Assembly (NCBI RefSeq): GCF_015840915.1
Contig: NZ_CP060398.1
Coordinates: 930,001-994,000, forward strand
Direction: 5' to 3'
From: Synechococcus sp. CBW1002
GTDB lineage: Bacteria > Cyanobacteriota > Cyanobacteriia > PCC-6307 > Cyanobiaceae
DNA length: 64,000 bases
The position numbers were made by a program, and so were the translations under genes. Below, in pieces: positions 1 to 64,000 of this stretch. Positions within the stretch are counted from its first letter, which is position 1; every line of letters begins with the position of its first letter. The notes beneath the pieces were generated by a model that worked only from the letters and a program-made list of their open reading frames with translations, did not search any database and was not told where the DNA came from.

Positions 1-497
1 ACGGCGATCGAGAAATTTCTGATTGGGAGACTACCAACGGGAGTGCGATCGATACGCCCGAAGAACAGGCCGCCTTCGGTGCCACGATCATCCGCAGCCC
101 CGACAACCTCACCTGGTCGGCTGATGGGTCAATCTATGTGCAGGAAGATCGCTCGGTGCCTGCGCCTTACTTCGCCCAGGAAGAGGCCTCGATCTGGAAG
201 GTGAGCCCCACCGAGACAGATTCCATCACGGGCCAGGCCTCCACTGAACGCTGGGCCCAGATCGATCGGACCGCAGTCCCTACCGACTACGGCCAGACCG
301 ACCCCAGCGCTACCGATCCGGGCAATTGGGAATCCTCCGGGATTCTTGATGTCTCCACCCTCTACAACCAGCTCCCCGGCACCAGTTTCCTGGCCGACGT
401 ACAGGCCCACAGCCTGCGCGACGGCAACATCGGCGAGAACGGCAACCTTGTGCAGGGTGGCCAGCTCAACCTGATCCAGGACACCGGCGTGCTCTGA
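1..497 (+). CDS. PhoX/DUF839-like phosphatase, C-terminal part
   Basis: Only the last ~164 codons are inside the window; the frame is open from base 3 with no start. The residues around 'SPDNLTWSADGSIYVQEDR' resemble the late beta-propeller blades of PhoX/DUF839-type secreted alkaline phosphatases or esterase-like phytase proteins, where a 'P(D/E)N(L/I)' motif precedes an acidic strand. Members of this family are periplasmic or secreted, metal-dependent phosphatases used under phosphate limitation. Family membership is inferred from this short C-terminal piece; the catalytic N-terminal half is not visible. A strong hairpin terminator follows 30 bases after the stop codon. Confidence 0.6.
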   Translation, partial: GDREISDWETTNGSAIDTPEEQAAFGATIIRSPDNLTWSADGSIYVQEDRSVPAPYFAQEEASIWKVSPTETDSITGQASTERWAQIDRTAVPTDYGQTDPSATDPGNWESSGILDVSTLYNQLPGTSFLADVQAHSLRDGNIGENGNLVQGGQLNLIQDTGVL

Positions 498-526
498 GCC
501 TTCGGGTGACCCGCCGATGATGTTGA

Positions 527-548
527 GGGCCCCCAGCTGGGCCCTTTT

Positions 549-549
<1 letters not shown>
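527..549 (+). terminator. Rho-independent terminator after the PhoX-like gene
   Basis: A GGGCCC stem (527-532) pairs with a second GGGCCC (539-544) across a six-base loop and is followed by TTTTT (545-549). The T-tract touches the ligA stop codon on the other strand, so this hairpin separates two convergent genes. Confidence 0.8.
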
Positions 550-3141
<2,592 letters not shown>

Positions 3142-3219
3142 GTGCGCGCGGCTGCAGTTCAGAGCACCGGAGTCTGACGGACGGGCCGGTCAGACTGTCG
3201 CCGCGGGACCACCAACCCC

Positions 3220-3789
3220 ATGACCCTGGAGCCCCTGCTGCCCCTGTTCCACCGCCTCGACCGGGAGCATTTCGACGGCAGCCTGGCGCCCGGCGGGCAG
3301 CCGCTGGTGACCCTGCGCTGGAGCGATGGCCGCCTGTCGCGTACCGCCGGCCTCTACCGCCGTGGCCGCCGCGCCGATGGCAGCGACCTCTGCGAGATCG
3401 TGCTGTCGCGCCCGCTGCTGGAACCGCTGCCGCGCCAGGCCACCCTGAGCACGCTCTGCCACGAGATGATCCACGCCTGGGTGGACCGGATCCTCGACCT
3501 GCGGGAAGTGCATGGCCCCCACTTCCGCGCCCGCATGGCATCGATCAACGCCCGCCAGCACGACTTCGTGGTGAGCCTGCGCCACAGCTTCCCGGTCCCC
3601 ACCACCGCGACCCGCTGGATCGCCCACTGTCCCCGATGCGGCCTGCAGGCCCGCTACCAGCGCCGCCGCCGCAACCTGGCCTGCCGCCAGTGCTGCGAGC
3701 GCTGGCACAACGGGCTCTGGCACGCCAGCTGCGTGCTGGTGTTCAGGCCGGCCCAGGAGCCTGTCGGGGCCGCTCGGCAAGGCCTCTAG
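3220..3789 (+). CDS. SprT-like zinc metalloprotease domain protein
   Basis: The 189-residue protein has the zincin motif 'CHEMIHAW' (H81, E82, H85), followed by 'REVHGPHFRARM', which supplies the usual third ligand region (H98/H101). Its C-terminal zinc ribbon has cysteines at about 137, 140, 155 and 158. This layout is that of the SprT/Spartan family, whose eukaryotic members cleave DNA-protein crosslinks; bacterial members are mostly uncharacterised. It is divergent from the membrane-anchored gene upstream and heads a run of small plus-strand genes. Confidence 0.88.
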   Translation: MTLEPLLPLFHRLDREHFDGSLAPGGQPLVTLRWSDGRLSRTAGLYRRGRRADGSDLCEIVLSRPLLEPLPRQATLSTLCHEMIHAWVDRILDLREVHGPHFRARMASINARQHDFVVSLRHSFPVPTTATRWIAHCPRCGLQARYQRRRRNLACRQCCERWHNGLWHASCVLVFRPAQEPVGAARQGL

Positions 3790-3798
3790 GGTCGCGCC

Positions 3799-3894
3799 AT
3801 GGACAGCTTTCTCTGGGCCCTGCAGTTCGGCGGTCTCACCATCGCGCTGGTGGGCCTGCGCCGGGAGCGGTGGCTGGCGGGGCGGCGTCGATAG
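3799..3894 (+). CDS. Possible 31-residue single-span membrane peptide
   Basis: An ATG 10 bases after the SprT-like stop opens a 31-codon frame. It encodes a hydrophobic stretch ('FLWALQFGGLTIALVGL') followed by a strongly basic tail ('RRERWLAGRRR'). This is the shape of a small inner- or thylakoid-membrane peptide with the positive end inside. It sits between two plus-strand genes with gaps of 9 and 22 bases. I cannot match it to the known short photosystem or cytochrome b6f subunits, and coding status is unproven. Confidence 0.35.
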   Translation: MDSFLWALQFGGLTIALVGLRRERWLAGRRR

Positions 3895-3916
3895 GCTGAA
3901 CCGAGCAGGTGGCCCG

Positions 3917-4726
3917 ATGAGCGACGAACCCCGTTGGAACTCCCGGCCGGGCAGTGGGCGGCGCGGCGATGACCCGCTGGAGCAGCGGCTGGATCGTTGG
4001 GTGAGCGCGGGACGGCAACTGGTGGATGGGGTGTCCGGGGCTCGCCCTGGCTCGCGTCCGTCAGGGCGTGGAGCCACCCCCCGAGCCGGTTCACGGCCAC
4101 GCCTCGACGACCTGGGCCGCTGGATGGGCGACAAGCTCGACTGGCTGCTCGATGACAACGACGACGACTGGCGCGAACCCTGGCAGCAGAACGACCCGAC
4201 CCCCCGCCGGCCTGAACCCGAGCCGCCGGTGACGCGCTCCCGTGATGACGGGTCCGGTGATGGGCGATTTCCTGACGAGCGTTCGACCCGTTGGCGTTCC
4301 GGCTCCGGAGCATCCAGCGGCGGATCGTTCAACGCCGAACCGTTCACCACCGAACCGTCCGGGGCTGGACGTTCCAACCGGGGAGCGTCCCGTGCTGGAC
4401 AGGGCACCGGTGGTCGGCGCCCCCTCGAAGCCATCTCCCGGCGCCAACGGGCTGGTGGATCCGCCGGCACCAACCCGCGGATCGCCAGCTCCGGCCCACG
4501 CGCCTCCCAGCCGGTCGACTCCCGTTCAGACCAGGCCAGGCCAGCCGAAACCAGGCCGCCCAGGAGCGAACCAGACACCCAGGAAGAGTGGCCTGATCAG
4601 GCCAACTTCAGCCTACCCCGCTGGCAGCGTCCCAGCCCCGGCACGACTCCAACGGCGCCCACGACGCCCATCGAGCGGGAAGCGGGCGGGCGGCCCCTGC
4701 CCCGATCCAGCCGTCGCCGGCCCTAG
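3917..4726 (+). CDS. Low-complexity picocyanobacterial hypothetical protein
   Basis: A 269-residue protein rich in proline, arginine, serine and glycine, predicted to be mostly disordered. Only the first third looks conserved: 'DDPLEQRLDRWVSAGRQLVDGV' and then an acidic amphipathic element, 'LDDLGRWMGDKLDWLLDDND'. The remainder alternates short charged repeats. A second frame on the same strand (4242-4763) is also open but consists only of proline/arginine-rich composition with no conserved block, so I prefer this frame. Function unknown. Confidence 0.6.
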   Translation: MSDEPRWNSRPGSGRRGDDPLEQRLDRWVSAGRQLVDGVSGARPGSRPSGRGATPRAGSRPRLDDLGRWMGDKLDWLLDDNDDDWREPWQQNDPTPRRPEPEPPVTRSRDDGSGDGRFPDERSTRWRSGSGASSGGSFNAEPFTTEPSGAGRSNRGASRAGQGTGGRRPLEAISRRQRAGGSAGTNPRIASSGPRASQPVDSRSDQARPAETRPPRSEPDTQEEWPDQANFSLPRWQRPSPGTTPTAPTTPIEREAGGRPLPRSSRRRP

Positions 4727-4784
4727 AGCTGACCAGCGGTACCCATCCCCCTGCTTAGCCTGAACCTGCATTGGCGCAGAGATC

Positions 4785-5306
4785 ATGAGCAGTCTGGTGG
4801 TGGTGAGCTTCCCGAAGGTGGAGGAGGCCGAGCAGGTCCGCCGGGAGCTGGTGGACATCCAGCGGGAGCAGCTGATTTCCCTGGAGGATGCCGTGGTAGT
4901 GGAGCACGACTCGGAAGGCCAGGTGCACCTGCGCCAGGCGATCAACCTGGCCGCCGCCGGTGCCCTGGGCGGCGGCTTCTGGGGCACCCTGGTGGGCCTG
5001 CTCTTCCTCAATCCCCTGCTCGGCGCCGCCGTGGGTGCCGGGGTGGGCGCCGCCTCCGGGTCCCTGTCGGATCTGGGCATCAACGACGCCTTCATGCGCG
5101 AGCTGGGCGAAACCCTGCCCAAGGGCAGTGCCGCCCTGTGCCTGCTGGTGCGGGAGGCCACGCCGGATCGGGTGATCGAGCGGCTGCGCACCCACGCCCC
5201 CCACGCCAAGCTGCTGCGCACCAACCTCAGCCACACCGACGAAGACCATCTGCGCGAGCTGCTTGACAAGGCGAGCAAGCAGGCCCAGGCCCTGCGGCTG
5301 GCCTGA
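4785..5306 (+). CDS. DUF1269-family membrane protein
   Basis: 173 residues. The N-terminal ferredoxin-like region ('LVVVSFPKVEEAEQVRREL', then 'ISLEDAVVVEHDSEGQVHLRQ') is followed by a glycine/alanine-rich membrane hairpin (about residues 50-85) and a C-terminal domain ('LPKGSAALCLLVREATPDRV'). This pattern defines the DUF1269 family of predicted membrane proteins, some linked to stress responses but with no established biochemical role. It is transcribed alone, 58 bases after the preceding gene. Confidence 0.8.
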   Translation: MSSLVVVSFPKVEEAEQVRRELVDIQREQLISLEDAVVVEHDSEGQVHLRQAINLAAAGALGGGFWGTLVGLLFLNPLLGAAVGAGVGAASGSLSDLGINDAFMRELGETLPKGSAALCLLVREATPDRVIERLRTHAPHAKLLRTNLSHTDEDHLRELLDKASKQAQALRLA

Positions 5307-5386
5307 GTTTCGCGGCACCCCTGGCCCTGGCGTGGGCAGGATCATGCCAGGGGTCTGGAAACAGGGGTCTGGAAAGGCCTTCCCCG

Positions 5387-5896
5387 CTACCTGAGGCTCT
5401 CGCGCCGGCCACCTTTGGGCTGAGCCATGCCGCTGCGTTTCGGTGGCTGGACCCGAAAGCTGGAGCCGAGCTGACCCAGGGCCAGGTTCACGGGCCGCAC
5501 CAGCTCCTGGGGCAACTCGCTGGCCATCTCCTCGGCCGAGGTGCTGATTCCAGGCGCTCCCAGTTGGAGGGCGCTGAGCAGGTCGGCCCAGAGCGAAACC
5601 AGGGAGCGCTGGGCCATGGGCATCAGACCATCACCCTCCAGCACCGAGGCACAACCCTGGCGGCTCCAGAGGGCGCTGTGGTGGTGGTGGCGAGGCGGCC
5701 CCATCACGGCCAGGCCGAGTCGCAAGGCCTCCGCGGTCGGCTCGCCGCTGCGTTCCCGCAGGCCAGCCGCCACCAGGATGCGCCCCGTCTGCACGGCCGA
5801 AACGCCATAAAGGCGACCGAGGTCGGTGAGGCTCAGCCATTCCACAGCCGGGCCGGGAGAGGGCGGGCCAGTGCGCCGGGAGTGAGAGTTGGCCAT
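5387..5896 (-). CDS. Conserved hypothetical protein with winged-helix-like N-terminus
   Basis: 169 residues. Residues ~19-60 ('WLSLTDLGRLYGVSAVQTGRILVAAGLR') look like a helix-turn-helix or winged-helix segment that recognises a condition or partner. A histidine cluster ('PPRHHHHSALW') follows. The remainder is helical and the tail is basic. I do not recognise the family; a small DNA- or RNA-binding regulator is possible but unproven. Confidence 0.6.
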   Translation of the reverse strand: MANSHSRRTGPPSPGPAVEWLSLTDLGRLYGVSAVQTGRILVAAGLRERSGEPTAEALRLGLAVMGPPRHHHHSALWSRQGCASVLEGDGLMPMAQRSLVSLWADLLSALQLGAPGISTSAEEMASELPQELVRPVNLALGQLGSSFRVQPPKRSGMAQPKGGRRESLR

Positions 5897-6051
5897 GGCG
5901 GCATCGATTCAGACGTCCACATGCTCCGGCGGCCACGAAGGTCGTCAATCTGTCAACAACAAACAGTGACAACGCGTTACCAACTTCATAAAGCGTTGTT
6001 CAGAAGGGTGCCAATGGACATCAGGTCGATCGACATCAGAAGCGGCCGCCG

Positions 6052-6723
6052 TTAGAGGCTGTGGGCCAGCCTGGGGGCAACCGAGGCATGGCTGGGTATC
6101 GCTGCGGAGGATCCAACTGCCGGGGTACCAGCGGGCCCTAGCCAATGCTCCAGCAAGGGAGAGAACACTTCGCGGATCACAGTCAGTTCCTGACCACCGC
6201 GAAAGAAGCGGTAATGGCGGCTCCAGAACGGTCCCGCCACCCCGAAGCCCCGCTCCAGCCAGGGAGCCTCCACAAGGGCCAGGCCATCCACCTCCCGGAA
6301 CAGCTCCGCACGGTTAGTGGTGAGGCTGCGCCAGATGGGCAGGCGCCGATCCTGGAGATGGGCTTCCGCCTCCGCCTGATTCCACCAGCTCTCGGCCCAG
6401 GCCAGGGTATGGGCGCCGCAACGCAGCCACACCTGGCGGCGCAACAGGGGAGGGGCCAGTTCAGCCACCTCAGCCGGGGGATGGGCGCCAGCTGGCTGTT
6501 CGGGCTCGGCTGCCATGGCAATCAGCTCCACCTGCACGGGCGTACCCGTAAGCAACTGCAGATGGCGGGTCGGGCTGCCATCGCCGAGCAACAGCAACTT
6601 CCAGGGCCCGGTGAGCGGCTGGGTGGCGGCGGCATCCAGGCCCGCCGTTGCCTCCACCACGTCCTGATACGGGGCCTGCCAGAGAATCCGAGGCGAGGGC
6701 AGCAACGGAGCGGACCCAGTCAT
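6052..6723 (-). CDS. Chorismate lyase (4-hydroxybenzoate-forming)
   Basis: A 223-residue chorismate pyruvate-lyase of the DUF98 family. It converts chorismate to 4-hydroxybenzoate and pyruvate, the first committed step of the cyanobacterial plastoquinone ring. The diagnostic start of the fold ('LLLGDGSPTRHLQLLTGTPVQVEL') matches this family, and 'LRRQVWLRCGAHTLAWAESWW' carries the central strands. The 'LTTNRAELFREVD' segment contributes the arginine/glutamate region seen near the product site in related lyases. It is the only quinone-pathway gene visible here. Confidence 0.85.
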   Translation of the reverse strand: MTGSAPLLPSPRILWQAPYQDVVEATAGLDAAATQPLTGPWKLLLLGDGSPTRHLQLLTGTPVQVELIAMAAEPEQPAGAHPPAEVAELAPPLLRRQVWLRCGAHTLAWAESWWNQAEAEAHLQDRRLPIWRSLTTNRAELFREVDGLALVEAPWLERGFGVAGPFWSRHYRFFRGGQELTVIREVFSPLLEHWLGPAGTPAVGSSAAIPSHASVAPRLAHSL

Positions 6724-6822
6724 GCACAGCCTCAGGCCCGGAGATTCACCCTAGGCAGAGGCTTCGATCGACCGCGCCGAACAAGGAACTGAGGATCCAA
6801 CCGGGATGGCGGAACCCTGGCC

Positions 6823-7944
6823 TCAGAAACCGCTGCTGATGCTGATGCGGCGTTGCTGGCCACCACGCTCGATCACGGCGCTGTCGCCGGTGGCTGAGCG
6901 CAGTCGCCAGCCACTGCCACCGATCGACTCGCCCACTCCGGCCGTGGTGGAGGTGCCGCCCATCTGGAAGATGGCCGAACCTCCCCGGCCGGGGATCTGC
7001 ACCACACCCACGAGCTGAGGAGCATCGCCACCGCCGCCGCCTCCCTCAGAGCCATCTGCACTGGCGCTTGAAGCCTGAGCAGAGCCCCCACCGCCTCCGC
7101 TGGAGGCCGGGGCAGGTGTGGCGATCGAGGAACTCACGGGCACCCTCAGGGGCGCGGCCGTGGGGGCACCGCCCTGGGGCAACGTGGCCAGCTCCTCCAT
7201 CCAGGGCTCATCGGGCGGCGGCGGCGGCAGCGATGCACTGACTCCCTCCTCGGGGGGAGCGCCACGCTTGCCTTCGGCAGGGTCGGTGTTGCCGGCCGGC
7301 GTGGTTGTGGCGGCAGGGCCCAGTGCCCGCAGCCGCTCCACCAGCAGCAGATTTCTCTCCTGACGCAGGGCCTGCTGGGTGGCGTTCCAGTGGCTGAGCA
7401 GGAGCAACGAGCTGGCTCCCATGGCCAGGCAGGTGCCACCAAAACCAGCGAGCGCCAGGCCGGGACGCTCACTGACCCACTCGCCGAGCCGGCGGTGCCA
7501 GGGAATCCGGGTGATCTGGACTGCATTCGGCACCATGCCACGCCGACCGCTCGCGGCCAGGGGATCAGCGACGAGCTGATGGTGCGGCAAAGGGGCATCC
7601 GGGGGCTCTGGCGGGGCTCCAGCCATCGGGGCGGCAGCCGCCGCCGGCGCTGTGGCTGCCGCCATGGGTTCGGCAACAGCCATCGGCGCCGGGACAGAGC
7701 CTGGAGATGTTGCAATCTGCAGTCCGGCTTCCACAGCCTGCATCGCAGGGGGGACGGCCTGTTCTGCAGGCATCGGGGTCGCCGCCGCAGACACCCCGGC
7801 GGCGCTGAACAGCGAGCCGGCCACAGGCGTGTCGCACAACTCCACCTCGATCGTGGGGGCCGGATCGAAGACCCGGTTGAGGAGTTGATCGGCCTTGAGC
7901 TCCCAGTAGGCCCGGGAGGTGGGAATGCCTCGACGGGGCGACAC
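6823..7944 (-). CDS. Single-span membrane protein with GspC/PilP-like C-terminal domain
   Basis: 373 residues. A short conserved N-terminus ('RAYWELKADQLLNRVFDP') precedes an alanine/proline-rich linker. One transmembrane helix lies at about residues 163-184, followed by a second disordered linker and a C-terminal beta domain of ~60 residues ('LVGVVQIPGRGGSAIFQMGG...GVGESIGGSGWRLRSA'). That last domain has the 'gvi..g..a.i...g....v..Ge.i.g..v..I' rhythm of GspC/PilP homology-region domains, which connect inner-membrane and outer-membrane parts of type II secretion or type IV pilus machines. The assignment is inferred from pattern only. It ends close to mnmG and could be co-transcribed with it. 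Confidence 0.6.
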   Translation of the reverse strand: MSPRRGIPTSRAYWELKADQLLNRVFDPAPTIEVELCDTPVAGSLFSAAGVSAAATPMPAEQAVPPAMQAVEAGLQIATSPGSVPAPMAVAEPMAAATAPAAAAAPMAGAPPEPPDAPLPHHQLVADPLAASGRRGMVPNAVQITRIPWHRRLGEWVSERPGLALAGFGGTCLAMGASSLLLLSHWNATQQALRQERNLLLVERLRALGPAATTTPAGNTDPAEGKRGAPPEEGVSASLPPPPPDEPWMEELATLPQGGAPTAAPLRVPVSSSIATPAPASSGGGGGSAQASSASADGSEGGGGGGDAPQLVGVVQIPGRGGSAIFQMGGTSTTAGVGESIGGSGWRLRSATGDSAVIERGGQQRRISISSGF

Positions 7945-7953
7945 GCGTGCGTC

Positions 7954-9975
7954 TCAGGAAGAGCGCCTCAACGTACCGACCTTGTCCAGGGTTGACGAGG
8001 TCGAAGGGGACGGTGCTGCGGCCGCCTCACGACGCTTTCGCAGCTCCAGCCAGAGCAGCAACGCGGTCACATCCGCCGGACTCACTCCCGGAATACGGGC
8101 CGCCTGCCCGAGGCTGAGGGGCTGGATCGCCGCCAGCTTCTCGCGAGCCTCCCTGGAGAGGGTGGCGATGGCGGCGTAGTCCAGGTCGGCGGGGATCGGG
8201 CGATGCTCCTGCCGTTGCACCTGGTCGATCTGCTGCTGCTGGCGGGCCAGATAGCCGCTGTACTTGATGTCGATCTCAGCGGCTTCCCGCACCACGGCCG
8301 GCAGCTCCGGATCGGCCAGCCCATGGCGCACCAGGGCAGTGGCATGGAATCCGGGGCGGCGCAGCAGATCGGCCAGCAGGATCGATCCCTTGATCGGCGC
8401 GCCGGTTTCGGCCTCCACCGCCGCGGCCGCAGGATCGCTCCCCTTGAGACGCACGGTTTCGAGCCGGCGTTTCTCGGCCGCGATCGCCTCCTGCTTGCGC
8501 TCATAGATCGCCCAGCGGCGGTCATCGATCAGGCCCAGCTCGCGGCCCAGGGGAGTGAGGCGGCGATCGGCGTTGTCGCCGCGCAGCATCAGGCGGTATT
8601 CACTGCGGCTGGTGAGCACCCGGTAGGGCTCGCGCAGATCCTTGGTCACCAGGTCGTCGATCAGGGTGCCGATGTAGCTGCCTTGGCGGGGGACCTGCAC
8701 GGGCGCCTGGCCGCGCAGCCGCCGAGCCGCATTGAGGCCAGCCACCAGGCCCTGGGCCGCGGCCTCCTCATAGCCGGTGGTGCCGTTGAGCTGGCCGGCG
8801 CTGAACAGCCCCGCGATCCGCTTGGTCTCCAGCGAAGGCTTCAGCTGCGTGGCCGGGAGGTAGTCGTAGTCGACGGCGTAGGCGGGCCGCAGCATCACGC
8901 ACTGCTCCAGCCCCGGCAGGGTGCGCAGCAACTGCAGCTGCAGACGCTCGGGAAGCCCGGTGGAGAAGCCCTGGATGTAGAGCTCCGGGGTGTCGCGTCC
9001 CTCCGGCTCCAGAAAGATCTGGTGGCTGTCCTTATCGGCGAAGCGCACGATCTTGTCCTCGATCGAGGGGCAGTAACGCGGGCCGGCGCTGTCGAGGAAG
9101 CCGCCGTAGATGGGGGTGAGGTGAAGGTTGTCGCGGATCAGCTGATGGGTGGCCGCCGTGGTGCGGGTGAGGTGGCAGCTCATCGGCTCGCCGCTCACCC
9201 AGCTGGCCGGATCGAAGGAGAAGAAGCGGTCGTGGGCATCGCTCGGCTGCTCCTCCAGCTGATCGAGGGCCACGCTGCGGCGATCGACCCGGGCCGGGGT
9301 GCCGGTCTTGAGGCGATCGGTGCGGAATCCGAGGGCCTGCAGGGCTTCGGTGAGCCCCTCGGCGGCCTGCTCGCCGGCGCGACCGGCCGGCATCGACTGA
9401 TTTCCCACCCAGATCTGGCCCCCCAGAAAGGTGCCGGTGGTGAGCACCACGGCACCGGCTTCGTAGGTGCTGCCGAAATAGGTGCGCACCCCCAGGATGC
9501 GGCCAATGGGGCCGCTGATCGGGCCACTGCCCTGGGAAGCGGCTGGCGGCAGGGGCTCACCACTCTCCAGCTCCACCTCCAGCCCCGTGACCATCGCCTC
9601 GCGCAGGTGCAGGTTGGGGGTGTGCTGCAACAGCTGCAGCATCTGGCGGGCGTACTGGCGCTTGTCGGTCTGGGCGCGCAGGGCCCACACCGCCGGACCG
9701 CGGCTGGCATTGAGCACCCGTTTCTGCAGGGCCGTGGCATCGGCCAGGCGACCAATCACGCCGCCGAGGGCATCGACCTCGTGCACCAGCTGGCTCTTGG
9801 CGGGCCCGCCCACCGCCGGGTTGCAGGGCTGCCAGGCGATCCGATCGAGGTTGAGGCTGAACAGCGCCGTGGACAGCCCCAGCCGCGCCGCCGTGATCGC
9901 CGCCTCGCAGCCGGCATGGCCACCGCCCACCACGATCACGTCGAAGGATTCGGTGGGGGGTGCGGAGAAAGCCAT
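7954..9975 (-). CDS. mnmG: tRNA uridine-5-carboxymethylaminomethyl modification enzyme MnmG (GidA)
   Basis: This FAD- and NADH-dependent enzyme works with MnmE to modify the wobble uridine of several tRNAs. The FAD-binding Rossmann start '[23 protein letters not shown]' fixes the N-terminus, so I use the ATG at 9975 rather than a longer frame beginning at 10029. Other hallmarks are '[24 protein letters not shown]', 'TGTFLGGQI', '[11 protein letters not shown]' and the C-terminal MnmE/tRNA-binding helices ('[30 protein letters not shown]'). At 673 residues it is a little longer than E. coli MnmG (629). Confidence 0.97.
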
Positions 9976-10053
9976 GAGGGAAATGTATGGCGTGTGCCGC
10001 CACGGCGGGCGCGGGCGAGGTGCGAGCACCTGAGCACCTGAGCAGCTGAAGCT

Positions 10054-10920
10054 TCAGCCGATCAACGCGCGGGCGTGGTGTCGCAGATGGTCGTCGATGA
10101 AGCTGGCGATGAAGAAATAGCTGTGGTCGTAGCCTTGCTGAAGGCGCAGCTCCAGCGGCTGGCCCGCAGCCCTGCAGGCGGTTTCGAGGTCGTGGGGCCG
10201 CAGCTGCTCGGCCAGGAAGGGATCGGCCGTGCCCTGATCCACCAACAGCGACAGGAGATCTCCGTCGGGTCCCCGCAGGGTGGCGCCGCCCTCCAGCAGG
10301 CCACAGGCATCCCAGGCAGCCCAGCTCAGAGGATCGGGACCGAGCAGGTGATCGAACGCCTTGCGGCCCCAGGGGCACAAGCTGGGATGGGCGATCGGTG
10401 CGAAGGCCGACACGGAGGCGTAGCGACCCGGGTGGCGCAGGCCGGACACCAGGGCCCCATGGCCCCCCATCGAATGACCGGCGATGCCGCGCCGATCGGA
10501 GCGAATCGGCAGCTCCGCCTCGACCAGGGCCGGCAGCTCCTCGACCACATAGCTGTGCATGCGGTAGTGGCGACGCCAGGGCTCGGCGCAGGAGTCCACA
10601 TAAAAGCCGGCGCCATGGCCGAAATCCCAGCCGCCATCCGGATCGCCCGGCACCTCGTGCCCGCGCGGGCTGGTATCGGGCAACACCAGGGCCAGGCCCA
10701 GTTCCGCCGCCAGCCGCTGGGCACCGGCCTTCTGGCCGAAGTTCTCATCGGTACAGGTGAGGCCCGACAGCCAGTGAAGGGCCGGAACAGACCCGCCGGC
10801 GAGGGCCTGGGGAGGCAGAAACACACCGAACACCATCTCACAGGCCAGCTGCCGGGAGCGGTGCCGGTAGCGGCGATGGAGACCGCCGAAGCTGCGACTC
10901 TCGGAGAGCAGGGTGAGCAT
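10054..10920 (-). CDS. fghA: S-formylglutathione hydrolase
   Basis: Hydrolyses S-formylglutathione to formate and glutathione, the second step of glutathione-dependent formaldehyde removal. The esterase-D fold is clear: 'LSGLTCTDENFGQKAG' (oxyanion region), 'DTSPRGHEVPGD', and the nucleophile elbow 'GIAGHSMGGHGA' with Ser150. The late 'GYDHSYFFIASFIDDHLRHH' carries the catalytic histidine. At 288 residues it has the family's usual length. Its partner dehydrogenase, adhC, lies about 1.1 kb upstream on the same strand, with a YHS-domain gene between them. Confidence 0.95.
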   Translation of the reverse strand: MLTLLSESRSFGGLHRRYRHRSRQLACEMVFGVFLPPQALAGGSVPALHWLSGLTCTDENFGQKAGAQRLAAELGLALVLPDTSPRGHEVPGDPDGGWDFGHGAGFYVDSCAEPWRRHYRMHSYVVEELPALVEAELPIRSDRRGIAGHSMGGHGALVSGLRHPGRYASVSAFAPIAHPSLCPWGRKAFDHLLGPDPLSWAAWDACGLLEGGATLRGPDGDLLSLLVDQGTADPFLAEQLRPHDLETACRAAGQPLELRLQQGYDHSYFFIASFIDDHLRHHARALIG

Positions 10921-11117
10921 CCCAGTGGACCCGCAGTGATTCGGCCTATCTTATCTGTCCTGGAAAGATGTTCCAAGAACGGATGGATGCTTGATCAGGA
11001 TGCAGAGCCGGGTGCGGACATGCTGAATTGAAGCCACTGCATCAACCCCCAGGAAGACAGCCGGGGCCACCCAAGACGACCCACCGCCAACCATACCGCG
11101 GCCAACAAGAGATAACT

Positions 11118-11768
11118 TTAAGGCGGAATCTCTATATCCAGACGCCTGTGGTCTTCGAAGACACATGTCGTGTTCATTTTGAATCCCTGCTCAGGAAACC
11201 ATGCGAGATAGCGCCGATCACCTTTCTTCTCGTTCTCTGAAAGGTTTTTCTCGAACTTCTCTTCTGGCTTGTCGGCAAGAAACAGGTAAAGGCGATCATT
11301 GCGAATGATCCATGCGTTCAGGCTTACGGCTGGACCCAGGCAGTCACGTGCCCATACAAACTCCGGTTCGAATTCATTGGAGATTCCCCAGGAGCAGAAA
11401 CCGCCATTCCTGGGGATGAACCGGCTTGGCGACTCAGCGAAACGCCTCATGTTTTCGCTGTTATGAAAATAGTATGTATAGCCAAGATGAACGTGCCTAT
11501 AGGCCGGCTTGCCCCGCGCGGGAGGAGTGCCATCCGCACGGCCGAAAAAGGAAACGACATCGGCGCCACCCAGAACCGGATACGCCTTATTGGTGCAGTT
11601 GACGAGCGTTGGTATATGCGGACATTTGGGAATTTTAGATGCCGCGTAGAAGTTCGCCAGAAGAAATAGAAAGGTGGCCATGCCCGCCAAGCCTGCCAGC
11701 GCCTTGGCGAGACTATTGAAGGACTTTCGAGTCCCTGCGGGATGGCTCGCAGCAGCTGGAAGAGGCAT
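11118..11768 (-). CDS. YHS-domain protein with N-terminal membrane anchor
   Basis: 216 residues. A hydrophobic segment (about residues 27-44, 'LAGMATFLFLLANFYAA') is followed by a YHS domain: 'AYPVLGGADVVSFF', then 'YRHVHLGYTYYFHNSENMRRFAESPSRFIPRNGGFCSWGI'. YHS domains are often associated with metal-binding proteins. The C-terminus is charged and ends without a second domain. The gene looks AT-richer than its neighbours and separates fghA from adhC, so it may be a later arrival. Role unknown. Confidence 0.75.
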   Translation of the reverse strand: MPLPAAASHPAGTRKSFNSLAKALAGLAGMATFLFLLANFYAASKIPKCPHIPTLVNCTNKAYPVLGGADVVSFFGRADGTPPARGKPAYRHVHLGYTYYFHNSENMRRFAESPSRFIPRNGGFCSWGISNEFEPEFVWARDCLGPAVSLNAWIIRNDRLYLFLADKPEEKFEKNLSENEKKGDRRYLAWFPEQGFKMNTTCVFEDHRRLDIEIPP

Positions 11769-12062
11769 GGATGGGTGTTCAGTTGGTTGTCGGCTAGATG
11801 GCCATCCATCGATTCACCGGATCAGGCGTCGAATCTGTCGACAGCAATTCCGTGAGATCCCACTTTCAATCGATCCCCTTGTCTCCGCCTCGGCTGTCTT
11901 GCCGAAGAATCATCAGCATTAGGATTTTTCACATCATTCAATTTACCCTGCAATGGTTTTGCCTGCCTGAAGAGGACCCATCATTCGCCTGCCAGAACGA
12001 TGACCCTTCGGGTGAATACCCTTGGAGAGGCAATCGCCGGTCTGACGTCATGGTGCAGCCGA

Positions 12063-14628
<2,566 letters not shown>

Positions 14629-14716
14629 GCCTTCTGGGCTGAGGGTTCCAGTCTGCTGGGATCACCGCATGTGGTGGAACCGTCGATCAGCTCAGGGCAG
14701 GCGCGATACCCGTTGG

Positions 14717-14726
14717 GGCCGTTGCA
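14717..14726. repeat. Target-site duplication of the ISAs1-family element (left copy)
   Basis: CCGTTGCAGG lies immediately left of the IS and is repeated exactly at 15971-15980. An unmutated duplication indicates a fairly recent insertion. Confidence 0.9.
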
Positions 14727-15970
14727 GGCAAGGCTGATTCAAAGTGCGTCACAGTCGCTCTGGCGCCGGTGCTCCCCATGGGGTGAACTGAGCAGGCTTG
14801 CCCCTGCTTGGTGCCTGAAATCGCCTCTGCCGCAACCGATCTCGATCTGATCAACTACCTCAAGGCGATTCCGGACGCTCGCATGCGCCGGGGCGTGCGC
14901 TTTCCGGCTTGGTACCTCCTGCTGGTGGCGGTGCTGGGAATCCTCAGCCGCTGCCAGAGCTTGCGGGATCTGGAACGCTTTGCCCGCCGGCACCACGGTG
15001 CTCTCACCGAGGCGCTGGGCCAGGAGCTGCGGCGACCGCCATCGGATTCCTCCTTCCGCTACTTCTTCCTGCAGGTGGACGTGGCGGCCCTCTGCGCTGC
15101 GATCCGTGACTGGACAATCGCCCAGATCCCAGGTGGTGCAGCGGATCTCGACCAGTTGATCTGTGACGGCAAGACCCTGCGAGGCTCCATCGAGTCCACC
15201 GCCGGTGGCGGCTCGGCGTTCATTGCCCAGGTGACGCTTTACTCCGCCGCCCTGGGCGTGGCGATCAGCCAGGCCTGCTATGCCACCGGAGAAAACCACG
15301 AGCGAGCTGTGTTGCGCCAGCTTCTCGGTGAGCTTGATCTGGACGGCGTGCTCATCCAGGCGGATGCCCTGCATACGCAGAAGCCGTTTTTCGGCAGCTC
15401 CAGGAGCAGGGGGCCGACTTCCTCCTGACCGTCAAGGCCAACCAGAAGACGCTGCATCGCCAGATCCGGAGCCAGTTCCAAGGGAAGCGCAAGATCCCTT
15501 TCGTGGCAACGGATCACGAGATCAGCCACGGTCGGGAGATCACCTGGACCCTGCGGGCTAAAGAGGCCCCGGACCATATCCGTGAGGCCTGGGGCGGCAG
15601 CAGCTGGATCGTCGAGGTGGCGGCCACCGGCAGCCGCGAAGGCAAGCCCTTTCAGGCCACCCACCTGTTTCTTACCAGCCTGCGCACCACCCCAGTGGCC
15701 CTGCTGAAACTGGTGCGAGACCGCTGGAGCATTGAAGGCTGGCACTGGATTCGTGACACCCAGCTCCAGGAAGATGCTCACCGCTACCGCGGGAACGGCG
15801 CTGGGGCGATGGCCGCGCTGCGAACCCTGGCATTGAACCTGCTCAGGCTTGCGGGGTTTCCGTCGATCCGAGCTGGGATGCAGGCGGTGATGCACGACAT
15901 CACGGCGATGCTGAAGATGGCGCGGCGGCGGGCACTGCCCAACCCGTGCTGAAACTTTGAATCAGCCCTG
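14727..15970 (+). mobile_element. ISAs1-family insertion sequence
   Basis: A 1,244-bp element with 17-bp terminal inverted repeats: left CAAGGCTGATTCAAAGT (14727-14743), right CAGGGCTGATTCAAAGT read on the minus strand (15954-15970), one mismatch. It is flanked by an exact 10-bp direct repeat, CCGTTGCAGG, at 14717-14726 and 15971-15980. Terminal repeats, duplication length and transposase type fit the ISAs1 family. Its transposase is frameshifted, so it is probably immobile unless helped in trans. Confidence 0.92.
14808..15952 (+). pseudogene. ISAs1-family DDE transposase, one frameshift
   Basis: The first frame encodes the family N-terminus ('LKAIPDARMRRGVRFPAWYLLLVAVLGIL'), the first catalytic aspartate block ('LICDGKTLRGS') and the second ('LIQADALHTQKPFF'). 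It then runs into a stop at ~15428. The protein continues in the -1 frame from the TTTTT tract at 15387-15391: 'RQLQEQGADFLLTVKANQKTL' leads to the glutamate region ('IRDTQLQEDAHRYRGNGAGAMAALRTLALNLLR'). Loss of one T from a six-T run explains it. A programmed slip is less likely, because the tract is not a good slippery heptamer (its first base is G) and ISAs1 elements are not known to use one. Confidence 0.88.
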
Positions 15971-15980
15971 CCGTTGCAGG
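15971..15980. repeat. Target-site duplication of the ISAs1-family element (right copy)
   Basis: Exact second copy of CCGTTGCAGG directly after the right terminal repeat. Confidence 0.9.
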
Positions 15981-16223
15981 AGTGCTGCTGAGTGGCAGAT
16001 GCTTGTCCGCCGCGGTGTCAGTCGACAGATTGACGTCCCAGGCCTGGAGTAGTTCAGCGCGTAGCGTCCGCTCGAACTCGCCGGCTTCAGCCGGGTACTG
16101 GCTGCGATGCGCGATCAGGGTGGTACTCAATTCAGCCCAACGGCGGGGTGTCAAGATGTCAGGCAGAAGGGGTTGCCCAGCCCAAGGACTGCGAGGGAAC
16201 AAGGTCGCGAAAGATTCAAAACC

Positions 16224-17132
16224 TCAGCACCATCTTGATCGTTCAGCTGGAGCTGGCTTGGTCAGCCTGCCAAATCTACAAACCAGTTCATCGCCTACAG
16301 CAACAGCGGAAGCTTTTCGACCATGCATGACCCTTGTATTGTCAATCACAACCATTTCTTTAGGGGCCAGAGTCAAGATATGCATGCATCGCTGATGCGC
16401 CTTGATGATCTCCACCAATTCTCTATCAGCAAATGGCCCTCCCCCACCCCAGGAAATGCCATTGCTTGCATGGCAATAGATTTGGCCAGCATTATCGACA
16501 CCAGCCGGTAATGATGCAAGATGGGCGAGCATGCCATTGGCAAAAGCTTCACGGCCTGAAGACCAGGAGCGACGCAGCGGGGATTGACGCCAAAGAAGAC
16601 TCAGAATTTCCCCTTTCCATTGATAGGACAGTTGAGGGCAAGTGCTCAATAACATCTCAAGATCATCTCGATGATCAAGCCCGAATTCAGATTGCCACCG
16701 CTCCTTTCCCCACTCCATCTCGTAGACAACTCCCTCACGTCGCAGTCGCATCTCCAGGCTGCTCGGCAAATGCCAAAGCATGCTTTCTCCATCAACCAAT
16801 GTGAGTTGGCCACCAAGGTGGACTGGTATGGATCGGAGTGCAGCAAAGATACAGAGATCAGGCATGGGCAGAATTGGACGATATGCACGCTCAGAATGTC
16901 CAAGCACTTCCTTTTGCCCGCAGGGAGCATGATGCAGAGTGCCCCCTGGAAAGGGAGCCTGATAAACTTGCCTGCCGATACTGGGAAGCACCTCAAGGGA
17001 AAGCTGTTCCGAAAGTTTTCGAAGTCCAGTAATGCCCCCATGGGGAGCAGGCACCAATGCCCATCCGCGCTCTTGCAACGACTCCATCACAAAGCGAGTC
17101 AGTCTCTGACTATTAAAAACAGACGGATTCAC
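16224..17132 (-). CDS. TauD/SyrP-like Fe(II)/2-oxoglutarate-dependent oxygenase
   Basis: A 302-residue protein of the TauD/clavaminate-synthase superfamily, starting at GTG. The facial triad is visible as 'LGHSERAY' (His79, Glu81: the HxE form used by clavaminate synthase and SyrP-type enzymes rather than HxD) and 'VVIDNTRVMHGRKA' (His270, with Arg272 for 2-oxoglutarate). 'VHLGGQLTLVDG' between them is the typical core strand. Such enzymes hydroxylate, desaturate, halogenate or rearrange amino-acid-like substrates. It is the last gene of a four-gene AT-rich operon, three bases after the P450 stop, so it probably acts on the same product. Confidence 0.8.
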   Translation of the reverse strand: MNPSVFNSQRLTRFVMESLQERGWALVPAPHGGITGLRKLSEQLSLEVLPSIGRQVYQAPFPGGTLHHAPCGQKEVLGHSERAYRPILPMPDLCIFAALRSIPVHLGGQLTLVDGESMLWHLPSSLEMRLRREGVVYEMEWGKERWQSEFGLDHRDDLEMLLSTCPQLSYQWKGEILSLLWRQSPLRRSWSSGREAFANGMLAHLASLPAGVDNAGQIYCHASNGISWGGGGPFADRELVEIIKAHQRCMHILTLAPKEMVVIDNTRVMHGRKASAVAVGDELVCRFGRLTKPAPAERSRWC

Positions 17133-17135
17133 AGC

Positions 17136-18344
17136 TCACGCACCAACCAGCACAGGCAAGGACTGCAGAGATCGGATAAAGCTATTCCGGGACCAGACAA
17201 CTTCCCCTGAAATGCGAGCTCTAGGGAAGTGCTGGAGAAAAGCCTGCACAGCAACCTCGGCTTCCATGACAGCAAGATGTCTCCCAAGACAATGGTAGCT
17301 GCCGCGACCAAACGCAAGATGCGGATTAGGGAATCGATCAATCTGGAATGTGTCGGCATCAGTGAATATCTTTTCGTCTCGATTTGCGGAGCCAAGGATG
17401 ACCGAGACTTGATCACCGGATACGAAGCGATGCGCTCCGATGGCTACCTCATCGATAGCCATGCGGAAGGTCGAGCGCTGAAGGGGAGCTTCAAAACGCA
17501 GAGTCTCATCAACTGCTCCCTTGATAAGACCAGGGTTGGCATGGAGCAAGCCAAGTTGATCTGGATTGCTCAACAATAAGTTCAGACAACTACCAATTAA
17601 AGCAATTGTGGTTTCATGCCCAGCAAACATCAGCAGCATCAACATCGCAGCTGCCTCGTTGCCAGCAAGAAGATGAGCCTCTTGAGCATCTAGCAATGCC
17701 TCTAGCAAGGAATCCTCACGCGGTCGCCATGCGCCCTTGAGCCCCGCTTGAAACAATTGCTGAAGTTGGCGGAAAGCCAAAGCTTTGGCCGCGAGTGAAC
17801 TATCGTTGACGGCAAGATCATCAGAGGCGGCTGTAATCCTACGCGAAAGGTCTCGAAGGAGTGGTATTTCTTCCTGTGGCAGCCCAATGAGACGAGCAAT
17901 AACAGAGAGAGGCAGCAGCTCCGCATAAGCTGGAACAAGATCGATCACGGAATTGAGTTCCACAACCTCTAGCAGCTCAATGGAGCTACACCTCACAACT
18001 TCTGCATAGGAAGAAACGGGTTTCCCTCGGAAGAAGCCCTCGACCAAATGGCGCAATCGCTTGTGATCAGGATCATCCTGAAACAACATGCTGTCATCAA
18101 ATCCTGCCTCAGCTTCCTCACCCTTTGCATCTGCACTGCGTTTGCTGAAGTGAACAGTATCCGCAAGCACCGCCTGAGCTTGAGCATAAGTACTGAGCAG
18201 CCATTTCCCTTGAGCTCGATTAGCCTCACCAGGATGATGGGGGATAAAGAGCGGCTGGTCAAGCCTTCTCATCTCTGCATACACAGCATATGGGTCATTC
18301 ACCAAAGCACTCAATAGAGAGTGCGAAGACCAGGATCTCTGCAT
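17136..18344 (-). CDS. Cytochrome P450
   Basis: A soluble bacterial-type P450 of 402 residues when started at the ATG at 18344; a longer frame to 18575 would run through the preceding gene and adds nothing conserved. Hallmarks are the I-helix oxygen-binding motif 'FAGHETT' (about residues 240-246), the K-helix 'ETLR' (E280-R283) and the heme loop 'HLAFGRGSYHCLGRHLA' with the axial Cys352. All key residues are present. The redox partner is not encoded nearby; cellular ferredoxin would be expected. It lies between the hot-dog-like gene (26 bases away) and the iron oxygenase (3 bases away), implying a shared tailoring role. Confidence 0.93.
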   Translation of the reverse strand: MQRSWSSHSLLSALVNDPYAVYAEMRRLDQPLFIPHHPGEANRAQGKWLLSTYAQAQAVLADTVHFSKRSADAKGEEAEAGFDDSMLFQDDPDHKRLRHLVEGFFRGKPVSSYAEVVRCSSIELLEVVELNSVIDLVPAYAELLPLSVIARLIGLPQEEIPLLRDLSRRITAASDDLAVNDSSLAAKALAFRQLQQLFQAGLKGAWRPREDSLLEALLDAQEAHLLAGNEAAAMLMLLMFAGHETTIALIGSCLNLLLSNPDQLGLLHANPGLIKGAVDETLRFEAPLQRSTFRMAIDEVAIGAHRFVSGDQVSVILGSANRDEKIFTDADTFQIDRFPNPHLAFGRGSYHCLGRHLAVMEAEVAVQAFLQHFPRARISGEVVWSRNSFIRSLQSLPVLVGA

Positions 18345-18370
18345 GTTGCTTTCCAAGCCTAGATTGAATT

Positions 18371-18865
18371 CTAACAACGGAATCCTCCTCGCTGCTCCAA
18401 CAAGAAGAGACCGTCGCCAGAATCGCGAACCGTAAATCGTGCATGGATATAGGCCATGCCACCGATAACCCGAAACGACTTGCACTTCATGTCGACACGG
18501 ATGTTCTGCCGTGAGCGGATCGGCCTGCGTAGAGAGCATCTGCACTCGCGCATCCATGCTTCCTGGGCCTTGCAAGGCAATTCAAGTTTTTTGAACAACC
18601 AGAAAAGACTGAGCTCTGCGCAGAACTCCTGCGAACTGAACACTGAAAGATGAAAGCCTCCTGGATCTGTTGACGAGGAGAAAGGATTGAGAATATCCAC
18701 CATGGCTTGAAGGATCTCGCCATCAATGCTCACTTGCTGAATACACCATTGCTCCTTAGCTTTACCGCCATGCAGATAAGCCGACTGATACGGCTCCAAG
18801 TCATTCGGATAGAATTGCTTGGCTGCTGAGCTAGTTTCTATCATCTTCCTATTCTCGGCCACCAT
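18371..18865 (-). CDS. Probable hot-dog-fold protein (FcoT/dehydratase-like)
   Basis: 164 residues with no strong named match. The second half reads as a hot-dog fold: a long helix ('SQEFCAELSLFWLFKKLELP'), then 'RRPIRSRQNIRVDMKCKSFRVIGGMAYIHARFTVRDSGDGLFLLEQRGGF'. This has the 'F+.P......i..' strand order and the closing 'a.f.v.d..g' strand of acyl-thioesterases such as mycobacterial FcoT. A role on a thioester or carrier-bound acyl intermediate is inferred only. The start is either the ATG at 18865 (overlapping the upstream stop by 17 bases) or the ATG at 18844, four bases past that stop; both imply coupling to the ATP-grasp gene. Confidence 0.6.
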   Translation of the reverse strand: MVAENRKMIETSSAAKQFYPNDLEPYQSAYLHGGKAKEQWCIQQVSIDGEILQAMVDILNPFSSSTDPGGFHLSVFSSQEFCAELSLFWLFKKLELPCKAQEAWMRECRCSLRRPIRSRQNIRVDMKCKSFRVIGGMAYIHARFTVRDSGDGLFLLEQRGGFRC

Positions 18866-20699
18866 TTACAAAATATTCAAGCAGGGCTTCAAGTGTATCA
18901 GTGCGATGACAGGAATGGCACATCTGCTTCAGCGTTGACCACAGCTTCCCTTCCGGTTGGAGGGATTGGCTCTGCCCATTGCATAGATTGTCAGCACTCG
19001 TGCAAACAATGAGTTTGTCGAAGCGATCAATGGGCAACCCATCCACGGCCAAAGAGTCATGCCAAGGCGCCAAGATTAGATGTCGTAGATGCTGGCAGCC
19101 AAGCAGCATAGATGTTGCCAGAAACTGATCCTCAGGCGGCCCACTCAAGCACTCATCATCAAGGAAGACGCCATCCTGGCCCACCAAGCCAATACCACCA
19201 GAATCGCCCTGCCGGCGACGTCGGTCAAGGCTGTCCTTCAAAGGCAACACACTCTCAAATCCTAGCACAACATCAATGGGGATACGTCCATCCCCTCCGA
19301 GTAATTTATTTAGGAGTACATCGTGTCCAGTTGCTATTTGAGGCTGAGCATTCACCTCGCAGATGATGCCACCTGTCTGCAACCATGATTCACTGATATC
19401 AGGGAGCAGAAGATCTACACCCGCAAGGTCAAGATGTAAGGCCTCTGCTGCTCGAATTGCGAGGCGGAGATTATCGGGATGAGCACTGTCAAGAGCAGGA
19501 ACAATCTCACCTCCGCGGGAGATGTTTGCAGCCCCACGAAGATAAACAGTATCCCCATCAGTTGGGATGCTCGCCGGGGTGAGCCCCTGATAGGCCAACA
19601 TCCGCTTGGCCTCCAGATCAAGCTCAATCGGCATGCGTTGTCCACCCTGACTGCCAACGACTTTCGCAATCTCGAGATTCTTAAGACTTAAGAGCTCAAG
19701 AATGGTACTTTTACCATCACCCCTGACAAATCCAGGGCGACGCTCAACCACTCTGAATATTGAGCCTTGATGAACATGAACCCGATAGTCACGACTTGAA
19801 TAGTATCTTTCAACCAAGACTTGATGACTGCGCGCAAAAATCGCATTAGCGGCTTCTCTGACTTCTTCCTCACTGGATAACCTCACGTGGACTTCCAGGC
19901 CCCCATCAGCATTTCGGGGCTTGAGGACAACAGGCAAACCAAACTGACTCGCGAGTTGCCAGGCATGGTCCACTGATCTGGCCACTTCGCCCTCAACGAC
20001 TGGCAGGCCAGCGTCACGGAGAATATTTTTTGTAAAGAGCTTGTCTTTCGAGGCATTGCAGCCGATGGCGCTGTCAAATTGCGTTACAGAACTATCCATA
20101 AGAATTGAAGTGAAGCCCCATCCATATCTGTGCAATCTGCCGGTGATTCGTTTTGTCGGAATGTTCATCGCTTGAGCTGCCGCAAGCAAGCGCAAGGAGT
20201 TGACTCCTTGCGGGAGGCTCTCCTGCATATCTTTTTTGCATTTGAACAATCTTGCAGGGATTTGAGCTGTTTCCTGGCGATCCTCCTGGTTCAAAGATAA
20301 AATAGTGCATAATCGCAACAATTCCAAGGCTGGCCTCCACGTGTATTCACTTGCGGGAAGTATTAGCAAATAGGAATCGACACCTCGAAGCGCTCGGCCC
20401 CTTGGAATAGCCCTTGAGGGCAGGCCTATGTTCCGCTGGGTTGCGTCAGCTATTGCCAGGAATACTCTTCCGGCTGGATCGCAAGTTTCGACAGAAATAT
20501 TGCGAAGGCTATTTTCGTATTCAGAGCTCGTGATCTGAAGTGTGGACAGACACAGATCCTTTACTGTTGCCAGCCTGTTCATTCCTATCTTAAAGTACCT
20601 TGCCAGCTCCCACTTAATCCATAGAGAATAAGGCTCAATACCCGGTAGAAACCCGCGCTGAACGCGCAAGAGCTTGAGACAGTGTGCAGCTTTGACCAT
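18849..20699 (-). CDS. CphA-like ATP-grasp ligase with degenerate Mur-ligase tail
   Basis: 616 residues. The middle (about 200-455) is an ATP-grasp domain closest to that of cyanophycin synthetase: 'DSAIGCNASKDKLFTKNILRDAGLPVVEGEV' (cf. CphA 'Q(D)K..T..LL..AG(V/I)PVP'), 'GLPVVLKPRNADGGLEV', 'VLVERYYSSRDYRVHV', 'FVRGDGKSTI', and the metal site 'GGIICEVNAQPQ'. Residues ~500-575 ('GLVGQDGVFLDDECLSGP...GLPIDRFDKLIVCTSADN') align by eye with the start of CphA's Mur-ligase half. The P-loop 'GTNGKTT' and all later Mur sequence are missing, so only one peptide- or amide-forming active site remains. I use the ATG at 20699; a TTG at 20714 would add five residues. It heads the operon. Confidence 0.8.
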   Translation of the reverse strand: MVKAAHCLKLLRVQRGFLPGIEPYSLWIKWELARYFKIGMNRLATVKDLCLSTLQITSSEYENSLRNISVETCDPAGRVFLAIADATQRNIGLPSRAIPRGRALRGVDSYLLILPASEYTWRPALELLRLCTILSLNQEDRQETAQIPARLFKCKKDMQESLPQGVNSLRLLAAAQAMNIPTKRITGRLHRYGWGFTSILMDSSVTQFDSAIGCNASKDKLFTKNILRDAGLPVVEGEVARSVDHAWQLASQFGLPVVLKPRNADGGLEVHVRLSSEEEVREAANAIFARSHQVLVERYYSSRDYRVHVHQGSIFRVVERRPGFVRGDGKSTILELLSLKNLEIAKVVGSQGGQRMPIELDLEAKRMLAYQGLTPASIPTDGDTVYLRGAANISRGGEIVPALDSAHPDNLRLAIRAAEALHLDLAGVDLLLPDISESWLQTGGIICEVNAQPQIATGHDVLLNKLLGGDGRIPIDVVLGFESVLPLKDSLDRRRRQGDSGGIGLVGQDGVFLDDECLSGPPEDQFLATSMLLGCQHLRHLILAPWHDSLAVDGLPIDRFDKLIVCTSADNLCNGQSQSLQPEGKLWSTLKQMCHSCHRTDTLEALLEYFVNGGRE

Positions 20700-20786
20700 A
20701 AACTTCAATCGCAATCAAGCCTACACAAAAGCATCTCTTGCGAAGATATAAAGAGGCTAGCATGCAATATTGATGAATAATTTGCC

Positions 20787-20823
20787 CAGAACAAGCCCCG
20801 CATGTCTGGCAGGGCCTGCTCTG
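20787..20823 (-). terminator. Probable transcription terminator hairpin after tkt
   Basis: CAGAGCAGGCCC pairs with GGGCTTGTTCTG on the minus strand (12 bp including two G-U pairs, about 12-base loop). No clean T-run follows, so it may be a weak terminator or processing hairpin. It lies between tkt and the AT-rich operon. Confidence 0.5.
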
Positions 20824-20860
20824 GGACAGGGTGGCGTCTCAGTATGTGCTTCTCAACGGA

Positions 20861-22867
20861 TCAGCCCAGAGCCTTGGCCTTGGCCACCACGTTGTCCACG
20901 GTGAAACCGAACTTCTCCAGACACACAGGACCAGGAGCCGAGGCACCGAAGCGGTCGATCGAGACAGTGTCGCCATCGAGGCCCACGACTTTGTGCCAGC
21001 CGAAGGAGCTGGAGGCTTCCACAACCAGACGCTTGCGCACGGCCGCCGGCAGCACGCTGTCGCGATAGGCGGCGTCCTGCTCCTCAAACAGTTCCACGCA
21101 GGGCATCGACACAACGCGCACGTTCTTGCCGTCGGCGCGCAGCTGGGCAGCGGCCTTGGTGCAGAGCTCAAGCTCGGTGCCGGAGCCGATCAGGATCAGC
21201 TCGGGGGTGCCGTTGCTGTCTTCCAGGATGTATCCACCCCTAGCCACAGCGGCGGCGCTGGAGTTGGCCTGGTTGGCCATGGCCTGCCGGCTGAGGGCCA
21301 GCACGGTGGGGCGCTTGCGGTTGGTCACCGCCACCTGATAAGCGCCGCTGGTTTCATTGCCATCACCAGGGCGGATCACCAGCAGGTTGGGGATCGAGCG
21401 CAGGCTGGCCAGGGTCTCCACGGGCTGATGGGTGGGGCCGTCTTCGCCGAGGCCGATCGAATCGTGGGTCAGCACGTAGATCACACCCAGTTCACTGAGG
21501 GCCGAAAGGCGCATGGCGCCCACCATGTACCCCGCAAACACCAGGAAGGTGCCGCCATAGGGGATCAGGCCACTGCCGTGATAGGCGATGCCATTGAGGA
21601 TCGCAGCCATGGCGTGCTCGCGCACACCGAAGTGGAGGTAGCGATTAGCTTCGCCGCCCTTCTGAAAGCTGGCCTCACCCTTGATGTCGGTGAGGTTGGA
21701 GTGGGTCAGGTCGGCGGAACCGCCGATCAGCTCGGGCAGGGCAGGGCCGATGGCGTTGAGGCAGTTGTAGGAGTGCTGCCGGGTGGCCAGACCCTTGTCC
21801 GTCGCGGCGTAGGCGGGCAGCTTGGCGTCCCAGCCCTGGGGCAGTTCACCGCGCAGCATCCGCTCGAACTCGGCGGCTTCAGCCGGGTACTGGCTGCGAT
21901 AGGCGCTCAGGTTGGCGGTCCACTTGGCTTCGGCGGCTTCACCGCGGCTGATCGCCTGGCGCCAGTGGTCGTAGGCCTCCTGAGGCACTTCGAAAGCGCC
22001 GTAGCTCCAGTCAAGAGCCTTGCGGGTCAGCTCGGCCTCGTCGGCGCCGAGGGCTGCGCCGTGAACCCCGGCGGTGTTGGCCTTGTTGGGAGAGCCGTAG
22101 CCGATCGTGGTGGTCACCTTGATCATCGACGGCTTGTCGGTGACCGCCTTGGCCTCTTCGATGGCCCTGGCGATGGCGGCCACATCCGTGTTGCCGTCGG
22201 GCACATGAATCACATGCCAGCCATAGGCTTCATAGCGCTTCAGCACATCCTCGGTGAACGACACCGCAGTGTTGCCATCGATGGTGATGTGATTGTCGTC
22301 GTAGAGAGCAATCAGCTTGCCCAGGCCCAGGTGGCCGGCCAGGGAGGCGGCTTCGCTGCTGACGCCCTCCTGATGGCAGCCATCACCCATGATCACGTAG
22401 GTGGTGTGATCAACGAGCGTGCAGCCGGGCTTGTTGAACTTGGCGGCCATGTGAGCTTCGGCGATCGCCAGGCCCACCGCATTGGAAATGCCCTGACCCA
22501 GGGGTCCGGTGGTGACTTCAACCCCGGGGGTCTCGAAGGTTTCAGGGTGGCCCGGAGTCTTGGAGCCCCATTGGCGAAACTGCTTGATGTCGTCGAGGCT
22601 CACTGAGTCGTAGCCGGTGAGGTGCAGCAGCGCGTACAGCAGCATGCAGCCGTGGCCGGCCGACAGCACGAAGCGATCCCGGTTGAACCATTTCGGATTC
22701 CGGGGGTTGTGCTTCAGCACCTTGTCCCACAGGGCGAAGGCCATCGGCGCGCAGCCCATGGGCAGGCCGGGGTGGCCCGAGTTGGACTTGTTGATCGCGT
22801 CGACCGCAAGGAAGCGGATGCTGTTGATGCAGAGACTTTCGACCGACGTGGGGGTGGCGACGACCAT
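20861..22867 (-). CDS. tkt: Transketolase
   Basis: A thiamine-diphosphate enzyme of the Calvin-Benson and pentose-phosphate cycles that moves two-carbon units between sugar phosphates. 668 residues, typical length. The start ATG at 22867 gives the conserved '[30 protein letters not shown]'. The ThDP/metal motif is '[40 protein letters not shown]', and '[18 protein letters not shown]' holds the catalytic glutamate. '[19 protein letters not shown]' closes the active site. It is 61 bases from fabF and on the same strand. A mid-gene fragment of a second copy lies at 14676-16126. Confidence 0.98.
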
Positions 22868-22928
22868 GGGTGGCAGCAAAGGGGTAAGGGGTAGAGGAGT
22901 CCGTGGGCCGGGCCCGGGAGAGCCGGGA

Positions 22929-24179
22929 TCAGCGCATCCGACGGAAGGCGAGACAGACGTTGTGACCACCGAAACCGAAGGAATTGGAGAGCACCACGTT
23001 CAGCTTCTGTTCCCTGGCCTGATTGGGAACGACATCCAGATCACAGGCCGGATCCGGATTTTGGTAGTTGATCGTAGGGGGTACGAGGTCGTGGCCAATC
23101 GCCAGCACCGCCGCCACGGCCTCGATGCCACCGCTGCCGCCGAGAAGGTGGCCGGTCATCGACTTGGTGGAGCTCACCGGAATCCGGTAGGCATGATCAC
23201 CGAGGGCCGCCTTGATGGCCGATGTCTCGTTGCTGTCGTTGGCCTGGGTGCTGGTGCCGTGGGCGTTGACGTAGTCGACCTGCTCGGGTTCGAGGCCCGC
23301 ATCGCGCAGGGCCAGCCGCATCGCCTCAGCGCCTCCAACGCCTCCCGGAGATGGGGAGGTGATGTGATGGGCATCGCAGGTCATGCCGTACCCCACAACC
23401 TCGGCCAGGATTTCAGCATCGCGGGCCCTGGCGTGTTCCAGGCTCTCCAGGACCAGAATTCCCGATCCTTCTCCGATCACGAAACCGTTGCGCTCGGCGT
23501 CGAAGGGGCGACTGGCAGTAGCGGGATCATCGTTGCGGAACGAAAGCGCCTTGGCGCTGGCAAAGCCAGCCACACCCAGGGGCGTGATCGCCGATTCGGC
23601 ACCACCGCAGATCATCACGTCCGCCAGACCCATCTGGATCAGGCGGTAGGCATCGCCGATGGCGTTGGAGCCGGCGGCGCAGGCCGTGGCCACGGCGGTG
23701 CTCGGTCCCTTGGCGCCGAGGGCGATCGCCGCGAGGCCGGTGGCCATGTTGGGGATCATCATCGGCACGCAGAAGGGACTGACCCGATCCGGCCCGCGAT
23801 CCTTGAGCACGTGCGCCTGGGTCTCCATCATCAGCAGGCCGCCCACGCCGGAGCCGATCGCAACGCCGACGCGGTGCTGATTGCTCTCGTCGACCACGAG
23901 GCCGGCATGGCCGACGGCCTGTTTGGCCGCCACAACACCGAACTGGCAGAACCGGTCCCAGCGCTTGGCTTCCTTGGGCTCCAGCCAACCCTTGGAATCG
24001 AAGTTCTTGACTTCCGCAGCAAAGCGGCAGGCATGGCGCGCCGCATCGAACAGGGTGATCGGTGCCACCCCATTACGTGCAGCGCTCAACCCTTCCCAGT
24101 ATTGGGAAACGTCATTTCCGATCGGTGTGACCGCGCCGAGACCTGTGACGACGACGCGGTGGAATCCCTCCACCATCAA
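22929..24179 (-). CDS. fabF: 3-oxoacyl-[acyl-carrier-protein] synthase II
   Basis: Condenses malonyl-ACP with acyl-ACP in fatty-acid elongation. 416 residues with the Cys-His-His triad: '[15 protein letters not shown]' (Cys167), '[14 protein letters not shown]' and '[18 protein letters not shown]'. The C-terminal '[18 protein letters not shown]' is the usual FabF ending. Either of two adjacent ATGs may start it. It follows acpP by only five bases, the common acpP-fabF pairing, so substrate carrier and condensing enzyme are co-transcribed. Confidence 0.98.
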
Positions 24180-24184
24180 TCGCC

Positions 24185-24427
24185 TCAGGCTTGCTTGTCC
24201 AGGATGTACTTGACGGCATCGCCGACCGTGGTGATGCCTTCGGCAGCCTCGTCGGGAATCTCGATGTCAAAGGCCTCTTCCAGGGCCATGACCAGCTCGA
24301 CGGTATCGAGCGAGTCGGCGCCCAGATCGTTCTGGAAGTTGGATTCGGGCTTCACCTCGCCGGCGTCGACGCTGAGCTGCTCGGCAACGATCGAACGGAC
24401 TTTCTCGAAGATCGCTTCCTGGGACAT
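24185..24427 (-). CDS. acpP: Acyl carrier protein
   Basis: An 80-residue acidic four-helix carrier. The phosphopantetheine attachment serine is in '[17 protein letters not shown]'. The ATG at 24427 gives the standard start '[18 protein letters not shown]'; an upstream ATG at 24451 would add eight unconserved residues. It is the first gene of the acpP-fabF pair, divergent from psaC. Confidence 0.98.
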
Positions 24428-24468
24428 GGCCGCTGGGGAGGGAGGCCGCATCCTACGGGTCGCCCTGA

Positions 24469-24837
<369 letters not shown>

Positions 24838-24841
24838 ATTG

Positions 24842-24865
24842 GAGCTGAACAGCCAGCTTCAGCTC
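24842..24865 (+). terminator. Hairpin just downstream of psaC
   Basis: GAGCTGAA (24842-24849) pairs with TTCAGCTC (24858-24865) around an eight-base loop, starting five bases after the psaC stop. There is no T-run, so it may act as an mRNA-stabilising 3' hairpin rather than a terminator. Confidence 0.45.
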
Positions 24866-24975
24866 AGCGACCAATCAGCTTGTCGCAGTGCGGCAGAGAG
24901 AGGGCCTTCCTGAGGGAATGCGGTCTCCATGCTACTGCCGCAAGCCATCTGAAAGAATCGGCTCCCAATAAGCTC

Positions 24976-25003
24976 AGCTCGGCCCACCGCCGGGCTTTTT
25001 TTT
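24976..25003 (+). terminator. Strong Rho-independent terminator upstream of glmS
   Basis: AGCTCGGC pairs with GCCGGGCT (one G-U pair) around CCACC and is followed by eight T residues (24996-25003). It ends only 24 bases before the glmS ATG, so transcription entering from psaC or from an unannotated short RNA would stop here and leave little room for a separate glmS promoter. Confidence 0.85.
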
Positions 25004-25027
25004 GCCCTTCCCGCTGCAGACGCCCCT

Positions 25028-27043
25028 ATGTGCGGCATCGTTGCCCTGATCGGATCGCGGGAGGTGGCTCCCCAGCTGCTGGAAGGGCTGCGACAGCTGG
25101 AATACCGCGGCTATGACTCGGCCGGCATCGCCACTGTGGAGGCGCTCTCCGTAGACGCGGCCGCGGTGAATGCCGGCTGCGTGGATGGCGCCACATCCTC
25201 GGATGTGCCCAGCACGAAAGGCCTGCTGCACTGCCTCCGGGCTGAGGGGAAGCTGGTCAATCTCACAGCCCGTTACGAGGCCGATGGGGCCCCGGGCCAC
25301 TGCGGCATCGGCCACACCCGCTGGGCCACCCATGGCAAGCCGGAGGAGCGCAACGCCCATCCCCATCTCGATGGCAGCGGCCGTCTGGCGGTGGTCCAGA
25401 ACGGCATCATCGAGAACCATCGCAGCCTCCGGGAGGAGCTTCAAGCTGGCGGCGTTGTGTTCCGTTCCGACACCGACACCGAGGTGATTCCCCACCTTGT
25501 GGCGAGGCGACTGGCGGAACTCCGCCAGCAGGGCCGCCGCATCGGTGGGCGGCTGTTGCTCGAGGCGGTGCAGGACGTGCTGCCGCTGCTGCAGGGCGCC
25601 TATGCCCTTGCCCTGGTCTGGGCCGAGGCTCCTGGGGCCCTGGTGGTGGCCCGGCGGGCCGCGCCGCTGCTGATCGGCCTGGGCGAGGGGGAATTCCTCT
25701 GCGCCAGCGACACCCCAGCCCTGGCCGGATTCACCCGCACGATCCTGCCGCTTGAGGATGGCGAGGTGGCGCTGCTGACACCCCTGGGCATTGAGCTCTA
25801 CGACGCCCAGGGGGAGCGGGTGGAACGCACCCCATCGCTGCTGAGCGGCACCGAGCACGTGGCCGACAAGCGCAGCTTCCGCCACTTCATGCTCAAGGAG
25901 ATCCATGAACAACCGGAAACAGCGGCCCTGTGGGTGGCCCGGCACCTGCCGCACCCCAGGCCAGAGTCTCAGGACGATGGCGGCGGGGCGGGGCCCGGTG
26001 CCGATGGGCTGGCCCTTGTGGCCCTACCGCTGGATGAGGTGGTCTATGAGGAGGTGGAGCGGATCCAGATCCTGGCCTGCGGCACCAGCCGCCATGCCGC
26101 CCAGGTGGGAGCCCACCTGCTGGAGCAGCTGGCCGGCATCCCCACCAGCGTCTATTACGCCAGCGAATTTCGGTATGCACCGCCGCCGTTGGTCCCCCAC
26201 ACGCTCACGATCGGGGTGACCCAGTCCGGCGAGACGGCGGACACCCTGGCGGCCCTGGCGATGGAGCGGGACCGGCGCCGGCTGGTGGCCGATCCGGCCT
26301 ATGCCCCGAAGCTGCTGGGCATCACCAACCGTCCGGAGAGCTCCTTGGGCCGTCTGGTGCCCCACATCCTCGACATCGGCGCCGGCATCGAAGTGGGGGT
26401 GGCGGCCACCAAGACCTTCCTCGGCCAGCTGCTGGCCTTCTATGGGCTGGCGCTGGCCTTCGCGGAGCGCCGTGGCGGCGGTCGGGCCGGCTGCCCCCCG
26501 GAACGGCTGCGGTCCCTGGCGAAAGACCTGCGCCAGATCCCGGCCCTGCTCCAGGACCTCGTGAACGACCACGACCGCCGCTGTGAGGAGCTGGCCCACC
26601 TGTTCGCCGACACCCAGGACGTGATCTTCCTGGGCCGGGGCATCAACTACCCGATCGCGCTGGAGGGTGCCCTGAAACTCAAGGAGATCAGCTACATCCA
26701 TGCCGAGGGCTATCCGGCCGGCGAGATGAAGCATGGCCCGATTGCCCTGCTCGATGCCCGGGTGCCTGTGGTGTCGATCGCCATGCCCGGCCCGGTGTTC
26801 GAGAAGGTGCTCAGCAATGCCCAGGAGGCCAAGGCCCGCGATGCCCAGTTGATCGGCGTGGCTCCTGAAGGCCCGGACACCACCCTGTTCGACCAGTTGC
26901 TGCCCATGCCAGAGGTGGAGGAGATGCTCAGCCCCCTGCTCACCGTGATCCCGATGCAGCTGCTCAGTTATCACATCGCTGCCCACCGGGGCCTGGACGT
27001 GGATCAGCCGCGCAATCTGGCCAAGAGCGTCACGGTGGAATAA
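25028..27043 (+). CDS. glmS: Glutamine-fructose-6-phosphate aminotransferase (isomerizing)
   Basis: Makes glucosamine-6-phosphate, the entry to peptidoglycan and amino-sugar synthesis. The N-terminal glutaminase begins 'MCGIVALIGS' with Cys2 (Cys1 of the mature enzyme), then 'LEYRGYDSAGIA' and 'GIGHTRWATHG'. Two SIS sugar-isomerase domains follow ('ILACGTSRHAAQVGA', 'GVTQSGETADTLAAL', 'VGVAATKTFLGQLLAFYG', 'FLGRGINYPIALEGALKLKEISYIHAEGYPAGEMKHGP'). The C-terminus 'DQPRNLAKSVTVE' is intact. At 671 residues it is ~60 longer than E. coli GlmS because of insertions after residue ~40 and before the first SIS domain. Confidence 0.97.
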   Translation: MCGIVALIGSREVAPQLLEGLRQLEYRGYDSAGIATVEALSVDAAAVNAGCVDGATSSDVPSTKGLLHCLRAEGKLVNLTARYEADGAPGHCGIGHTRWATHGKPEERNAHPHLDGSGRLAVVQNGIIENHRSLREELQAGGVVFRSDTDTEVIPHLVARRLAELRQQGRRIGGRLLLEAVQDVLPLLQGAYALALVWAEAPGALVVARRAAPLLIGLGEGEFLCASDTPALAGFTRTILPLEDGEVALLTPLGIELYDAQGERVERTPSLLSGTEHVADKRSFRHFMLKEIHEQPETAALWVARHLPHPRPESQDDGGGAGPGADGLALVALPLDEVVYEEVERIQILACGTSRHAAQVGAHLLEQLAGIPTSVYYASEFRYAPPPLVPHTLTIGVTQSGETADTLAALAMERDRRRLVADPAYAPKLLGITNRPESSLGRLVPHILDIGAGIEVGVAATKTFLGQLLAFYGLALAFAERRGGGRAGCPPERLRSLAKDLRQIPALLQDLVNDHDRRCEELAHLFADTQDVIFLGRGINYPIALEGALKLKEISYIHAEGYPAGEMKHGPIALLDARVPVVSIAMPGPVFEKVLSNAQEAKARDAQLIGVAPEGPDTTLFDQLLPMPEVEEMLSPLLTVIPMQLLSYHIAAHRGLDVDQPRNLAKSVTVE

Positions 27044-27157
27044 CCTGGCTGGTAATCAATACGTTCACCTGACAGGCGCAAGCCCCAGCGAGCGTCGATG
27101 CAGATTCTGACGCAATCGCCATCTTTTATGGTGGCGTGATGCAATGCGAGGGAGGTC

Positions 27158-27733
27158 GTGGCTCAAATCACCCTGCACATTGGCGCCCCCAGAACCGGCA
27201 CCACTGTTCTCCAGAAATATATTTTCCCGCACATTCAAAACTCTTCTTATTGCGGGAAAAGACCCCATCACAGCGCACTGATTCATTCGTGGGGCCTTCG
27301 TGATGCCGGGCAATTCTTTGCGGGGCTGCCCGCAGGTGGCATGACCCAGGAGCTTCGAGAGCAGGCACTCCGATACATCCTGACCATGTCTTTCCACCTT
27401 GCCCTGGAGTCGCCCCCGCGGGAGGATGCGGTCAGGGCTTTTCTTTCGGAGGCGATCAGTCGCCTTGTGCGTGTTGCGGTTGGCGGCAGCGTTCTGTTGT
27501 CGACTGAGCGCCTGCTGGATACGGCTGCATCCCTGAATGGATCGCATCTGGTAGATCCGGGTCGCGACGTGGTCTTTCCTGTTCACCCCCTGGCCAAGGC
27601 TTGCACAGCGGCGGGGATCACGCCTCGGATTGTGGTTTGCCTGCGAGAGCCCGTTTCTTACTTGGCTTCAAAATATAGTCGTACATCCTTCCAAAGAACT
27701 GCAGGCGGCCTCCCTGAGGTGGTCTGGTTTTTC
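27158..27733 (+). pseudogene. Sulfotransferase, N-terminal part (interrupted by IS3 element)
   Basis: About 192 codons from a GTG preceded by GGGAGG. The PAPS 5'-phosphosulfate loop 'IGAPRTGTTVLQKYIF' and the 3'-phosphate site region 'RIVVCLREPVSYLASKYSR' are intact. The frame enters the IS3-family element at 27734 and stops within it. The 3' part of the gene reappears at 30684-31048. The substrate cannot be told from sequence; a carbohydrate or surface-glycan acceptor is plausible. Confidence 0.82.
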
Positions 27734-27794
27734 TGGACAGGGCCCATCGTTAACCTCTGAGGCGGGGCACCGCCCCTGAAAGGGGCTCCCACCG

Positions 27795-28082
27795 ATGAGC
27801 AAACGCCGCACTCACAGCCCCGAGTTCAAGGCCAGGGTCGCCATGGAGGCGATCAGTGGCCGCAAGACGATCCAGGAGATCGCCGCTGATCACGCTATTC
27901 ACCCAATCCAGGTGAGCCAGTGGAAGCGGCAGCTGCTGGACGGCGCCAGCGAGCTGTTCACCAGGGGCAAGAAGACCAAGGACAAGGACGAGGGGCAGGC
28001 CAAGGAAGCGGAGCTGTTCCAGCAGATCGGCCGGCTCCAGATGGAGCTGGAATGGCTCAAAAAAAAGTCTCAGCTGCTCTGA
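27795..28082 (+). CDS. IS3-family transposase OrfA
   Basis: A 95-residue helix-turn-helix protein: 'KRRTHSPEFKARVAMEAISGRKTIQEIAADHAIHPIQVSQWKRQLL', then a leucine-zipper-like coiled coil ('EAELFQQIGRLQMELEWLKKK'). The 3' end carries a run of eight A residues (28059-28066) just before the stop. orfB lies in the +1 frame, so an in-frame OrfAB fusion would need loss of one A, for example by transcriptional slippage on the A tract, rather than the usual -1 ribosomal shift. Confidence 0.9.
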   Translation: MSKRRTHSPEFKARVAMEAISGRKTIQEIAADHAIHPIQVSQWKRQLLDGASELFTRGKKTKDKDEGQAKEAELFQQIGRLQMELEWLKKKSQLL

Positions 28083-28844
28083 TGCCCATGAACTGCGCAA
28101 GCTGGTCGATCACGACCACCCTGAGCTCAGTGTCAGCCGCCAATGTGCGCTGCTGGGGCTGCCTCGATCCACGCTGTACTACCAGCCCACACCGGCGCGG
28201 GAATCGACGCTGCGGATCATGGCCAGGATCGATACTCTCTACCTGGAGGATCCCTGCTGCGGCAGCCGCCGGATGGTGGGCTATCTGGCCAGAGATGGGA
28301 TCCCGATCAGCCGTGACCGGGTGCGAAACCTCATGCGCCGCATGGGTTTACGGGCGATCTACCAGAAACCGCGCACGACGATTCCGGGTCATCCATCCGA
28401 GCGCTTCCCCTGCCTGGTGGATCTCAGCCTGGTCACGGCAGTGGATCAGGTCTGGGCCACTGATATCACCTACATCCCGCTTCAGAAAGGCTTTCTCTAC
28501 CTGGTGGCGATCGTGGATCTCTTCTCCAGGAATGTTCTCAGCTGGAAACTCTCCAACAGCCTTGACACGGAATTCTGCCTGGAAGCCCTGGACGTGGCGC
28601 TGGGGGCTGGCCGCAAGCCACAGATCTTCCACTCCGACCAAGGATGCCAGTTCACCTCCACGGACTTCGTGGCAAGGCTGCAAGCCGAGAAAATCGGGAT
28701 CAGCTGGTCCGGAAGGAAACGCTGCTATGACAACATCCTGGTGGAAAGGCTGTGGCGCACAGTCAAGTACGAGGAGGTGTACCTACGTGCCTACAGCGAT
28801 GGCTGGGAGGCAGAAATCAGCCTGGCCCGCTTTCTGTGGAGGTA

Positions 28845-28852
28845 CTGCCATG
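28845..28852. repeat. IS66 target-site duplication (left copy)
   Basis: CTGCCATG precedes the left IS66 terminus and is repeated exactly at 30567-30574; 8 bp is the standard duplication of IS66 elements. Confidence 0.9.
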
Positions 28853-30566
28853 GTATCCGTTCAGGGGCCGTTACGCAGCAGCGCAGCATTCCACCCTTGA
28901 TCGCTGATCAACGAGCAACCACAGACACCACGATCGATGACGGCCGGCTCAGGGATTCGGCAACAGCGATGGCATCTCACCGCCGCGATGATGGGCGATC
29001 AAGGCCTGCTCCAGGAACTGCCAGATATCACGGCCCTGTTGCCGCAGGCTGGTGGTGACCGTGAGCAGCCTGCTGCGGCAGATCGCACCCTGGCGGGATT
29101 GGACGCCATGGCTGATCTTGCGCTGAATCACCGAATGGCGCAGGGCACGCTCGGCTGCGTTGTTGGTGGGCTCGATCCCTTCAATCTCCAGGAAGGTCCA
29201 GAGGCCATCGCTCACTTGCAGCAACTGATGGCAGGTACGCACCGTCTTGGCCCACGGCGTTCGCTCGCCGCGCTGGCAGCCCAGCTCCACAACCCGCTGC
29301 AGCGTGCCCACAAACGCCTGGCGGATCGGCCGACAGCCCTGCTGCAACGTGGACCAGTCGATCGTTCCGTCTTTGTAGCGGTGCCACTGGGCAAACAGCT
29401 GCTGCTGCAGGCCCAGCAGCTCCGCTCCAATCTCACCGCTGGCGCCCTGACGGTCAGCGATGGCAGTGAGATCGCGGATCACGTGCGCCCAGCACAGCTG
29501 GCGCTGCTCCAGCGGGAGATGGTTGTAGGCGGAGAAGCGATCGCTCACCACAATTCCGCCAAAGGCATTCCCGAGCAGGTCGATCGCGGCGGCAGCCGAG
29601 CGGCTCAGGCTCTGCAAGAACACTGTCACCCCCATGGCGGTCACCATGACCCACTCCCAGCCGCGCCGGCCATCGGGGTTGCCCCCATCGGCATTACCGG
29701 TGGGGGCACCGGTTTCATCGACATAGACCACCGACTGCTGACGGGCAAACGCAAGGGCCTCCTGCATGGGCTGCTCCAGTGCTGCACTCAAGCGCTGGCG
29801 GATAGTGGCCATCGCTCCCCGGCTGATCTGTACCCCCAGCAGCTGATCCAGCAGCGCCTGGGTCTTGCTGAAACTCAACGGGAAGGCACTACCCAGCAGA
29901 CCCACCAGAGCACTGAGCCGGGGACCGTAATGGCTTACTTCCACCTCCGCCGGTAACGAGGCACAGGTGCTGGTGGTACAGCAGGGGCAGACCAGGCGGT
30001 GCAGCCGGTGCTCGATCACCAGAGGCGTGATCGGTGGAATCTCGATCACCTGGTGCCTCAAGGGCTCGGGATCCTGACCCTGTAGCAACGTGCCGCAGCG
30101 GCGGCAGGCCTGGGGGTGGTGCTCGACCACCTCATCCACCCGCTCGATCGGCAGCAGCTCCGGCCCAGATCCGGGATGGCCCGGCTGGCCGCCGCGCTTG
30201 CGGCCACTGCCCTTGCGTCGTTCGGGCGGCTTAAACCCCTGGCCATCACTGGAGGGAGGCTTGGAAGAATTTCGGGAGCTGCGGCCGATCCGCTCGCGCA
30301 GATGGGCCAGTTCGGTCGCCAGGGCGGTGAGCTGGATGCGGAGCTGCTCGATCTCCTGTTGCTGCCTCTGGCACTGACTGACCAGCTCAAGAAATCCAGC
30401 CTTCACTCCCACCGGGGTGGCGGCCCAATCGGCTTCTGAAATCCCGGCCGGTGGGGTGGTCATCGCAAGGAGTCTCTTACTGAGATGCAACCAGGAATCA
30501 AGCCACCGTCAAGGGTTCAGCAAGCCCGATGTTCGTTGCGAGCTGTCCCGACTCCTGAACGGGTAC
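28853..30566 (-). mobile_element. IS66-family insertion sequence (single-ORF type)
   Basis: 1,714 bp. Left terminus GTATCCGTTCAGG (28853-28865); right terminus read inward GTACCCGTTCAGG, ending at 30566, one mismatch in 13 bases. It is inserted in orfB of the IS3 element with an exact 8-bp target duplication. It holds only the large transposase gene (tnpC type) and no tnpA or tnpB, so it belongs to the ISBst12-like group of the IS66 family. It appears intact and recently inserted. Confidence 0.92.
28949..30463 (-). CDS. IS66-family transposase (TnpC)
   Basis: About 504 residues from the ATG at 30463. The N-terminal leucine-rich coiled coil ('QQQEIEQLRIQLTALATELAHLRERI') is followed by the family's 'RSSRNSSKPPSSDG' and a zinc-finger region ('CRRCGTLLQ', 'VCPCCTTSTCA'). 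The catalytic core has 'SVVYVDETG', 'GGIVVSDRFSAYNHL' and 'EPTNNAAERALRHSVIQRK', supplying D, D and E. No stop or frameshift was seen, so the enzyme looks functional. A TTG at 30490 is an alternative start. Confidence 0.95.
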   Translation of the reverse strand: MTTPPAGISEADWAATPVGVKAGFLELVSQCQRQQQEIEQLRIQLTALATELAHLRERIGRSSRNSSKPPSSDGQGFKPPERRKGSGRKRGGQPGHPGSGPELLPIERVDEVVEHHPQACRRCGTLLQGQDPEPLRHQVIEIPPITPLVIEHRLHRLVCPCCTTSTCASLPAEVEVSHYGPRLSALVGLLGSAFPLSFSKTQALLDQLLGVQISRGAMATIRQRLSAALEQPMQEALAFARQQSVVYVDETGAPTGNADGGNPDGRRGWEWVMVTAMGVTVFLQSLSRSAAAAIDLLGNAFGGIVVSDRFSAYNHLPLEQRQLCWAHVIRDLTAIADRQGASGEIGAELLGLQQQLFAQWHRYKDGTIDWSTLQQGCRPIRQAFVGTLQRVVELGCQRGERTPWAKTVRTCHQLLQVSDGLWTFLEIEGIEPTNNAAERALRHSVIQRKISHGVQSRQGAICRSRLLTVTTSLRQQGRDIWQFLEQALIAHHRGGEMPSLLPNP

Positions 30567-30574
30567 CTGCCATG
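30567..30574. repeat. IS66 target-site duplication (right copy)
   Basis: Exact second copy of CTGCCATG following the right IS66 terminus; the IS3 orfB frame resumes across it. Confidence 0.9.
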
Positions 30575-30683
30575 TAAGGCCCCACAGCTCTCTGGGAGGT
30601 CGAACTCCCCATGAGGTCTACACTGAGAACGAATCCTGTCCCTCCCGCCCAGGGTTAACGATGTCAGGGACCAAACCTGTCCA

Positions 30684-31048
30684 ATAAAAGGCACCCACCT
30701 CACCCTGCACAGACCCCCCGCGAATACATTCAGTCACAGTCAGAGCTTGAGAGCACTCTTCCAGGAAGCTCCGTTCTTTCGGTGGCTGAACACACGCCAT
30801 TCCTGAAAGCAATGCACGCACTGGGATTCGTCAAGGCTGTCGGCTTCAAAGAGCTGATCGGCTCTGACGATGTCCTGGGAATGCTAGGCCTGGAAAACGA
30901 GGGAAAATATTCTTTTCAACAGTTCCCAGTGGAAAATGATCTTGGCGTAAACGCCGCGAAAAAAGCTCTGATCATGGAGAAAATCCACTCGTCCCTGGAT
31001 CAGTGCGGCTGGCTGGAAAGGGTCAAGAATGCCCAAATGTATGACTGA
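30684..31048 (+). pseudogene. Sulfotransferase, C-terminal part (interrupted by IS3 element)
   Basis: Open directly from the right end of the IS3 element with no start of its own. It reads 'TPREYIQSQSELESTLPGSSVLSVAEHTPFLKAMHALGFVKAVGFKELIGSDDVLGMLGL', the helical C-terminal part expected of a sulfotransferase, and ends '...DQCGWLERVKNAQMYD'. A GTG at 30782 could start a short product but lacks the PAPS loop. It belongs with the piece at 27158-27733. Confidence 0.72.
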
Positions 31049-31111
31049 CATCTTCAACCGATGCCTATTCAAGCCTGCTCTTGCGACCGCCTGCTTCCTG
31101 GGACATAGACT

Positions 31112-32590
31112 TCAGGCCAGCGTTCCCAGTCTTCTTTCGCTGCGGCCGTAGCGATCCTCGAAGCGGACGATGTCGTCTTCGCCCAGGTAGGGGCCGCTCT
31201 GCACCTCGATCAGCTCCACAGGAATCTTGCCCGGGTTGCTCAGCCGGTGCTTGGCCCCCAGCGGGATGTAGGTGCTCTGGTTCTCCCCCACCAGCTCCTC
31301 CACACCGTCCTTCTCCACCATCGCCGTGCCCTTCACCACCACCCAGTGCTCGGCCCGGTGGTGGTGCATCTGCAGCGACAGGCTGGCACCGGGCTTCACC
31401 TGGATCTTCTTCACCTGCCAGCGCTCCCCTTCGGTGACGCCGTCGTAATGGCCCCATGGCCGGTAGATGCGCCGGTGCGCCTTGCTTTCCGGCGCACCGG
31501 CGCGCTCCAGCAACCCCACCACCCCTTTGACGTCCTGGGCCCGGTCCCGATGGGCCACCAGCACCACATCGTCCGTTTCCACCACCACAAGGTCGTCCAC
31601 CCCCAGCCCCACCACCAGCCGGTGTTCGCTGCGCAGATAACAGTTGCGGCTGTCCTGGCTGATCACCCGGCCCCGCAGCACGTTGCCCGCCTCGTCCTGG
31701 TCGGCCGTTTCCCACAGGGCGCTCCAGCTGCCGACATCGCTCCAGCCCGCCGCCAACGGCAGCACGGCTCCCAGCTTCGTCTTCTCCATCACCGCCACAT
31801 CGATCGCCACGTTCGGGCAGCCGGCGAAGGCCTCACGCTCCAGCCGCAGGAATTCCAGGTCGCTGCTGTCGTGATCCAGGGCCGCCCGGCAGGCACTCAC
31901 CACCTCCGGGGCCAGCCGGTCCAGTTCCGCCAGAATCGCACTGGCACGGAACAGAAACATGCCGCTGTTCCAGGTGAAGTGGCCGCTGGCCAGGAACTGC
32001 TCAGCGGTGGCCCGATCCGGCTTCTCGACAAATCGTCTGATCGGCAGCGGGGCCGCAATCTCACCGGCCGCCATCGGCTCCTGGGCCTCGGCTTCGATGT
32101 AGCCGTAGCCGGTTTCCGGAGCGCTGGGCACGATCCCGAAAGTGACCAGCTGGCCTGCCGCCGCCGCCGGGATGCCCGCCAGCACCGTGGCTCGGAAGCG
32201 GGTCAGATCGCGAATCACGTGATCGGCCGCCAGCACCAGCAGCAGGGGGTCCTCACCACGGCTGGTGGCCTGCAGCGCCGCCACCGCCACCGCCGGAGCC
32301 GTGTTGCGCGCCACCGGCTCCAGCAGAATCGCCGCCGGTTCCACGCCGATCTGACGCATCTGCTCAGCAACGATGAAGCGGTGATCTTCGTTGCAGATCA
32401 ACAGCGGCGCTGCCAGCCCAGGCAGACCCGCCAGCCGCTGCTGGGTCTGCTGCAGCAACGTTTCCTCGGCATCACCCGCCAGGGCCCAGTACTGCTTGGG
32501 GTAGCTCGCCCTCGACAGCGGCCACAGCCTGGTGCCGGTGCCACCACAGAGGATCACCGGCACCAGGGGGGCGGAGGAGGAGGGCGCCAT
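31112..32590 (-). CDS. manC: Mannose-1-phosphate guanylyltransferase / mannose-6-phosphate isomerase
   Basis: A bifunctional type II enzyme of 492 residues (ATG at 32590) that makes GDP-mannose for surface polysaccharides. The nucleotidyltransferase half starts 'PVILCGGTGTRLWPLSRASYPKQYWAL' and contains 'FVEKPDRATAEQFLASGHFTWNSGMFLF'. The C-terminal cupin isomerase has 'YRPWGHYDGVTEGERWQVKKIQVKPGASLSLQMHHHRAEHWVVVKGTA', with the metal-binding histidines, and 'STYIPLGAKHRLSNPG'. It lies next to the dead sulfotransferase, which suggests this was once a larger glycan locus. Confidence 0.95.
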   Translation of the reverse strand: MAPSSSAPLVPVILCGGTGTRLWPLSRASYPKQYWALAGDAEETLLQQTQQRLAGLPGLAAPLLICNEDHRFIVAEQMRQIGVEPAAILLEPVARNTAPAVAVAALQATSRGEDPLLLVLAADHVIRDLTRFRATVLAGIPAAAAGQLVTFGIVPSAPETGYGYIEAEAQEPMAAGEIAAPLPIRRFVEKPDRATAEQFLASGHFTWNSGMFLFRASAILAELDRLAPEVVSACRAALDHDSSDLEFLRLEREAFAGCPNVAIDVAVMEKTKLGAVLPLAAGWSDVGSWSALWETADQDEAGNVLRGRVISQDSRNCYLRSEHRLVVGLGVDDLVVVETDDVVLVAHRDRAQDVKGVVGLLERAGAPESKAHRRIYRPWGHYDGVTEGERWQVKKIQVKPGASLSLQMHHHRAEHWVVVKGTAMVEKDGVEELVGENQSTYIPLGAKHRLSNPGKIPVELIEVQSGPYLGEDDIVRFEDRYGRSERRLGTLA

Positions 32591-32693
32591 GGAATGTCCC
32601 GGTGCGGATGTGGGGGATTCCCATTCAATCGGAACCGCTGTCGCTCCAGGCCACCGGGGAGGCATCAACCCTGAAGCCTCATGAGGTGTCGCC

Positions 32694-33236
32694 TCAGAGA
32701 TCGAGCAGGCCGGGGGGCGGGGTCAGGCCGATCCAGCCTTCGGTGAGGTTCACCTCCGGAACGATCGCCTCCACAAACGGAATCAGGAGGGAGCGGGACG
32801 CCGAGTCTCCGCCAGCGGTGCGTTCCACCTCCAGCAGGTCATTGCCGGCATGGATCAGGTCGCGCACGGTGCCGATCACCTCCCCGTCCGGCAGCAGCCG
32901 CACCTCCAGCCCCACCAGATCGAGCACATGGAACTCACCATCGGCCAGCGGCGGGCGGTCGCTGGCGGGCACCAGCATCTCGTCGCCCACCAGCGCCTCA
33001 GCGGCCTCGCGGCTGTTGATGCCCTCAAAGCACACCACAAACAGCTCCTTGCCCGGCAGCTGCCGGCCCCGCTGCAGCACCAGTTGCCGCGGTGGGCCCT
33101 GGCGACCCTTCATCCAGCGGGCACCGGGGCGGGTGAACCGCTCCGGGAAATCGCTCAGGGGCAGCACCCGCACCTCCCCCTGCAGGCCCTGGGCGGCCAC
33201 CACCCGGCCCACCACGAGCAGCTCGGTTTCGCTCAT
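32694..33236 (-). CDS. rimM: Ribosome maturation factor RimM
   Basis: A 180-residue assembly factor for the 30S subunit head. The N-terminal RimM beta-barrel begins '[29 protein letters not shown]', and the C-terminal PRC barrel has '[31 protein letters not shown]', ending '[31 protein letters not shown]'. The ATG at 33236 fits the family start. It is divergent from ndhS with a 66-base gap, so the two share a promoter region. Confidence 0.96.
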
Positions 33237-33302
33237 CGCCTGTGTCCTGCCCCCGAACCCCCGATAATGACGCCACGCGCCGGCCCGCTCCGGGCTTCTT
33301 CC

Positions 33303-33482
33303 ATGGCTGACCTTCCGATCCTGCCCGGCTCCACTGTGGTGGTGAACGACGCCCGCTCGATCTACAACGGTTACCGAGGCTTTGTGCAGCGGATCAGCGG
33401 CAGCCGGGCGGCGGTGCTGTTTGAAGGCGGCAACTGGGACAAGCTCGTGACCATGCCGCTGACTGCCCTGGCCCAGGAGTGA
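33303..33482 (+). CDS. ndhS: NAD(P)H dehydrogenase-like complex subunit NdhS
   Basis: A 59-residue SH3-like subunit of the cyanobacterial NDH-1 complex, where it helps bind reduced ferredoxin for cyclic electron flow. The conserved strand block '[31 protein letters not shown]' is diagnostic. The preceding '[20 protein letters not shown]' forms the first SH3 strands. The gene is complete and convergent with rnc. Confidence 0.9.
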
Positions 33483-33546
33483 CGTTTCCATTTTGCCTGT
33501 GCCTCCCTTGCTGACGCTGCGCGTCGTGCACTGACTGTCCTGCGGG

Positions 33547-33563
33547 CAGTGCTTTCAGCACTG
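33547..33563. terminator. Possible bidirectional hairpin between ndhS and rnc
   Basis: CAGTGCT pairs perfectly with AGCACTG around TTC, spanning the rnc stop codon between two convergent genes. There is no T-tract on either side, so terminator activity is uncertain. Confidence 0.35.
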
Positions 33564-34346
33564 TTGCCTGCGAATGTGCTGCAGAGCGGCCCTGGCGGCC
33601 TGTTGCTCAGCTTCACGACGGGAGCCCCCCCAGCCTTCACCCAGGGATTCCTCCGCCCCATTGGTGGCGGTGGAGCCAGCGAGGCTGACGCGGCACACAA
33701 ACCGCCGTGGGTCTGCGTGGCGGCGGCTGCGCTCCTGGCACTGGTAGACGGGCAAGCCCAGGGACTGGCCCTGGCTCCATTCCTGCAGGGCCGATTTCCA
33801 GTTGTGCTGATCCGGATCAGCAAGCAGCGCGGCGGTGGTGTGCTGCCAGTGGGAATCCAGCCAGAGATGCACAGGCTCAAGACTCCCTCCCCAGCTTTCG
33901 TAGAGGCCACCGATCAGGGCCTCGCAGGTTTCGGCCAGGACGGTGCGGCGGCCGGCGAGGTCGCCCTCGGCCATGGCGCCGATCCGCACCACATCCTCCA
34001 GGCCGCAGCGCTCCCCCAGCTCCGCCAGCCAGCGGTCGCTCACCAGCTGGGCGCGCAAGGCTGAGCACTGACCCACGCTCAGATCGGGATGCTCCCGCTG
34101 CAGATATTCCGCCGCCGCCAGTCGCAGCACTGCATCACCGAGAAACTCCAGCCGCTCGTGGTGCTGCGGCCGGCCGGCGGAAGTGTGGGTCAGGGCCTCC
34201 TCGATCGGGGCCAGCGTGGCGGCATCGTCTCCGGGTCCACCGGCAGCGGTGGGGTCGAGCTCGAGCTGACGCAGGAAGGCGAGAAGCTGCTTCTGGCGGT
34301 GCAGCGGGAGCGACGGCGGGGCAGGCGGCCGGGGCTTCGCAGGCAT
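33555..34346 (-). CDS. rnc: Ribonuclease III
   Basis: A double-strand-specific endoribonuclease that processes rRNA and regulatory duplexes. 263 residues. The catalytic signature 'ERLEFLGDAVLRLAAAEYL' holds the metal-binding Glu and Asp residues, and the partner block is 'LAETCEALIGGLYESWG'. The C-terminal double-stranded-RNA-binding domain ends 'GGSRREAEQQAARAALQHI'. It starts about 40 bases downstream of the 3' end of rnpB on the same strand, so two RNA-processing genes are adjacent. Confidence 0.96.
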   Translation of the reverse strand: MPAKPRPPAPPSLPLHRQKQLLAFLRQLELDPTAAGGPGDDAATLAPIEEALTHTSAGRPQHHERLEFLGDAVLRLAAAEYLQREHPDLSVGQCSALRAQLVSDRWLAELGERCGLEDVVRIGAMAEGDLAGRRTVLAETCEALIGGLYESWGGSLEPVHLWLDSHWQHTTAALLADPDQHNWKSALQEWSQGQSLGLPVYQCQERSRRHADPRRFVCRVSLAGSTATNGAEESLGEGWGGSRREAEQQAARAALQHIRRQQC

Positions 34347-34384
34347 GCGTGGCGCTCAGGACCTGGAGGAAAGTGTTGAAAAGG

Positions 34385-34803
34385 GCAGAAAGCAGGACAT
34401 AAGCCGGGTTCTGTTCTCCACCGCCCGGGGGCGAGGAGGGTGATCATCTGTCTGGGACCGCCGTTACCGGCGGCCTCGAGCGGCGCATTGGGGGCGGGAC
34501 GGGTGCCATGGCCAACCGTTGTCCCTGGGCCTTGCTCCCAGCCGGGGTTTACCAAGCCAGCACCTCTCGATGCTGCTGGTGCGCTCTTACCGCACCTTTG
34601 CACCCTTACCTGTGCACGGGTCGGGTTGCCCCGGTGACCGGCCATCGGCGGTGTGTTTCTGTGGCACTCTCCTCACGGTCACCCGCACTGGGCGTTACCC
34701 AGCAAGCCTGGCCATTGGGGAGCCCGGACTTTCCTCAACCGGACGCCACCGCACCCCGAAAGGCACAGCGTCTCCGATCGCGACCACCTCGCCTGCTTTC
34801 TTC
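34385..34803 (-). ncRNA. rnpB: RNase P RNA
   Basis: The catalytic RNA of RNase P, which removes 5' leaders from pre-tRNAs. The universal 5' core GGAAAGTCCGGGCTCC (minus strand, ~34720-34735) and the 3' core ACAGAACCCGGCTTATG (~34397-34413) are present. The ends are set by the P1 helix: AGAAAGCAGG at the 5' end pairs with CCTGCTTTCT at the 3' end. Length (~419 nt) fits a type A RNA. Short open frames across this region are not genes. Confidence 0.93.
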
Positions 34804-34868
34804 AGCGACTGTAGGCACAGCCATGTCAGGGGGCGATGTCGATAATGGAGCTCCCAGGTCACCCCACT

Positions 34869-34942
<74 letters not shown>

Positions 34943-35041
34943 TCCAGGACCTGGCCCGCCGTGATTGTGGGCTGCCGCCATGCCGGGACCGCCCTCTCGG
35001 GCTGCCTAGGGTTTGCGTTCACCCAGGCAATCAAGGTCTTC

Positions 35042-35845
35042 ATGCAAGGTTCCATGCGACCGGCCGGTGGTGATGGGTTCGGCACAGCACTTCAGCTGGT
35101 CGTGGCGGGGATTGTGGCCCTGCTGATCCTGCTGAGCCAGACGATTTTCATCGTTCCCGCCGGCAACGTGGCCGTGGTGACGACTCTGGGCCGGGTGACC
35201 GGCGGGGAGCGACGACCCGGCCCCAACCTGAAGATTCCCCTGATTCAGGCCACGTCGTTCTTTGATGTGCGCACCCAGGTGAGACCGGAGCAGTTCTCCA
35301 CCCTGACCAAAGACCTGCAGGTGATCGAGGCCACGGCCACGATGAAGTACGCGATCCGACCCAGCGAAGCGGGCCGGGTGTTCGAAACGATCGCCACCGA
35401 CAACCAGCAGATCTACCCGCGGGTGATTCAGCCCTCGCTGCTGAAGGCGCTCAAGTCGGTGTTCTCCCAGTACGAGCTGGTCACGATCGCCACCGAGTGG
35501 AACAGCATCTCCGAACTGGTACAGGACAAGGTGGCGGAGGAACTGAAGAAGTTCGATTACGTGACGGTGCAGGGCCTGGATCTCACCGGCCTGCAGATCG
35601 CCGAGGAATACCGCGCCGCCATCGAGCAGAAGCAGATCGCGGATCAGCGGCTGCTGCGCTCCCAGACCGAGGTGAAGATCGCCGAGCAGGAGGCCCTCCG
35701 CTACGAGATCCTCAACAAGAGCCTGGATGACCAGGTGCTCTACAAGCTCTTCCTCGACAAGTGGGACGGGCAGACCTCCGTGGTGCCGGCCCTGCCCGGT
35801 GCCTCAGGCGGCACCCCGCCAGTGATCGTGCAGGGCCGCCGGTGA
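35042..35845 (+). CDS. SPFH/prohibitin-family membrane protein
   Basis: 267 residues. One N-terminal transmembrane helix (about 16-36, 'ALQLVVAGIVALLILLSQTIFIVP') precedes a band-7 domain ('VTTLGRVTGGERRPGPNLKIPLIQATSFFDVRTQV'). A coiled coil rich in Glu, Gln and Ala follows ('YRAAIEQKQIADQRLLRSQTEVKIAEQEALRYEIL'). Prohibitin-like proteins form large membrane rings that organise proteases or lipid domains. The ATG at 35042 is chosen; one at 35054 also works. The stop overlaps the ATG of the aspartyl protease gene (TGATG). Confidence 0.9.
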   Translation: MQGSMRPAGGDGFGTALQLVVAGIVALLILLSQTIFIVPAGNVAVVTTLGRVTGGERRPGPNLKIPLIQATSFFDVRTQVRPEQFSTLTKDLQVIEATATMKYAIRPSEAGRVFETIATDNQQIYPRVIQPSLLKALKSVFSQYELVTIATEWNSISELVQDKVAEELKKFDYVTVQGLDLTGLQIAEEYRAAIEQKQIADQRLLRSQTEVKIAEQEALRYEILNKSLDDQVLYKLFLDKWDGQTSVVPALPGASGGTPPVIVQGRR

Positions 35846-36742
35846 TGCTGCCGGCGGCGGGCCTGGCCTCGTTGCTGGGGGCGATTGCGGCCCTGATCCA
35901 GCTCCAGGGCCCTGCGCTGAAGCCCGGAATCCTGGCAGGCTCGGTGGCCCAGCACCCCCATCCCACCAGCCGACTTCGGCCTTGCCGGTGCCGGCAAGGG
36001 TTGCGACACTCTGAGGCCGCGGCGCACGTCCCTGCCGCCGCTGAACCTGTTGACGCAGACTCTCAAGGCAGGGGGACTTCTCAGCCTCAGCGGCGTCGAG
36101 GCTCTGGTGCTGCCGGTCGGTGGCCTGCCGCCGGACGTGGACGGCGTGCTGGGGGCTCCGCAGCTGCGCCAGTTGCCGCTCTGGATCGATCCCCTCGGCG
36201 GCGTCATGGCCTTCGGCCGCCGTGCCCTGCAAGCCGCGGACCGGGCCTCAGATGATCAGGCGTCGCCCAGGAGTTCCGGGGCCGAAGGCGAGGCAACGAT
36301 CCCCCTCCGCTGGCACCGCGGCGTGCCGCTGCTGTCCCTGGCCACCGGCAGTCGCGCCGGCATGGTGGAGGCCCTGGCCGACACCGGCGCCGAAGGGTTG
36401 TTCGTTTCGCCGGAGCTGGCAGCGGTGCTGCCGGCCCTCGGACCCAGTCAGCCTCTGCGTGTAGCGGGCTTCTGCGGCGAGCAACCGGCCAGCATGACGC
36501 GGGTTCAGGGGCCCAGCCTCACCGGCCGGAGGCCAGCCGCACCGGTGCAGGCCATCCTCACGACCAACCCGGTGTTCCAGTCCCTGGGGGTGAAGGCCAT
36601 CGTGGGACAGGAGCTGCTCCGCCTCCATCGCCAGCTCTGGCGCCTTGAATCCACCCCACCGACCCTGCCCCTCCGGTCAGCGCCTGCGCCGGGGATCCAT
36701 GAGGCCGGCGACGGTGTCAGCTTCGGCAGCGCCGGCGTTTGA
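35845..36742 (+). pseudogene. Retropepsin-like aspartyl protease, frameshifted near the N-terminus
   Basis: The ATG at 35845 overlaps the SPFH stop and opens a signal-peptide-like segment ('LAGLASLLGAIAALIQ' type). After ~37 codons that frame runs into unrelated sequence. The protease proper is in the +1 frame from about 35963: 'ADFGLAGAGKGCDTLRP', then 'VEALVLPVGGLPPDVDGVLGAPQLRQLPLWIDP' and the active-site block 'ALADTGAEGLFVS'. Removing one C from the CCCCC run at 35955-35959 joins both frames. Without this, translation could only begin at a TTG near 36050, losing the signal peptide. The frameshift could be real decay or a base-calling error. Confidence 0.72.
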
Positions 36743-36965
36743 TCGGCGTCCTGGAGGTCCGATCCACCAGGATCTGGCCGTCAGACCCTGGCTCCAGCTG
36801 AAAGCGCAGCACATCCAACCAGGTTTCTCCTTCCCCGCTGAGCTCCACGATCAGGGCAAGCGTCTGGTTGCCCTGCACCGCCGCCGCCGCCAGCAGCAAG
36901 CCGGAACTTTCATAGAAGCTCACATGCCGGGATTCGATGTGCCGCCATGACCGCCGCCACCCCAT
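36717..36965 (-). CDS. Small hypothetical protein
   Basis: An 82-codon frame with a protein-like centre ('VSFYESSGLLLAAAAVQGNQTLALIVELSGEGETWLDVLRFQLEPG') and a basic tail. Its 3' end overlaps the aspartyl protease by 26 bases in the convergent direction. No domain recognised and no clear ribosome-binding site; kept because the opposite-strand alternatives look worse. Confidence 0.35.
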   Translation of the reverse strand: MGWRRSWRHIESRHVSFYESSGLLLAAAAVQGNQTLALIVELSGEGETWLDVLRFQLEPGSDGQILVDRTSRTPIKRRRCRS

Positions 36966-37037
36966 CCCAGCTGGTCAGGGCGATGGCGGTGAGGCTACCG
37001 AGAAGTCGGTTGCTGGCTGCTGCCACCGGCACGATGC

Positions 37038-38012
37038 TTGGGGCTGCTTGTGGACCGCATCGCCATGGTGGCACTGCTGGCCTATGTCGTGCTGAAGGGT
37101 CTCGAGAGCACCATCGTGCGGGCGCTGCAGATCCAAGGCGCCCGCCATCCGGTGGATGGCCTCAACACGATCAGTGCCTGCAACCTGTTCTTCTTCGCCC
37201 TGGTGGTGGTGGGCACCAGTCTGGTGGTGGCCGACCACCAGACTCTCCGCCAGCAGTTGCCCCGGCTGGAGCGGCGCCAGTGGCAGCTTCTCGGTCTCGA
37301 CATGCTGGCTGGGAGCCTGGTGGGGCCCCTCGGCAGCTACATGGCCATCGAGGCCCTGGCGGTGATCGAGAAGACCCTGGTGTTCACTTTGGTGCTGCCG
37401 GCTTCGGCGCTGCTGTCGGTGCTGTGGCTGGGCGAGCCGCTGCCCCGCCGCTTCTGGCTTACCACCGGAGTGATCGCCCTTGGGCTGGTCCTGGCCTCCC
37501 TGGGCAGCGGGGCAGCGATGGCGATGGGCCGGGTGTCGGGCCTGGCCTGGGGGATTGTGGGTGTGGGAGGCTTTTCTTGCAGTGCTGTCACGGCCAGGCA
37601 GCTGGGCCGGGAAGGCCTCGGCATCGGCCTCACCACCGGTCTGCCGTCGTTGCTGGCGGCGTCGATCTTTCTGGGAATCGGTCTGGTGCTCTACGGCCCG
37701 GAGCACTTCATGCATCTGCAGCTGTGGTGGGTGGCGGGGGTGATCGGGCTGTATGCCCTCACGGTGGTGCTGGGCAGTGAGTGGAGCCTGCGCCTCTGCT
37801 ACCAACGCTTCAGCGTGGCCACCGTGGCCATCGTCGGATCCCTGACCATTGCCGTTTCAGTCGTCAGTGCGGCGGTGGTGCTGGCGGAACCGCTGGGCCC
37901 GCCGGTGCTGCTGGGCACGGGGCTGGTCCTGCTGGGCGTGATGCTGGCGGTTCGCGCGGCCCCGATCGTGGCCTGCTCCAGCGGGGCTGCAACCCTGCGG
38001 ACGGACGGGTGA
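37038..38012 (+). CDS. EamA/DMT-superfamily transporter
   Basis: 324 residues with about ten transmembrane helices in two five-helix EamA repeats. The first is rich in 'LNTISACNLFFFALVVVG' and 'GSYMAIEALAVIEKTLVFTLVLPASALLSVLWLGEPLPRRFW'. The second has 'SEWSLRLCYQRFSVATVAIVGSLTIAVSVVSAAVVLAEPLGPPVLLGTGLVLLGVMLA'. The 'LGEPL'/'LAEPLG' pair marks the repeat ends, as in drug/metabolite transporters. Substrate unknown. It is 68 bases upstream of the FetAB-like pair. Confidence 0.88.
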   Translation: MGLLVDRIAMVALLAYVVLKGLESTIVRALQIQGARHPVDGLNTISACNLFFFALVVVGTSLVVADHQTLRQQLPRLERRQWQLLGLDMLAGSLVGPLGSYMAIEALAVIEKTLVFTLVLPASALLSVLWLGEPLPRRFWLTTGVIALGLVLASLGSGAAMAMGRVSGLAWGIVGVGGFSCSAVTARQLGREGLGIGLTTGLPSLLAASIFLGIGLVLYGPEHFMHLQLWWVAGVIGLYALTVVLGSEWSLRLCYQRFSVATVAIVGSLTIAVSVVSAAVVLAEPLGPPVLLGTGLVLLGVMLAVRAAPIVACSSGAATLRTDG

Positions 38013-38080
38013 CCCACCCATCCTCAGGCGCGAGCATCGAGGGGTTGCGGCCGGCGCATCACCACCCAGCAGGACGGGGC

Positions 38081-38734
38081 ATGGGAACGGACGACACCTT
38101 GCTCTTGCGGGCAGAGGGGCTGTTCCACCAGCTGGGCTCACGCTGGCTCTGGCGGGATCTGGAGCTGGAGCTGCAGCCCGGTGATCGCCTGGCCCTGGTG
38201 GCGCCTTCCGGTGCCGGCAAGACCCTGCTGCTGCGCAGCCTGGCCCTGCTGGATCCGCTGCAGCAGGGCAGGCTCTGGCTGCGGGGCCGCACTCCTGTTG
38301 CCTGGGGCCTGCCCGTGTGGCGATCTTGCCTGATCTATCTGGCCCAGCGGCCGGTGCTGTTCCCTGGCACGGTTCGAGACAACCTCCAGGCCGTGTTTCA
38401 GCTGGCCGTCCATCAGCAACGCCGCTGGCGGCCCGACATCCTCGAGGGCTGGTTGGAGACCCTGGGACGTGACAGGGCCTTTCTCGACCTGGACGCCGAG
38501 CGGCTCTCCGGAGGTGAAGGACAGTTGCTCAATCTGCTGCGTGCCTTGCAGCTCGAGCCCGACATCCTTCTGCTCGATGAGCCCACCGCCTCCCTGGATC
38601 CGGCCTCCACGGAGGCGGTGGAGAGCCTGCTGGCCGGCTGGCTGGAGGGGGGCGATCGGGCCTGCGTGATCACCAGTCACGACGGCGACCAGCTGCGCCG
38701 CTTCGGGAATCGCCGCCTGGATCTGACCGTATGA
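38081..38734 (+). CDS. ABC transporter ATP-binding protein, FetA-like
   Basis: 217 residues. Walker A 'LVAPSGAGKTLLLRSL', Q-loop region 'IYLAQRPVLFPGTVRDNL', signature 'LSGGEGQLLNLLRAL' and Walker B 'DILLLDEPTASLDPAS' are in order, and the switch histidine is in 'ITSHD'. The next gene is a FetB/UPF0014 permease overlapping by four bases (ATGA), so the pair resembles E. coli FetAB (YbbL-YbbM), implicated in iron export and peroxide tolerance. The specificity is inferred from the pairing. Confidence 0.88.
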   Translation: MGTDDTLLLRAEGLFHQLGSRWLWRDLELELQPGDRLALVAPSGAGKTLLLRSLALLDPLQQGRLWLRGRTPVAWGLPVWRSCLIYLAQRPVLFPGTVRDNLQAVFQLAVHQQRRWRPDILEGWLETLGRDRAFLDLDAERLSGGEGQLLNLLRALQLEPDILLLDEPTASLDPASTEAVESLLAGWLEGGDRACVITSHDGDQLRRFGNRRLDLTV

Positions 38735-39549
38735 CGCCGATCACCACCGGAGCCCTCAGCATCAGCGACGGCCGCCTCGCCCTGGCGACCCTGCTGATCC
38801 TGGTCAATGTGGCCCTGTCCGCCTTTCTACGGCTGGGCCTGGGCCGCACGCTGCTGATCGCCTCCACCCGCATGGTGGTTCAGCTGCTCCTGGTGGGATC
38901 GGTGCTGGAGTGGCTGTTCCACCAGGACAATGCGCCGGCCATCCTGTTGCTGGCTCTGGTCATGGCCCTGATCGCCGGCATCTCGGCTGTGCAGCGCACA
39001 CGGCGGCGCTTCGCCGGGATCTATCGCAACAGCCTAGTTTCTGTGATGGGCTCCTCGGCCCTGGTCACCGGTCTGGCGATCGTGGCGATCATCCAGCCTG
39101 AGCCCTGGTTCACGCCCCAGTACCTGATTCCTCTGCTGGGCATGGTGCTGGGCAATACCCTCAACGGCATCTCCCTCGGCCTGGATCGCCTCATGGAGGG
39201 GCTGCTGAGCCAGCGGGAACAGGTGGAGGCCTGGCTGGCCCTGGGTGGCACCCGCTGGGAGGCATGCAACGCGGTGGTGCGGGATGCGATTCGCATCGCC
39301 ATGATCCCCACGATCAATTCAATGATGGTGATGGGCCTGGTCAGCCTGCCCGGCATGATGACAGGTCAAATCCTGGAAGGTGCGGCCCCTGCGGCCGCCG
39401 TTCGCTACCAGATCGTCATCCTGTTCATGATCTCCGCCGCCACTGCGCTCGGGGTGTTCGGGGTGGTCTTGCTGGGCTACCGCAGCCTCACCAGCCAGGA
39501 CCATCAACTGCGTCTGGATCGCCTCTCATCCCTGCGCCCTCGCACCTGA
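38731..39549 (+). CDS. FetB-like (UPF0014) ABC permease
   Basis: 272 residues with about seven transmembrane helices. Family blocks are 'LIASTRMVVQLLLVGSVLEWLF' and 'YLIPLLGMVLGNTLNGISLGLDRL'. The coupling-helix region is 'VEAWLALGGTRWEACNAVVRDAIRIAMIPTINSMMVMGLVSLPGMMTGQILEGAAP'. The match to UPF0014/FetB is clear. It functions with the ATPase it overlaps. Confidence 0.9.
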   Translation: MTPITTGALSISDGRLALATLLILVNVALSAFLRLGLGRTLLIASTRMVVQLLLVGSVLEWLFHQDNAPAILLLALVMALIAGISAVQRTRRRFAGIYRNSLVSVMGSSALVTGLAIVAIIQPEPWFTPQYLIPLLGMVLGNTLNGISLGLDRLMEGLLSQREQVEAWLALGGTRWEACNAVVRDAIRIAMIPTINSMMVMGLVSLPGMMTGQILEGAAPAAAVRYQIVILFMISAATALGVFGVVLLGYRSLTSQDHQLRLDRLSSLRPRT

Positions 39550-39944
39550 TCAGCGTGGCGGTGGGCATGAAGAAATGACCCGCCTGTGCCAGCTCCTGGT
39601 TTGTCGGTCCGATTGTAGACAAAAAGGTTGTGATCGCCATGGCTCGCAACACGACGAACCAGAGCGGAGCGGAGGGATCTAGCTGCGGTTTTCTGGTGGC
39701 GATGTACGAACGCTGCTCGATTGTTCGGAACGAACAGGGGGGCTATCTTGTGCATCACGATGCCTTCCCAGAGGGTCAATGGGCCGCCGCCAATCTTCCG
39801 GCTGCCCATGCTCTCTGTTCTTCCCTGGGTCGGCGGGCGGAGCCTGATGGGTGAGTGTCAGCACAGGCCGGCCTGGCGCAGAGTCATCGAACAGCTTGAT
39901 CAGGCCATTGGACAGGCAATGCAATGGTGCAGAGATCTTCCGTT
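39550..39944. other. Intergenic stretch without a supported gene
   Basis: 395 bases between fetB and the CrtO-like gene. Short frames occur on both strands but show no conserved block, start-site or codon pattern. The only structure noticed is a weak TTTGTC...GACAAA pair (39600-39623). Confidence 0.5.
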
Positions 39945-40457
39945 TTAAGGCCTGAAGGGGCTCTCAGAGGTCCGAGCGACATGCGCCAGGGCGTTCTGAA
40001 GACGCAGGCGATTGAACCGCTGCAACCAGATGCAGGGAAGGTTGAACGCGGTAGCGAACAGCAGATTGATCAGGACCCCCCAGGGCGGCATCCAGCCCAG
40101 CGTGGCCAGCCAGAAGGGCCACACGCTCAGGTGCACCAGTTCGGCACGGCGGGTTTCGGCGATCAGGCGCTCCAGCCGAAGCGGATCGCGGCTCACCAGG
40201 CTGGCCTTGCGAACCCCCCCCGGAAACGCGTTGCCCGCATCAGGCAGCCAGCCTTTCCAGTGCCGAATTCCCAGCCGCTTCTCGTACGTTCCAGCCATTT
40301 CCCCCCAGGGGCGGGGCCGGGTCAGAAGATTGTCTTGGCGCAGCAGCGACAGGGGCAGGCGGTGCCCGATCCACCCGATCACCACACTCCACCCCAGCCA
40401 GCCGAGGGCACAGGCCAGGGCCGCCATCAGGGGGCGGGAAAGCTCTGGCCCGGTCAT
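39945..40457 (-). CDS. CrtO-type glycosyl-carotenoid acyltransferase-like membrane protein
   Basis: 170 residues. It resembles the small acyltransferase that finishes staphyloxanthin (glycosyl-4,4'-diaponeurosporenoate acyltransferase). The family block is 'KRLGIRHWKGWLPDAGNAFPGGVRKASLVSRDPLRLERLIAETRRAELVHL', followed by 'INLLFATAFNLPCIWLQRFNRLRLQ'. An N-terminal membrane helix and a second pair of helices enclose it. In cyanobacteria the acceptor is not known; a glycosylated carotenoid or other lipid is possible. Confidence 0.75.
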   Translation of the reverse strand: MTGPELSRPLMAALACALGWLGWSVVIGWIGHRLPLSLLRQDNLLTRPRPWGEMAGTYEKRLGIRHWKGWLPDAGNAFPGGVRKASLVSRDPLRLERLIAETRRAELVHLSVWPFWLATLGWMPPWGVLINLLFATAFNLPCIWLQRFNRLRLQNALAHVARTSESPFRP

Positions 40458-40671
40458 TCACGCGTATCCCAAGTCCAGCTTCAGGATCGCCAGGACGGCC
40501 AGCGTTCGGAAGCGGGTCCACCCCTTGGCGCAGCGCATCGAGAGGAACTCAGTTCGAGGCAGTGGCGCCGCCACCAGCGCTGCCTGCATCAGTCGTAGCA
40601 ACCACTACAGGTAGCGCACTGGATGTTTCCTGGCACCGGGGCTAGCGTGTTCTGAGTCGTGCGTCGCACCC

Positions 40672-41010
40672 ATGACCCAGCTCCACGACCTGCGCCTGCG
40701 CCTTCTCGTACAGCAGGAAAGCGAAAGGATCGCCGCTTCCCAACCCGACGAGCTGGATCTCTCGATCGTGCAGGCTCGCTGCCTCTGCTGGCTGGCGTTA
40801 CTGGCCGAGGCCCATGAAGACCAGGCCACTGATGCCGAGCGCCGCGGTGATGTGGAGCAGGCGATGGGTTGGTTCGCTGATTCAATGCGGCTGCGCGACG
40901 TGATCCACGTGGTGTCGTCGATCGAGATTCCGCTGCCCGGTATGGCCGATCTCGAGATCGACGACGGCCCCCTGGGGGACTGGGGTGCTGGGGAACTGCC
41001 CTCGGCCTGA
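40672..41010 (+). CDS. Conserved hypothetical protein
   Basis: 112 residues, acidic and helical ('DLRLRLLVQQESERIAASQPDELDLSIVQARCLCWLALLAEAHEDQATDAERRGDVEQAMGWFADSMRL'), with an acidic tail. The ATG is followed by consistent codon usage. I do not recognise a family. It precedes another small hypothetical by 76 bases. Confidence 0.6.
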   Translation: MTQLHDLRLRLLVQQESERIAASQPDELDLSIVQARCLCWLALLAEAHEDQATDAERRGDVEQAMGWFADSMRLRDVIHVVSSIEIPLPGMADLEIDDGPLGDWGAGELPSA

Positions 41011-41086
41011 GCCTGCTTCCAGGCTGGACTCGTCCGCTTTGGCGGTGCAGTGCCATGATGGGCGTTGATGAGACCTGGGGAGTGCG

Positions 41087-41551
41087 GTGCCGGACGAGCC
41101 CTGCCAATGCCCTGATTGCCAGCGTTTCTATCGGGAACACGACCGATTGATCCGCGAGAATCCAACCCTGCGCCAGCAGCAGGAGCTGAACTGGGCGGCC
41201 CTGCAGTCGTTCCGCACCCTGGCGGGCCGGGTGCTCGAAGACCTTCAGAAGCAATACGGCGATCTGGAGCCCCCTGTGGCCCCGGCCGTTGAGGCTGGTG
41301 GTGGCACAGCACCAGTGGCCGAAAACGAAGCCATCCAGCAGGCCATGGCTGATCTGGAGAACATCAATGCCCATCTGTTCTCGATTGAGGCCCTCATGGA
41401 GCGCATCTTTGATGTGCGCGTACCTGAGGAGGTGGAGCGCAAGTTCCGCGAACTGGCCGGTGAGCTGGCTCCAGACCCGCTCAATGCCGATCGGCTGCGG
41501 CTGAATCGTTTGCTTCATCAGACCCCCGACCTGCCCGACCACCGGGGCTGA
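41087..41551 (+). CDS. Conserved hypothetical protein with N-terminal CxCxxC motif
   Basis: 154 residues from a GTG. The N-terminus 'DEPCQCPDCQRFYREHDRLIRENP' has a small cysteine cluster that could bind metal. The rest is helical and acidic ('IQQAMADLENINAHLFSIEALMERIFDVRVPEEVERKFRELAGEL'). Convergent with glgP, 29 bases away. Function unknown. Confidence 0.6.
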   Translation: MPDEPCQCPDCQRFYREHDRLIRENPTLRQQQELNWAALQSFRTLAGRVLEDLQKQYGDLEPPVAPAVEAGGGTAPVAENEAIQQAMADLENINAHLFSIEALMERIFDVRVPEEVERKFRELAGELAPDPLNADRLRLNRLLHQTPDLPDHRG

Positions 41552-41580
41552 GCGACAGGATTCTGCTTGGCTCCAGGCGT

Positions 41581-44103
41581 TCAGTCCAGTTCACAGCTGA
41601 TTCTGACTGGAAAAGGCTGCGCTTTCCAGATCTTTTCGGCATATTCATCAACAGAGCGATCCGAAGAGAAATAGCCGCTACGGGCCACATTGAGCAGGGC
41701 CATGCGGTTCCAGCCGCCTGGATCGGACCAAGCCTGGCTCACCGCAGCCTGGGCCTTGAGGTAAGCGTCAAAGTCGGCGAGCACGAAGAAAGGATCGCGA
41801 CCGGTGAGATTCTGCAGCAAGGGGCGGAACAGGTCGGTGTCACCGCTGCTGAAGTGCCCCTGCTCCACGAGACGCAGAACTTCAGGCAGTTCGGCAATGT
41901 CGTTCACCAGCTCCCAGGGGCGGTAGCCACGTTCATGAAGATCGGCCAGGTCCTCGGTGGTCTTGCCGAAAAGGAAGAAGTTTGCAGCCCCAACACGCTC
42001 GCGAATTTCCACATTGGCGCCATCCAAGGTGCCGATCGTCAGGGCACCATTCATGGCGAATTTCATATTGCCAGTACCAGAAGCTTCCTTGCCAGCGGTG
42101 GAGATCTGCTCGGAAAGATCAGCGGCTGGATAGACCTTTTCGCCAAGCTTAACATTGTAATTGGGCAGGAAGATCACCCGCAGACGTCCCTGCATGTCGG
42201 GATCGGCATTCACAGTCTCAGCAATGGCGCTGAGGAAGCGGATGATCAGCTTCGCCATGTAGTAGCCCGGCGCCGCCTTGCCACCGAAGATGACAGTGCG
42301 CGGAGCCTCGCCCCCAGCGGTGCCGTTCTTGATGCGCAGATACAGAGCAATCACCTGCAGAGCATTGAGATGCTGGCGCTTGTACTCATGAATTCGCTTC
42401 ACCTGCACGTCGAACATAGAGGCTGGATCCACCAGCACTCCTGTGTGGCGGTGAATATAATTAGCCAGGTGATGTTTCACCGCCAGCTTGGTTGCACCCC
42501 AGCGCTCCAGGAAGCCGGCGTCGCCCGAAAAGGCCTCGAGCTCCTGAATACGGCTGAAGTCACGGATCCAGCCTTCGCCAATCGCCTCGGTGATCAGACC
42601 CGAGAGCAGGGGATTGGAGAGCGCCACCCAGCGTCGTGGGGTGACGCCATTGGTGACATTGGTGAACTTCTCGGGCCAGAGGGCAGCGAAATCCGGGAAC
42701 AGCTGGGTCTTCACCAGACTGCTGTGCAACTTTGCCACGCCATTGACGTGGTGGGAGGCCACCGTGGCGAGATGGGCCATGCGCACGGCCTTGGGACCAT
42801 CCTCGTCGATGATCGAAACTCGGCGAAGGATTTCATTGTCGCCGGGATAGCGCAGGCGCACCTGCTGAATGAAGCGGCGGTTGATCTCGTAGATCAGTTG
42901 AAGGTGGCGGGGCAGAAGCGAACCAAACAGTTCAATGCCCCATTTCTCCAGGGCCTCCGGCAAGAGGGTGTGGTTGGTATAGGACAACGACTGGCTGGTG
43001 ATGCGCCAGGCCTCTTCCCACTCGAGATGCTTCTCATCCAGCAGCAGGCGCATCAGCTCCGCCACGGCGATGGCGGGATGGGTGTCATTGAGCTGCACGG
43101 CCCAGTGGGAGGGAAACTCCTGGATAGGAATGGCGCGGACCTCAAGGGAGCGCAGCATGTCCTGCAGGGAGCAGCTAACAAAGAAGTGCTGCTGTTTCAA
43201 GCGAAGACGGCGGCCCTCGTCGGTGCCGTCGTTGGGATAGAGCACCTTGGAGAGATTCTCTGAACCGACCTTCTCCTCCACGGCCCCGTAATAGTCGCCG
43301 ATGTTGAAAGCGTAGAAATCGAAGGTCTCAGTGGCTTCGGCGCGCCAGAGACGCAGGCGATCGCAGGTGTTGACGCGATAACCCAGAACGGGAACATCGT
43401 GGGGGACGCCGATCGCGGTTTCCTCGGGCACCCAGCGGACCCGGAGGCAGCCGTTGGTGTCGCGGTAGTTCTCGGTGTGGCCACCGAAACCGACGAAGCA
43501 GGCCTGATCGGGATGGGGAATCTCCCAGGGCCAGCCGCCCTTGAGCCATTTGTCGGTGATTTCGACCTGCCAGCCATCTCGGATGAGCTGGTCGAAGATG
43601 CCGAATTCGTAGCGAATGCCGTAGCCGGTGGCGGGAATCTCCAGGGAGGCGAGCGATTCGAGGAAGCAGGCCGCCAGGCGGCCGAGGCCACCGTTGCCGA
43701 GGCCTGGCTCCTCCTCCACCTCCAGGATGTCTTCGAAGTCGTTGATGCCGAAGCGACGCAGGGCCTCGGCGGCTTCCTCCCGGATGCCGAGCATCAGCAG
43801 GTTGTTGCCGAGCTGGGGGCCCACCAGGAACTCGGCGGAGAGATAGGCCACCACCCGGGCGGGACTGGCGACGATCGCCTCGATGCCGGCCAGGTAGCGG
43901 GTCATCAGCCGGTCGCGCACCGCGTAGCTCAGGGCCATGTAGAGGTCATGGCGGCTGGCCGAGGGGGCGAGCTTGCCGAGCGTGTAGAAGAGGTGCTCGG
44001 TCATGCCGTCGAACACGTCGTCAGCGGTGAGGCCGCTGCGATCGGGATCGGCGTAACAGCCCGGGGTCGGCAGGCGCAGAGTGAGGGGCTGGTGCTCGGT
44101 CAT
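41581..44103 (-). CDS. glgP: Glycogen/alpha-glucan phosphorylase
   Basis: Releases glucose-1-phosphate from glycogen using a pyridoxal-phosphate cofactor. 840 residues from the ATG at 44103. Hallmarks are 'AYLSAEFLVGPQLGNNLLMLGI', 'EEEPGLGNGGLGRLAACFLESLASL', 'FPSHWAVQLNDTHPAIAVAELMRLLLDEK', and the PLP-lysine block 'EASGTGNMKFAMNGALTIGTLDGANVEI'. Length and domain order match the bacterial family. It stands alone between convergent and divergent neighbours. Confidence 0.98.
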   Translation of the reverse strand: MTEHQPLTLRLPTPGCYADPDRSGLTADDVFDGMTEHLFYTLGKLAPSASRHDLYMALSYAVRDRLMTRYLAGIEAIVASPARVVAYLSAEFLVGPQLGNNLLMLGIREEAAEALRRFGINDFEDILEVEEEPGLGNGGLGRLAACFLESLASLEIPATGYGIRYEFGIFDQLIRDGWQVEITDKWLKGGWPWEIPHPDQACFVGFGGHTENYRDTNGCLRVRWVPEETAIGVPHDVPVLGYRVNTCDRLRLWRAEATETFDFYAFNIGDYYGAVEEKVGSENLSKVLYPNDGTDEGRRLRLKQQHFFVSCSLQDMLRSLEVRAIPIQEFPSHWAVQLNDTHPAIAVAELMRLLLDEKHLEWEEAWRITSQSLSYTNHTLLPEALEKWGIELFGSLLPRHLQLIYEINRRFIQQVRLRYPGDNEILRRVSIIDEDGPKAVRMAHLATVASHHVNGVAKLHSSLVKTQLFPDFAALWPEKFTNVTNGVTPRRWVALSNPLLSGLITEAIGEGWIRDFSRIQELEAFSGDAGFLERWGATKLAVKHHLANYIHRHTGVLVDPASMFDVQVKRIHEYKRQHLNALQVIALYLRIKNGTAGGEAPRTVIFGGKAAPGYYMAKLIIRFLSAIAETVNADPDMQGRLRVIFLPNYNVKLGEKVYPAADLSEQISTAGKEASGTGNMKFAMNGALTIGTLDGANVEIRERVGAANFFLFGKTTEDLADLHERGYRPWELVNDIAELPEVLRLVEQGHFSSGDTDLFRPLLQNLTGRDPFFVLADFDAYLKAQAAVSQAWSDPGGWNRMALLNVARSGYFSSDRSVDEYAEKIWKAQPFPVRISCELD

Positions 44104-44284
44104 GGGGGGCTGCCGGGGAAGGACGACCGGGTGGCGGGCATGGCCGAGGTCCACAGGACCTGACACAGGTCAACCGGTTCGACGGTAGCGATGACTGCCA
44201 TAGCCAGCCCTGATGGTCCGGTAGAGATCCGCAAACCCACATCCCTCGGTATTCGACTTAACGTCGCGCCACTTCAGTCCTTCC

Positions 44285-45622
44285 ATGCCTTTCCCACCGC
44301 TGCTGATCGAGATCGGCAACCACCAGATGGAGGTGGCGGAAACCTTGATCGCCGTCGGCCGTTTCCTGGTGATCTTTGTGGCCGCCAGAGCCCTGGCCGA
44401 GCTGATGGTGCGGCTGCAATTGCCCACGATTCTTGGCGAGCTGGTTGCCGGTGTGCTGATCGGTGTGTCGGGTCTGCACCTGATCGTGCCTCCCGAAACC
44501 CACGCGCAGCTGGGAAATTTCGGCGTGAACCTGCTCAGCTCTCTGGCTGAGGTGAGCCCCGAGCAGGTGCGGGAGATCTACGCGGAGACCTTCCCCAATC
44601 TCGCGGCCGTCTCCCAGATCGGTCTCTATGCCCTGCTCTTCCTCACCGGCCTGGAAAGCGAGCTTGATGAACTCGTGGCTGTGGGGATGCAGGCCACCAC
44701 GGTGGCTGTGACCGGCGTTGTGTTGCCTTTCGCCCTCGGCACTGCTGGCCTGCTCTACTTCTTCCATGTCCCGTTGATCCCGGCGGTCTTCGCCGGCGCG
44801 GCCATGACCGCCACCAGCATCGGCATCACCGCCAGTGTGTTCGGCGAACTCAAGTACCTCAAGACCCGCGAGGGGCAGACGGTGATCGGCGCCGCCGTCC
44901 TGGACGACATCCTCGGCATCGTCATCCTGGCGGTGGTGGTGGCCGTGGCCGGTGGCGGCACCCTCTCGATCGGCCCGATCCTCAAGCTTGTGGTGGCCGC
45001 TGGTGTGTTCGTGGCAGCGGCCCTGTTCCTCAGCCGCACCGCTGCTCCGCTGTTCGACTGGGTGCTGGATCAGCTCAAGGCCCCTGGAGAAGTGGTGGTG
45101 GCCTCCTTTGTGGTGCTCTCCCTCTCGTGCTTCGCGGCCCAGGCGATCGGCCTGGAAGCAGCTCTTGGAGCGTTCGCGGCCGGCCTGATCCTGAGCAGCT
45201 CCAAGCACACCCATGCCATCCAGGAAACGGTGAAGCCGCTGGTGGCCCTGTTCGCCACCATCTTCTTTGTGCTGATCGGCACGGGCATGGATCTTTCTGT
45301 GCTCAACCCGATGAATCCTGACAATCGCGAGGGCCTGATCGTGGCAGCTTTCCTGCTCACGGTGGCGATCATTGGCAAGTTGGCCTCCGGCTGGAGCTAC
45401 TTCAGCAAGGAGAAGACCAATCGCCTGGTGGTGGGCATCGGCATGATGCCCCGTGGAGAGGTCGGTCTGATCTTCCTGGGGCTCGGTACTCAGGCCGGTT
45501 TGCTCACTCCCGCCCTCGATGCAGCCATCCTGTTGATGGTGATCGGCACCACCTTCCTGGCTCCGATCCTGCTGCGCTTTGTGCTCGCCGGCAAACCAGA
45601 ACCGGCTGAGCAGCCAGCCTGA
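44285..45622 (+). CDS. CPA2-family Na+/H+ (cation/proton) antiporter
   Basis: 445 residues, about 11-12 transmembrane helices. Family motifs are 'LQLPTILGELVAGVLIG', 'GLYALLFLTGLESELDEL', the ion-binding pair in 'GAAVLDDILGIVILAVVV', and 'GLEAALGAFAAGLILSSS'. It lacks the C-terminal TrkA-N domain found in KefB/KefC. This points to the NapA/NhaS3 type of cyanobacterial antiporter that handles sodium or potassium at the plasma or thylakoid membrane. The exact ion is inferred. Confidence 0.9.
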   Translation: MPFPPLLIEIGNHQMEVAETLIAVGRFLVIFVAARALAELMVRLQLPTILGELVAGVLIGVSGLHLIVPPETHAQLGNFGVNLLSSLAEVSPEQVREIYAETFPNLAAVSQIGLYALLFLTGLESELDELVAVGMQATTVAVTGVVLPFALGTAGLLYFFHVPLIPAVFAGAAMTATSIGITASVFGELKYLKTREGQTVIGAAVLDDILGIVILAVVVAVAGGGTLSIGPILKLVVAAGVFVAAALFLSRTAAPLFDWVLDQLKAPGEVVVASFVVLSLSCFAAQAIGLEAALGAFAAGLILSSSKHTHAIQETVKPLVALFATIFFVLIGTGMDLSVLNPMNPDNREGLIVAAFLLTVAIIGKLASGWSYFSKEKTNRLVVGIGMMPRGEVGLIFLGLGTQAGLLTPALDAAILLMVIGTTFLAPILLRFVLAGKPEPAEQPA

Positions 45623-45655
45623 ATCCCAAGCGAGCAGAAGCTCGGTCCTGGTCCC

Positions 45656-46189
45656 ATGGTTGAGAAGCAGCCGGTCGTGCGGAACTGGGGCCTCAGTTGG
45701 GGCGGCTTGCTCGATAACCGCCGCGGTGAGTGGTGGCTGGTGGCTCAGCTGATCCTGATAGCCGCCCATGCTCTGCCGGCCTGGCCCCCGCTGGCACGTT
45801 TCGGATGGGTCTGGCCCTGGCCTGTGGAACTGCTGGGCTGGGCCCTGTTCGTGCTGGGCCTGGCCCTGGCGGCCCAGGCCTTCTGGTGGCTGGGATCCAG
45901 CCTCAGCCCCCTGCCTGATCCCATCCCCGGCGCCGCCCTGATGATCAGCGGCGCCTACGCCCGCTGCCGCCATCCGATGTATCAGGCCGTGTTGCTCTGT
46001 TCCCTCGGCGTGACCGTGGCCCTGGGCAGCCTGTTACATCTGGCCCTGCTGCTTGGTCTCGTCGCCGTGCTGGGCGGCAAGGCCCGCCGAGAGGAGCGTC
46101 AGCTTCTCGGCATCCATCCGGATTACGCCGCTTACCGCGCCTCGACCGCAGCGATCGTGCCGCATCTGGCCTGGCTGGACTGGCGCTGA
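45656..46189 (+). CDS. Isoprenylcysteine methyltransferase-family membrane protein
   Basis: 177 residues with four to five membrane helices. The C-terminal signature 'GAYARCRHPMYQAVLLCSLGV', then 'ARREERQLLGIHPDYAAYRASTAAIVP', is the SAM-binding part of the ICMT/PEMT family. Bacterial members methylate various small or lipid substrates; the acceptor here is unknown. It is 33 bases after the antiporter gene and may be co-transcribed. Confidence 0.83.
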   Translation: MVEKQPVVRNWGLSWGGLLDNRRGEWWLVAQLILIAAHALPAWPPLARFGWVWPWPVELLGWALFVLGLALAAQAFWWLGSSLSPLPDPIPGAALMISGAYARCRHPMYQAVLLCSLGVTVALGSLLHLALLLGLVAVLGGKARREERQLLGIHPDYAAYRASTAAIVPHLAWLDWR

Positions 46190-46209
46190 TCCCGGCCTTC
46201 GCCCTCAGC

Positions 46210-46563
46210 TCAGGATCTGGGTTCATCGCGACGGCTGGCCAGGGTCCAGAACAGGCCGGCGAGCACGCCCATCAGACCGAGGCTCGTGGCCCAGCTGGGT
46301 CCCAGTGCCCAGCCCAGCCCCAGTTCCGTGAGCAGGCCCACCGCCAGGGCCAGGAGCAGGCTGCTGAGGGCGAGCAGAACCTGTTGCGCCATCTCGCCCA
46401 GGGGACCCTCAGCCAGGGCCTGCTCCAACCGGGCCAGGGGCCGGCTGAGCGGAAGATAGAGGGCCAGGGCCCAGAGGGCGATGCCGGGCAGCAGGCCACC
46501 CCAGTCGAGTCCTGGGCTGAACACCGCGGCGGCGAGGGGGATCGGCGCAAGGAAGGAGTGCAA
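46210..46563 (-). CDS. Small membrane protein of unknown function
   Basis: About 117 residues from a TTG at 46563, with about four hydrophobic segments ('APIPLAAAVFSPGLDWGGLLPGIALWALALYLPL', 'VLLALSSLLLALAVGLLTELGLGWALGPSWATSLGLMGVLAGLFWTLA'). A cytosolic linker 'SRPLARLEQALAEGPLGEMAQQ' lies between the first two and last two. The frame stays open to 46785, but that extension lies under the divergent hydrolase gene and is unlikely to be real. Start uncertain. Confidence 0.55.
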   Translation of the reverse strand: MHSFLAPIPLAAAVFSPGLDWGGLLPGIALWALALYLPLSRPLARLEQALAEGPLGEMAQQVLLALSSLLLALAVGLLTELGLGWALGPSWATSLGLMGVLAGLFWTLASRRDEPRS

Positions 46564-46666
46564 CGGGCAGGCAATCCGGGGAGAGACAGGCAGAGCGTGA
46601 GCCCATCGGTGCTGCCTAGCATCGACCACCCAACGCCTTGCCGTGGTGTTCTCTCCGGCCGAACCC

Positions 46667-47605
46667 ATGCGGTCCTGCCCGCCGCCCTGGTCATTCCGCG
46701 GCCATGCGATCCACTGCCTGCGCCGCTCTCCAGACAGGCCGCTGGGGCCGGCGATCCTGCTGGTGCATGGCTTCGGGGCTTCCACCGATCACTGGCGTCA
46801 CAACATCCCGGTGCTGGCGGAGCACCACGAGGTGCATGCCATCGATCTGCTGGGCTTCGGCCGCAGTGCCAAGCCGGCCGGGCCGGAGTATGGCGGCGCC
46901 CTCTGGTGCGACCAGCTCTGCGCCTACGTGCAGGAGCGCATCGGACGCCCCACCGTGCTGGTGGGCAACTCCCTGGGTGGCTTCGCGGCCCTGGCGGCTG
47001 GGGCGGCCCTGGGGGATCAGGCCGCTGGCGTGGTGCTCCTGAATGCGGCCGGCCCCTTCAGCGACGAGCAGGTTCCGCCCGCCGGCTGGGGGGCGATCGC
47101 CCGCCGCACCATCGGCGGCGCCCTGCTGCGCAGCCCGGTGCTGCAGCGCCTGCTGTTCGAGAATCTGCGTCGACCCTCCACGATCCGCCGCACCCTGCGG
47201 CAGGTGTATGTGGATCGCACCAACGTCGATGAGGAGCTGGTCGAAGCGATCCGGCGCCCGTCGCTCGATCCCGGTGCCTTCGGGGTGTTCCGCACCGTGT
47301 TCGACATCCCCCGCGGTCAGCCGCTGGACGAGCTGTTCGCCCAGCTGGAGGCACCGCTGCTGCTGCTCTGGGGGATCCGCGATCCCTGGATCAACGCCGC
47401 CGGTCGCCGCGCCGCCTTCCAGCGCCACGCGCCGGCGGCCACCAGTGAGGTGGTGCTGGAGGCCGGCCATTGCCCCCACGATGAGGTGCCCGATCAGGTG
47501 AACCGGGCCCTGCTCGCGTGGCTGGCCGCGCTGCCGGCGGCGCAGACTCCGCCTACGGTCGGGATGCCCGCGGATCCCCGGCCGGATGCTGCGCCCGTGC
47601 TCTGA
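46667..47605 (+). CDS. Alpha/beta-fold hydrolase
   Basis: About 312 residues. Oxyanion region '[22 protein letters not shown]', nucleophile elbow '[12 protein letters not shown]' (Ser), acid region '[15 protein letters not shown]' (Asp) and late histidine '[19 protein letters not shown]' are all present. Plant and cyanobacterial enzymes of this type include pheophytinase-like and haloalkane-dehalogenase-like hydrolases; the substrate cannot be set here. A GTG at 46643 is an alternative start. Its stop overlaps the next gene by 20 bases. Confidence 0.88.
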
Positions 47606-48482
47606 GCCCTATCCCCACTGGCTCCTCACCGACCCGATCAGCGGCGATGCCCTGCGCCTGGTACCCGAACGGGGCGGCCTGCTGACCGGCTGGCTCTGCC
47701 ATGGGCCCTGGGGCGGCCGCGAGATCCTCTACTTCGACGCGGAACGGTTCGCCGATCCCGCCCTGTCGGTGCGGGGAGGGATGCCGGTGCTGTTTCCCAT
47801 CTGCGGCAATCTGGCCGGCAACGAACTGGTGCTGCCCCAGGGGCGCTATCCGCTCTCCCAGCATGGCTTTGCCCGCGATCTGCCCTGGGGCCTCGATCCT
47901 CTGCCGGATGGCTGCGGTGTTCGCCTCACCCTGGAGGATGGACCCAGCACCACCCGAGCCCACTATCCCTTCTCCTTCCGGCTGGCGTTGGAGCTGCGGT
48001 TGCAACCGGGAGCCCTGGCGATCGAGGCCACGGTCTCCCACACGGGTGGGCCCCTGGATCCGCCCATGCCCTTCGCCTTCGGGTTGCACCCCTACCTGGC
48101 GGTGCCGGTCCTTTCGCAGGCGAGCCTCACGGGCCTGCCGCCCTGTTGCCGCGACCAGGCGGCCGGCGCCGAGGCCAGCACCGAGGCCCTGCTCGACCGG
48201 CTGGCGGCCGGGGTGGATCTGTTGGCCCATCCCGCCGGGCCGGTGACGCTCCACCCCGGCGGCGGCGCGCCGGAGGTGCTGCTGGAGACCGAGCCGCCTT
48301 TCGATCTGGCGGTGGTGTGGAGCGATCCGCCGCGAGCGATGGTCTGCCTGGAGCCCTGGACGGCGGAGCGCGGTGCCCTGGAGCCCGGCCATCCGGCCTC
48401 CCAGCGGCGGCTGGAGCTGGAGCCCGGCACCTCCCAGACGCTGCGCTGCCGCTACGTGGTGCAGCCGCCGGCCCGTTCCTAA
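47586..48482 (+). CDS. Aldose-1-epimerase / hexose-6-phosphate mutarotase-like protein
   Basis: 298 residues of the galactose-mutarotase fold. '[39 protein letters not shown]' contains the family's phosphate-recognising arginine block. '[10 protein letters not shown]' holds a catalytic histidine. '[12 protein letters not shown]' holds the second histidine, and '[14 protein letters not shown]' the glutamate. The gene overlaps the upstream hydrolase by 20 bases and the downstream glcE by four bases on the other strand. Confidence 0.88.
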
Positions 48483-49660
48483 GTCAGGGGCCTCACCCCC
48501 GGCAGACGGCCGCGGGCCAGCAGCTGTCTGGGGTCGAACTGGCGCTTCACCGCTTCGATCAGGGGGCGGGAGGGGGCGTCTTCCCAGGCGGCCAGGCCGG
48601 CGCCGGTTGGTTGCAGCAGCACCGTGAGGTAGCCGCCCAGCTCCTTGCAGAGGCGGCGCAGCTCCTCGACCCGATAGGCGGGCAGGCACGCGTCTGGTGC
48701 GGCCCAGGCCAGGCCGAGTCCGCTGCCGGCGCCCAGCACCAGGGGCAGCTGCCGCAGGCAGGGGGCAGCCAGGAGCTGCTCGGCCTGTCCGGGCTTCACA
48801 CCCAGCCGCAGCAGCCAGGCCGGTTCGGCGGTGGTCTGGCCCTGTCCGATCGCCTGCAGGGCCTCGAGCCGTTCGCCATCGAGGGGCTGGCAGTGCAGCG
48901 GGCCGGCCTGCAGGGCCTGCTCGCCCAGGCAGGCGATCTGTTCCTCCAGGGTCTGGGGGCTGACGCTGGCCAGGCTGAGCAGCAGCAGCGGTTGATCCGC
49001 CAGGCCGGCCTGGGCGGCCAGGGGGCCGCTCCACCAGTCGACCCGCTCGGGGGTGAGGCTGGAGCGCAGCAGCCAGCGGCTCAGCCGCCCCAGGGCTGCC
49101 AGATCACCCTGGATCCAGAGCCCGCGGCGCTGGGGCGGCAGGGGCAGGGTGCGCAGGGTGAGTTCGGTGATCAGGCCGAGGGAGCCCCAGCTGCCGCAGA
49201 ACAACCGCATCAGGTCGTAGCCGGCCACGTTCTTCACGACCTTGCCGCCGGCCCTGGCTGCTACCCCATCGGCCCGTAGCAGGCCGATGCCGATCAATTG
49301 GTCGCGGATGCCGAGGTAGCGGTGGCGGAAGCCACCAGCCAGGCCGCGGGCCACCAGGCCCCCGATCGAGCCGGACGAGCCTCGGCCCCAGGGGAAGTCG
49401 ACGGCCAGCCACTGCCGGTGGTGGTTGAGTGCCTCCTGCACCTCCACCAGTGGTGTGCCGGCCTGCACGGTGATGGTGAAATCGCCGGGGTTGTGCTCCA
49501 GCACCCGGTTCAGCCGCCGGCAGCTCAGCACCGTGCTGCCCGGCTCCACCGCTGGCCCCCAGGTCAGCCGGCTGGCCTGGCCCGCCGGCAGCCACGGCAA
49601 GGCCCGCTGATGCAGATCCCGCACCAGATCGGGCAGCTCGTGGGGCTCAGGACTGATCAC
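48479..49660 (-). CDS. glcE: Glycolate dehydrogenase FAD-binding subunit GlcE
   Basis: 393 residues from a GTG. A PCMH-type FAD domain is visible: 'HNPGDFTITVQAGTPLVEVQEALNHHRQWLAVDFPWGRGSSGSIGGLVARGLAGGFRHRYLGIRDQLIGIGLLRADG', then 'GKVVKNVAGYDLMRLFCGSWGSLGLITELTLR'. It forms the glycolate-oxidising complex of cyanobacterial photorespiration with GlcF (at 52113-53459) and GlcD, which is not in this window. It starts only 14 bases from the divergent kinase gene. Confidence 0.9.
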   Translation of the reverse strand: MISPEPHELPDLVRDLHQRALPWLPAGQASRLTWGPAVEPGSTVLSCRRLNRVLEHNPGDFTITVQAGTPLVEVQEALNHHRQWLAVDFPWGRGSSGSIGGLVARGLAGGFRHRYLGIRDQLIGIGLLRADGVAARAGGKVVKNVAGYDLMRLFCGSWGSLGLITELTLRTLPLPPQRRGLWIQGDLAALGRLSRWLLRSSLTPERVDWWSGPLAAQAGLADQPLLLLSLASVSPQTLEEQIACLGEQALQAGPLHCQPLDGERLEALQAIGQGQTTAEPAWLLRLGVKPGQAEQLLAAPCLRQLPLVLGAGSGLGLAWAAPDACLPAYRVEELRRLCKELGGYLTVLLQPTGAGLAAWEDAPSRPLIEAVKRQFDPRQLLARGRLPGVRPLT

Positions 49661-49674
49661 GGCACGATGGTGCC

Positions 49675-51198
49675 ATGGCGGACGCACCCCTGAAGATCGT
49701 TGTGCTCGACGACGATCCCACCGGATCCCAGACGGTGCACAGCTGCCCCCTGCTGCTGCGCTGGGACGCCGGGACCCTGCGGGCCGCGCTGGCCCATCCC
49801 GCGCCGCTGCTGTTTCTGCTGGCCAACACCCGCGCCCTTGATCCCGAGGCGGCGCGGCAGCGGGTGCGGCAGCTCTGCCGCTGCCTGCGGCCGCTGCTGG
49901 AGGAGGCGGTGGCTGCCGGCCGGATCGGTGCCTGGCTGATCGTGAGCCGCGGCGATTCCACCCTGCGCAGCCATTTCCCCCTGGAGGTGGAGGTGATCGC
50001 GGCGGAACTGGGTCCCTTCGATGCCACGGTTCTGGCACCCGCCTTCCTGCCGGGGGGACGCACCACGGTGGATGGGGTGCATCTCCTGCATGGGGAACCG
50101 GTGCACCGCACGGCCTTCGCCCGCGATGGCCTGTTCGGCTACGGCACCAGCGACCTGCCGGCCTGGGTGGAGGAGAAGAGCGCCGGGCGGATCCGCGCCG
50201 ATCAGGTGGAGCGCATCGGCTGGCGGGAGCTGGAGGCGGCGGCAGGAGCTGAGGCAGCGGCGGGTTCTGCAGACGAAGGGCACGCAGAGGATGGTGCTGG
50301 ACATGGAGGAGACCAGGCCCTGCTGCGGAAGCTGGCGGCGTTCCAGGGGAATCCGGTGGTGGTGGTGGATGCGGAGCGGCCGCAGCACCTGCTGGCCCTG
50401 GGAGCCGCGCTGCGGCAGCTCACGGCTCCAGCCGCCGCAGAGCGATGGGGCCGGCCGCGGCGGTTCCTGTTCCAGTCCGCCGCCAGCCTGCTGAATGGCC
50501 TGGCGGAGCTGCCGCCGCCGCCACTGGATGCCGGCGGCCTGGCGGCCCTGCGCCGCTGTGATCGCGCCGGCACGCCGCTGCCGGGGCTGGTGCTGGTGGG
50601 CTCCCACGTTCCCCTGGCCGATGCCCAGCTGGAGCGGTTGCTCGCCGATCCGGCCTGCGCCGGCGTGGAGGTGGAGGTGCGCCGCCTGGCCCGTGTGCTG
50701 GAGGGGCCGCTGCCGGCGCCGCTGCTGGCCTCGCTCGAGCAGGACTGGCGGCAGGCCTTGCGGCGGATCCTTACCAGCGGCCGCACGCCGGTGCTGTTCA
50801 GCAGCCGCGGGGAGCTGCTCTGCCGGAGTGCCACCGAGCGCCGCGCCTTCGGGCTGGCACTGGCGGCCCTGATGGCCCGGCTGGCAGCCAGCCTGGCGCC
50901 GGATCTCGGCTATCTGATCAGCAAGGGCGGTATCACCACCCACACCCTGCTGGCCGATGGACTGGATCTGGCGGCGGTGGATCTGCGCGGCCAGCTGCTG
51001 CCGGGGTTGTCACTGGTGCAGCCAGCGGGTGCCTGTGGTCCGCTGGCGGGCCTGCCGCTGCTCACCTTCCCGGGCAATCTCGGCGACGCAGACACCTTGC
51101 ACCTCAGCTGGCTGTGGATGGAGGGGCGAGCCGCTCCCGCCCATGGGGCGCTTGGAAATCGATGGATGGACCCAGGGGCACCACGCCGGAGGGGTTGA
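49675..51198 (+). CDS. Four-carbon acid sugar kinase (DUF1537 family)
   Basis: 507 residues. The family opens with an aspartate-rich substrate loop, here 'IVVLDDDPTGSQTVHSCPLLL', then 'LLANTRALDPEAARQRV' and 'LIVSRGDSTLRSHFPLEVEVI'. The C-terminal nucleotide-binding half has 'LVGSHVPLADAQLERL' and 'LGYLISKGGITTHTLLADGL', ending 'PLLTFPGNLGDADTL'. Known members phosphorylate 3-oxo-tetronates, erythronate or threonate. A low-complexity insert (about residues 185-215) separates the halves. Its tail overlaps the convergent hydroquinone-reductase gene by 95 bases. Placement beside glcE suggests a link to C2/C4 acid recycling, which is inference. Confidence 0.9.
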   Translation: MADAPLKIVVLDDDPTGSQTVHSCPLLLRWDAGTLRAALAHPAPLLFLLANTRALDPEAARQRVRQLCRCLRPLLEEAVAAGRIGAWLIVSRGDSTLRSHFPLEVEVIAAELGPFDATVLAPAFLPGGRTTVDGVHLLHGEPVHRTAFARDGLFGYGTSDLPAWVEEKSAGRIRADQVERIGWRELEAAAGAEAAAGSADEGHAEDGAGHGGDQALLRKLAAFQGNPVVVVDAERPQHLLALGAALRQLTAPAAAERWGRPRRFLFQSAASLLNGLAELPPPPLDAGGLAALRRCDRAGTPLPGLVLVGSHVPLADAQLERLLADPACAGVEVEVRRLARVLEGPLPAPLLASLEQDWRQALRRILTSGRTPVLFSSRGELLCRSATERRAFGLALAALMARLAASLAPDLGYLISKGGITTHTLLADGLDLAAVDLRGQLLPGLSLVQPAGACGPLAGLPLLTFPGNLGDADTLHLSWLWMEGRAAPAHGALGNRWMDPGAPRRRG

Positions 51199-52102
51199 TC
51201 GTGGGGTGGCTCTGGTAGTAGTGCCGCTTGATGTGATCGAAGTCCACCGTGGCGGCGATGCCGGGCATCTGATACAGCTCGCGCACATAGGCGAAGAGGT
51301 GGGGATACTCGACCAGGCGGCGACGATTGCACTTGAAGTGCCCCACGTAGACCGGATCGAAGCGCACCAGGGTGGTGAACAGGCGCCAGTCGGCTTCGGT
51401 GCGTTGGGTTCCGAGCAGATAGCGGTGCTGGCTGAGGTGCTGCTCCAGCCAGTCGAGCGTGGCGAACAGGGGCTCGAATGCCTCCTCATAGGCGGCCTGG
51501 CTGGTGGCGAAGCCGCACTTGTAGACGCCGTTGTTCAGCGTGTCGTAGATCCGGGCATTGAGCCGGTCGATCGCGGGGCGCAGGGGCTCGGGGTAGTAGT
51601 CGCCCGGCCGGGCCCCGAGCTGGTCGAAGGCGGAGTTGAGCATCCGGATGATCTCGGACGACTCATTGCTGACGATCGTGCCCCGCTGCCGGTCCCACAG
51701 CAGCGGCACCGTGACGCGGCCGCTGCAGTGAGGATCGGCCTGGGTGTAGAGCTGATGCAGGAAGCGCGCCTGGCACACGGGGTCAGGGATGACGCCGGGG
51801 CCTGGATCGAAGGTCCAGCCGTGCTCGCCCATGAACCAGTGCACCACCGAGATCGGCAGCAGATCCTCAAGGCCCTTCAACGCCCGGACGATCAGGGTGC
51901 GGTGCGCCCAGGGGCAGGCCAGCGATACGTACAAGTGGTAGCGGCCTGCTTCGGCGGGGAAGCCGCCCTCACCGCTCGGGCCGGCGGAACCGTCCGGTGT
52001 GATCCAGTTGCGAAAACGGGCGCTGTCCCGCACGAAGCGACCGCCGCTGGCACTGGTGTCGTACCAGCGATCCTGCCAGGCCCCATCCACCAGAACGCCC
52101 AC
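51104..52102 (-). CDS. Glutathionyl-hydroquinone reductase (Xi-class GST, YqjG/ECM4-like)
   Basis: 332 residues. The start is a GTG at 52102 with a strong GAGGAG leader 6-7 bases before it. The catalytic cysteine is in 'VSLACPWAHRTLIVR', and the family blocks 'GTIVSNESSEIIRMLNSAFD' and 'GVYKCGFATSQAAYEEAFEPLFATLDWLE' follow. 'EADWRLFTTLVRFDPVYVGHFKCNRRRL' and 'HIKRHYYQSHPTINPSG' complete it. Such enzymes reduce glutathionyl-hydroquinones. It follows glcF by 10 bases, so icd, glcF and this gene form one operon. Confidence 0.93.
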   Translation of the reverse strand: MGVLVDGAWQDRWYDTSASGGRFVRDSARFRNWITPDGSAGPSGEGGFPAEAGRYHLYVSLACPWAHRTLIVRALKGLEDLLPISVVHWFMGEHGWTFDPGPGVIPDPVCQARFLHQLYTQADPHCSGRVTVPLLWDRQRGTIVSNESSEIIRMLNSAFDQLGARPGDYYPEPLRPAIDRLNARIYDTLNNGVYKCGFATSQAAYEEAFEPLFATLDWLEQHLSQHRYLLGTQRTEADWRLFTTLVRFDPVYVGHFKCNRRRLVEYPHLFAYVRELYQMPGIAATVDFDHIKRHYYQSHPTINPSGVVPLGPSIDFQAPHGRERLAPPSTAS

Positions 52103-52112
52103 GTGTTTCTCC

Positions 52113-53455
52113 TCAGGTAGCGCTGGCGCGGAAGCTGCGCTCCAGCAGCTGCACCGGATGGACCACCGGCAGCGGGGCCGCCCCACCGGGTGTGTCGTCC
52201 AGGTGGCGGCGGATCTGGAGGCTGCAGCCGATGTTGGCGCTCACCACCAGATCGGCTCCGGTGCCGCGCAGGTCGTCGGCCTTGATCCGTCCGAGGGCGG
52301 CGGCCTCCTCCGGTTGCACCAGGTTGTAGATGCCGGCGCTGCCGCAGCACACCCCCGCCTCCACCGCCTCACGGATCTCCACATGGGGAATGGCACGCAG
52401 CAGGGCCCGGGGCTGCTCACGGATGCCCTGGCCATGGAGCATGTGACAGGCATCGTGATAGGCCAGTCGCAGGGGGCGATCGGCGCTGGCCCGGCTGCCA
52501 TCGGCATGGTCCAGGGGCTGCAGGCCTTGCCGGAACGCGTCGCTCAGGCCCACCCGCTCCAGGAACTCCTGCAGGTCGGCCACACCGGCGGCGAAGGCGG
52601 AGCCACGGGCGGCCCAGGCCGGTTCGCTGGCCAGCAGCGCGTCGTAGTGCTTGAGGGTGTGGCCGCAGCCGGAGGCCGCCACCAGCACCGCATCGAGCGG
52701 CTCGGCTCCGGCGGGCCGCCCTGGGCCCACCACCGCCGCGAAGCTGTCGATCAGGGCCGTGGCGTGGCTGCGGGTCAACGCTTCTTCGCCCTGGTGGTGG
52801 GTCATGGCGCCGCAGCAGCCCTGGGCCGGGGGGATCACCACCTCGATGCCGTTGGCACGCAGCACCCGCACCGCCGCGGCATTCACCGCCGGATCAAAGA
52901 GGCGTTGCACACAGCCGAGCACCAGCCCCACCCGGTAGCGGCGCTGACCGATCGCCGGAACCACCAGCGGGAAGCCGTCCGCGAAGCTCTCGGCGGGCAG
53001 GGGCGGCAGCAGCCGCTCCATCGCCTCGATCTGGGGGCCGAGCAGGCGGAGCAGGCCACTGCGGCGCGCCAAGGCCTGCAGGGGGGTGCCGGCATAGGCC
53101 CGCAGGGGCGTGAGCAGGGCCCGCAACCGTTGGGGGTAGGGCAGCAGGGCGAACAGCAGGCGGCGGAAGCTGCGTTGGACCGGGGTGCGCAGCTCCGGAG
53201 CGTTGAGCTGGGGCCGGGTCGCCTCGATCAGCTCGTCGTAGCGCACGCCGGAGGGACAGGCGCTGACGCAGGCGAAGCAGCCGAGGCAGCTGTCGAAATG
53301 GCCCGCCACCGTGGCATCGAGCTCCAGCTCGCCGGCCGCGATCGCCTTGAGGGCGTGGATGCGACCCCGCGGCGAATCCATCTCCGTGCCCAGCACCCGG
53401 TAGCTGGCACAGGTGGGCAGGCAGAAGCCGCAGTGCACGCAGGGGTCGGTGGCGT

Positions 53456-53459
<4 letters not shown>
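52113..53459 (-). CDS. glcF: Glycolate dehydrogenase iron-sulfur subunit GlcF
   Basis: 448 residues. Two [4Fe-4S] motifs, '[11 protein letters not shown]' and '[12 protein letters not shown]', are near the N-terminus. Two CCG domains follow ('[10 protein letters not shown]', '[13 protein letters not shown]', '[13 protein letters not shown]', '[31 protein letters not shown]'). This is the standard GlcF layout for passing electrons from glycolate to the quinone pool. Its ATG overlaps the icd stop codon (ATGA), implying translational coupling, an unusual partnership between the TCA branch and photorespiration. Confidence 0.94.
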
Positions 53460-54886
<1,427 letters not shown>

Positions 54887-55024
54887 GCGCGAGGGGGTGA
54901 AGGGACCGGGGTTGATGGGGATCAGCCCACCATGGCTGGCGCGACCGGCCGGGGCGCCGCAGCATGGACCGACCGGCTGAGCCTAGGTTTTGGCCATGAT
55001 CTGGTTCTGCTCCCGGGGAACGGC

Positions 55025-55534
55025 ATGAACGCCGCCGATCAGGCACGATCGCTGGAACTGGCTCAGGCGATCGCCTCGGTGGTCACCCTGGTGCGGGGCC
55101 ATTTCCCCGCGGCCCGCGCCAACCTCACCCCCTGGCGGGACGATCCCCTCACCCGTGCCTTCAACGAGCGGGAATCGCTGGATCTCTCCTTCCATTTCCC
55201 CGGCTGGAGCCCTCGCACCCAATGCCGCTCGCTGCTGCTGCAGCTGCGGCTGGAGCGGGCGCCGGAGGCGGCGGTCGCCCGCAGCCGGCCGCGGTTGCTG
55301 GGGGTTCTGATCCGCGGCCTCACCTATGAATCGGAGCGCTGGCGACTGGCCACGCTGGGGGAGTGGCAACCCTCCGGCAGCCACCTGCCCAGTCCTGAGG
55401 TGGTCCAGACCCTGCAGCTGCTCTGCCGCGAACTGTTCGATCTGTTCGGTGCTGGCGCCCAGTCCCTCGGCAGCAGCGACTCCGATGCCGACGGCGGCCC
55501 CCCGGAAGCCGGTGACGATCGGCGAGCCGCCTGA
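55025..55534 (+). CDS. Conserved hypothetical protein
   Basis: 169 residues: a helix, 'ARSLELAQAIASVVTLVRGHFP', then 'LTRAFNERESLDLSFHFPGWSPRTQCRSLLLQLRL' and 'RLLGVLIRGLTYESERWRLATLGEW'. The pattern is that of a small alpha/beta protein conserved among picocyanobacteria, with an acidic, poorly ordered tail. The ATG at 55025 is the first sensible start; a longer open frame on this strand is antisense to icd. Function unknown. Confidence 0.6.
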   Translation: MNAADQARSLELAQAIASVVTLVRGHFPAARANLTPWRDDPLTRAFNERESLDLSFHFPGWSPRTQCRSLLLQLRLERAPEAAVARSRPRLLGVLIRGLTYESERWRLATLGEWQPSGSHLPSPEVVQTLQLLCRELFDLFGAGAQSLGSSDSDADGGPPEAGDDRRAA

Positions 55535-55666
55535 TCCCCGTTGGGTTTGGGGCTGCGGCGCAGGGCTGGGGCAGGCGCTGCCCACGTAATCCTTCGCAAC
55601 CTTGTCGCCGCCGCTGGGAAGGCTGCGCCTAACTTGCTTGGACTGGCTATGCAGCTTTCCGGATTG

Positions 55667-56380
55667 ATGTCTGTCGCGCTTGCTTCTCAGTTGCGTGAGG
55701 GAACCAAGAAGTCCCACACCATGGCCGAGAACACCGGTTTTGTGAGCTGCTTCCTCAAGGGGGTGGTGGACAAGATGAGCTATCGCCGGCTCGTCGCCAA
55801 CCTCTACGTCCTCTACAGCGCCATGGAGGAGGAGATCGGCCGCCTCAAGGACCATCCGGTGGTGGGCCCGATCGCCTTCGACGCCCTCAACCGCAAGGCG
55901 GTGCTGGAGCAGGACATGGCCTTCTACTTCGGCTCCGACTGGCGCCAGCAGCTGCAGCCCACCCCCGGTGCCGTGGAGTACGTCAACCGGGTGCGTCAGG
56001 TGGCCCGTGAGACCCCCGAGCTGTTGGTGGGCCATCACTACACCCGCTACATCGGCGATCTCTCCGGTGGGCAGATCCTCAAGAACATCGCCCAGAAGGC
56101 GATGAACCTGGGCGAGCACGACGGCCTCCGCTTCTACGAGTTCGACGCCATCGACGACGAGAAGGCCTTCAAGGTCAACTACCGCGCCACCCTGGACCAT
56201 CTGCCGATCGATCAGGCCATGGCCGATCGCATCGTCGAGGAGGCCAACCATGCGTTCCACCTCAACATGGTGATGTTCCAGGAACTGGAGGGCAACCTCA
56301 TCGCCGCCATCGGCAAGGTGCTGTTCGGCTTCCTCACCCGTCGCCAACGCACCGGCAGCACTGAAGTGGTGGCGGCCTGA
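55667..56380 (+). CDS. ho1: Heme oxygenase
   Basis: Opens heme to biliverdin with ferredoxin as reductant, the first step to phycobilins. 237 residues from the ATG at 55667, which gives the family start 'SVALASQLREGTKKSHTMAENTGFVSCFLKG' with the proximal heme histidine in 'KKSHTMAE'. The distal-helix motif 'YTRYIGDLSGGQILKNIAQKAM' and the C-terminal 'ANHAFHLNMVMFQELEGNLIAAIGK' are intact. It is monocistronic, just upstream of the glycan locus. Confidence 0.96.
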   Translation: MSVALASQLREGTKKSHTMAENTGFVSCFLKGVVDKMSYRRLVANLYVLYSAMEEEIGRLKDHPVVGPIAFDALNRKAVLEQDMAFYFGSDWRQQLQPTPGAVEYVNRVRQVARETPELLVGHHYTRYIGDLSGGQILKNIAQKAMNLGEHDGLRFYEFDAIDDEKAFKVNYRATLDHLPIDQAMADRIVEEANHAFHLNMVMFQELEGNLIAAIGKVLFGFLTRRQRTGSTEVVAA

Positions 56381-56438
56381 GGCCCGGCTGAGATCAGGCC
56401 CTGCCGTTGGACGGGGCCTGGATGCGACACACTCGCCC

Positions 56439-57551
56439 TTGCTGGAGCCCGTGCGCTTGCGTCCCCTGAGATTCCTGCTGCCCGGCACCACTGGCCGGTT
56501 CCGCTGTGGCGGCTTGCTTGTGGAGCTGCAGACCCTGCGCCTGCTGCAGGAGATCGTGCCGGCGGAGGTGGTGACCTACCGCAAGCGGGAGGAGGGCCTG
56601 GCCTTCCTCGATGATCTGCTGGCGTCGGAGGAGCCGCCCGGCGAGGCCCTCTGGATTGTGAGCTGGGGGTTTGAGGTGCCAAGCCAGTTGCGCCGCCTGC
56701 GCGGACGCCCAGTGGCCTATCACGCCCACAGCAGTGGCTATGGCTTCTCCCTGCCTCCCGCCGTGCCGGTGTTGGCGGTAAGCCGCAACACGCTCGGCTA
56801 CTGGGGGGATGCGGCGCCCCGCCAGCCCCTGTTTCTGGTGCCGAACGCCCTCGAACGCGACTGGATGGAGCGCGGCCTCCGGCCGGGCGGCCCTGCCGCC
56901 GGCGGCGATGGGACCGGTTCTGACGGGAGCGATGGCGATGGGCTGGAGGGCCGCCGCCCGATTGATGTGCTGGTGCAGCAGCGCAAGAGCAGTGCCTACG
57001 TGCTCACGCAACTAGTGCCGGCCCTGCGGCGCCAGGGACTGCGGGTGGAGGTGCAGAGCGGCTGGGTGGACGATCTGGTGGATCTGTTCAACCGGGCCAC
57101 GGTGGTGCTCTACGACTCGGCCGACTACTGGCGGGGGCGGGGGTTGACGGAGGGGTTCGGACTGCCGCCGCTCGAAGCTCTCGCCTGCGGCTGCGTTGTG
57201 TTCAGCAGCCTCAACCACGCCCTGGCCGACAGCCTTGATCCCGGGTCGATTGCCCATCAGATCGGCGCCGGCAGCCTGGCCGCAGATCTGGAGCGGATCA
57301 CTGCCGCCGTCAGGGATCCCAGCGCCTGGCGCGCTGACCCGGATCGTCTCCAGCCCCTGCTGGAGGCCTGCAGCGAGCCGGAGCTGCGGCGGCGCTGGCG
57401 CCATGCCCTGGAGGAGATCAACCACCACTGGGACAGGCTCAGCGCCGGCGAGCCGCCGCTGCTGGCCCCACCCCGCTGGCAGCTGCGCTGGCGGCAGCGG
57501 GCGGATCGCTTGCGGCGCCTGCTTTCCCGCCAGCTTGGGTCGATCGGTTAA
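56439..57551 (+). CDS. Glycosyltransferase (GT4-like)
   Basis: 370 residues from a TTG. The nucleotide-sugar half has 'LTEGFGLPPLEALACGCVVFSSLNHALAD', the GT4 'EGFGLP..EA(L/M)A(C/G)G' motif that holds the donor-contacting glutamate. The N-terminal half ('LLPGTTGRFRCGGLLVELQTLRLLQEI', 'LWIVSWGFEVP') fits the acceptor domain. A glycine/aspartate-rich loop (about residues 147-170) looks like an insertion. It opens a plus-strand run of surface-glycan genes. Donor and acceptor unknown. Confidence 0.85.
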   Translation: MLEPVRLRPLRFLLPGTTGRFRCGGLLVELQTLRLLQEIVPAEVVTYRKREEGLAFLDDLLASEEPPGEALWIVSWGFEVPSQLRRLRGRPVAYHAHSSGYGFSLPPAVPVLAVSRNTLGYWGDAAPRQPLFLVPNALERDWMERGLRPGGPAAGGDGTGSDGSDGDGLEGRRPIDVLVQQRKSSAYVLTQLVPALRRQGLRVEVQSGWVDDLVDLFNRATVVLYDSADYWRGRGLTEGFGLPPLEALACGCVVFSSLNHALADSLDPGSIAHQIGAGSLAADLERITAAVRDPSAWRADPDRLQPLLEACSEPELRRRWRHALEEINHHWDRLSAGEPPLLAPPRWQLRWRQRADRLRRLLSRQLGSIG

Positions 57552-57613
57552 GTGGCTGGCCCGTTGCCTGGCGGCGTGGCAGGGGAGCCCCCATAAGCTG
57601 GGGGAGATCACAG

Positions 57614-59479
57614 GTGTTCTCCGTGCGGCTGCCGAAAAGCCAGACACTCGATCAGCTTCGGCAGCTCATTCTGACCCTCCCGAAATCACTCAGGCGGCAG
57701 TTCTATTGGCTGCTGCCCTTGGCAGTGCTGCCTGGTGTTCTTGATATCCTGTCAGTGGGCATTCTGGCCCAGCTGATGTCCTCGCTGTTGATGTCGAAGG
57801 CGAAGCGCCAGATCATTCCGATTCATATTCCCGGCTCAGATCGCTTTGAGTTTGTCCTCTTCCTGATCGGTGCCTTCATCCTGATCTCGTGGCTCCGCTC
57901 GCTGGCGCGCCTCTGGCTGGTGATTTCGCAGGAGCAGTACATCGAGCGCATGTGGCTCTATCTGACCGATCATCTCTATCGCGGCATTCTCTATCTTCCC
58001 TACGAGTTTCATCTTGCCCAGGACGACTCCAAGCTGGCGACGCAGCTGCTCACCAACGTCACCAAGGTGACACGCGGCATTCTGCGGCCTTGTCTGCCGT
58101 TGTTTTCGTCGTTCTTTTCGGTGGTGTTGCTCACTGGTGGCATTCTCTATGTGGGGCGCTGGTATGCGCTCGGTTTGTTCGCTGGTCTCACGCTCGCCTA
58201 CGGCCTCTTTTCGGTGTTCATGACGCCCTATCTGCGCCATGCAGAGCGACAGAAGCTCTATCTGGCCTCGCAGATGAAGCAGACCTTCATCGACTCGATG
58301 ACGATGATCCGCGAGATCCAGCTCTACGCCGCCGAGGATTTTTATGCCGATTCCTTCCGCGACAAGGCCCAAGAGGCCAAAAAGTTCGAGTTTCTTAATA
58401 CGCTCCTGCCCTGGTTCCCCAAGCTCACGATCGAGCCGCTTGGCATCACGCTGATTTTCTCCTTTGCCATCTTTCCGGCGGTGCTCGGTGGCGGTTTCTC
58501 CGATGTGAAGCAGGTCATCCCCTTTCTCGCCACCCTGGCCCTGGCCTCGCTGCGCCTCACCCCAGCCCTGCAGGAAACCTTCGCGTCGATCACCAAGCTC
58601 CGCTCCGGTCTACCCAACATCTCCAGCCTGCTCAAGCTGATGCAGATTGCCGATGAAGGTAGTGAGATCCCCACGGCTGTTCTGGGGCCGGGAGGCACTC
58701 CCATGAGCCCGCAGGCCTTCATTCCGCGCCGCACGATCCGGCTGGATCGGATCACCTATGCCTATCCCACCACCAACCACTCCACGATCACCGATCTCAG
58801 CCTCACCATCCCGGTAGGTTCCCGTGTCGCCTTCGTGGGGTCCACCGGCAGCGGCAAGACCACCACGGGCCTGCTGTTGCTCGCACTGCTCACCCCCCAG
58901 AAAGGACAACTTCTGATTGATGGCACGCCCCTGGATTCGCAGGATCGCCGGGCCTGGCAGTCCTGCTGCTCCTATGTGCCCCAGATCGTGAGCTTCACCC
59001 GCGGCAGCGTTCTGGAAAACATCGCCTTCGGCGAAGACCCCGATCAGGTGGATCTGAACCTGGTCTGGGAGTCGCTGGAATCGGCCCAGCTCGCCGAGGT
59101 AGTGGCCGAACTTCCCTATGGCCTGTACACCCCGATCGGTCGCGATGGCCTGCGGCTCTCCGGTGGCCAGCGCCAGCGGCTTGCACTGGCGCGGGCCTTC
59201 TACCGGCGCACCGAGGTGTTGCTGCTCGATGAGGCGACCAGCGCCCTCGACAACAAGACGGAATCGGAGGTGATCGAGGCGCTCGAGATCATCGGCCGAC
59301 GGTGCACCACGATCGTGATCGCCCACCGCCTCTCCACGATCGTTCGCTGCGACCGCATCTACGAATTCGAGGCGGGCCGGATCAAGGCAGCCGGCAATTT
59401 CGAGCAGCTGCGGGCTGCTTCCTCCAGCTTTGAGGAACTGGTGGCCACCCTGGAGCGCAGCCTCGCGGCCGCCTCGTGA
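57614..59479 (+). CDS. ABC exporter (MsbA-like, fused membrane and ATPase domains)
   Basis: 621 residues from a GTG. Six transmembrane helices occupy about residues 25-320. The ATPase domain follows: 'VAFVGSTGSGKTTTGLLLLALL' (Walker A), 'YVPQIVSFTRGSVLENIAFGE', 'LRLSGGQRQRLALARAFYRRTEVLLLDEATSALDNKTE' (signature and Walker B) and 'IVIAHRLSTIVRCD'. It is a half-size type IV exporter that probably works as a homodimer. Position among glycosyltransferases suggests a lipid-linked oligosaccharide flippase or exporter. Its stop overlaps the next start (GTGA). Confidence 0.93.
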   Translation: MFSVRLPKSQTLDQLRQLILTLPKSLRRQFYWLLPLAVLPGVLDILSVGILAQLMSSLLMSKAKRQIIPIHIPGSDRFEFVLFLIGAFILISWLRSLARLWLVISQEQYIERMWLYLTDHLYRGILYLPYEFHLAQDDSKLATQLLTNVTKVTRGILRPCLPLFSSFFSVVLLTGGILYVGRWYALGLFAGLTLAYGLFSVFMTPYLRHAERQKLYLASQMKQTFIDSMTMIREIQLYAAEDFYADSFRDKAQEAKKFEFLNTLLPWFPKLTIEPLGITLIFSFAIFPAVLGGGFSDVKQVIPFLATLALASLRLTPALQETFASITKLRSGLPNISSLLKLMQIADEGSEIPTAVLGPGGTPMSPQAFIPRRTIRLDRITYAYPTTNHSTITDLSLTIPVGSRVAFVGSTGSGKTTTGLLLLALLTPQKGQLLIDGTPLDSQDRRAWQSCCSYVPQIVSFTRGSVLENIAFGEDPDQVDLNLVWESLESAQLAEVVAELPYGLYTPIGRDGLRLSGGQRQRLALARAFYRRTEVLLLDEATSALDNKTESEVIEALEIIGRRCTTIVIAHRLSTIVRCDRIYEFEAGRIKAAGNFEQLRAASSSFEELVATLERSLAAAS

Positions 59480-60657
59480 GCCCCGGCCTCGACATCACCC
59501 TGCTGGCCACGGCCGACTGGGATCATCCCTTCTGGACCAACAAACAGCACGTGGCTGTGAGCCTGGCGGAGCTGGGTCATCGGGTGCTTTATGTGGATTC
59601 CCTCGGCCTGCGACCCCCCACCCTGGGGCAGCGGGATCGGGGCCGGTTGTGGCGCCGCCTGCGGTTGTCCTTCCCCAGGCCGCGGCCTGTGCGCCCTGGA
59701 ATCTGGGTGATCTCGCCGCTGCAGTTGCCCCTGCCAGCAGGGCCGTGGGTGGACCGCCTCAATGGCCTCGTGCTGCGTACCACTCTGGCCCTGGCCCGGC
59801 TCCAGCTGGGCCTGCGCCGCGATCTGCTCTGGACCTACAACCCCCGCACGGCGGCCTTGCTGCCGGTGCACGCCTACCGGCGTTCGCTTTATCACTGTGT
59901 CGATGCCATCGATACGCAGCCGGGGATGGATGGGCCCCGAATCCGGCGCGACGAACAGCAGCTCTGCCACCAGGTGGATGGAGTCGTCACCACCACCCCG
60001 GTGTTGCAGGAACGCTGCCGGCCGCTGGCTCGGCGCTGCACCCTGCTGCCCAATGCGGTGGACGTGGAGCATTTCCGCCAGGCACTGGATCCCGCCTTGC
60101 CCCTGCCGGCCGATCTGGGGTGCATCCCGGCACCGCGGCTCCTGTTCGTGGGAGCGATCGCGACCTACAAGATGAACATGGAGCTGCTGGCTGCCGTGGC
60201 CCGTCGCCATCCGGACTGGTCGATCGTGCTGATCGGGGCGGTGGGTGAGGGGGATCCCGCCACGCTGATCACTGCCCTGGCGGATTGCCCCAACATCCAC
60301 CGCCTCGGCCCACGGCCCTATGGGGCCTTGCCGGCCTATCTCAAGGGGGCGGCGGTGGGGTTGATTCCGGCGCGGATCAATGCCTATACCCGCGCCATGT
60401 TCCCGATGAAGTTCTTCGAGTACCTGGCCGCTGGCCTGCCGGTGGTGGCCACGCCACTGCCGGCGCTGGAGCCCTATGCCTCCGTGGTGGCCCTTGCCCC
60501 AGACGCCGAGAGCTTCGCCGCCGCCGTGGCGGAGGCTCTGGTGCCTGACCCTGCCGCCGCCGCCGAGCGCCTGCGACTTGCCGGTTCCGTCACCTACAGC
60601 GAGCGCAGTCGCCGCATGCTGGCGTTTCTGGAGAGCGAGCCTCAGGGGCACTGCTAG
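59476..60657 (+). CDS. Glycosyltransferase family 1/4-like
   Basis: 393 residues from a GTG overlapping the exporter stop by four bases. The N-terminal acceptor domain shows 'LLATADWDHPFWTNKQHVAVSLAELGHRVLYVDSLGLRPP'. The donor domain shows 'LLFVGAIATYKMNMELLAAVARRHPDWSIVLIG' and 'GALPAYLKGAAVGLIPARINAYTRAMFPMKFFEYLAAGLPVVATPLPALE', the GT4-type 'P.K.fEYLA.G.PVV'. It resembles transferases that act on teichuronic or capsular polysaccharides. Confidence 0.9.
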   Translation: MSPGLDITLLATADWDHPFWTNKQHVAVSLAELGHRVLYVDSLGLRPPTLGQRDRGRLWRRLRLSFPRPRPVRPGIWVISPLQLPLPAGPWVDRLNGLVLRTTLALARLQLGLRRDLLWTYNPRTAALLPVHAYRRSLYHCVDAIDTQPGMDGPRIRRDEQQLCHQVDGVVTTTPVLQERCRPLARRCTLLPNAVDVEHFRQALDPALPLPADLGCIPAPRLLFVGAIATYKMNMELLAAVARRHPDWSIVLIGAVGEGDPATLITALADCPNIHRLGPRPYGALPAYLKGAAVGLIPARINAYTRAMFPMKFFEYLAAGLPVVATPLPALEPYASVVALAPDAESFAAAVAEALVPDPAAAAERLRLAGSVTYSERSRRMLAFLESEPQGHC

Positions 60658-60707
60658 CCTCGACTGCTACCGATTTTCTGTTCATTCGTTCTGTTACTGA
60701 CGCGTCG

Positions 60708-61523
60708 ATGCCCCCGTTGAAGCTGATCTACATCACCAGCAATAGCCATAGCGGTTCCACCTTGCTGGATATGTTGATCGGCTCCCATTCTGCCTGCCTG
60801 ACCCTGGGTGAAATCCATAAACTCACCGCTAAATCGGAAGGGGAATGTGCCTGCGGGGCATCCAGTTTTGCCACCTGCCTGTTCTGGCAGGACGTGTCCA
60901 GCCGGCTTGAGGCCTCCGGCTCACCGCCCCTGGCCGAGCTGCAGATCCACGCCACCGAACCGGCAGCGTTTCGGGACGCCAATCGCCGCCTGCTGACGGT
61001 GCTGCAGCAGAAGACAGGGTGCGCGGTGTTCGTCGATTCCTCCAAGAAACTCTCCCGCCTGAAGCTGTTGCTGCAGGACCCCGATCTGCAGGTGCTGCCG
61101 GTGCACATCGTGCGGCGGCCGGAAGGCGTGGTGTGCTCCAACATCGCCAAGGGACGCCCCTGGCGTGAAGAGCTGGAGACCTACCACCGCAATCTCTGGC
61201 CCCGCTACGACCTGCTCCGCCATCATCCCCATCTGCTCGTGTCCTACGAGAGCCTCTGTCGCCAGCCGGAACAGGTGCTGGGGCGGATCATGCAGGCGGC
61301 CGGACTCGCCTTTGAGCCCGACCAGCTGGACTGGACCCGGCACGAGCATCACAACGTCAACGGCAACAAGCGCACGCGCACCAGCCGCGCCTCCACGATC
61401 CGCCTCGACGAACGCTGGCGGCGTCAGCTCTCCCGCCGGCAGCGGCTGGCGATCCGGCTGGCGCAGGCGCGCTTCCGCCTGCGGTTGCTGCTGCGGTTCG
61501 GGCTCTGGCCGCGGCCCCTCTGA
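60708..61523 (+). CDS. Sulfotransferase
   Basis: 271 residues. PAPS-binding loop 'YITSNSHSGSTLLDMLIGSH' and 3'-phosphate region 'HIVRRPEGVVCSNIAKG' are present, with 'AVFVDSSKKLSRLKLLL' between them. The small cysteine cluster 'GECACGASSFATC' is typical of bacterial carbohydrate-type sulfotransferases. It is paralogous to the enzyme at 62553-63500, with similar layout and C-terminal basic helices. It probably adds sulfate to a glycan made by the adjacent transferases. Confidence 0.88.
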   Translation: MPPLKLIYITSNSHSGSTLLDMLIGSHSACLTLGEIHKLTAKSEGECACGASSFATCLFWQDVSSRLEASGSPPLAELQIHATEPAAFRDANRRLLTVLQQKTGCAVFVDSSKKLSRLKLLLQDPDLQVLPVHIVRRPEGVVCSNIAKGRPWREELETYHRNLWPRYDLLRHHPHLLVSYESLCRQPEQVLGRIMQAAGLAFEPDQLDWTRHEHHNVNGNKRTRTSRASTIRLDERWRRQLSRRQRLAIRLAQARFRLRLLLRFGLWPRPL

Positions 61524-61524
61524 G

Positions 61525-62553
61525 ATGGGTGTGAGGCCCACCGGCATGCGGCGCCTGGCCCCCTGGAGCTGGGCTTTGGCCCGGTTGCGGCTGGCTGTGG
61601 TGATCATCTGCGAGCGGCTGGATCAGCCGCGCCGGGGCCGGCGTTGGCTGGAGCGCTGGTGCCGCGCTCCCGGCGCTGCCCCCCTGTTGCTCGAAGCCCT
61701 GGCCTTGCGCTGTTGCGCCGATGGCGACGTCGCAGCGGCCCTGGAACTGTTCATCCGCCTCTGGTCCGACTGGGGCAGCAGCGAGCTGTTGTATCGCCTG
61801 TTGTTCCGCCGCCGCTTCCGCTCCGCCCACGCCCGCGACCATGCCCTGCTGCTGCAGAGGATCGCGGCGGCTGAGCCGCTGCCGGCCCACTTCCGTGCCT
61901 ATGGCGCCATCGCCTGGGCCTACCGCACCCTGGAAGACCAGGATCCCGAGTCGATGGCGGCGGCAGTGGCGCCGATCGCCCGGCTGGCCGAAGAGCTGGA
62001 GGCGGATCCCGGAACGCCCAGCTGTGGGCGGGAGGATCGGGAGAACAGGGCCAAGCTGCTGATCTCCTGTTACACCGTGCTGGGGCGCCTGCACTTCTCC
62101 CTGGAGGATTTTCAGGCCTTCTCCGCTGTGGCGCGGCGTTCTGCCCAGTTGGCCGAGCAGCTTGATCTCGATCGGATCGACGCCGATGTGAGCTATCGCC
62201 TGCTCAGCAATCTGCTGCGTTGCCTCGGCTGCTCCTGGCTGGAGGCCTGGTCGCGCCAGGATGCTGCCGCCCTGGCTCAGGTGACGACCCGCATCGAGGC
62301 GGTGGTGCGGGAGGCCCAGTCGCCCCGGCACCAGGCCTCCCCTGCCCGCGAAGACCATGCCGGTTTCGCGCGCCAGGTGGCGGCTGCCCTGACAGGACTC
62401 AGCCTGGAGGACCGGCGGCTGGAGCCCCTCTATCCCCTGGTGGCGCTGCTGTTCAAGAAAAAGGTCGATGGCCACGGCTTTCGCACCCGGATCGCACCGG
62501 CGCTGCAGCGCTACCGCGATGCCGCCCTGCCCGGGTTGCCCACTTCATCCTGA
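61525..62553 (+). CDS. Helical protein of unknown function in the glycan locus
   Basis: 342 residues, almost entirely alpha-helical, with repeated 'A.A.aL.L..R.' periodicity that suggests degenerate TPR-like hairpins ('LLLEALALRCCADGDVAAALELFIRLW', 'KLLISCYTVLGRLHFSLEDFQAFSAVARRSAQLAEQL'). It starts one base after the first sulfotransferase stop. Its own stop overlaps the next ATG (TGATG). The tight coupling to two sulfotransferases implies a shared role, perhaps as a scaffold, but no enzyme motif is visible. Confidence 0.75.
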   Translation: MGVRPTGMRRLAPWSWALARLRLAVVIICERLDQPRRGRRWLERWCRAPGAAPLLLEALALRCCADGDVAAALELFIRLWSDWGSSELLYRLLFRRRFRSAHARDHALLLQRIAAAEPLPAHFRAYGAIAWAYRTLEDQDPESMAAAVAPIARLAEELEADPGTPSCGREDRENRAKLLISCYTVLGRLHFSLEDFQAFSAVARRSAQLAEQLDLDRIDADVSYRLLSNLLRCLGCSWLEAWSRQDAAALAQVTTRIEAVVREAQSPRHQASPAREDHAGFARQVAAALTGLSLEDRRLEPLYPLVALLFKKKVDGHGFRTRIAPALQRYRDAALPGLPTSS

Positions 62554-63500
62554 TGACGGTTGCGTTGATGTCGTCTTCGCCTGAGTCCCGGCACCTGCTG
62601 CCGCCCCTGCGGGTGCTCTACATCACCAGTCGCGGCCACAGCGGTTCCACCCTGCTGGATCTGTTGCTCAGCGGTCATTCCGGCCTCACCAGTGTGGGTG
62701 AGATCAAGATGCTTTCCGCCACTGATCGCAGCCGCAAGCGCTGCAGCTGCCATGGCCTCGATCCTCTCGAGTGTCCCTACTGGAGGTCCGTGCAGGACCA
62801 GCTGCGGGCCAGTACGGGCCTGAGCTTTGACGCCCTGCGGCTCGATAGCGTCGACCCCTGGGTGAACCATGGCCACAACCTGGCGCTCTACGAGAGTGTG
62901 GCGGCGGTGAGCGGTTGCCGAACGATCGTGGATTCCTCCAAGAGTCTGCCGCGGTTGCGTGATCTTCTCCAGGGCCAGGAGCTTTACGGCGGCTATGACC
63001 TGCTGCCGATTCATCTGCTGCGCGGCCCCCTGGGACTGGTGCACAGCTATGTCAAGAAGGGCGCTGATCTTCGCGAGGTTTGTTACAACTACGCCAATGG
63101 TTATTTCCGTGCTGATGACCTGCTCCATCGCCGCCGCCATCTGTTGGTGCACTACGAGCGCCTCGCCGGCCAACCGCGCCGTGAACTGCAGCGGCTGATG
63201 ACGGCGATCGGTCTGCCCTTCGAGGAGGCCCAGATGGACTGGGGCCACGGACCGCGCCGCAACATCCATGGCAACGACATGCGCTTCAAGGCGGGCGGAC
63301 CGATCCGGCTCGATCGGTCCTGGAGGCGTGGACTCACCCCTCTGCAGATCCTGCAGGTGCTGTGGTTCACCCTGCCGGTGCGCCTGCGGCAGCGACGGCT
63401 CACCAGTCGGCGGCTGATGCGGTTGTGGCGGCTGCGTTACAAGCCTGCCGCCATGGCTTCAGGGAGCCGGGGCAGGGCCTCGCGGAGCCGGCGGGATTGA
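62553..63500 (+). CDS. Sulfotransferase (second paralogue)
   Basis: 315 residues. PAPS loop 'YITSRGHSGSTLLDLLLSGHSGLTSVGEIKML', 'TIVDSSKSLPRLRDLL' and 'HLLRGPLGLVHSYVKKGADL' match the first sulfotransferase in order. The cysteine pair is in 'KRCSCHGLDPLECPYW'. The ATG overlaps the previous stop; an ATG at 62568 is an alternative. Two linked sulfotransferases of different length suggest sulfation at two positions or on two sugars. Confidence 0.88.
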   Translation: MTVALMSSSPESRHLLPPLRVLYITSRGHSGSTLLDLLLSGHSGLTSVGEIKMLSATDRSRKRCSCHGLDPLECPYWRSVQDQLRASTGLSFDALRLDSVDPWVNHGHNLALYESVAAVSGCRTIVDSSKSLPRLRDLLQGQELYGGYDLLPIHLLRGPLGLVHSYVKKGADLREVCYNYANGYFRADDLLHRRRHLLVHYERLAGQPRRELQRLMTAIGLPFEEAQMDWGHGPRRNIHGNDMRFKAGGPIRLDRSWRRGLTPLQILQVLWFTLPVRLRQRRLTSRRLMRLWRLRYKPAAMASGSRGRASRSRRD

Positions 63501-64000
63501 TGGGGGATCCCCTGTTGCCGCCGTCGCCCGGGCCAGTGCTGCTCTACATCGATGCGCTCAAGGCCGGTGGCGCCGAGCGCATCACCCTGCAGTGGGCCCA
63601 GTGGTTGCAGCAGGCCGGCCTGCCGGTGCTGCTGCTCACCCGCCACGGGCCGGAGCGCGATTTCTACCCCCTGCCCGCCGGTCTGGATCGCCGCGTCGAG
63701 CTGCCCGAGCCCCGCTGGCTCAAGGCCCTTGGCTGGTGGGGCTTCCCGTGGCGGTTGCTGCGGCTGCGCAGGCTGCTGCGTCAGCTGCGCCCCTGCCTGG
63801 CGCTGGGGATCACGACCCTGCCGGCGATCAAGCTGCTGCTGGTCAGCGCCGGGCTGCCCTGGGCCGTGGTGGTGTCGGAGCGCAACTATCCGCCCGCCAA
63901 GCCGCCCGCCCTGCCCTGGCGCTGGCTGCGCCGGCTCACCTATCCGCGCGCGGCGGCCCACCTCGTACAGACCCGCCGCACCCTGGCCTGGCTGGCCACC
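63500..64000 (+). CDS. Glycosyltransferase, N-terminal part (runs off the window)
   Basis: 167 codons to the window edge. The GT4-type N-terminal domain is clear: 'VLLYIDALKAGGAERITLQWAQWLQQAGLPVLLLTRHGPERDFYPLP', then 'LAGITTLPAIKLLLVSAGLPWAVVVSERN' type strands. 'GGAER' is the usual first motif. The ATG overlaps the stop of the second sulfotransferase (TGATG), so it is part of the same transcript. The donor-binding half lies outside the window. Confidence 0.85.
   Translation, partial: MGDPLLPPSPGPVLLYIDALKAGGAERITLQWAQWLQQAGLPVLLLTRHGPERDFYPLPAGLDRRVELPEPRWLKALGWWGFPWRLLRLRRLLRQLRPCLALGITTLPAIKLLLVSAGLPWAVVVSERNYPPAKPPALPWRWLRRLTYPRAAAHLVQTRRTLAWLAT

Follow-up and report, generated by a model that had tools for sequence, protein, structure and literature searches.

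Gene organization at the locus

The window analyzed here is a stretch of 64,000 nucleotides of Synechococcus sp. CBW1002 (contig NZ_CP060398.1, positions 930,001 to 994,000), to whose first letter the coordinates refer. Four co-directional genes occupy positions 16224-20699 on the minus strand, with the short gaps and overlaps described in an initial annotation made from the sequence alone. The first (18849..20699, minus strand) encodes a short CphA-like ATP-grasp ligase of 616 aa, assigned by TIGR02068, PRK14016, the match to the PDB CphA1 structure 7lgm, a residue map, a tree and its orthologues. It overlaps by 17 bp the gene of a 164-aa hot-dog-like protein (18371..18865, minus strand), a probable acyl-thioester enzyme according to fold matches to its predicted model, with orthologues elsewhere. 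Next comes a cytochrome P450 gene (17136..18377, minus strand; PF00067), which has a small overlap with the preceding gene if the TTG at 18377 is its start, or a 26-base gap if the ATG at 18344 is used. The last gene (16224..17132, minus strand) has a GTG start, lies 3 bases after the end of the P450 gene at 17136, and encodes a TauD/clavaminate-synthase-like Fe(II)/2-oxoglutarate oxygenase with an HxE motif, according to PF02668, profile matches and alignment. This content agrees with the claim that the operon has no NRPS or PKS gene. The spacing suggests that the four genes are co-transcribed. Neither a promoter consensus on the minus strand upstream of the first gene nor a terminator-like site just past the last one was found, the counts of promoter-like and terminator-like sites in the region being within about 1.3 sd of shuffles, and a search for riboswitches in the leader gave no Rfam match at gathering score. 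A graspetide-type RiPP was set aside, since the ligase is CphA-like and, by inspection, the genes of the operon are too closely spaced to accommodate a precursor gene between them.

The G+C content of the operon (50.9%) is below that of both flanks (62.3% at 11001-16000 and 65.5% at 20862-25861), as had been noted before. An AT-rich leader (20700..20860, minus strand) extends from the stop codon of tkt to the start of the operon. The alignment to the sister species (G273) begins at 20859, and synteny breaks where tkt ends. Past the opposite end of the operon there is a transketolase relic of about 150 bp (15970..16119, minus strand), with 81-83% identity to the tkt genes of the host and its sister species; it is possibly the scar of the insertion, or donor DNA. 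A transposase gene (DDE_Tnp_1-associated; 14808..15952, plus strand) with an interrupted frame adjoins the operon: PF13808 gives 59.6 bits on 14808-15428, and the open frame 15503-15952 is taken as its continuation from its position alone.

Orthologous loci and horizontal transfer

The same four genes are present in the same order at L013, L014 and L015, and at L019, where the contig begins inside the ATP-grasp gene, the end of this gene and the other three keep that order. The operon was thus recovered at four other picocyanobacterial loci, with 36-60% protein identity, and the co-location on which the initial annotation had made its reading depend does occur outside the window. These loci are at different chromosomal sites and AT-rich in each, operon G+C being 51-55% across the five hosts and that of the flanks 62-70%; the neighbors vary (tkt in the window genome, lepA in L014, photolyase in L013 and L015). 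Identity of genes and order in five genomes, AT richness in all of them and the break of synteny at the end of tkt indicate that the operon is conserved and probably moves horizontally, as had been proposed. The hot-dog profile was found in 4 genomes of the order (399 searched), precisely those bearing the operon, while the class-wide search returned only the window's own genome (1/388). A tblastn search of a plasmid collection with the hot-dog protein gave no match and nothing similar to the operon was found in the viral contigs searched, and these collections thus lend no support to an origin from a plasmid or phage.

Among the five known loci, three are in metagenome-assembled genomes. In one of them, L015, the TauD-type gene is frameshifted, the ATP-grasp stop codon is lost and the frame of LG, a gene for a second CphA-like ligase discussed below, is broken; assembly error is not excluded as the origin of these defects. 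Among L013, L015, L019 and, for LG only, L030, 11 pairs were computed, with dN/dS values of 0.07-0.34, which shows purifying selection on the pairs tested, all of them from loci other than that of the window. No description of this gene combination was found in the titles and abstract openings of the open-access literature searched. Separately, clustering of neighborhood ORFs, which includes many antisense frames and served only to link neighbors and not for counts, connected those of L029-L056, L031-L057 and L053-L055, and the methyltransferases of L058-L060 and L063.

The ATP-grasp protein is related to cyanophycin synthetase

The ATP-grasp protein scored 224.9 bits with TIGR02068, far below the equivalog cut-off of 850 that defines CphA1, and 236.4 bits with PRK14016; several ATP-grasp families were matched, and CphA1 (7lgm) was retrieved from PDB with an E value of 7.2e-46, all of which sustains its earlier description as CphA-like. 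It consists of an N domain without the primer-cleavage motif, a complete ATP-grasp G domain and a vestigial Mur-ligase part without P-loop. The CphA1 residues K220, K261, R309, R323, N394, S396 and E450 are kept in the four aligned operon rows; those for ATP and acyl phosphate correspond to K220, K260, R306 and E448 in the window ligase, and are the same in the other three rows. In all four, H267 of the G-domain P-loop is replaced by Gly (Gly266 in the window), no GKT exists at the positions aligned with the M-domain P-loop (GTNGKT), and the N-domain motif Cx19HxxEH is lost. R458, the residue for the aspartate alpha-carboxylate, is Ala456 in the window ligase and Ala or Ser in the other three, and is also lost in CphA2-like rows. 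Residue roles in CphA1, and the absence of the Mur P-loop and of Cx19HxxEH in CphA2, are taken from two articles (PMC9427784, PMC9262961). In the CphA1 of G185 (L061), H267 is Gln and the N-domain motif is also missing, so that loss of these two features alone is no mark of a new function.

In the tree, the operon ligases form a clade (100/99) that joins, with 99/95 support, a sister clade composed of L053-L055, and is separate from the CphA1, CphA2-like and LG clades. The six CphA2-like rows, assigned by size and TIGR02068 score and not by annotation, group with 100/100 among themselves and leave the operon ligase outside. As judged from its sequence, the operon ligase is related to cyanophycin synthetase, has a decayed Mur-ligase half and belongs to a clade of its own, a placement that is new.

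The hot-dog-like protein and the two oxygenases

No Pfam family matched the 164-aa protein above cut-off, and the HadA NCBIfam match (E 0.08) was also below it, although orthologues with 47-58% identity exist in the four other loci. Its AF2 model, of low confidence (pLDDT 62), has a helix (75-94) and strands. With VIA-align, fragments of Vps13 (Z 5.9) and Atg2 (Z 5.6) ranked first, followed by SAV606 (5wsy, 5wsx; Z 5.3-5.4 over 118-124 residues), which we take to be FcoT-like and with which the hot-dog dehydratases FabZ/FabA tie at a non-significant Z of about 5; all these matches are below Z 7 to 8, the level that the tool gives as usual for models lacking a clear match. A PDB profile search gave only two hits, both to MCM10 and at chance level (E 0.45). 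The FcoT family (PF10862) had no match up to E 5 in five orthologues, and a search for FcoT in cyanobacteria yielded one sub-cut-off fragment with stops (1/194). The link with FcoT and isonitrile clusters drawn in the initial annotation is therefore not supported by sequence, and in the structure comparison the SAV606 fold is tied with that of FabZ/FabA and with folds of unrelated proteins. Enzymes with a hot-dog fold act for the most part on acyl thioesters, and the protein is probably a hot-dog enzyme of this kind, as far as its model allows.

Both oxygenases were correctly recognized. The P450 reaches 91.6 bits with PF00067 (cut-off 22.8), and its ExxR pair (E291, R294), heme-thiolate cysteine (C363) and I-helix AGHETT with the acid/alcohol pair E255-T256 are invariant in four aligned orthologues. 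Its best PDB match is BioI (3ejb, E 4.9e-56), presumably a P450 acting on acyl-ACP, and the next ones, among them the macrolide hydroxylase PikC, have E values of 9e-52 to 5e-49. The TauD-type protein reaches 33.4 bits with PF02668 (cut-off 27), and its iron triad H79-x-E81/H270 is invariant in four orthologues. The position 11 residues after H270 is Asp281 in the window protein and Arg, a candidate for 2-oxoglutarate binding, in the three other intact orthologues; 16 residues after H270 there is an Arg in the window protein and a Cys in L014. The AF2 model of this protein has a pLDDT of 39.5. Profile matches include TauD-type proteins, PvcB (E 0.0019), which we assume to be an isonitrile-pathway oxygenase, L-lysine 3-hydroxylase and clavaminate synthase chains; these matches, together with the HxE motif, make the isonitrile analogy weak. 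The statement that all key catalytic residues are present thus stands only in part: it fits the P450, the iron triad and most of the ATP-grasp site, H267 and R458 of the latter are replaced, and the window's TauD-type protein has Asp281 in place of the arginine of its intact orthologues.

A second CphA-like ligase accompanies the operon

LG is a larger, diverged CphA-like ligase of 853 aa encoded outside the window (G000:C1:1029652-1032210), around 79 kb from the operon. It follows the TauD-type gene directly and on the same strand in L013, L015 and L019, and is on another contig in G116. All four operon genomes have it, complete in three; in G167, 686 of 858 positions are matched in one frame before the frame breaks. 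The survey, which scored at most 11 candidates in each genome, detected LG in 2 of 76 other genomes, both with the sister ligase, LG being 3 bp upstream of it; a third sister genome holds a remnant, and the 73 genomes of the survey that lack this ligase clade yielded none. Co-occurrence is significant by Fisher's test (9.5e-6, or 3e-10 with the remnant counted), in tests that ignore relatedness, the LG-bearing genomes belonging to four genera.

With TIGR02068 LG scores 495-500 bits, again under 850. It keeps the aspartate residues N394, R323, S396 and R458, and the Mur P-loop as GS[VLI]GKT, while D585 is changed to Asn (Ala in the sister system), so the Mur-ligase site may be inactive. A search of nine genomes for cyanophycinase (TIGR02069) was positive only in G185, the four operon genomes and four of the five others giving no match; this makes canonical cyanophycin storage unlikely. 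The co-occurrence of LG moves the likely product towards a cyanophycin-type isopeptide chemistry.

Proposed pathway and alternative explanations

On balance, we favor the view that the four genes form a single transferable operon for biosynthesis in freshwater picocyanobacteria, acting with LG as fifth gene, and we lean towards an NRPS-free two-ligase pathway leading to a small isopeptide or oligomer tailored by the P450, the HxE oxygenase and the probable hot-dog enzyme. LG would probably add an Asp-like unit to a carboxylate, given that its G domain keeps the aspartate-acceptor residues, and may modify a side chain through its altered Mur-ligase domain. The short ligase would convert a carboxylate into an acyl phosphate with ATP and join it to an amine, held by its beta-side carboxylate and no longer by the alpha-carboxylate. 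Hydroxylation or desaturation, either of the product or of its building block, could then fall to the P450 and the iron/2-oxoglutarate enzyme, and the hot-dog protein would probably draw on a CoA or ACP thioester to supply, dehydrate or release an acyl group. The result would be an isopeptide or short oligomer, small, oxidized and possibly acylated, whose synthesis involves neither NRPS or PKS nor a ribosomal precursor. Gene order and its conservation, purifying selection on the pairs tested, the co-occurrence of LG, the pattern of residues kept and lost, and the separate clade are what the analysis shows; all substrates, the order of the steps, the acyl step and the product are inferred.

A modified cyanophycin metabolism, with the short ligase as a CphA2-like dipeptide polymerase, LG as cyanophycin synthetase and the operon making or recycling a variant of the cyanophycin storage polymer that the oxygenases decorate, would agree with the retention of all four aspartate residues in LG and with the loss of R458 in CphA2-like rows too. 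The missing M-domain P-loop and N-domain motif are also as in CphA2, according to PMC9427784 and PMC9262961. Still, we hold it unlikely: the operon ligases are apart from the CphA2-like clade, no cyanophycinase was found in the four operon genomes or in four of the other five searched, and LG is far from the 850-bit cut-off and changed at D585. Storage polymers are not known to require a P450 or an enzyme of the hot-dog type. We give a similarly low probability to a ligase working on an acyl or lipid precursor to form an N-acyl amino acid, an amide signal or a siderophore-like compound, with the hot-dog enzyme and the P450 acting on the fatty acyl chain; the usual preference of hot-dog folds and the P450 match to BioI would fit, but the lead of BioI over other P450s, PikC included, is modest, the operon has no acyl carrier or acyl-activating gene, and LG points to amino-acid chemistry.

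Less probable yet is an NRPS-free isonitrile-type pathway. In it, a hot-dog protein of the FcoT/SAV606 type would join an amino acid with an enoyl thioester, the isonitrile would be formed by the iron enzyme, and the ATP-grasp ligase would make the amide in place of the NRPS. SAV606 and PvcB do appear among the matches of the two proteins. However, FabZ/FabA equal SAV606 and Vps13 and Atg2 fragments surpass it on a pLDDT-62 model, none of the five orthologues matches the FcoT family, the iron enzyme has HxE where ScoE-type enzymes carry HxD, no acyl-ACP ligase or ACP gene is inside the operon at any locus, and the presence of LG would be left unexplained. Finally, the low G+C, the adjoining transposase and tkt relic and the differing chromosomal neighbors (tkt, lepA, photolyase) would be expected if the genes merely shared an AT-rich island through their transfer history, with no joint pathway; the fixed order, with overlaps or few-base gaps in the window and the same order elsewhere at 36-60% identity, purifying selection on the pairs tested, and a hot-dog gene never found without the other operon genes in 399 genomes make this very improbable.

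The relatives of cyanophycin synthetase are generally regarded as enzymes of storage polymers. What was observed here suggests that in freshwater picocyanobacteria some of them were repurposed with oxygenases into compact biosynthetic operons, which mining based on NRPS and PKS genes would probably overlook. A more tentative idea, to which we give rather less than even weight, is that decayed and full-length CphA descendants form a general two-ligase chassis for small-molecule biosynthesis in these bacteria, with exchangeable tailoring cassettes (P450, iron oxygenase and hot-dog protein here; phosphodiesterase and glycosyltransferase, methyltransferase or HExxH hydroxylase elsewhere) that replace one another at positions like the photolyase locus; the operon would then belong to a class of NRPS-independent isopeptide natural products that had not been described before. 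With 4.5 kb and one partner gene, reconstitution in vitro is realistic, and a culture may exist of one bearer, Synechococcus sp. 1G10, which is not labelled as a MAG. If confirmed, the pathway would be a new route to oxidized isopeptides and would show a polymer synthetase evolving into small-molecule ligases.

Comparison with known systems

Isonitrile lipopeptide clusters (ScoA-E, Rv0097-0101) combine an HxD-type ScoE oxygenase with an acyl-ACP ligase, an ACP and an NRPS. The operon shares with them the pairing of a probable hot-dog fold and a TauD-type oxygenase, and differs in its HxE motif, in having no FcoT sequence match and in the lack of acyl-ACP ligase, ACP and NRPS genes in its interior. 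The dapdiamide, bacilysin and tabtoxin clusters produce dipeptide antibiotics, forming the amide bond without NRPS through an ATP-grasp ligase as proposed here, and that of dapdiamide includes an Fe/2OG oxygenase; to our knowledge, their ligases are not CphA-derived and the clusters have neither a hot-dog gene nor a CphA-like partner. With CphA1 (TIGR02068; PDB 7lg5, 7lgm, 7wac) the N and ATP-grasp G domains align (query 161-597 to 7lg5) and the residues for ATP, acyl phosphate and the aspartate beta-carboxylate are kept, whereas His267, Arg458, the M-domain P-loop and Cx19HxxEH are not, the score is 225 bits versus 850, and the operon ligase belongs to a separate clade and is encoded beside oxygenase genes in genomes where no cyanophycinase was found. 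This last trait and its position outside the CphA2-like clade also separate it from CphA2, which it resembles in size (about 620 aa), degenerate Mur part, missing N-domain motif and loss of R458. Related systems with sister ligases were also found: L053 and L055 combine a short ligase, LG, a phosphodiesterase-like protein (whose match is just under the Pfam cut-off) and a glycosyltransferase, and L054 has the LG remnant. Their neighbor genes are different, but their ligase clade is the one joined to that of the operon with 99/95 support, and LG is the partner common to both.

Operon layout and conservation

The window spans G000:C1:930001-994000 in a host genome of 3.85 Mb assembled as one contig. 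The four genes occupy positions 20699 to 16224 of the window on the minus strand, in the order ATP-grasp ligase (616 aa), 164-aa protein, P450 and TauD-type oxygenase, with neighbouring genes overlapping or standing only a few bases apart. Their G+C content of 50.9% lies below that of the 5 kb on each side (62.3% and 65.5%), which bears out the initial annotation's description of close-packed minus-strand genes with lower G+C than both flanks. In four other hosts the values are 53-55% for the operon and 66-70% for the flanks (a single flank in locus L019). To the right lies the transketolase gene tkt, assigned by Pfam. DNA of the sister species G273 matches 20859 to 24847 at 94.5% identity. 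Towards the operon this alignment goes no further than the end of tkt, and G273 has thiC there, so that synteny is broken where the operon lies. On the left side, a 150-bp transketolase relic (15970-16119) is 81-83% identical to the tkt of the host and of the sister species, about equally distant from both; between host and sister species the tkt blocks share 94.5% identity. This relic could have come in with the operon as a fragment of donor DNA, or could be a duplicate that decayed long ago. Also adjoining the operon on this side is a transposase gene (14808-15952), which has a DDE_Tnp_1-associated domain and whose reading frame is interrupted.

A search with the TauD-type protein matched 7 of the 399 genomes of the order. 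All four genes, their order unchanged, are present in four of these (the window's own genome, G116, G167 and G339), so that the synteny which the annotation had proposed looking for does recur. The seven also include the weak matches G059 and G374, around which the full operon was absent in the neighbourhoods searched, and one further weak match, G350. A profile of the putative hot-dog protein, applied at E 0.001, recovered the same four of the 399 genomes and none beyond. Scanning a collection of species genomes with the alignment of this protein, which reaches fairly close relatives only because it seeks two peptide patterns, yielded four loci, in a Synechococcus sp. UW140 MAG, a Lake Pavin MAG, Synechococcus sp. 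1G10 and a Umea MAG; three were already known and the last, L019, is new, its contig beginning within the ATP-grasp gene. No match was found in the plasmid and viral collections searched. Identities of the orthologues to the window genes are 36-49% for the ATP-grasp ligase, 52-60% for the hot-dog-like protein, 48-58% for the P450 and 40-47% for the TauD-type enzyme. Values of dN/dS were 0.07-0.34 in 11 pairs (L013, L015 and L019, with L030 added for the second ligase described below), the window operon and L014 having been left out because of their divergence. In the L015 MAG the TauD gene is frameshifted, the second ligase has an interrupted frame and the ATP-grasp gene has lost its stop codon, so this may be a decaying copy or may reflect assembly errors. 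The operon is a real, conserved unit.

The short operon ligase

The ATP-grasp protein is, by sequence, a relative of cyanophycin synthetases, as initially proposed: it matches CphA1 in the PDB with E 7.2e-46 and scores 224.9 bits with TIGR02068, under the cut-off of 850. Residues of TeCphA1, as given in PMC9427784, were mapped on an alignment of 40 proteins through L076, a canonical CphA1 that fits the published numbering. In that source K220 and K261 are assigned to ATP, R309 to the acyl phosphate, R323 and N394 to the aspartate beta-carboxylate, and R458 to holding the alpha-carboxylate. The operon ligases share the first five of these with CphA1, along with S396 and E450, and differ from it in that, in all four operon rows, R458 is replaced by Ala or Ser and H267 by Gly, and neither the P-loop of the Mur-ligase part nor the Cx19HxxEH primer motif of the N domain is left. 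Since the CphA1 of G185 likewise lacks H267 and the N-domain motif, the telling losses are those of R458 and the P-loop. On these residues, the enzyme should still form an acyl phosphate and couple this to an amine, and its acceptor is probably other than aspartate.

In a tree of the G (ATP-grasp) domain, the operon ligases group in a single clade (100/99), with a set of short ligases of G145, G064 and G069 as its sister (99/95); the long-branch warning for this tree concerns other parts of it.

A second ligase accompanies the operon

A larger, diverged CphA-like ligase, LG, follows the TauD-type gene on the same strand in L013, L015 and L019, after a gap of 182 bp in L013 and, according to which start is taken, of 253-310 bp in L019. 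In the window's genome it lies 79 kb from the operon, at C1:1029652-1032210, adjoining a photolyase gene. We surveyed 80 genomes, all 14 with any ligase match and 66 others, scoring at most 11 candidates in each. LG was found in all four operon genomes, complete in three (the window's genome G000, G116 and G339) and running in one frame for 686 of 858 positions before being broken in G167. It is also complete in two of the sister-ligase genomes, where it ends 3 bp ahead of the sister ligase, and the third, G069, holds a remnant. The match in G185 is a canonical CphA1 (396 bits), and the remaining matches are short ligases, save one 111-residue piece in G167. Association with LG gave Fisher exact values of 9.5e-6 for the operon and 3e-10 for the ligase clade with the remnant counted, both ignoring the relatedness of the genomes, which fall in four genera, two of them (g1 and g8) also including surveyed genomes with neither (G273 and nine of g8).

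Ordinary cyanophycin storage was considered and is unlikely, since cyanophycinase was not found in any of the four operon genomes; among nine genomes tested overall, the one positive was G185.

Tailoring enzymes

The ExxR, Cys and I-helix motifs of the P450 are invariant in the four orthologues, and its best match of solved structure is BioI, with a modest lead over other P450s. Among the orthologues of the iron enzyme H79-x-E81 and H270 do not vary, and profile matches include TauD-type enzymes, PvcB, L-lysine 3-hydroxylase, clavaminate synthase and asparagine oxygenase, which makes an amino-acid-like substrate plausible. At H+11 the window enzyme has Asp281 where three orthologues have Arg, and R286 is a candidate for compensating this change.

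The 164-aa protein had been proposed to be a hot-dog protein resembling FcoT. It had no match in the family searches, and its predicted model is of low confidence (pLDDT 62). FabZ/FabA dehydratases and SAV606 tie as matches to this model at Z of about 5, Vps13 and Atg2 fragments score slightly above them, and none exceeds the level reached by models without a clear match. We regard a hot-dog fold as likely and the resemblance to FcoT as unproven.

Other CphA-like ligase loci

CphA-like ligases, short or long, occur in at least 14 of the 399 genomes (E 1e-20); no more than the three best candidates of each genome were scored, which makes this count a minimum. Their neighbour genes differ among loci. 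The window's genome holds one copy of a second ligase-oxygenase pairing, in which a short ligase is convergent with an aKG-HExxH-type beta-hydroxylase (2OG; L029:6399-9245, G000:C1:2658398-2661244; TIGR04267 E 8.3e-30); the other, L056:7220-10156, has a BLAST relative of this hydroxylase. It also holds a candidate two-gene biosynthetic unit, in which a short ligase overlaps a Methyltransf_24 gene (Pfam) by 4 bp (L031:4172-6897, G000:C1:1042172-1044897), with a BLAST relative of the methyltransferase overlapped by the ligase at L057:7552-10262. Methyltransferase neighbours were identified by Pfam in L031 and L058, under the cut-off in L060, and as BLAST relatives in L057, L059 and L063. In L058 a short and a long ligase flank a group of methyltransferase genes, with a DUF3326 gene (8978-10294, 266 bits) interspersed. 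The sister locus L053 combines a phosphodiesterase-like gene (just under the cut-off), a glycosyltransferase gene and LG, with relatives in L055. At L062:5109-8462, a 609-aa CphA-like ATP-grasp gene adjoins a stand-alone gene for a Mur ligase (Mur_ligase_M and C), an arrangement resembling a cyanophycin synthetase whose two halves have become separate genes.

Ligase modules adjoin a photolyase gene in five loci (L013, L015, L030, L058 and L063), with a DegT aminotransferase gene at the opposite edge of the interval in L013 and L063, and they differ from genome to genome; this interval is a probable insertion hotspot. Together with the varied neighbours, these modules support, without proving, the view of CphA descendants as exchangeable ligase modules.

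Role of the operon and comparison with known systems

We regard the operon as a conserved and probably mobile biosynthetic unit accompanying a second CphA-like ligase. Its likeliest role would be to make an oxidised isopeptide or oligomer without an NRPS, with the product, substrates and acyl step all inferred. In line with the initial annotation, no named pathway fitting it was found in the open-access literature searched, judged by titles and the starts of abstracts.

LG resembles CphA1 in its aspartate residues, including R458, and in the M-domain P-loop, and differs from it at D585, which is Asn in LG and Ala in the sister system; according to PMC9262961, D585 and H586 were mutated jointly to inactivate the M domain. 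In the G-domain tree CphA1, LG and the CphA2-like proteins, a label assigned here by size and score, form clades of their own, so that the operon ligases stand apart from the CphA2-like ones as well. ATP-grasp peptide ligation with tailoring is a kind of biosynthesis already known, and the operon would be a new form of it.
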